Made by a program: the position numbers and the translations under genes
Shown here: positions 1 through 27,759 of the stretch, in pieces
Layout of the letters: each line of letters begins with the position of its first letter
How positions within the stretch are numbered: position 1 is the stretch's first letter
Notes under the pieces: generated by a model
Told to the model about the DNA's origin: nothing
What the model saw: only the letters and a program-made list of their open reading frames with translations
Databases searched by the model: none
From: a virus
Length of the DNA: 27,759 nucleotides
Reading direction: 5' to 3' (one strand)
IMG/VR virus record: IMGVR_UViG_3300027763_000192
Coordinates: 1-27,759 of that record

Positions 1-2
1 AT

Positions 3-263
3 AAAGATCCATGTGGATTGAATGGCTTGGCTGTACTACGGTGCAATGTGATGACTCGAGCGGCGGATGCTGGTTGCGTTTTGCATGTAGATGATCAACC
101 GATTGATATCGAAGTCGGAGAGCTTCACTGTTACTTAGTATCTGAACACACACATTTTGCTACGCCGGTACAGGGTAATACTTCTCGTGTTATGTGGATG
201 TTTGGTGCTGAAGTCCCATCAAAAGACTGGAACGGCGGAAAAATTAAGGTGAGAAAATACTAA
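3..263 (+). CDS. 2OG-Fe(II) oxygenase-like protein, C-terminal part (5' end outside window)
   Basis: The reading frame is open from the left edge and ends at TAA 261-263, so only the last 86 residues are visible. The segment starts K-D-P, continues 'RCNVMTRAADAGCVLHVDD', and then has a His-rich strand 'GELHCYLVSEHTHF' followed by 'GNTSRVMWMFG'. A His followed about 11 residues later by an Arg before a hydrophobic strand is what I expect for the distal iron-binding His and the 2-oxoglutarate-binding Arg of aspartyl/prolyl hydroxylase-like double-stranded beta-helix enzymes. T4-like marine phages often carry such genes. The substrate is unknown. The first His of the expected HxD motif would lie upstream of the window, so the family call rests on the C-terminal half only. 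The fragment could instead belong to a non-catalytic cupin. Confidence 0.5.
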   Translation, partial: KDPCGLNGLAVLRCNVMTRAADAGCVLHVDDQPIDIEVGELHCYLVSEHTHFATPVQGNTSRVMWMFGAEVPSKDWNGGKIKVRKY

Positions 264-373
264 AATTTCGAATTCCTGAGTTCCGGCCCAAGAATTTTTT
301 GCGACAGCTTTGAAATTCCAAAAAGTCAATCCACTCCTACACTAAATATTAGAACAACTATAAGAATAATACC

Positions 374-715
374 ATGGCTGCAGGATATCAAGAAATCTTT
401 TTAGAACAAGGCACAGACTTCAATACTACCATCACACTAAGTGATGGAAATGGTGATTTGTTTGTGTTAACAGGATGTGTTGCAAAAAGCACGATTAAAA
501 AATCATACTATTCAAGTAATGCTACTGCACAACTTACAGTTTCCATCGATACTCCAACACCAGGATCAATTCTATTAAGTTTAAATTCAGCAAACACTGC
601 TAACATTTCTCCCGGAAGATATGTGTATGATGTTATGTTAAAGGATAGTGCTAATAATGTTTCCAGAGTCCTAGAAGGAATCGTGAACGTTTTGCCTCGT
701 GTAACAGTGTTTTAA
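374..715 (+). CDS. small virion-associated protein, Ig-like/BppU-N-like fold (hypothetical)
   Basis: A 113-residue protein beginning MAAGYQEIFLEQGTDF, with a late 'ISPGRYVYDVMLKD' strand and a C-terminal 'VLEGIVNVLPRVT'. The pattern (EQG-TDF, then an LTG..A.S.I strand, then G.YVYDV, then a closing 'G.v.V.p.VT') matches small beta-sandwich proteins commonly found beside tail fibre and baseplate genes in tailed phages. Role in the virion is inferred from that resemblance and from position. The Shine-Dalgarno is weak (AAGAA about 8 bases before ATG). The 110-base gap upstream shows no clear terminator; a TATAAGAA at 359-366 is only a poor late-promoter match. The next gene follows after 13 bases with a strong ribosome binding site, suggesting one transcript. 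Confidence 0.65.
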   Translation: MAAGYQEIFLEQGTDFNTTITLSDGNGDLFVLTGCVAKSTIKKSYYSSNATAQLTVSIDTPTPGSILLSLNSANTANISPGRYVYDVMLKDSANNVSRVLEGIVNVLPRVTVF

Positions 716-716
716 G

Positions 717-722
717 AAGGAG
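717..722 (+). promoter_or_regulatory. strong ribosome binding site for the 82-aa gene
   Basis: AAGGAG lies 6 bases before ATG 729 and directly after the upstream stop TAA 713-715. It is one of the best Shine-Dalgarno matches in the window, which fixes the start of this short gene and fits high expression of a structural protein. Confidence 0.75.
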
Positions 723-728
723 TAAATC

Positions 729-977
729 ATGGCAACAGTAGTCGTTAATTCTCCACAAGCAATTAAAGTAGGCGTAAACCTTCAATCCGGTTCGACTGTA
801 CAATCTTTAGGATATGGTGTTAATACACTAAAAGCACTAAAGGATTTTACTTTGCCGCCTGGAGCACAATCTGGAGGTGTTGTTTCATATAACGCAGCAA
901 CAAAAACTTTTACTGTAACTGCTATTGGTGGTATTGGTGATGCAGCTATCACTGTAGTAGATGCAGGATTCTTTTAA
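729..977 (+). CDS. small beta-rich structural protein (hypothetical)
   Basis: An 82-residue protein starting MATVVVNSPQAIKVGVNLQ and ending AAITVVDAGFF. It is rich in Val, Gly and Thr, with no charged core and no membrane segment. The middle '...FTLPPGAQSGGVVSYNAATKTF' reads as a beta hairpin. I do not recognise the family. The start is well supported by the AAGGAG site. Its stop overlaps the next start by one base (TAATG at 975-979), so the following fibre gene is probably translationally coupled to it. Its position between a small Ig-like protein and a fibre suggests a fibre-associated or baseplate-decoration role, but that is inference only. Confidence 0.65.
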   Translation: MATVVVNSPQAIKVGVNLQSGSTVQSLGYGVNTLKALKDFTLPPGAQSGGVVSYNAATKTFTVTAIGGIGDAAITVVDAGFF

Positions 978-3900
978 TGGCTAATACGACAATCAAGATC
1001 AAACGATCTTATGCAAACTCATCACCAATCTCACTATCGGATGGTGAATTAGCATACTCATTTTTATCAAACACATTATGGATTGGTAACACTTCTAACA
1101 CACCAATAGCTGTTACCGATAGTTCGGCAAGATTAAATTCTGTAAGTGCTTTCATTCAGGCTAATGCAGCATATGCGAGTCAAAATACAACAGGTGAATA
1201 CTCTAATGTGGCGTTTAGACAGGCAAACTCGGCATATAGTCTTGCTAATAATATTATAATTTTAGATTCTTGGACAAGAACACAGGCAAACGCTGCATAT
1301 TCTGCAGCCAACGTTGCGGATTCTAAAGCTACAACTTCAGGCTCATACGCCAACAGTGCATATATTCAGGCTAATGCAGCATATACACAATCTGTAACAT
1401 CAACAAATGATGCGGCAGGTGCTTCATCATATGCTAATAGTGCTTTTCTAAAAGCAAACTCATCATATCAATCACAAAACGCTTCAGGTTCATATGCCAA
1501 CAGTGCATATACTCAAGCAAATACTGGTGTTATCAACGCACTAGCAGCCGGTTCTTATGCCAATAGTGCATATACTCAGGCAAACACTGCAACATTAAAT
1601 GCAGCAACAGCGGATTCTAAAGCAGTATCAGCATCACTGTATGCTAACGGTGCTTTTATACAGGCCAATGCAGCGTTCAATACACAAAACACCACAGGCA
1701 ACTATGCTAACTCAGCATTTACTTTTGCTAACTCAGCAGGTTCTTATGCCAACTCAGCATATGCTCAGGCAAACGGTGCATCGATATATGCTAACGGTGC
1801 ATTTATACAAGCCAATGCATCATATGCATCACAGAACACCACCGGTAACTATACCAACTCTGCGTTCACCTTTGCTAACTCAGCAGGTTCTTATGCCAAC
1901 TCAGCTTTCTTAAAAGCCAATTCATCATATGATTCACAGAACGTAACCGGTACATATGCTAACTCGGCATTTTTGTCTTCAAACTCAGCTAGTTTATATG
2001 CTAACGGTGCATTTATACAAGCAAATGCATCATACACTTCACAGAATATCACTGGTTCTTATGCCAACTCGGCATACTATACTGCAAATTCATCATCTCT
2101 GTATGCAAATGGTGCTTTTACTCAATCCAATGCAGCATATACTTCGCAGAACACTACGGGTACATATGCCAACTCGGCTTATTACACAGCAAATTCAGCA
2201 CAACTATATGCTAATGGCGCATTTGTACAATCAAATGCGGCTTTCATACATGCAAATTCGAGTTATGCCGAATCAAACACATCAACAATTCGTTCCACAG
2301 GTGCTTTTATTCAAGCTAATGCGGCTTTTGCGGCTGCAAACATTGGTTCGTCTTTTGTAAATAATGGTGGAACAATCAATGGATCCGTTACAATTTCACA
2401 AAACTTGAATGTAACAGGCAACATAACACTTGGTGGAAATACAACATCAATCTCATCAAATAACTTATCGTTAACAGATTCAATCATTTATTTGGCTGAA
2501 GGTAACACAGGAAATACAGTTGATATAGGTATTGTTGGTAATTTTGTTCAAGGTAATTACCAACACACGGCATTATTTCGTGACCACCTTGATGGTCGCT
2601 GGAAGTTTGTTAGTAATGTTACCGTAGAACCAACCGACACCGTAACAATAGATGCAAACACAAGATATGACATTATTAAATCTGGTGGTATTGAAACTAC
2701 CGGTTATGCAAATATTGGAACAGTATTATATGTTGGATCCAATACCGGTTCTTTACTAGGTGGCGCAACTAATCCTGTTTTAGGTACATTAGGTTCAGCT
2801 AATAATTATATTCAATCGTATATCTTTAATACAGCAAACGGCACCAGTTCTTCTGCTGATTATGTTGCTTATCCAAATAATGGAAGCGATACTAGTGGTT
2901 GGATTGATATGGGTATTACGTCCAACAACTACTCAGATTCAACATATAATGTAACAGGACGTAACGAAGGTTACTTGTTCATGTCTGCACCAGCGGGCGT
3001 TCAAACATCTGGAAACTTAGTTTTTGCAACAGACTTCACCGGCACATATAACTCTATAGAATATTATATTGGTGGTTTTGCTCAAGGTAAATCTTCACCA
3101 GTGATGACTGTTAATCCTGGTTCAATTAATATTAATAAACCTTTGGTGTTTGTAGATAGTACGAAACAAAATACAGCAGCTGCACCTTTTGCTTATTCTA
3201 ATGCGGCGTTCTTGCAAGCAAATAGTTCTTATGGTAGTCAGAACACAACTGGTTTATATGCTAATTCCGCATATGCGACAGCAAACACTGGTGTTACCAA
3301 CGCTGCAACAGCAGATAGTAAGGCAGTGACTGCTGGTTCATATGCCAACTCAGCATACTACACAGCAAACTCAGCACAACTCTATGCAAACGGTTCTTTT
3401 GCACAAGCTAATGCTTCTTTTGCTGCACAAAATGTTTCAGGTTCTTATGCTAATTCAGCATACACTCAGGCAAACACCGGTGTAACTAATGCATTAGCAG
3501 CCAGTTCTTATGCCAACTCAGCATATACAACAGCAAATACTGGCGTTACCAATGCATTATCAGCTAGTTTATATGCCAACTCTGCATACAATCAGGCAAA
3601 CACCGGTGTAACCAATGCGGCAACGGCAGATAGTAAAGCAGTGACCGCTGGTTCTTATGCCAACTCAGCATATTATACTGCAAATTCAGCGCAAATATAT
3701 GCTAATGGTGCATTTGTTCAGGCAAATTCAGCTTATAATTCACAAAACGCAACCGGTTCTTATGCCAATTCTGCATACACACAGGCAAATACTGGCGTCA
3801 CCAATGCATTATCAGCAAGTTCTTATGCCAACTCAGCATATACAACAGCAAATACGGGTGTTGCCAATGCACTAGCAGCAAGTTCTTATGCCAACTCGGC

Positions 3901-4864
3901 ATTCACAGTAGCAAATACTAGTTTTACGAATGCTGCAGCTGCAAGTTCTTATGCCAACTCAGCATACACTCAAGCAAACACCGGTGTAACTAATGCCGCA
4001 ACAGCAGATAGTAAAGCAGTGACTGCTGGTTCTTATGCAAATTCGGCATTTTCAAAAGCAAACACCGGTGTAACTAATGCCGCAACAGCAGATAGTAAAG
4101 CAGTGACTGCTGGTTCTTATGCTAATTCAGCCTATACACAATCAAACACCGCCGTTTTCAATGTATTGGTGGCTAGTTCTTATGCAAATGCAGCTTTTTT
4201 ACAAGCAAACGCAGCAACATCAGTTGGTTCTAGTGCTGGCGATCAAGCTACAGTAGCAGATGCTAAAGCAGTAACGTCCGGTTCATATGCCAACTCAGCA
4301 TACTACACTGCTAACTCAGCACAGATTTATGCTAATGGTGCTTTCGCACGAGCAAATGCGGCATATGCACAAGCAAATACTGGTGGATTAGATACTTGGG
4401 TTAGAGGCCAAGCAAATGCAGCATTCGCGGCGGCCAATAATGCATTGCCATTATCTGGTGGTATAATAACCGGTGTAATTTCTTCCAATAGTGCAATCTA
4501 TGCTTCTTCGGTAATATCAAATACTTCATTCTCAGTTGGTGCTACCAATGTAATTGATATTTCTTCTAATACATACACAACATCTTCAACATCACAAGTA
4601 TCAATTGATTCTTTCGCAACTGCCACATATAGAAGTGTTAAGTATGATGTACAGATGACTTCAAGTACAAGTTACCATATGATTGGGTTGTCAGCGATAC
4701 ACAATGGCACTTCTGTATGGTTGGCACAATACGGCGAGATATATACTGGTTCATCGTTGGGTACCTTTGATGCTTCTATTACATCAGGTGTCCTTAATTT
4801 ATTATTTACACCAACAAACTCAGCAACTACAGTGAAATTGGTAAGAACATCAATAGTGGTATAA
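977..4864 (+). CDS. heptad-repeat tail fibre protein
   Basis: A 1295-residue fibre. Residues 1-50 (KIKRSYANSSPISLSDGELAYS...LWIGN) look like the virion-attachment beta domain found at the start of many phage fibres (Mtd-N type). Residues about 58-458 and 740-1155 are coiled-coil-like repeats of units starting YANSAY/YANGAF, with unit lengths of 14, 21, 28 or 35 residues. Between them lie beta modules: 'NLNVTGNITLGG', then 'IYLAEGN...VDIGIVGNF...ALFRDHLDGRWKF', then a Gly/Asn-rich module with 'NEGYLF', ending 'KQNTAAAPF'. After the second repeat block comes 'LPLSGGIITG', and then a C-terminal beta domain with 'YRSVKYDVQMTS' and 'IHNGTSVWLAQYGEI', a type often found at fibre tips. Expected to be a trimeric adhesin or stalk. 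ATG overlaps the previous stop; AGGA at 965-968 serves as ribosome binding site. Confidence 0.85.
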   Translation: MANTTIKIKRSYANSSPISLSDGELAYSFLSNTLWIGNTSNTPIAVTDSSARLNSVSAFIQANAAYASQNTTGEYSNVAFRQANSAYSLANNIIILDSWTRTQANAAYSAANVADSKATTSGSYANSAYIQANAAYTQSVTSTNDAAGASSYANSAFLKANSSYQSQNASGSYANSAYTQANTGVINALAAGSYANSAYTQANTATLNAATADSKAVSASLYANGAFIQANAAFNTQNTTGNYANSAFTFANSAGSYANSAYAQANGASIYANGAFIQANASYASQNTTGNYTNSAFTFANSAGSYANSAFLKANSSYDSQNVTGTYANSAFLSSNSASLYANGAFIQANASYTSQNITGSYANSAYYTANSSSLYANGAFTQSNAAYTSQNTTGTYANSAYYTANSAQLYANGAFVQSNAAFIHANSSYAESNTSTIRSTGAFIQANAAFAAANIGSSFVNNGGTINGSVTISQNLNVTGNITLGGNTTSISSNNLSLTDSIIYLAEGNTGNTVDIGIVGNFVQGNYQHTALFRDHLDGRWKFVSNVTVEPTDTVTIDANTRYDIIKSGGIETTGYANIGTVLYVGSNTGSLLGGATNPVLGTLGSANNYIQSYIFNTANGTSSSADYVAYPNNGSDTSGWIDMGITSNNYSDSTYNVTGRNEGYLFMSAPAGVQTSGNLVFATDFTGTYNSIEYYIGGFAQGKSSPVMTVNPGSININKPLVFVDSTKQNTAAAPFAYSNAAFLQANSSYGSQNTTGLYANSAYATANTGVTNAATADSKAVTAGSYANSAYYTANSAQLYANGSFAQANASFAAQNVSGSYANSAYTQANTGVTNALAASSYANSAYTTANTGVTNALSASLYANSAYNQANTGVTNAATADSKAVTAGSYANSAYYTANSAQIYANGAFVQANSAYNSQNATGSYANSAYTQANTGVTNALSASSYANSAYTTANTGVANALAASSYANSAFTVANTSFTNAAAASSYANSAYTQANTGVTNAATADSKAVTAGSYANSAFSKANTGVTNAATADSKAVTAGSYANSAYTQSNTAVFNVLVASSYANAAFLQANAATSVGSSAGDQATVADAKAVTSGSYANSAYYTANSAQIYANGAFARANAAYAQANTGGLDTWVRGQANAAFAAANNALPLSGGIITGVISSNSAIYASSVISNTSFSVGATNVIDISSNTYTTSSTSQVSIDSFATATYRSVKYDVQMTSSTSYHMIGLSAIHNGTSVWLAQYGEIYTGSSLGTFDASITSGVLNLLFTPTNSATTVKLVRTSIVV
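1149..2350 (+). repeat. coding heptad repeat block 1 (units of 42, 63 or 84 bases)
   Basis: From about 1360 on I split the translation at each YAN/YTN. Unit lengths are 28, 21, 21, 28, 21, 14, 14, 21, 14, 21, 14, 21, 14, 21 and 14 residues, then a longer tail still in register. Every unit is a multiple of 7 residues (21 bases). The two commonest alternating units are 'YANSAYYTANSAQL' (14) and 'YANGAFIQANASYxSQNTTG' (21). Expected to form a trimeric helical stalk. Confidence 0.85.
3184..4440 (+). repeat. coding heptad repeat block 2
   Basis: Successive units measure 21, 28, 14, 21, 21, 21, 28, 14, 21, 21, 21, 21, 28, 28, 21, 35 and 14 residues, again all multiples of seven. Characteristic units are 'YANSAYTQANTGVTNALAASS' minus its last residue (21 with it) and the 28-residue version ending 'ATADSKAVTAGS'. 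The register slips only at the C-terminal end, at 'DTWVRG' (6 residues), just before the 'LPLSGG' transition. Confidence 0.85.
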
Positions 4865-4865
4865 A

Positions 4866-7241
4866 ATGGCAGTCAATTTTGGTAGAGGCATAAGACTTAG
4901 AAGTGGTGTGAAGGTTGCTGGAGATGCAATCGCAGCAGCTGCGGTGCCGGACTCCATAGTTGTAGCTACCACAGGACCAGGAATCAACGGTGAGTATATT
5001 TGGGGTGCAGATGCTGGATATTTCTCGGTTGGAACAGTAACGAGTGATTATATCGAAGGATTATATTTGTATGAACAGTCGGGTAATCTAAATTCTGGTT
5101 ACACTTATGTAGTATTGAAGGACGGTTCATATTCAGGATCAGGATTTAATGTGTCTGGTCGTGGAATTGATGGTGATGGAAGCACATATCCAAGAACATT
5201 CACTGTGGGTGGCACCGATTATGTGTTTCAATTTAATGGATATAATTACTATAATTCAACAAATATTTTGGATTTAAAAAATAAAATTGGCCAAACAATC
5301 ACAGCAAAATATTTACCTGCTTCACAACCAACAGCACCAGCAGACAACACATTAACACCAGGCACTTATAGTTATTATGGTGCTAATTATTATGGTTGCA
5401 ATCGTGACTATACTGATGGCCTTGTTTATGGCATGTTGATAAGTTCATATTTTAATAAAATTGAAGTCTTTGTGAGTGGATCAACTGCAACCGAAATTAA
5501 ACTTAAACCAGGTACTTACACCTCGAATTCTACAAGTTTTAATGTAACTTCTCAAGGTGCAATTGATGCTGACACAAATGGATCTGCTAGATATTTTAAT
5601 GTGGGAGGAACTTCAGTTGTTACGACATATAATGGAACTTCATATGGTGCAACAGGTGATATATTCAATCTCGTAAGTAATTATGGAACTCCATTGAGTG
5701 CTATCTATGATCCCGCTGCACAATCAAGTGGTGGCGGCGGTGCTGGCAACAGTACTCCTGTGATGTTTAACAGCGGATTCCTTGACACATACAATGTTGG
5801 AACTGAATATGGATGGCGAAACGGCCTGTTTGGTAACGGTAGCTTTGCCGGATACCCAAGTAATCTTTCAGGATTTTGGTACGACTCCACATCCAACGAG
5901 ACTTATGTGGATTTGATAACTGGCACCTATTCACAAAATATTAATGGTAGCGGATATCCTACGATAACTGTAATCACAGACACAACAATAAATGGATACA
6001 GTGTACTTCGGATAACTGACGGTAATAACGTTACTGCAACTAGCACCTCGGCACAGAATCATACAGGCGGAGTTCGATTTGTGTTTGTGGGAGATCCTTG
6101 GGGATTACAAGCTCAAGGAAGTTTTGGGTATCTCTACATTAACAATATATCATACCTTGATGACGGATCAGGATTTATGCCAGTTGCCTACGGAGATATT
6201 AATATAGGATCCAATTTCCAAGGCGACTCATTCGGATGGACTACCGAGTATGGTTCATCGTATATTCAGCCAACCATGCTGGATCAGATTTACTATTTTT
6301 CACCAATTGGCACAGTAGTACAGTTTATTAGCGGAACATATGGTAGTATAGTAGTAGATGGTTCAGCATTAACAGTAGGAGGTAAGGATACTGTCACCGT
6401 AACTATTGGCGGAGTTAAACAATCAGGTACATTAGAATCGGGCGGACCTGGACCAAAAGTAGTATTTTCTGGAGACACGTTCGGTTTACAGTCTAAAAAT
6501 GGACAAACATCAACGGTTTTAGTAGTAGCTGGAACAGCCACCCCAGCGGGACAAGTTGCCGGCGGTACCATCACAGTTGGTACTGACCCTTTTAATCCAG
6601 GCGGTGTGTATGGATATTTTCCAGCAACAGGCGCTGGATCATCAACAATTAACCCAGCCATGGTGGGTCAGATAGTTTGGTTCAGTGGTGGCGGCCCAAG
6701 TGGATCAACTAATGTACGACTCCCATCAGGAACCTATGGCAGCGTAGTGGTTGATGGTAGTTTGGGCACTGTGAATGGCGAAACACAGTTGACCGTGGTG
6801 GTTGATGGTATCAGCCAAACTGGAACATTGTATGCCAGCGGCAGTTACGTAGAACTGATACTTGCGGGAGACCCATACGGTTTACAATCCAAGAACGGTC
6901 AGACATTGACAGTCTCTGTTATAGCCGGCGCAGGTGCTGGTGGCGGTAGAACAACATATACACCAAGTGGTAATTGGTATGGTGGAAGCTGGATGGAACA
7001 GGGTGGTGTACAATGGCAAGTTCGGTTCTTCTTAGAGTCATCACCAAATTCAGCATTGTTGGCCAGATTGAATTCGTTAACTAATGGTGATTTAATTGAT
7101 ATAACTTATAACGGTGTCACTGAAACTAGAACTATAACAAATGTAGGATACCCACCATTCAACGGTGGATCTTCTGTCTACATAACTACTGATACCGGAG
7201 GAAATATGTCCTGGCCAAATATTGATAGTATAGCGATATAA
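4866..7241 (+). CDS. beta-rich virion protein with two families of internal repeats
   Basis: A 791-residue Gly/Ser/Thr/Tyr-rich protein, start MAVNFGRGIRLRSG. It contains no heptad coil. Two repeat families are visible. Repeat A (about 75 residues) is at residues 84-155 and 212-286, sharing 'LK.G.Y...SFNV...G.ID.D' and 'FNVGGT...YNG'. Repeat B (about 125 residues) is at roughly 298-430 (divergent), 443-560 and 568-690, sharing 'SGTYGSxVVDGS', a short 'TVTIGGVKQSGTL' strand and 'GDPYGLQSKNGQT'. A glycine linker (SSGGGGAG, 287-294) separates A from B. A C-terminal domain follows (700-791). It lies one base after the preceding fibre gene, so it is probably co-translated. Most likely a fibre or tail-surface protein. 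I do not recognise the family. Confidence 0.7.
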   Translation: MAVNFGRGIRLRSGVKVAGDAIAAAAVPDSIVVATTGPGINGEYIWGADAGYFSVGTVTSDYIEGLYLYEQSGNLNSGYTYVVLKDGSYSGSGFNVSGRGIDGDGSTYPRTFTVGGTDYVFQFNGYNYYNSTNILDLKNKIGQTITAKYLPASQPTAPADNTLTPGTYSYYGANYYGCNRDYTDGLVYGMLISSYFNKIEVFVSGSTATEIKLKPGTYTSNSTSFNVTSQGAIDADTNGSARYFNVGGTSVVTTYNGTSYGATGDIFNLVSNYGTPLSAIYDPAAQSSGGGGAGNSTPVMFNSGFLDTYNVGTEYGWRNGLFGNGSFAGYPSNLSGFWYDSTSNETYVDLITGTYSQNINGSGYPTITVITDTTINGYSVLRITDGNNVTATSTSAQNHTGGVRFVFVGDPWGLQAQGSFGYLYINNISYLDDGSGFMPVAYGDINIGSNFQGDSFGWTTEYGSSYIQPTMLDQIYYFSPIGTVVQFISGTYGSIVVDGSALTVGGKDTVTVTIGGVKQSGTLESGGPGPKVVFSGDTFGLQSKNGQTSTVLVVAGTATPAGQVAGGTITVGTDPFNPGGVYGYFPATGAGSSTINPAMVGQIVWFSGGGPSGSTNVRLPSGTYGSVVVDGSLGTVNGETQLTVVVDGISQTGTLYASGSYVELILAGDPYGLQSKNGQTLTVSVIAGAGAGGGRTTYTPSGNWYGGSWMEQGGVQWQVRFFLESSPNSALLARLNSLTNGDLIDITYNGVTETRTITNVGYPPFNGGSSVYITTDTGGNMSWPNIDSIAI

Positions 7242-7244
7242 ATA
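7237..7244 (+). promoter_or_regulatory. T4-type late promoter box TATAAATA
   Basis: A perfect TATAAATA overlaps the stop codon (TAA 7239-7241) of the preceding gene and lies 33 bases before the TTG start of the next. In T4, this 8-base element at about -10 is the whole late promoter, recognised by gp55/gp33-modified RNA polymerase coupled to the sliding clamp. Transcription would start near 7250. Confidence 0.7.
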
Positions 7245-7269
7245 AACAATAAACACAACCACGGGGAAA

Positions 7270-7287
7270 ATGAACCTTGGCTACTAA
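7270..7287 (+). other. 5-codon mini-ORF (MNLGY) overlapping the TTG start
   Basis: ATG at 7270 is followed by four codons and TAA 7285-7287. It overlaps the TTG start (7277) of the downstream gene in another frame. The nearest purine tract, GGGGA at 7263-7267, is only 2-3 bases from this ATG but 9 from the TTG, so the ribosome probably favours the TTG. A role as a leader is possible but unproven. Confidence 0.25.
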
Positions 7288-7900
7288 TTCAAATTTTGTC
7301 GTTAAAAATGGTCTAACTGTAGGCACCACGCCGGTCATTGATGGCTCAGGTGTATGGATTGCAACAAATCCTTCATCTAATGCTGCCTATACACAAGCAA
7401 ATACTGCAACCACTAATGCATTAGCAGCAGGTACGTATGCTAACTCATCATTTACTACCGCTAACAATGCGTTGCCTAAGTCTGGTGGTACAATGACAGG
7501 TAGTATCACATTATCTGGCGCTACCACATCTATTGTCTTTAATGATGGTAGTTCATTTAAGACAGCAAACAATTTACCAAGAGTTGTTTCAATCACTGAT
7601 GGTACATCTATTACAGTGAATATAGACACAACAGATTTGGCAATACAAACAAATACACAAGCGGCAGGTACATTAACAATCAACGCACCAACTGGTACAC
7701 CAAACAATGGCCAAAAATTTATAATTCGTGTTCAATGTACTAATGCACAAACACTTTCATTTAATGCAATATTTACGGGTTCAACTGATATAACTTTACC
7801 AAGCACTTCAACCGGATCCTCTAAATATGATTATATGGGTTTTATATATAATTCCACTGCAACTAAGTGGCAGATGGTTGCTAAAAACTTTGGATTCTAA
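7277..7900 (+). CDS. short tail fibre protein
   Basis: A 207-residue protein read from TTG 7277. The N-terminus (MATNSNFVVKNGLTVGT, then VIDGSGVW) is a common phage fibre start. The frame has TGA only two codons upstream (7271-7273), so no longer start exists, and TTG is the only usual start codon at this end. Residues 38-68 carry a short heptad coil (QANTATTNALAAGTYANSSF), then 'LPKSGGTMTG' and a beta domain with 'IVFNDGSSFKTANNLPRV'. The C-terminal half ('TINAPTGTPNNGQKFIIRVQ...WQMVAKNFGF') resembles the beta-sandwich ends of many phage fibres. It is preceded by a late promoter and is followed after 10 bases by a small gene. Probably a short receptor-binding or accessory fibre. Confidence 0.8.
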   Translation: MATNSNFVVKNGLTVGTTPVIDGSGVWIATNPSSNAAYTQANTATTNALAAGTYANSSFTTANNALPKSGGTMTGSITLSGATTSIVFNDGSSFKTANNLPRVVSITDGTSITVNIDTTDLAIQTNTQAAGTLTINAPTGTPNNGQKFIIRVQCTNAQTLSFNAIFTGSTDITLPSTSTGSSKYDYMGFIYNSTATKWQMVAKNFGF

Positions 7901-7910
7901 AGAGGTAAAA

Positions 7911-8096
7911 ATGATTAAAATTGATTTTTCTGAAACACATGAAATATATGGTACGTATGCTGATTCTCTTAATCTAGAAGACGATCACACATTTACTGAA
8001 GACGAAATTGAAGCAATGAAAAAACAACGGTTTGATAATTGGGTTAATCACATTGTCGAAATGAGCAACGTTACAATAGAATCTCCACAGGAATAA
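7911..8096 (+). CDS. 61-aa acidic protein between fibre genes (hypothetical; possible fibre chaperone)
   Basis: The protein starts MIKIDFSETHEIYGTYADSL and continues 'LEDDHTFTEDEIEAMKKQRFDNWVNHI'. The start is ATG 7911, set by AGAGG at 7901-7905; a longer in-frame start at 7827 would lie inside the upstream gene and has no ribosome site. The 'DDHTFT..EIEAMK..R.DNW' motif recurs, as I recall, in small proteins placed between fibre genes of environmental tailed phages. It is acidic, likely helical and has no signal peptide. Sitting directly after one fibre gene and before another, it could be a fibre assembly chaperone, by analogy with short Tfa/gp38-like helpers. That role is inference. Confidence 0.7.
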   Translation: MIKIDFSETHEIYGTYADSLNLEDDHTFTEDEIEAMKKQRFDNWVNHIVEMSNVTIESPQE

Positions 8097-8102
8097 TTGT
8101 AA

Positions 8103-11100
8103 ATGGCAACATACTATTGGGTTGGCGGATCAGGCACCTGGAATAGTACAACTACCACAAACTGGAGTTTAACTTCAGGTGGTTCTGGTGGTGGCGGTGT
8201 GCCAACATCTGTTGATACCGTAAACTTTGATGCTAACTCAGGTACTGCTGCAACTGTTACTGTAGCAGATACTGCTGCATGTAATTTATGTATAGTAAAC
8301 AAGAGTGATATCAACATATCTCTTGGTGCATCTGTAACACTCATTTCTAATTTTAATGGTGCATTCACATTAACTGCCGGAACACTGACTCTCAATACTT
8401 ACACATTAGGAATTAGTAGATTTTATAGTAGTAATACAAACGCACGAACTATTGCATTTGGTACTGGTACTATTAATTTAACTGCATATAGTTCCGGTGG
8501 TAGTCCTGTTGTTATTTTGTCACCAACAACCAATATTGTAATCACTGGTACAAACCCAACACTTAATTTTACATCAAATACCCCTACGCAAGATTGCAGC
8601 AGTCAGGTTGGTTCTGTTCCTACTTTATCACTCAACGTTACTGGAAATTTTCAAAGTTTTGGTTTTTCATCACAGGCGTCAATTAAAAATTTAACTTTTG
8701 CTTCGGGATTTACTGGAACATGGTCTGAGGCTAATGCGGTGGTAATGAATGGTAATTTGATATTATCCTCAGGCATGACATGTGCAACTTTTGGTAATGG
8801 TAGAGAACTAAGTTTTTCCGGTACATCATCGCAAAGTATTACTAGCAATGGCGCACTCATCCAAACACCCATTAGTATTACTAATACTGTTGGGATTACT
8901 ACTTCAGGCGCTTTTACAACTATCAGCTCTTGGACAATATCCTCTAGCACATGCACTTTTGACCCCGGTGGAACATTTACAGTTGCATCATTTTTTTCTT
9001 CGTCTGCAGGCCTACAAAGTTTTGGTTATAATTATATAATTACCGGTTCCGGAAGTGCTTACACACAATCAACTGCCCGATCAAATTTTAGTTATAACAC
9101 AGGTGTCACTATATCATTGACAAATGCGAATGCTAAGACATTCGCCGGTGGTGGATCTAGATTTCCAGGAATAAATCAAGGTGGTGCGGGTACATTGACT
9201 ATCTCTGGTAATAATACTTTCAAAGATATAACCAATAGCGTCCAACCAGCTACTATTTTATTCACAGCAGGTTCTACACAAACAACAACTGCGCTTGCAA
9301 CCAATGGTACTTCTGGTAACCTAATTACGTTAGGTAGTACCTCTACGTCTGCATTTACTATTACACGAGATAGTTCTGGTACAAATAATTGTGTTTATTG
9401 TTCAGTATCCTATATGACTGGTAATACTACGGCTGCGACTGGTGGATATGTAATTTGGCAATTCAACTCAACAACAAACGGTGGTAATAACAGCAACTTG
9501 ACCATCGTTGCGCTGGTGTATTATTGGGTTGGTGGATCAGGAACCTGGAATAATACTACTACGACAAATTGGAGTTTGACTTCAGGTGGTTCCGGTAATG
9601 CTGGACCTCCTTCTGCAACAGATGCAGTTGTGTTTAATTCTAATAGCAGTAGTGGAAATTACACAGTAACTATTGAATCGGGCGCAGTTGCTCTGACTGC
9701 AACTATAGGTGCGCCTTCAAGTGGTACATTACAGTTATCTGGATCAGGTAATCTTACACTGTATGGTAATCTCACCATATCAACAGGGGTCATTCAGTCA
9801 TATACTGGCTCAATTTTGTTTTTAGCAGGAGCAAGTTTAACAACAAACGGATTAGCATTATCAAGCAACATAACATTTAATGCAAGTGTTGCATCAATAT
9901 TCTCTTTACTTGACAGTCTAACCACATCAGGAACATTTACACTAACACAAGGTACACTATCATTAGGATCGTATACACTAACAACTCAGAATTTTGATAG
10001 CAGCAATGCCAACACAAGAACTCTGGCGTTTGGAACAGGAAATATTACAACAACAGGCAGCGGTACGGTTTTTACAACATCAACTGTTCTTGGATTGACA
10101 GTTACAGGCACTCCAATAGTAAACATATCTAACTCTGGTTCAACGGCAACAACCGTATCAACTGGTGCAATATCCGAATCAAACTCAATATCGTTTAACT
10201 TTACAGCTGGAACATATGCATTGACCTTTCTAGGTAATGCTAGTGATCGTGCTAAGAATGTTAACTTTACCGGATTTAATGGTACTTTGAATGCCACAAG
10301 TACATCAACAATTGGTGGAAGTTTAACATTATCCAGTGGTATGACATTAACTTCTTCGGCCAGCGCTCTTACTTTTGCTGCAACGATTCGCGCACAAACC
10401 AACACAATTGCAACTGCTGGCAAAACATTAGATTTTCCTATCACTATTAATTATGAGCCGAATTCAACTCTACAGTTGAATGATACAATGACAATAGGAT
10501 CAACTAGAACACTGACCCTGACGCAAGGTACATTGAACCTTAATAACTTTAATTTGAGTGTTGGTATATTTTCGTCAAGTGGCACTAGTATTAGATCGGT
10601 TGGATTCGGCACCGCAAAGATCATTTTAACTTATGCAAGCACTACGACTGTGCTTAGTATGGCAACAGCAACAGGATTTACATCAACAGGTACTGGTGGA
10701 TTTGCTTCATCAATGGATGTTGCACAGACTTTTACAATTGGATCTACAGCCGGTACTATTACAACAACTGCTAATTTATTCTTAACAAACGGTAACTCAA
10801 TTGCTACACTGACAACTGGTAGTTATTTTAAGACTATTGATTTTACAGGATATTCTGGAACTCCTGCAACTACCACATTATATCTCGCTGGTTATGTATT
10901 AAGTACTGGTGGCACATTCACTAACATTACTGCTAGAATGATTGCTAATGGAAGTATTACTTCTAATGGTAAATCTATTGCTGCAATTGATGTTGGATAT
11001 AGTTCAGGCCTTGGCGGTAGTAGCTATACAATAACTACAATTTCAACTGCACTCCAAGGTACGGTAGGTACAATGGTTGCGGCAGCTTCTGCAGGCACTG

Positions 11101-12269
11101 GTCCAGTAGGAGCATATACTGGTACATCTAATAATGGATATTGGGTAATCACGCCAGGATGGAATATTTCATTTAATGGTACTAACTATACTACAATGTA
11201 TCCAGTGTCAAATATGTATGTTACGTTTGGAGCTGGATCTACAACTTCTTTTGGTTTATCTGCATCAAATCCTGCACTTCCAAAAATCATGATGCAAGCA
11301 TCTGATCGTTCTGTTCAAAGAATGTATTATCAGTTGACAGGTACAACACCAAATAGAACATTCTGGTGGCGTTTTGAAGGATCAACTGGTACAAGTGGTG
11401 TTGCCGGTTCTCCTTCAATGTTGTATGAAGGTTACATTTATGAAAATAATCCTTCAACAATAGATATTATTACAGGCACGATTGGTACTGGTGGTATTAG
11501 TGGCGTCTATTCTGCTTCAGCTCTTTTAAATGCTGCGGCTGGATTAGGAACATCAAACACTGGAACCAGAATTACTTATGTGGTAGTAAGCACATATCCA
11601 AATAGTACTACAACTATTGTAGACAACTTAAACGTTACAGGTACATTAACATTCACTAGCGGTACATTAACAACTATATCTGGTAACGTTACTGCAGGAT
11701 CGTTTTCAACGACTACTGCAACTGCAAAAACATTAGTCATGGGTTCTGGAACTTGGACAATTACTGATTCAGGTGCTACTGCATGGAACGTAACCAATCC
11801 ATCTTTCTTAACTGTTACACCAGGAAGTAGTACAATATCAATGAGTTCAGCTTCAGATAAAACTTTTGTGGGTGCTGGTAAAACTTGGAACAATTTAACA
11901 AATTCTGGAGCCGGACAATTAACAATTACTGATAGCAATACATTTGCAACGATTAGTAATTCAGTTTCGCCGGCAACATTCACATTTACTGCCGGAACAA
12001 CAAATACAGTATCAAATTTTAACATCAATGGAACATCAGGAAATTTAGTTACCTTACAAAGTTCAACTTCCGGTAGTACATTCACGATATCAAAATCTAC
12101 AGGAACAGTAACCACGAATTATGCAGCAATAAAAGATTCTGTTGTTACTGGTGGAGCTACGTGGTTAGCCCCAAGTAATTATGGAAATGTAAATAACGGA
12201 AACAACACAGGCTGGGATTTTTCAGCTATTGGTGGCACCTTTAACCCAGGGTTTTTATTATTTTTTTGA
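8103..12269 (+). CDS. giant beta-repeat virion protein (adhesin-like)
   Basis: A 1388-residue Thr/Ser/Gly/Asn-rich protein with almost no charge. It opens with 'YYWVGGSGTWNSTTTTNWS' at residue 4, and the same module recurs at residue 473. A repeated strand pair ('LTLTQGTLNL' followed by 'FDSSNANTRTLAFGTG') appears at about residues 107, 630, 823 and, degenerate, 1200. Related end modules starting 'KTFAGGG'/'KTFVGAG' lie at about 345-471 and 1253-1388. A different domain sits at about 1010-1160 ('YWVITPGWNISFNGTNYT', 'ASDRSVQRMYY', 'RTFWWRFEG', 'ENNPSTIDIITGTIG'), which resembles a NIDO-like beta domain seen in other phage fibres. Likely an elongated beta-solenoid adhesin. AGGA at 8089-8092 precedes ATG 8103. 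The gene ends in a T-rich stretch just before a promoter-bearing gap. Confidence 0.7.
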   Translation: MATYYWVGGSGTWNSTTTTNWSLTSGGSGGGGVPTSVDTVNFDANSGTAATVTVADTAACNLCIVNKSDINISLGASVTLISNFNGAFTLTAGTLTLNTYTLGISRFYSSNTNARTIAFGTGTINLTAYSSGGSPVVILSPTTNIVITGTNPTLNFTSNTPTQDCSSQVGSVPTLSLNVTGNFQSFGFSSQASIKNLTFASGFTGTWSEANAVVMNGNLILSSGMTCATFGNGRELSFSGTSSQSITSNGALIQTPISITNTVGITTSGAFTTISSWTISSSTCTFDPGGTFTVASFFSSSAGLQSFGYNYIITGSGSAYTQSTARSNFSYNTGVTISLTNANAKTFAGGGSRFPGINQGGAGTLTISGNNTFKDITNSVQPATILFTAGSTQTTTALATNGTSGNLITLGSTSTSAFTITRDSSGTNNCVYCSVSYMTGNTTAATGGYVIWQFNSTTNGGNNSNLTIVALVYYWVGGSGTWNNTTTTNWSLTSGGSGNAGPPSATDAVVFNSNSSSGNYTVTIESGAVALTATIGAPSSGTLQLSGSGNLTLYGNLTISTGVIQSYTGSILFLAGASLTTNGLALSSNITFNASVASIFSLLDSLTTSGTFTLTQGTLSLGSYTLTTQNFDSSNANTRTLAFGTGNITTTGSGTVFTTSTVLGLTVTGTPIVNISNSGSTATTVSTGAISESNSISFNFTAGTYALTFLGNASDRAKNVNFTGFNGTLNATSTSTIGGSLTLSSGMTLTSSASALTFAATIRAQTNTIATAGKTLDFPITINYEPNSTLQLNDTMTIGSTRTLTLTQGTLNLNNFNLSVGIFSSSGTSIRSVGFGTAKIILTYASTTTVLSMATATGFTSTGTGGFASSMDVAQTFTIGSTAGTITTTANLFLTNGNSIATLTTGSYFKTIDFTGYSGTPATTTLYLAGYVLSTGGTFTNITARMIANGSITSNGKSIAAIDVGYSSGLGGSSYTITTISTALQGTVGTMVAAASAGTGPVGAYTGTSNNGYWVITPGWNISFNGTNYTTMYPVSNMYVTFGAGSTTSFGLSASNPALPKIMMQASDRSVQRMYYQLTGTTPNRTFWWRFEGSTGTSGVAGSPSMLYEGYIYENNPSTIDIITGTIGTGGISGVYSASALLNAAAGLGTSNTGTRITYVVVSTYPNSTTTIVDNLNVTGTLTFTSGTLTTISGNVTAGSFSTTTATAKTLVMGSGTWTITDSGATAWNVTNPSFLTVTPGSSTISMSSASDKTFVGAGKTWNNLTNSGAGQLTITDSNTFATISNSVSPATFTFTAGTTNTVSNFNINGTSGNLVTLQSSTSGSTFTISKSTGTVTTNYAAIKDSVVTGGATWLAPSNYGNVNNGNNTGWDFSAIGGTFNPGFLLFF

Positions 12270-12321
12270 TTATTAATTAAAACAATACAAAAGTAACAAA
12301 AAAAATTAAATGGGCCGACCT

Positions 12322-12329
12322 TATAAATA
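12322..12329 (+). promoter_or_regulatory. T4-type late promoter box TATAAATA before gene 13
   Basis: A perfect TATAAATA within the 86-base gap between the beta-repeat gene and gene 13, ending 26 bases before the ATG. Transcription would begin near 12335, giving a 20-base leader that contains GGGATGA as a ribosome site. Gene 13 is a late gene in T4, which fits. The gap is otherwise A/T-rich with no stable hairpin. Confidence 0.8.
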
Positions 12330-12355
12330 CCAGTATAAACATGGGATGAAATAAG

Positions 12356-13129
12356 ATGGCCAATACAACAAATAGAAATGACTTCAAACAATATTGCCTA
12401 AGACGATTAGGATTTCCTGTTATTGAGATAAATGTTGATGACGACCAGGTCGAAGACCGTATTGATGATGCCTTGCAATTTTATCAAGATTACCACTTTG
12501 ATGGTTTACAAAAAGTATACTACATCAAAAAGATTGATCAAACAGATATCAACAAAAAATATCTGGACTTGACACAGGCCAAAGATTCATCAAATAACAC
12601 ATTGGATATTGTTGGTGTTACCAGAATCTTTCCAATTCAGGATTCTCAATCCTCAATCAACATGTTTGATTTGAGATACCAACTACGTCTTAATGAATTG
12701 TATGACTTCACCTCAGCGTCCTACATTAACTATACGTTGACGCAACAACACCTTCGTTCACTTGAACTTATGTTCACTGGTGAAGTTCCAATTCGTTTTA
12801 GTCGCCATATGCAACGACTATATATTGATTGGGCATGGGGTCAATCTCAAGCACCAGTAGGAACAACAGTGATTGCAGAATCTTATGCTGTAATTGATCC
12901 TAGTGTTTATGGTAAAGTATGGAATGACCGTTGGTTGAAAGAGTATGCAACGGTATTAATTAAGAAACAATGGGGTTCAAATCTTTCTAAATTTAAAGGC
13001 ATTCAATTACCTGGTGGTGTGGTTCTAAATGGCGGCGAAATAGTTCAACAAGCTGAAGATGAAATTAAGAGACTTGAAGCCGACATGGAAAAGAATTATG
13101 GCGGTATGTTAGAATTTTATCTGAATTAA
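12356..13129 (+). CDS. 13: neck protein gp13 (head completion)
   Basis: A 257-residue homologue-like match to T4 gp13 as seen in cyanophages: N-terminal 'NDFKQYCLRRLGFPVIEINVDDDQVEDRIDDALQFY' (split here as motifs FKQYCLRRLGFPVIEINV and EDRIDDALQFYQDYHFDG), a middle 'YQLRLNELYDFTSASYINYTL', and a C-terminal 'KEYATVLIKKQWGSNLSKF' with 'LPGGVVLNGGEI'. In T4, gp13 and gp14 join the DNA-filled head to the tail and close the portal. This version is shorter than T4 gp13 (309 residues). It is the first gene behind a perfect late promoter and is followed by genes 14 and 15, the T4 order. The overlapping minus-strand frame at its start is a shadow. Confidence 0.88.
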   Translation: MANTTNRNDFKQYCLRRLGFPVIEINVDDDQVEDRIDDALQFYQDYHFDGLQKVYYIKKIDQTDINKKYLDLTQAKDSSNNTLDIVGVTRIFPIQDSQSSINMFDLRYQLRLNELYDFTSASYINYTLTQQHLRSLELMFTGEVPIRFSRHMQRLYIDWAWGQSQAPVGTTVIAESYAVIDPSVYGKVWNDRWLKEYATVLIKKQWGSNLSKFKGIQLPGGVVLNGGEIVQQAEDEIKRLEADMEKNYGGMLEFYLN

Positions 13130-13130
13130 T

Positions 13131-13169
13131 ATGAAACATAAACAAGGAAGAAGAAAGGCAGGAACCTAA
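13131..13169 (+). other. 12-codon basic mini-ORF (MKHKQGRRKAGT) before gene 14
   Basis: ATG 13131 lies one base after the gene 13 stop, and TAA 13167-13169 ends one base before the proposed ATT start of gene 14. The peptide is strongly basic. The mini-ORF spans the Shine-Dalgarno of gene 14, so translation of it could deliver ribosomes to the ATT codon. It has no good ribosome site of its own except coupling to gene 13. It may be chance. Confidence 0.3.
13160..13164 (+). promoter_or_regulatory. ribosome binding site for gene 14
   Basis: AGGAA, 6 bases before ATT 13171. Its spacing is ideal for ATT and useless for the downstream ATG 13258, supporting the unusual start. Confidence 0.55.
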
Positions 13170-13170
13170 A

Positions 13171-14052
13171 ATTGCGACCAGTGTCTACTTCAACAATTAC
13201 AACGCAGCTGCCGAACAACGGGTAGTCGAAGACCTTATCGTAGAATCTATTAAGATAATGGGTTTTGACGCATATTACTTACCAATCTTCAACGAAGAAG
13301 ACAGAGACATTCTGTATGGTGAAGACCCGGTTAAGAAATTCAAATCAGCTTTTCCCATCGAATTCTACCTTTCTTCTGCACTAGAGTATACTGGTGAAAG
13401 AGAATTTTTCTCCAAGTTTGGTTTAGAAATTAAAAATAACATAACTGTTATTGTTTCTAAACGTTCATTCTCTCAGAGAGTACCACAAGAACATTTCACA
13501 CGTCCACGTGAAGGTGATTTGATTTATGTTCCATTTTTAAATGGTACTGGTGAAATTTATGAAATTAAATTCACCAATCACACCAAAGACTTCTTCACAT
13601 TAGGTCGTAAGATTCCATATTTCTATGAATTGGAAATGGAGAAATTCAAATACTCACAAGAGGTTGTTGATACTGGTATTTCAGAAATTGATGATATTGT
13701 TGGAGCATCAGGTTACACATTGGAGTTTGAATTCACATCTGGAACAGGAAACTTCCAAGATAAAGAAATTGTATTTCAATCACCAGATAATTCATACGCA
13801 AATGCAAAAGTTCATGCTACTGTACAATCATGGAATCATCCAACAAAAACATTGACAGTAACAAATATTATGGGTGAGTTTTCATCAAATGTAACTGTTA
13901 AAGGTGCAACAAGTAACGCACAATACATAACTACATCTTTTGATCCACTAAAAGATAATACACCTAACGAAGTTTATGATAATATGTATATTGATAATCA
14001 AGCCAATAACATTATCAACTTTGTGGAAACCAATCCGTTTGGAAGAATTTAA
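13171..14052 (+). CDS. 14: neck protein gp14, apparently starting at ATT
   Basis: From ATT 13171 the protein would be 293 residues starting (M)ATSVYFNNYNAAAEQRVVEDL, which is the typical N-terminus of cyanophage gp14. The first ATG in frame (13258) would drop 29 conserved residues, including 'VVEDLIVESIKI'. The frame upstream is closed by TGA 13132-13134, and no ATG, GTG or TTG lies between. AGGAA at 13160-13164 has correct spacing to ATT. The core includes 'GEDPVKKFKSAFPIEFYL', 'FFSKFGLEI' and 'FTRPREGDLIYVPF'. Residues about 190-262 form a small beta module. gp14 works with gp13 in the neck joining head to tail. The stop overlaps the gene 15 start by one base. A sequencing error (ATG to ATT) is the main alternative. 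Confidence 0.85.
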   Translation: MATSVYFNNYNAAAEQRVVEDLIVESIKIMGFDAYYLPIFNEEDRDILYGEDPVKKFKSAFPIEFYLSSALEYTGEREFFSKFGLEIKNNITVIVSKRSFSQRVPQEHFTRPREGDLIYVPFLNGTGEIYEIKFTNHTKDFFTLGRKIPYFYELEMEKFKYSQEVVDTGISEIDDIVGASGYTLEFEFTSGTGNFQDKEIVFQSPDNSYANAKVHATVQSWNHPTKTLTVTNIMGEFSSNVTVKGATSNAQYITTSFDPLKDNTPNEVYDNMYIDNQANNIINFVETNPFGRI

Positions 14053-15152
14053 TGTCTACGCCATATTATAACAGAACAATTCGTAAGTTGGTTGTAGGCT
14101 TCGGTAACTTATTTGATAAGATTACCTTAGTCAGATATAATCCAAATAATACTGAAGCAGAACGATTCTTGGTACCTATTGCATATGCAGCCAAAGAACA
14201 TTATGTGATGCGTCTGGAAGAAGATTTGAACTTAGATAAAAAAGTTCAAATGACTTTACCTCGTTTGTCTTTTGAGATGACGGGTTTACAATATGATGCA
14301 AATAGAAAACTTAATACCAACACAAAAAGTTTTACGCAAACTCCAACAGGAGCTAAGTCTCAATACAATCCTGTACCTTACAATTTTGATTTTAATTTAT
14401 ATGTTTATGTTCGTAATGTAGAAGACGGTACACAAATCATTGAACACATTCTTCCATATTTTACACCAGATTATACCATCAAGATGAATATGGTTCCTGA
14501 AATGGGAATTATTAAAGAAATTCCTATCATATTGAATAATGTTACACAAGATATTCAGTATGAAGGCAACAGAAGTTCTGATCCAAGGATGATTGTTTGG
14601 ACATTAAATTTTACTGTTCGTGGTTTCATCTTTGGTAAAACATCCGATACTGGTGTTGTTACAACATCAATCACAAAGATATTAAATAAAATTACAGAAG
14701 ATGATGTTGTTGTATTCAACATGAGAACGCCAGGTGTTGGCACATATAAACAAGGTGAATATGTATATCAAGGTTTTTCACCAAACACTTCGACTGCTTC
14801 AGCAAAAGTTATTTCTTGGAAGAACAGTGCTTTACACCTAACAAATATTAAAGGAAACTTTGTTTCTTCACAACCTATATACAGCATCAACTCTAATGCA
14901 AATTATACATTTGAATCATATAACATGGCAGGAAAGATAACCGAACAATATGCACAAATAGTTGTTACTGCTAATCCAACTACAGCAAATGCAAATAGCT
15001 TGTTCACATATGTTGAAACACTTTCTGAGTTGAGTGGCGAACCAACTGTGGTTATTGGCAATGCAAATAATGAAATCGTTTATGCTCCGGCAAATCCATA
15101 CATACAACCAATAGACTATTGGGCAAATAACGATATAGACTTAATGCAATGA
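14052..15152 (+). CDS. 15: tail sheath stabiliser/completion protein gp15, with C-terminal extension
   Basis: A 366-residue protein starting MSTPYYNRTIRKLVVGFGNLFDKI, then 'AAKEHYVMRLEEDLNLDKKVQM', 'LPRLSFEMTGLQYDANRKLN', 'DGTQIIEHILPYFTPDYT' and 'SDPRMIVWTLNFTVRGFIFG'. This is the T4-like gp15 pattern of cyanophages. In T4, gp15 caps the tail tube and sheath as a hexamer and docks the tail to the neck. The family core ends near residue 195. Here another 170 residues follow, containing a beta module at about 228-300 that resembles one in gp14, and a tail ending 'PANPYIQPIDYWANNDIDLMQ'. T4 gp15 is 272 residues, so this is long. It overlaps gene 14 by one base and the following fibre gene by four (ATGA). 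Confidence 0.85.
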   Translation: MSTPYYNRTIRKLVVGFGNLFDKITLVRYNPNNTEAERFLVPIAYAAKEHYVMRLEEDLNLDKKVQMTLPRLSFEMTGLQYDANRKLNTNTKSFTQTPTGAKSQYNPVPYNFDFNLYVYVRNVEDGTQIIEHILPYFTPDYTIKMNMVPEMGIIKEIPIILNNVTQDIQYEGNRSSDPRMIVWTLNFTVRGFIFGKTSDTGVVTTSITKILNKITEDDVVVFNMRTPGVGTYKQGEYVYQGFSPNTSTASAKVISWKNSALHLTNIKGNFVSSQPIYSINSNANYTFESYNMAGKITEQYAQIVVTANPTTANANSLFTYVETLSELSGEPTVVIGNANNEIVYAPANPYIQPIDYWANNDIDLMQ

Positions 15153-18100
15153 CAAAAAAATTACAATTTAAAAGATACTCAAACACAGCATTAAGTACTA
15201 TAGTTGGTGCTGATGGTGAATTGATTATTGATAGTAACACAAAAACCCTAACGATACACGATGGAGTAACCTTAGGTGGTATAAGACAAGCTTCGGAAAG
15301 TTTCACCAAGCAAGTTTATGATCAAGCAAATGTATCGTTCACTAAGGCCAATGCAGCATACAATCAGGCCAACACCGCCAATAATTTGGCACAAGCAGCA
15401 TACACATTAGCAAATGCCGCAGGATCATCTGCAAATACAATTGGTGCATTTTTGCAGGCTAATTCTGCATATAATCAAGCAAACACTGCAACGAATAATG
15501 CATCAGTTGCTTCTTTGTATGCTAATGGTGCATTTGCACAAGCTAATGCTTCTTTTGCAGCTGCGAATAATGTATTTCCACAAATTGCTCCTTCGTTTAA
15601 TACAGCCAATGCGGCGTTTACTCAAGCTAACTCTGCATATACACAGGCAAATACAGCTACAACTAATGCATCCACAGCTGATTCTAAGGCAGTAACATCA
15701 GGTTCATATGCCAACTCAGCATACTATACTGCAAACTCAGCCTCTCTGTATGCAAATGGTGCTTTCGCTATGGCGAATTCGGCATATTCTGCGGCAAATA
15801 ATGTTCTTCCACAAGTTCAACCTTCTTTTGATCAAGCAAATGGTGCGTTCTTAAAGGCAAATGCTGCATATGAAAGTGGTAATGTAACGGGAACATATGC
15901 GAATACCGCTTTCTCTTATGCAAACTCGGCAGGTTCTTATGCTAACTCAGCGTATGCACAAGCAAATAGTGCTTCATTATATGCCAATGGTGCTTTCTTA
16001 CAAGCCAATGCAGCATTCATTAGAGCAAACACACCAGATGCTATAGCCAATTCTGGTGCATTATATGCTAACGGTGCATTTATACAAGCGAACGCATCAT
16101 ATCAATCACAGAACACAACTGGTTCATATGCAAACTCAGCATACACAGCAGCCAATACAGCCGACTCTAAAGCGGTTACTGCTGGGTCATATGCAAACTC
16201 AGCATACTATACCTCAAACTCGGCACAAGTATACGCTAACGGCGCCTTTGCAGCTGCGAATTCAAAACTTAGTTCTGCTGGTGGCACAGTTACAGGTAAC
16301 GTAACAATTGATGGATCATTAACGGTTGCTGGTAATATTAATTTTACCGGCAATGTAATAAGCACCGCAATTTCTGGTAATACCGGTCAATTTTTTGGTT
16401 ATGCGTCTAACGGTTTTAATGCTTTGTATGCCGGTATTCCAACAGGATACTTTTTAGAACCACAAGTAACTTTCCAAGTGTCTAGTAACTTTGATGGTTA
16501 TGCGGGTCTTAATATGCAGAATATTAATTCCGGAGCTAATTCATCATCAGACTTATTCATCACAGCAGATAATGGAACCATCAATGATGGTTTCTTAGAC
16601 CTTGGTTTCTCATCATCAAATTACAATTATCCAGGTTATTCTTTAATTGGTAAGAATGACGGTTACTTATTTGCTACCGGTAACACAATATCTGGTGGCG
16701 GTAACATGATTATTGGTACAGGATTAAATAACGATGTTGTTTTTTCCGTTGGTGGCCTTAGTACAACAAATGAAATAGCAAGATTTAAATATAATACCGG
16801 TTTAGTATTAAAGAATTTACCAATAACATTTAGTGATGGAACAAAACAGAATACAGCAGCTGCACCGTTTGCTGTAACTAATGCTGCATTTATACAGGCA
16901 AACACTGGTGTAACCAACGCATTAGCAGCAAGTACATATGCAAATTCATCATATACCCAAGCGAATACGGCAACTACCAACGCACTAGCGGCCAGTTCTT
17001 ATGCTAACTCAGCCTACACTCAGGCAAATACGGCAACTACCAACGCACTAGCAGCCAGTTCTTATGCTAACTCATCGTTCACAGTAGCAAACAACGCATT
17101 TACACAAGCGAATACTGCAAACACTACGGCCAACAATGCACTGCCTAAGTCTGGTGGTACAATAACTGGTAACTTAGCAGTTACTGGTAATGCGTCTTTT
17201 GGTAATTTGAGTGTCACCGAATCAAGCACATCAATAAGATTAAAATCAAATACCACAAACAATAAGTCGGTAATATTGGAAACTGATGGTGTAAGCAATT
17301 TCAGTAGTGTAATATCTGAAAGTGCAACTGAGTTATATTGGAGTTCTAATACTTTAAATTACAATGTAAGTAATCCACCAAACGCTGAATTTTCTAAAGT
17401 AACACTCGATTCGTCAGGAATATATCTATCTACTGGTGACCAAGATGGTAACCGTGGTTTGACTGTGGCGCCGGTAACAGGTGCTATTCAGATTGATGAC
17501 TCATTGACTGTTTTTGGTGACATTTCAAGCGGCACGATGCACTCGTATGGAGACTTAATTGTTGATGGCACTTTGTATTCGAATGGTGTTTATTCAAATA
17601 CTGTTAACGTATTAGATCAAGCAAACACTGGTATTGCACTTGCACAACAAGCATATAATGCGTCCAACTCTGCTGGTTCATATGCAAATTCAGCATTCAC
17701 AAAAGCAAACAATGCACTTGCAAATACTGGTTCTGTTATTACTGTTAATGGCGTTTCTCAATTAGTCATTGCAAATACAACGAGTTCTACTTCAAAAACC
17801 ACAGGCGCTTTGGTTGTTGCTGGTGGTGTTGGCATAGCCGGTAATACTTATATTGGTAACAATCTAACCTCAAACACATCTTCGATTGCGAATAGTAACT
17901 CTTTATTCTCGACAGTCGGTACTGGTCTATACAGCTGGGAAAATTCAGGACAAACACTTAACCTTGCAACAGCATCACCAACTGGTGCGGGTGAAGGCAC
18001 AGCAACTCAGATATTCTTTAAACCAGATGGCACAAAATTATTCATAGTTGGCCAAGCAGCAGATAAAGTTACAGAATTTACCTTATCATCACCTTGGAAT

Positions 18101-21100
18101 TTATCATCTGCATCCAATACTGGTTCAGTATCAATTATATCACAAGATACATCATCAACAGGTTTATTCTTCAAGCCTGATGGTACTACAATGTACATGA
18201 TGGGTGATTCAAGTAATACTATTTTCCAGTATACACTATCAACGCCATGGCAAGCAAATACCGCCACATATGCCAATAAATCCAACAACGTAACACTTGC
18301 CTTGGGTACCGCAAACGAAATTGCACCAAACGATATCTTTTTCAAATCTGATGGTACATCTGTCTTCATTACTGGTGGAACATTCTCAGCTCTTTATAGG
18401 TTAGATTTATCTACACCTTGGGATGTTTCGACTATAACGAATCCTGTTGTATCAATCACAAACGTGCCTAGTACACCCCGTGGTTTGTATTTTGATCCTG
18501 ATGGAACTACTCTGTATATGGCTGGACAAACCAGTGATTGGATTAACCAGTATACTATGGCAACCCCCTGGGACATTGCAAACTCTGTAATAGTTTCAAC
18601 AAAATATATTGGTCATATTGAATCAGGCATTCAATATCTTTGGGTTGCTTCCGCTAACGGATATGCTTATCTTGGTGGTACTACTAATGATACGATATAT
18701 CAATATTATACTAATAACGGTTTTAAATTAACTGGAAACAATTTTGTTGTTGCGGCCGATACTACTTTTGCTAACACTGTTTATTTCGATAATACAGTTC
18801 AAAGTGCAGCGTTCAGAAGTGGTGTAAGATTTATTGGATCGGCATCATTTGCAACAGGTAGTTGGAGTTCTACTGCATTAACTGCAACATCTGCGGTTAA
18901 CTTTTCAGGAACAACATCTACAATTACTATTACTAATGCTGCAACAACAGGCACTATAACTGCTGGTGGTCCAAGTCAAACTGGCCAGATTACTTTAGGT
19001 CAATCAGCAGTAACACAAACTTTAAACTTACATAGTGGTGCAACAACAGCGGGTAACATAAAGACATTAAACCTTGGTGTTGGTGGTCTTTCTGGTTCTA
19101 ATACATTAATTTTTATTGGTTCAGTAAACTCTGGTTCTCAGGGTACTACAACAATACAAACACCAAATGTAATTGTAACTTCAGCCAATACCGCGCAAAC
19201 TGTTGTTCAAATTTTAGGAACATCTGCTGCAATATCAAACTCTACTGGTGCTTTAGTTGTTGCTGGTGGTATTGGTTCTAATGGTGCCATCTATACAACT
19301 GGTGGTTCAATCACAATTAATAATGGATTGGCCACAACAGGTAACTCAGGAACAATTTTCTTGGGTGATGGTAATTTCACGAAAACATATGGTTCTGGTT
19401 GGACTTTCCCAGGTTCTGGTGTCACATCAGGTTCATTTACTGCAACTACATCGCCGAGTTTCCAAGGACAATTAGGTTCAAATACAGCCACATCACACGG
19501 CCTTGTTGGCACTGCTGGTGTTGGAATGTATTTCCCAACAAATGGTTTGGTTGCTTTTGCAGCAAACACAGCAAACGCTTTATTCGTTTCTGCACCAGCA
19601 GGTGGTGTCAACTATCTGCAAGTAACAGGTTCAAATACAGGTAACGCCGTAATATTCTCATCGCAAGGTACTGACGCAAACGTAAGCATGTTGATGAAAC
19701 CACAGGGAACTGGTGCATTTGATATACAAACGGCCAACGGAGTAAACATTAGTAACGGCGGTACTGTTACTGCGCTGACTGTTACAAACAGTGGAGCTAC
19801 TTTTTATTCAACACAGCCAACATTAGTAATTTCAGCGCCTACAACTGCTGGCGGTGTTCAGGCTGTAGCTACACCAAATATGTACGCAGACCAAGGTACA
19901 ACGGTAGCTGCTGGTGGTAGTGGTTATGCCGTGGGCGACACATTAACTTTGGTTGGTGGTACGCCACTAACTAGTGCAGCTACATTTACTGTTGCGACTG
20001 TTTCTGCTGGCGCTGTATTGACTGTTAATGCTCTTAACTATTCACCATATTCTGTTTTACCTTCCAGCCCAGTATCAACAACTGTTAGCCCCGCAGGTGG
20101 GACGGGTTGCACGCTTACAGTTCGTTGGAAATTATATACACCCACCATCACAAACGCAGGTTCAGGCTACGTAGAACAACCAACAGTAACATTCTCAGGC
20201 GGCGGCGGTAGTGGTGCGGCGGCTTATGCTACTGTTGGTTCACCCACAATCGTTAAGAGCATTGGTGCCGTTATGTCGTTTTATACTCCTGGTGGAGAAC
20301 AATTAAGAATTAACGATACTTATGGCGGTGGCGGTGGCGGCCCAGCAGTAAACTATGTTACCGCAGCAGGTCGTGGCGTGGGCGCTGGTCCAGTTATTGC
20401 GGTTGCTGGTAGTGATCCAAGCATAGTATTAAATCTTGTATCCAAAGGAACTAGCGGAGTTTCAATTGGCACAAACAATGGCGCACAACAACAATTTAAT
20501 ATTTCTCATACAGCATCTGCGGTTAATATTTTAAACGTAACAGGTAGTCCAACGGGTTCAAATCCAATAATTTCATCACAAGGTAGTGATACAAACTCAG
20601 CAATTGTATTACAACCAAAAGGTACCGGCGGTGTTGATATTTCTGCTGGGGCAAACGGTGTAAGCATTGCTAACGGTACTTCTATTACTGCTATTACTGT
20701 TACTCAAAGAGGAGGCAGTTATACATCTGTTCCAGCATTAGCAATCACAGCCCCAACCACCGCTGGAGGGACTCAAGCCACTGCAAGTGCAAAGGTTTAC
20801 ATTCAAAGCGGAACAGTCGTTTCTGGTGGAACTGGTTATTCGTTAAACGATGTTTTAACTGTTTCTGGTGGTACTCCAGCAAGTACTGCTGCGACTGTTA
20901 CTGTTACTGGCGTATCTGGTGGAGTTATCACAAGTATTTCTTCAACAAACTTTTCCGACTACACAGTAACACCAGCAAACCCAGCCTCAGTAACAGGCGG
21001 CACAGGAACACTGGCAACTTTTAACTTTTCGTATCAAGTTAGTAGTGGTTTTAACATCACAGCCGCAGGTTCAGGTTACGTAGAACAGCCAACAATTACT

Positions 21101-21625
21101 TTTTCAGGCGGTGGTGGTGGTGGCGCTGCTGCTTATGCTACTGTCGGTGCAAACACTGCTATTAGAAGTCTAGGAAATAGTTTAAGTTTATATACACCTT
21201 TTGGTGAATCTGTTAGAATTACTGACAGTAATTTTTATGCAGGACCACCAAGTTTATCTATAGATAGATCAGGTACAAACACAACAAGATTAACGGCAGC
21301 CGGTAATTTAGGATTAATTTCAAGTGCTGCAGGAACAATCAGTTTCTTGACACTTGCTACAACACACTTAGTAATACCATATGTTGCATCAGGTGTTAAT
21401 TACTTCCAAATGTCTGCTGGTATAACAGGTACAGGTCCAACTCTTACATCATTAGGTTCAGATACCAACGCAGACTTAAACCTTGCACCAAAGAATACAG
21501 GTAAGGTGGTTATTGCATATAATAGTGGCCAGAGTGGTCTAGGATTTGCAAACGCAACCAGTAATATTGCGTCTTATACATACTATAATCAAGGTAGCAA
21601 TAGTATGGATACGGTGTTTGCATAA
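15149..21625 (+). CDS. giant modular tail fibre protein with heptad coils, propeller-like repeats and tandem duplication
   Basis: A 2158-residue protein. Residues 1-48 ('LQFKRYSNTALSTIVGADGELII...LTIHDGVTLGG') form an Mtd-N-like attachment domain. Residues 57-371 and 573-664 are heptad coil. Residues about 378-567 are beta modules, including one ('NDGYLFATGN', ending 'KQNTAAAPF') shared with the 1295-residue fibre. 'LPKSGGTITG' marks the second coil-to-beta transition. 'TGALVVAGGVGIAGNTYIG' (about 880-905) is a common fibre motif. Residues 926-1192 hold five 'FFKPDGTKLFIVG...YTLSTPWD' repeats typical of a beta-propeller. Residues about 1487-1790 and 1791-2082 are a tandem duplication, with a third partial unit to 2138. 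The start overlaps gene 15 by four bases (ATGA). Expected role: trimeric host-binding fibre. The propeller makes a glycan- or protein-binding surface plausible. Confidence 0.85.
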   Translation: MTKKLQFKRYSNTALSTIVGADGELIIDSNTKTLTIHDGVTLGGIRQASESFTKQVYDQANVSFTKANAAYNQANTANNLAQAAYTLANAAGSSANTIGAFLQANSAYNQANTATNNASVASLYANGAFAQANASFAAANNVFPQIAPSFNTANAAFTQANSAYTQANTATTNASTADSKAVTSGSYANSAYYTANSASLYANGAFAMANSAYSAANNVLPQVQPSFDQANGAFLKANAAYESGNVTGTYANTAFSYANSAGSYANSAYAQANSASLYANGAFLQANAAFIRANTPDAIANSGALYANGAFIQANASYQSQNTTGSYANSAYTAANTADSKAVTAGSYANSAYYTSNSAQVYANGAFAAANSKLSSAGGTVTGNVTIDGSLTVAGNINFTGNVISTAISGNTGQFFGYASNGFNALYAGIPTGYFLEPQVTFQVSSNFDGYAGLNMQNINSGANSSSDLFITADNGTINDGFLDLGFSSSNYNYPGYSLIGKNDGYLFATGNTISGGGNMIIGTGLNNDVVFSVGGLSTTNEIARFKYNTGLVLKNLPITFSDGTKQNTAAAPFAVTNAAFIQANTGVTNALAASTYANSSYTQANTATTNALAASSYANSAYTQANTATTNALAASSYANSSFTVANNAFTQANTANTTANNALPKSGGTITGNLAVTGNASFGNLSVTESSTSIRLKSNTTNNKSVILETDGVSNFSSVISESATELYWSSNTLNYNVSNPPNAEFSKVTLDSSGIYLSTGDQDGNRGLTVAPVTGAIQIDDSLTVFGDISSGTMHSYGDLIVDGTLYSNGVYSNTVNVLDQANTGIALAQQAYNASNSAGSYANSAFTKANNALANTGSVITVNGVSQLVIANTTSSTSKTTGALVVAGGVGIAGNTYIGNNLTSNTSSIANSNSLFSTVGTGLYSWENSGQTLNLATASPTGAGEGTATQIFFKPDGTKLFIVGQAADKVTEFTLSSPWNLSSASNTGSVSIISQDTSSTGLFFKPDGTTMYMMGDSSNTIFQYTLSTPWQANTATYANKSNNVTLALGTANEIAPNDIFFKSDGTSVFITGGTFSALYRLDLSTPWDVSTITNPVVSITNVPSTPRGLYFDPDGTTLYMAGQTSDWINQYTMATPWDIANSVIVSTKYIGHIESGIQYLWVASANGYAYLGGTTNDTIYQYYTNNGFKLTGNNFVVAADTTFANTVYFDNTVQSAAFRSGVRFIGSASFATGSWSSTALTATSAVNFSGTTSTITITNAATTGTITAGGPSQTGQITLGQSAVTQTLNLHSGATTAGNIKTLNLGVGGLSGSNTLIFIGSVNSGSQGTTTIQTPNVIVTSANTAQTVVQILGTSAAISNSTGALVVAGGIGSNGAIYTTGGSITINNGLATTGNSGTIFLGDGNFTKTYGSGWTFPGSGVTSGSFTATTSPSFQGQLGSNTATSHGLVGTAGVGMYFPTNGLVAFAANTANALFVSAPAGGVNYLQVTGSNTGNAVIFSSQGTDANVSMLMKPQGTGAFDIQTANGVNISNGGTVTALTVTNSGATFYSTQPTLVISAPTTAGGVQAVATPNMYADQGTTVAAGGSGYAVGDTLTLVGGTPLTSAATFTVATVSAGAVLTVNALNYSPYSVLPSSPVSTTVSPAGGTGCTLTVRWKLYTPTITNAGSGYVEQPTVTFSGGGGSGAAAYATVGSPTIVKSIGAVMSFYTPGGEQLRINDTYGGGGGGPAVNYVTAAGRGVGAGPVIAVAGSDPSIVLNLVSKGTSGVSIGTNNGAQQQFNISHTASAVNILNVTGSPTGSNPIISSQGSDTNSAIVLQPKGTGGVDISAGANGVSIANGTSITAITVTQRGGSYTSVPALAITAPTTAGGTQATASAKVYIQSGTVVSGGTGYSLNDVLTVSGGTPASTAATVTVTGVSGGVITSISSTNFSDYTVTPANPASVTGGTGTLATFNFSYQVSSGFNITAAGSGYVEQPTITFSGGGGGGAAAYATVGANTAIRSLGNSLSLYTPFGESVRITDSNFYAGPPSLSIDRSGTNTTRLTAAGNLGLISSAAGTISFLTLATTHLVIPYVASGVNYFQMSAGITGTGPTLTSLGSDTNADLNLAPKNTGKVVIAYNSGQSGLGFANATSNIASYTYYNQGSNSMDTVFA
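15318..16262 (+). repeat. coding heptad repeat block in the giant fibre (first)
   Basis: Units such as 'YANSAYYTANSASL' (14), 'YANGAFIQANASYQSQNTTGS' less its last residue, and longer runs of 49 and 63 residues split at YAN stay in multiples of seven. Near the N-terminal end a 9-residue step ('SANTIGAFL') breaks the register once. Two copies of 'AANNVxPQ...PSF' mark kinks inside the coil. Several units are nearly identical in DNA to units in the fibre at 977-4864. Confidence 0.8.
16865..17140 (+). repeat. coding heptad repeat block in the giant fibre (second)
   Basis: Repeats of 'YANSAYTQANTATTNALAAS' with 63-base period, including two almost identical DNA copies at about 16960-17070. It ends in 'NNALPKSGGTITG', the same coil-to-beta transition used by the short fibre at 7277. 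Confidence 0.8.
17924..18725 (+). repeat. five propeller-like coding repeats
   Basis: Five units of about 50 residues. Four carry an F/Y-x-(K/D)-(P/S)-D-G-T core followed by a strand ending 'YTLSTPWD' or a variant (SSPWN, STPWQ, STPWD, ATPWD). The fifth is degenerate ('WVASANGYAYLGG...YQYYTNNGF'). Such repeats form beta-propeller blades in other phage and bacterial proteins. Confidence 0.75.
19605..21560 (+). repeat. tandem coding duplication (about 0.9 kb units, third partial)
   Basis: Unit 1 (about 19605-20519) and unit 2 (about 20520-21394) encode parallel sequences: 'VNYLQVTGSNTG' / 'VNILNVTGSPTG', 'MKPQGTGAFDI' / 'LQPKGTGGVDI', 'APTTAGG' in both, and 'GSGYVEQPTVTFSGGGG' / 'GSGYVEQPTITFSGGGG'. 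A third copy keeps only the first part ('VNYFQMSAGITG...LAPKNTGKVVI'). The divergence shows the duplication is not recent. Confidence 0.8.
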
Positions 21626-24459
21626 TGGCCACAATTAGTAGTAGAGTTCTTTCCAGCGGCATATTAACCGCTAACGGAAGTTTTGACGAAGTAACTTTTA
21701 ATCCAAACGCAGGTTCTTCTGTGGTGACGAATCTAACGGTCTTTTCACAGGACCTTTCTTCAGGTGCATTTTGGGTTGGATATAATAGAACAGTAACAGC
21801 AAATTATGCTGGTGCACCAGATGGTTCTTTTACAGCTAACAGGGTACTTGAAACCACAGATGCCGTGAATACTATTCATGGATTCGGTCAAGGTCAAACA
21901 ACCTATGTAGCTGGAAATAGATACACCATATCTTTCTACATGAAATCATATAGTGCTGACAGGAACTTTCAATTTGGAATTGGGTATCCAGTACTTGGTG
22001 GTATAACAGGTCAGACATTTGTTTATGCATTGGTAAATCCTGATACTGGAGCAATTAGTTCTTCTTTGACGTATGCTCCTGCGTCTCCAACTTTTTCTTC
22101 TACGGATGTTGGTGGTGGTTGGTATAGATTTACTTTGTCTTTTTTAGCGGGCAATACCATTAGTGGCCAAGGAGTAGATATACAATTCCTAGGTGGCGCC
22201 GGCAGAAACCAACAGACATATATTGGAAACGGAACATCAGGTGTTTTATTTTGGGGTTTACAGATTGAACAATCCAGTACAGCAACACCGTATCAACCAA
22301 AAGTTGCTTCTACGAACCTTCTGAACTATAGTACCAATTTGACGAACGCTTCTTATTGGATTCCACAAAACAGTACAATAACCGCAAATTCGGCCATAGC
22401 ACCAGACGGTACATTGACTGCTGCAAAATTAACTGGTAACAATGGTGCTACCACAAGAAAATCAATATATCAACCAATTTCAGGATTGGTAACAAATTCA
22501 AACTATACTTTAAGTACATACATCAAAAGTGCAGGTTATACGAGTGCAACCATTTTTATGGACACATCATTGGTTGGACCAAACCAATATCAAGGATCGC
22601 AAGCTCTCGTTTCTTTGGTGAATGGATCAAAAAGTGGTACAGATTCTTCCGTAACTACTGTAATACCATTAGATAATGGTTGGTATAGATTAACAACTAC
22701 AGGAAAAGTAACAGGAACTTCTTTCAACTTGCAAATCGCTATGGGTGAGACCAACGGTTTAGGAACACCAACTGGTGATGGTGTGTCTGGAATTTATATT
22801 TGGGGCACACAACTTGAATTATCAGACACAAAAGTGGGTCCTTATAACTCCATACCAACTACATATAAACCAACTACACTAAACACGAATATAGTTTTAC
22901 CTAGATTTGTAAAGAGAGATTCATCAAACACCTATTTTATTCGTGGTGAATATGATGAAGTAACTTATAATGCAAACAGTACTAATGCTTTATATAATCT
23001 TCATCCAAATAGTCAAGACTGGACGAAAAATATTCAGTCACAACAAAACTCCACGATAAATTCAGCCAACACAGTTGCTCCGGATGGAACACTTACTGGA
23101 ACTAGAATCACATCTACAATAACTGGCGGTACTAATACAGCACTTATTCAAAAATTAGTAGCATTACCAACAGCACAATTATCAAATAATTTACCATGGT
23201 GTTGGAGTATTTACGTTAAACAAGGAACATCACCATCAATAACTATTAGTATTGGTTTTTCTAACGGTACTACTTATAAAGATATTTTACTAAAATTAAC
23301 ATGGTCAACTCTTGCACTTTCTCCAGGTGGTTCCACCAATTACCAAGTTGGTGGACCAACCAACTATGGCGTAGAAGATGCTGGTAATGGTTGGTATCGT
23401 TTATGGTGTACATTAACAAATACATACAACGGCACTCAAATTGGTCCTAGAATTTATGTTAGAGATGCAGGAACAGCAAACATCTTGGGTGAATATAATT
23501 ATATTTGGGGTGGTCAATTAGAACAGGCTTCTTATCCATCTCCATATCAACCAACTTCGTCAACTTCGTCAACTCAATTTGAATCATTAAGTAGTCCTAG
23601 TAATATAACAACTCCTGTATTTGCAAACAGAATAACCAATACAGGTAATAGTTACGTCAAAAGAGAATATGATGAGTGGACTGGAGTACCAATTACTGAT
23701 GGTTTAGTTCTGTATGCTGATGCAGCAGTATCTTCAAGTTATACACCAGGTTCAACTACATGGTATAATCTTGCTAACTCAAGTACAACAGGAGTAGTTG
23801 TGGGTACCACTAATGGTTCCGGTCCTGTTGGTTCAGGTGTCTTAACTACGAATAATTTTAATTATGATTACACAACAATGTCATTGAAAATAAATGACAA
23901 TAGGGTAGATGCAAACTGTCAAATTAGATTTGAAAATATTGATTATAATGCATTGGCAGTATCAAATAACTTTACTTTGATGTTTGCCTGTAAGAAAGAT
24001 TATTTTGGTAACCTTGGTGCTACAAACGCAGCATTGTTTGAAGGTGTTAATAATGGATACAATACTGGTTGGAGAATTCAAGATAATACCGGCGGTACTC
24101 CTGGTGGAGATGCCACTGGGTATCAAAGTTGGACTTTATCAATGAGTCCGGCTGCAGTGCCAACAGGATGGAACCACGGCATTACAGATTCTTCTCTAAA
24201 TCGTTTTACAATTGTTGGTTTTTCAGTTTCCCCAACAACAGTTTATGGATTTTGTAATGGTAACTCAAACTCAAGAACAAATCCAGGAACATATTTTGGT
24301 GGCGCTAGTCCGGTTAATCGTGGATGGATCAATTTCACCGGTTCTGGCGTTGGTTCATTCAATGGTAGATTAGGTTTCTTTATGGTCTACAACAGAGCGT
24401 TGACTGTGGCCGAGATGACCTACAACTTTAACCAATTCAAAAGAAGATACGGATTGTAA
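21625..24459 (+). CDS. fibre/tail protein with three carbohydrate-binding-like modules and a LamG-like C-terminus
   Basis: A 944-residue protein. Three tandem modules are visible at about residues 36-224, 230-416 and 453-640. Each has an N-L start with 'APDGxxTA', a mid strand 'YTISFYMKS' / 'YTLSTYIKS' / 'WSIYVKQ', a 'GWYR' strand and an ending 'WGxQLE'. This is a jelly-roll pattern like CBM families found in phage tail proteins. Short linkers 'GSFDEVTFN', 'GEYDEVTYN' and 'REYDEWTG' precede module 1, module 3 and the last domain. Residues about 691-944 ('DGLVLYADAAVSSSY...TTWYNLA', ending 'LGFFMVYNRALTVAEMTYN') match the LamG/concanavalin-like fold. Likely binds surface glycans; no catalytic residues are evident. 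ATG overlaps the previous stop by one base. Confidence 0.8.
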   Translation: MATISSRVLSSGILTANGSFDEVTFNPNAGSSVVTNLTVFSQDLSSGAFWVGYNRTVTANYAGAPDGSFTANRVLETTDAVNTIHGFGQGQTTYVAGNRYTISFYMKSYSADRNFQFGIGYPVLGGITGQTFVYALVNPDTGAISSSLTYAPASPTFSSTDVGGGWYRFTLSFLAGNTISGQGVDIQFLGGAGRNQQTYIGNGTSGVLFWGLQIEQSSTATPYQPKVASTNLLNYSTNLTNASYWIPQNSTITANSAIAPDGTLTAAKLTGNNGATTRKSIYQPISGLVTNSNYTLSTYIKSAGYTSATIFMDTSLVGPNQYQGSQALVSLVNGSKSGTDSSVTTVIPLDNGWYRLTTTGKVTGTSFNLQIAMGETNGLGTPTGDGVSGIYIWGTQLELSDTKVGPYNSIPTTYKPTTLNTNIVLPRFVKRDSSNTYFIRGEYDEVTYNANSTNALYNLHPNSQDWTKNIQSQQNSTINSANTVAPDGTLTGTRITSTITGGTNTALIQKLVALPTAQLSNNLPWCWSIYVKQGTSPSITISIGFSNGTTYKDILLKLTWSTLALSPGGSTNYQVGGPTNYGVEDAGNGWYRLWCTLTNTYNGTQIGPRIYVRDAGTANILGEYNYIWGGQLEQASYPSPYQPTSSTSSTQFESLSSPSNITTPVFANRITNTGNSYVKREYDEWTGVPITDGLVLYADAAVSSSYTPGSTTWYNLANSSTTGVVVGTTNGSGPVGSGVLTTNNFNYDYTTMSLKINDNRVDANCQIRFENIDYNALAVSNNFTLMFACKKDYFGNLGATNAALFEGVNNGYNTGWRIQDNTGGTPGGDATGYQSWTLSMSPAAVPTGWNHGITDSSLNRFTIVGFSVSPTTVYGFCNGNSNSRTNPGTYFGGASPVNRGWINFTGSGVGSFNGRLGFFMVYNRALTVAEMTYNFNQFKRRYGL

Positions 24460-24473
24460 TAGATAAATAAGAC

Positions 24474-24938
24474 ATGGCAAAACTACTATCAGGCACAAGA
24501 ATTTATGGTACGGCAAACGTAGACAGTACACTTACTGTCGGCGGAACCGTGTACGCCGATAAAATCATAACAACCAGTTTACCATTGGTTCTGAATGATA
24601 TATCAAACCAATTCGATGGTGTAAAACATGTATTTGTATTACGAACTGACCAAACGGACATAACTGCAAACAACATTACCGACTCGAAGAACCTTGAGGT
24701 TATAGTCGATGGTCTGAGACTTGCTCCTTATGTAAAACAGAATACCTATCCTTGGTTGACTCCATATGATTCCTATAGAGGTTTTCGTGTGGTTGCAACA
24801 ACAACTTCGGCCAACGTTATCATTTATAACGCACCGGTAGCTGGAGACCAAGGCGTTTTAACTATCATAAATAGTTCATTGACGGTACAAACCAGAAAAT
24901 ACCCATATTCCGCTACGACAATAGCACTAGGAGATTAA
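24474..24938 (+). CDS. small virion structural protein (cyanophage-type)
   Basis: A 154-residue protein. It opens with a short fibre-like N-terminus ('TRIYGTANVDSTLTVGGTVYA'; motifs TRIYGTANV and LTVGGTVYA) and continues 'LVLNDISNQFDG', 'VFVLRTDQTDI', 'SKNLEVIVDGLRLAPYVKQ', 'YPWLTPYDSYRGFRV' and 'NVIIYNAPVAGDQG'. It ends 'RKYPYSATTIALGD'. I recognise this second part as a conserved module of structural proteins in T4-like cyanophages and pelagiphages, found near fibre genes. Its exact role is unknown to me; it may be a baseplate or fibre-adaptor piece. It lies 14 bases after the previous stop, with no strong ribosome site. The next gene follows after 6 bases. Confidence 0.75.
   Translation: MAKLLSGTRIYGTANVDSTLTVGGTVYADKIITTSLPLVLNDISNQFDGVKHVFVLRTDQTDITANNITDSKNLEVIVDGLRLAPYVKQNTYPWLTPYDSYRGFRVVATTTSANVIIYNAPVAGDQGVLTIINSSLTVQTRKYPYSATTIALGD
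24929..24933 (+). promoter_or_regulatory. ribosome binding site for the last gene
   Basis: AGGAG inside the end of the preceding coding region, 11 bases before ATG 24945. The spacing is on the long side, but no other site is visible. Confidence 0.5.
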
Positions 24939-24944
24939 TTTAAA

Positions 24945-27759
24945 ATGGCAAAACACGTAATATTAGAAGCGTACACCTTCACACCTTCCACTAAAACCAT
25001 TGTGGTAACAGGTAAGGGTATCCGCAGAGAACAACTGTTGTTGATTACAAACACTACCACAGGTACTGTATTGTATAACTTCTCCGATCCTTCATTATTG
25101 ACAACAAGTTATACTAATGCTGTAGACGCAGTAACTGGCCAAGAAACCACTACAATGGTTTTGGCATACAATACTGCAACAATGGCTTCTACAGATAAAC
25201 TTGCCATTCTTACTGAAGAAACTTATCAAGAAATAACTCCCGCAGAAACGATGCGTGATCCTGTTGATAAGTTACGTGTATCGACTCCAGAATCTTTGAT
25301 TGATACCGACTTTGAATATGGTACACAACCAACAAAGTGGGAAGGTTTGACCACATTAAACAATCGTCCTTCGGCATTTTATGATGTAACTATGCCGATA
25401 GCAATTACTAATATTACAGCATCAGCAAAAACCATTACTGTAACGACAACAAACCCACCAGCAAACGGCACACCAATTTTTGTTCAAGGTACGCTTGATG
25501 ACACTAACGCTGGTGGTTGGTGGATAGTTGAAAACGGTACACCTGGAGCAAACTGTATATACACAACAACCAACACACCTGCGGCAAGTTTGTATGATGC
25601 AACAAAGTCCTTGGTTTTTTCTGGATCATTTTATACAGGCGCAGCAATTCCTGCCGGTACCTCAGCATTTACTAACTCAGGAACAACAGTAACCTGCACC
25701 ACAACTCAAGCACACGGACTTCGTGTTGGTGACGGTATCTATGTTATTGGTACAACTTCAACAACTTTTCCACCTAACGGTTCTTGGGTTGTTGCTACTA
25801 CACCAACAACCAACACACTTACGTTTGTTGTAGCTAACGCTCCTACAGGTACAATTACATCAGTATCAAATGCCAGTTTGTATACAAGACAACTAGGATA
25901 TAGTCAACACAGAGCTCATGATGGTGGTGTTCAATTCACCAACGTTTCACCGCAACATGGTTATCAAGTTGTTAGACAAACTCGCCGTCAATTCCGTTAC
26001 CAATCTGGTAAGGCGATGCAATTCTCAACCGGTTCTTTATTGAAACCAGCATTAATGGTTGAAACACTAACAAGTAGTGGTTCGACAGTTACAGTAACAA
26101 CAAAGTATCCACACGGATTGGCCACAGGTGCGGCTGTAAAAATTACAGGATGTAACGAAACAGCTTACAACGGCACAGGTGTTTCTGGCGGTATCACTTA
26201 TGTTGTTACCTCAGCTCCAACAGCTTTAACCTTTACTTACACAGCCAGTGGTACACCTTCAGCATCACCTGCAACTGGTTTTCCAATAACTGTGAGCCCA
26301 AACGCATGGTATGGTTCTTCTAATCGTATTGGATTGTTTGACCAACAAAACGGATTATTCTTTGAACATGACGGACAAACCTTATATGCAGTAAAACGCA
26401 GTAGTACAGCACAACTTTCTGGATATGCCACGGTAACTTCAGGTTCAAACTCTGTTACAGGTGTAAGCACCAAGTTCAGCACACAAACAAAACCAGGTGA
26501 TTTTATTGTTATTCGTGGCATGAGTTACATTGTGCAAACAATTACGTCTGATACTCAAATGTATGTTTATCCAGAGTACAGAGGTGTATCATCAGGTAAC
26601 AACACATTAAGTAAAACAATTGACACAAGATACGCACAAAGCACTTGGAACATTGATAAAATGGACGGTACTGGTGCATCGTTATTTAACATTGATGCAA
26701 CAAAAATGCAGATGTTTTACATTGACTATACATGGTATGGTGCAGGCGGAGCTCGTTTTGGTTTCAAAAACAACCGTGGTGAAGTTATTTACTGTCATCG
26801 TGTTCCAAACAACAACGTTAACACAGAAGCATATATGCGTTCCGGTAACTTAGTTGCTCGTTACGAAACTAACACGATACCTCCAAGAACATATTCAACC
26901 GCAACTTTGGCAAGTGGTTCAACCGGACCATTAACTGTTGCTGATACTTCATTATTTCCAACATCAGGTACATTGGTTGTTTCGGCTGCGGCTGATACTG
27001 GTGGTGCAATTGAATATCTTTCATATACTGGTAAAACTGCAACAACATTTACTGGCTTGACACGCAACGTTGTAAACTTAACTGGTACAGGTTTCACTGC
27101 TGGTGGTGGTACTGCTTCTGCAACAGCATTTACATATTCTGCAACAGCACCAATTTCAGTTGAGTTGTATTCTCCACAACAAGCATCCACAATTTCACAT
27201 TGGGGTTCTTCTGTTATTATGGATGGTCGATATGATAATGATCGTTCAATTGAATTCAACTATGGTTTAAATTCACCTGCAACTTTTACTACTGCTGGTA
27301 CAAGATATCCAGTTTTCAGTATTCGTTTGTCACCATCAGTAGATAACGGACAAACAGGTCTATTAGGTGCAAGAGAAATTATTAATCGTATGCAATTGCA
27401 ACCAGTTGGATGTAGTGTATATCCAACTGGAGCCGGTGTTAAGGTTGACTTTATCTTGAATGGTCGTGTATCAAGTTCAGCGAGTGCATATGTTGCTGTT
27501 GGTGGTTCCAGTCTAGCGCAATATGCCAACCATGGTACAGGTGCAACAATCACTGGTGGTGAAAACATCTATACATTCTTTGCACCAGCGGCTGCTGTTT
27601 CTGCACAGGATATTAGTAAGCTGCGTGATTTAGGTACATCTATTCTTGGTGGCGGTACAACATTAACAGTACCAACAACTGCAAACAACATTTATCCAGA
27701 TGGTCCAGACATTTTAACTGTTTGTGTAACACCACTTGGTCCAAACGCAGCAACAGTAG
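24945..27759 (+). CDS. large modular virion structural protein (3' end outside window)
   Basis: Open from ATG 24945 to the right edge, 938 residues with no stop. Visible features: N-terminus 'MAKHVILEAYTFTPSTKTIVV'-like strand (motif AKHVILEAYTFTP); a conserved 'RDPVDKLRVSTPESLIDTDF' and 'EYGTQPTKWEGL' (about 101-135); three beta modules of the 'PHGL..G..V.I.G' type (about 156-215, 245-305, 376-445); 'IGLFDQQNGLFFEHDGQTLY' (about 460-480); a 'GSNSVTGVSTKF...GDFIVIRG' module (492-545); 'FPTSGTLVV...EYLSYTG' (about 665-690); and 'FSIRLSPSVDNGQTGLLGAR' (about 790-810). This order recurs in structural proteins of T4-like cyanophages. Likely part of a fibre or distal tail structure. Confidence 0.8.
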   Translation, partial: MAKHVILEAYTFTPSTKTIVVTGKGIRREQLLLITNTTTGTVLYNFSDPSLLTTSYTNAVDAVTGQETTTMVLAYNTATMASTDKLAILTEETYQEITPAETMRDPVDKLRVSTPESLIDTDFEYGTQPTKWEGLTTLNNRPSAFYDVTMPIAITNITASAKTITVTTTNPPANGTPIFVQGTLDDTNAGGWWIVENGTPGANCIYTTTNTPAASLYDATKSLVFSGSFYTGAAIPAGTSAFTNSGTTVTCTTTQAHGLRVGDGIYVIGTTSTTFPPNGSWVVATTPTTNTLTFVVANAPTGTITSVSNASLYTRQLGYSQHRAHDGGVQFTNVSPQHGYQVVRQTRRQFRYQSGKAMQFSTGSLLKPALMVETLTSSGSTVTVTTKYPHGLATGAAVKITGCNETAYNGTGVSGGITYVVTSAPTALTFTYTASGTPSASPATGFPITVSPNAWYGSSNRIGLFDQQNGLFFEHDGQTLYAVKRSSTAQLSGYATVTSGSNSVTGVSTKFSTQTKPGDFIVIRGMSYIVQTITSDTQMYVYPEYRGVSSGNNTLSKTIDTRYAQSTWNIDKMDGTGASLFNIDATKMQMFYIDYTWYGAGGARFGFKNNRGEVIYCHRVPNNNVNTEAYMRSGNLVARYETNTIPPRTYSTATLASGSTGPLTVADTSLFPTSGTLVVSAAADTGGAIEYLSYTGKTATTFTGLTRNVVNLTGTGFTAGGGTASATAFTYSATAPISVELYSPQQASTISHWGSSVIMDGRYDNDRSIEFNYGLNSPATFTTAGTRYPVFSIRLSPSVDNGQTGLLGAREIINRMQLQPVGCSVYPTGAGVKVDFILNGRVSSSASAYVAVGGSSLAQYANHGTGATITGGENIYTFFAPAAAVSAQDISKLRDLGTSILGGGTTLTVPTTANNIYPDGPDILTVCVTPLGPNAATV

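Follow-up and report, generated by a model that had tools for sequence, protein, structure and literature searches.

The large open reading frame F1 (977-4864, + strand; 1,295 aa) contains two long repeat arrays whose units seem to come only in whole heptads, which raises the question of whether this quantisation reflects a fibre shaft that tolerates only register-preserving changes of length or the way in which repeats multiply. The window, that is, the whole stretch of DNA analysed (27,759 nucleotides), is a 27.8-kb virus record that carries T4-like neck and sheath-stabiliser genes (gp13, gp14, and gp15) together with large structural proteins. F1 matches phrog tail-fibre families with E values down to 7e-12, the arrays themselves contributing to these matches, and both the matches and the location among tail and virion structure genes place it among the tail fibres. 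Upstream of F1, a small ORF (374-715, +) resembles LtfC (Pfam E 6.6e-5, below the cut-off) and the phrog_3304 family 'L-shaped tail fiber protein assembly' (E 5e-20). Two paralogues also carry heptad stretches. The 207-aa F2 (ORF 7277-7900) matches F1 and has a short one (7385-7474, +) with AN at aa 41, 55, and 62 in one mod-7 class, while F3 (ORF 15149-21625) has a first array at aa 104-375 (15458-16273, +), 67% identical to F1 block 1 and with all AN marks of aa 104-370 in one class, and a second at aa 584-665 (16898-17143, +), with a 63-base tandem repeat and the AN marks of aa 584-661 in one class bar one extra AN. F1, F2, and F3 are probably tail fibres of a T4-like myovirus with an alanine-zipper, most likely trimeric, shaft, in which selection that protects the register lets through whole-heptad insertions and deletions.

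Among the remaining ORFs, the one at 24945-27758, which runs off the end of the window, matches the virion structural protein family phrog_5838 (E 5e-260). The 791-aa product of ORF 4866-7241 is rich in Gly, Ser, Thr, and Tyr and has internal GTYGSVVVDGS repeats, with no confident family match, and the 1,388-aa product of ORF 8103-12269 starts with ATYYWVGGSGTWNSTTTTNWS and holds a second internal copy of this motif, with no Pfam or PHROG match.

F1 begins with a small beta fold of short strands (aa 1-50; 977-1126, +; pLDDT 68-88), and this N-terminus is common to F1 and its sequence relatives, whose matches start at the same point. It is a candidate Mtd_N-like attachment or head domain: Mtd_N (PF18454) is matched by nine of 28 relatives at E <= 0.001 and by F3 just below the cut-off (26.1 versus 26.3 bits, E 8e-6), and a Pfam search of F1 gave no Mtd_N match. 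Foldseek with the F1 N-terminal model returned nothing meaningful, which is uninformative because the model is poor. The first array, coil block 1 (aa 57-463; 1145-2365, +), would reach ~61 nm if fully helical, and it is recognised by its YAN spacings, a 3.5-residue peak of Ala and hydrophobic residues, and a mainly helical AF2 model of low confidence. The non-repeat inter-coil domain that follows (aa 464-737, ~274 aa; 2366-3187, +) is matched over its full length in five relatives (E 1e-117 or better) and partially in others; it is drawn with strands in a low-confidence model and is likely to be a beta-rich knob. Coil block 2 (aa 738-1160; 3188-4456, +), defined by YAN spacings, heptad rows, the AF2 model, and 3.5-residue power, would span ~63 nm if fully helical. 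The C-terminal domain (4457-4864, +) holds a beta-sandwich from ~aa 1193, modelled as eight strands with pLDDT 70-91, and its best Foldseek match is T4 gp9 (1qex, E 2.4e-5), followed by the tailspikes 6e1r and 6c72. T4 gp9 is a trimer. Since a Peptidase_S74 chaperone domain also ends one relative (L013) and Mtd_N occurs in others, these domains together with the gp9-like C-terminal domain indicate that the fibre is probably trimeric. The beta-sandwich (at window 4604-4861) is also related in sequence to the ends of proteins from S-SM2 and S-SRM01.

Within both arrays, the heptad register is kept strictly. The first-pass annotation had claimed about 30 units of only 14, 21, 28, or 35 residues, and counting over aa 124-411 of block 1 and aa 761-1118 of block 2 bears this out, with 30/30 YAN-YAN spacings taking one of these values; the naive figure of (1/7)^30, ~4e-26, is not a real probability because the F1 repeat copies are related by duplication. 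A further YAN at aa 12 is part of the N-terminal domain and lies outside the array. Other marks in F1 behave in the same manner, as 51 of 53 occurrences of the looser [AS]N[AGST][AGS][YF] and 73 of 80 AN fall in one mod-7 class each. The sole off-register spacing is the slip already noticed at first reading, DTWVRG (4391-4408, +; a shift of -1), where the spacing is 13 and 14 would fit. At the DNA level, all 13 tandem-repeat rows (TRF, whole window) have periods that are multiples of 21 bases, namely 21, 42, 63, 84, 105, 147, 210, and 315. The unusual composition described earlier also holds, with 24-28% Ala, 13-14% Asn, and 11-13% Tyr plus Phe, but only 8-9% Leu/Ile/Val/Met and 3.5% charged residues. 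The interval first proposed for the repeats, 1149-4440, does contain the heptad blocks, but it takes in the ~274-aa non-repeat domain (2366-3187) as well. That blocks 1 and 2 share one mod-7 class was considered as a meaningful signal and rejected as chance; it is uninformative because long non-coil gaps across relatives are multiples of seven in 30 of 228 cases, i.e., at the chance rate of 1/7.

The spacing rule extends well beyond F1. Three scans of viral contigs yielded 171 related loci with 138 non-redundant ORFs, in which 3,791 of 4,174 motif spacings of up to 45 residues (91%) are multiples of seven, a count that overstates independence since near-identical loci are included. Moreover, in alignments of homologue pairs sharing 60-99.5% identity, 52/65 of the unique indels inside arrays were multiples of seven residues (21 bp) versus 2/47 outside (Fisher 6e-17), although exchange with other fibre genes might produce the same picture; with a flank identity of at least 0.8, the proportions were 36/39 and 1/6. 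The aligner is not the source of this excess, because random-length indels simulated in the same blocks gave 14-16% multiples of seven from a true 12%. Clean DNA-level gaps of 168, 63, 315, and 147 bp, with flank identities of 0.85-1.0, were found for four events, and only these count as DNA-confirmed, because three of seven pairs (L023/L029, L173/L176, and L013/L019) lacked a single clean gap when scored with free end gaps. Thus, the suggestion that register is kept while length moves in 21n-base steps is upheld across the relatives, and the comparison of lengths proposed along with it gives array lengths that differ mostly by 21n bases.

Such a pattern could also arise as a mutational by-product, if the arrays had grown from a 21-base unit whose in-phase copies then slipped or recombined unequally, with no selection on a coil, and this reading, although unlikely, is the strongest competitor. 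It would account for every tandem period in the window being a multiple of 21 bases and for a very recent event between the 99.8% identical L043 and L045, which shows 25 nt of exact junction homology. Small off-register indels, furthermore, are not significantly depleted (12 per 2,533 substitutions in arrays versus 29 per 3,758 elsewhere, p 0.2), so that their mild scarcity was rejected as proof of selection. However, not one of 44 in-register indels involves a recently made tandem copy, with 90% DNA identity as the lower limit, and exact homology at most junctions is no longer than 5 nt, so slippage alone explains the quantisation poorly. The in-register excess persists at precisely these junctions, where 20/26 of those with 0-2 nt of homology are multiples of seven although the full set of possible junctions predicts 11%, and 14/14 of those with 3-5 nt where 24% is predicted, although homology may have decayed since the events. 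The motif is also written in diverse codons (its 31 hexapeptide copies are encoded in 25 different ways at the DNA level, with a dN/dS of ~0.31 among copies), and the same phase is held by heptads as unlike as NALAASS, KAVTAGS, SQNTTGS, and YANSAYT. The duplication of 42/63/84-base units put forward at first therefore stands in part: diverged repeats of 63, 105, 147, 210, and 315 bases are present in the window, but the in-register indels are not recent tandem duplications (0/44). Selection on register is better supported than repeat-homology slippage alone, and we infer that it is the cause of the quantisation. In the model favoured here, surviving insertions and deletions would add or drop whole heptads (21n bases) because helix packing would demand a seven-residue register.

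A register of seven residues does not by itself specify a fold, and the periodicity within the heptad is what points to a helix. The Ala periodicity of the arrays peaks sharply and dominantly at 3.5 residues, and hydrophobic power at this period is 14-35, compared with a shuffled 95% level of ~3, and is ~0 at 2.0, the pattern that a left-handed helical coil, and not strands, would give. Heptad columns 2 and 5 are occupied by Ala in 65-86% of heptads and are spaced like a and d. As read from the sequence, F1 heptads would thus resemble an alanine zipper, in which Ala fills a and d while b is taken by Asn and g and e by Tyr or Phe. This arrangement departs from the tyrosine core envisaged by the first-pass annotation, as Tyr and Phe come to lie beside the core; its Ala-rich coiled-coil stalk remains as an inference, consistent with the 3.5-residue periodicity and the Alanine_zipper (PF11839) matches in relatives. 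Such matches occur in five of 28 relatives (best E 7e-22), L013 scoring above the cut-off of 23.1 bits (30.5) and F3 below it (19.0), while a Pfam search of F1 itself gave no match to PF11839 or to any other family. The likeness of the F1 arrays to an alanine zipper would accordingly be one of working, and membership of PF11839 is not claimed.

It is improbable, somewhat more so than the by-product reading, that the arrays adopt another seven-residue fibrous fold, for example a beta-structured one or a disordered polar linker. Asn, Ser, Thr, and Gly have a low propensity for helix, which counts against helical arrays, and the arrays are rich in Asn, Ser, Thr, Tyr, and Gly and almost uncharged. 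AF2 monomer models draw the arrays mostly as helix, against such a fold, but lend the helix little weight because the array pLDDT is very low (about 30-50), a value that itself counts in favour of such a fold. The dominance of Ala and hydrophobic power at 3.5 residues with none at 2.0, the Alanine_zipper profile matches among relatives, and the distribution of Pro, present in 5% of in-register segments versus 22% of register breaks, all argue against it. An Ala-cored trimeric coiled coil, which is most likely and is predicted for the shaft, is the best reading because periodicity, Alanine_zipper matches, the gp9-like C-terminal domain, and the S74 domain come together; the AN-rich arrays would then form the shaft of the fibre as a left-handed parallel alpha-helical coiled coil. 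It is very improbable that the 21n-base differences among contigs are metagenome assembly errors in repeats. In favour of this reading, repeat collapse would yield in-phase deletions, and 25 nt of homology are found at the junctions of a 168-bp event between contigs that are otherwise near-identical. Against it, most events separate homologues that have clearly diverged and share little sequence at the junctions, and the spacing rule is seen within single contigs, with no comparison needed.

Non-coil domains and short stop/restart cassettes, TDPWVRTQANAAF for example, would be the only places where the proposed coil resets its register. Among the relatives, 305 distinct register breaks cover all six offsets, and many of them recur as cassettes, among them ANNATDPWVRTQANSAF, TSTDSWARNQANAAF, and SGSIDNYARTTANAAY; related W-x-R cassettes also stand at breaks. 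Together with the Pro content, this suggests that break cassettes stop the helix and allow an N-capped restart. The F1 slip, DTWVRGQANAAF, is probably a cassette of this stop/restart kind, and LDSWTRT (1262-1282, +) is, from heptad rows and cassette contexts, an in-register form of the W-x-R restart motif. Breaks among the relatives were also checked for a bias towards stutter or stammer lengths, and none was seen, as all six offsets occur. The D-x-W-x-R cassette lies at or near heptad breaks in the window (1262-1282 and 4391-4408) and in L142, L129, L067, L009, and L039, and its spacing from the preceding AN varies by family (mod 7 = 5, 1, 2, 0, and 6). It seems to open a new helix-like array.

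Several elements of this design have precedents: alanine zippers are known, as are coiled-coil stalks in phages and stalks whose register is broken at defined points. The alanine-zipper outer-membrane lipoproteins (PF11839) share with the F1 arrays an Ala-rich heptad coiled coil. They are short, whereas the arrays here run to ~400 residues, are nearly uncharged, carry Asn at b and Tyr or Phe at g and e, and belong to phage fibres. The C-terminal beta-sandwich matches T4 gp9, the long-tail-fibre connector, best and then trimeric tailspikes of Acinetobacter phages, but only over 108-118 alignment columns at 9-17% identity, and the long Ala arrays lie outside the matches. In trimeric coiled-coil stalks with alpha/beta coiled coils, defined insertions break up the heptads and either perturb the register or set it anew (PMC4786415), whereas the breaks here are W-x-R or Pro/Gly cassettes in all six offsets. 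In Plasmodium vivax MSP3-gamma, which belongs to an alanine-rich coiled-coil family, length follows heptad number and all six kinds of phase shift occur, without tandem amino-acid repeats (PMC7335089); this protein is unrelated, and the F1-type arrays differ in having tandem repeats.

Neither F1 nor a 28-member profile matched any solved-structure sequence in the PDB. The array was absent from the proteins examined in the isolate phages S-SM2, S-SRM01, Manatee Spring phage, and Mosig, which share C-terminal or neighbouring genes, and was not found by DNA and protein searches of phage records, where the low-complexity filter of BLAST limits sensitivity. Pattern searches plus tblastn over 84,980 bacterial and archaeal genomes confirmed no array, and literature searches on alanine-rich coils, Alacoil, and heptad indels found no description of it. 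A fibre of Synechococcus phage S-SRM01 (L182, 6300-7808) carries another short repeat, GVSTFSGYSNAS, with non-heptad spacing.

The F1 stalk would thus be a version of the known Ala-coil stalk that is decorated with Asn and Tyr, set apart by the nearly uncharged Ala/Asn/Tyr heptad, the length of the arrays, and the clear 21n-base indel rule in a group of uncultured phages. More tentatively, and with rather less than even confidence, the YANSAYTQAN-type heptad may define a distinct class of close-packed Ala-core coil that serves a large group of uncultured phages as a modular shaft, complete with stop/restart cassettes of its own, and fibre reach would then evolve stepwise (~1 nm per heptad). 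The Ala/Asn/Tyr coil is a design for which sequence searches of the PDB reveal no solved relative. It offers a clean natural case in which indel lengths reveal a structural constraint, with whole heptads gained or lost in arrays and not elsewhere in the same proteins. If shaft length drifts in steps of ~1 nm, as the model would have it, the length of a phage fibre becomes a discrete trait that is readable from sequence.
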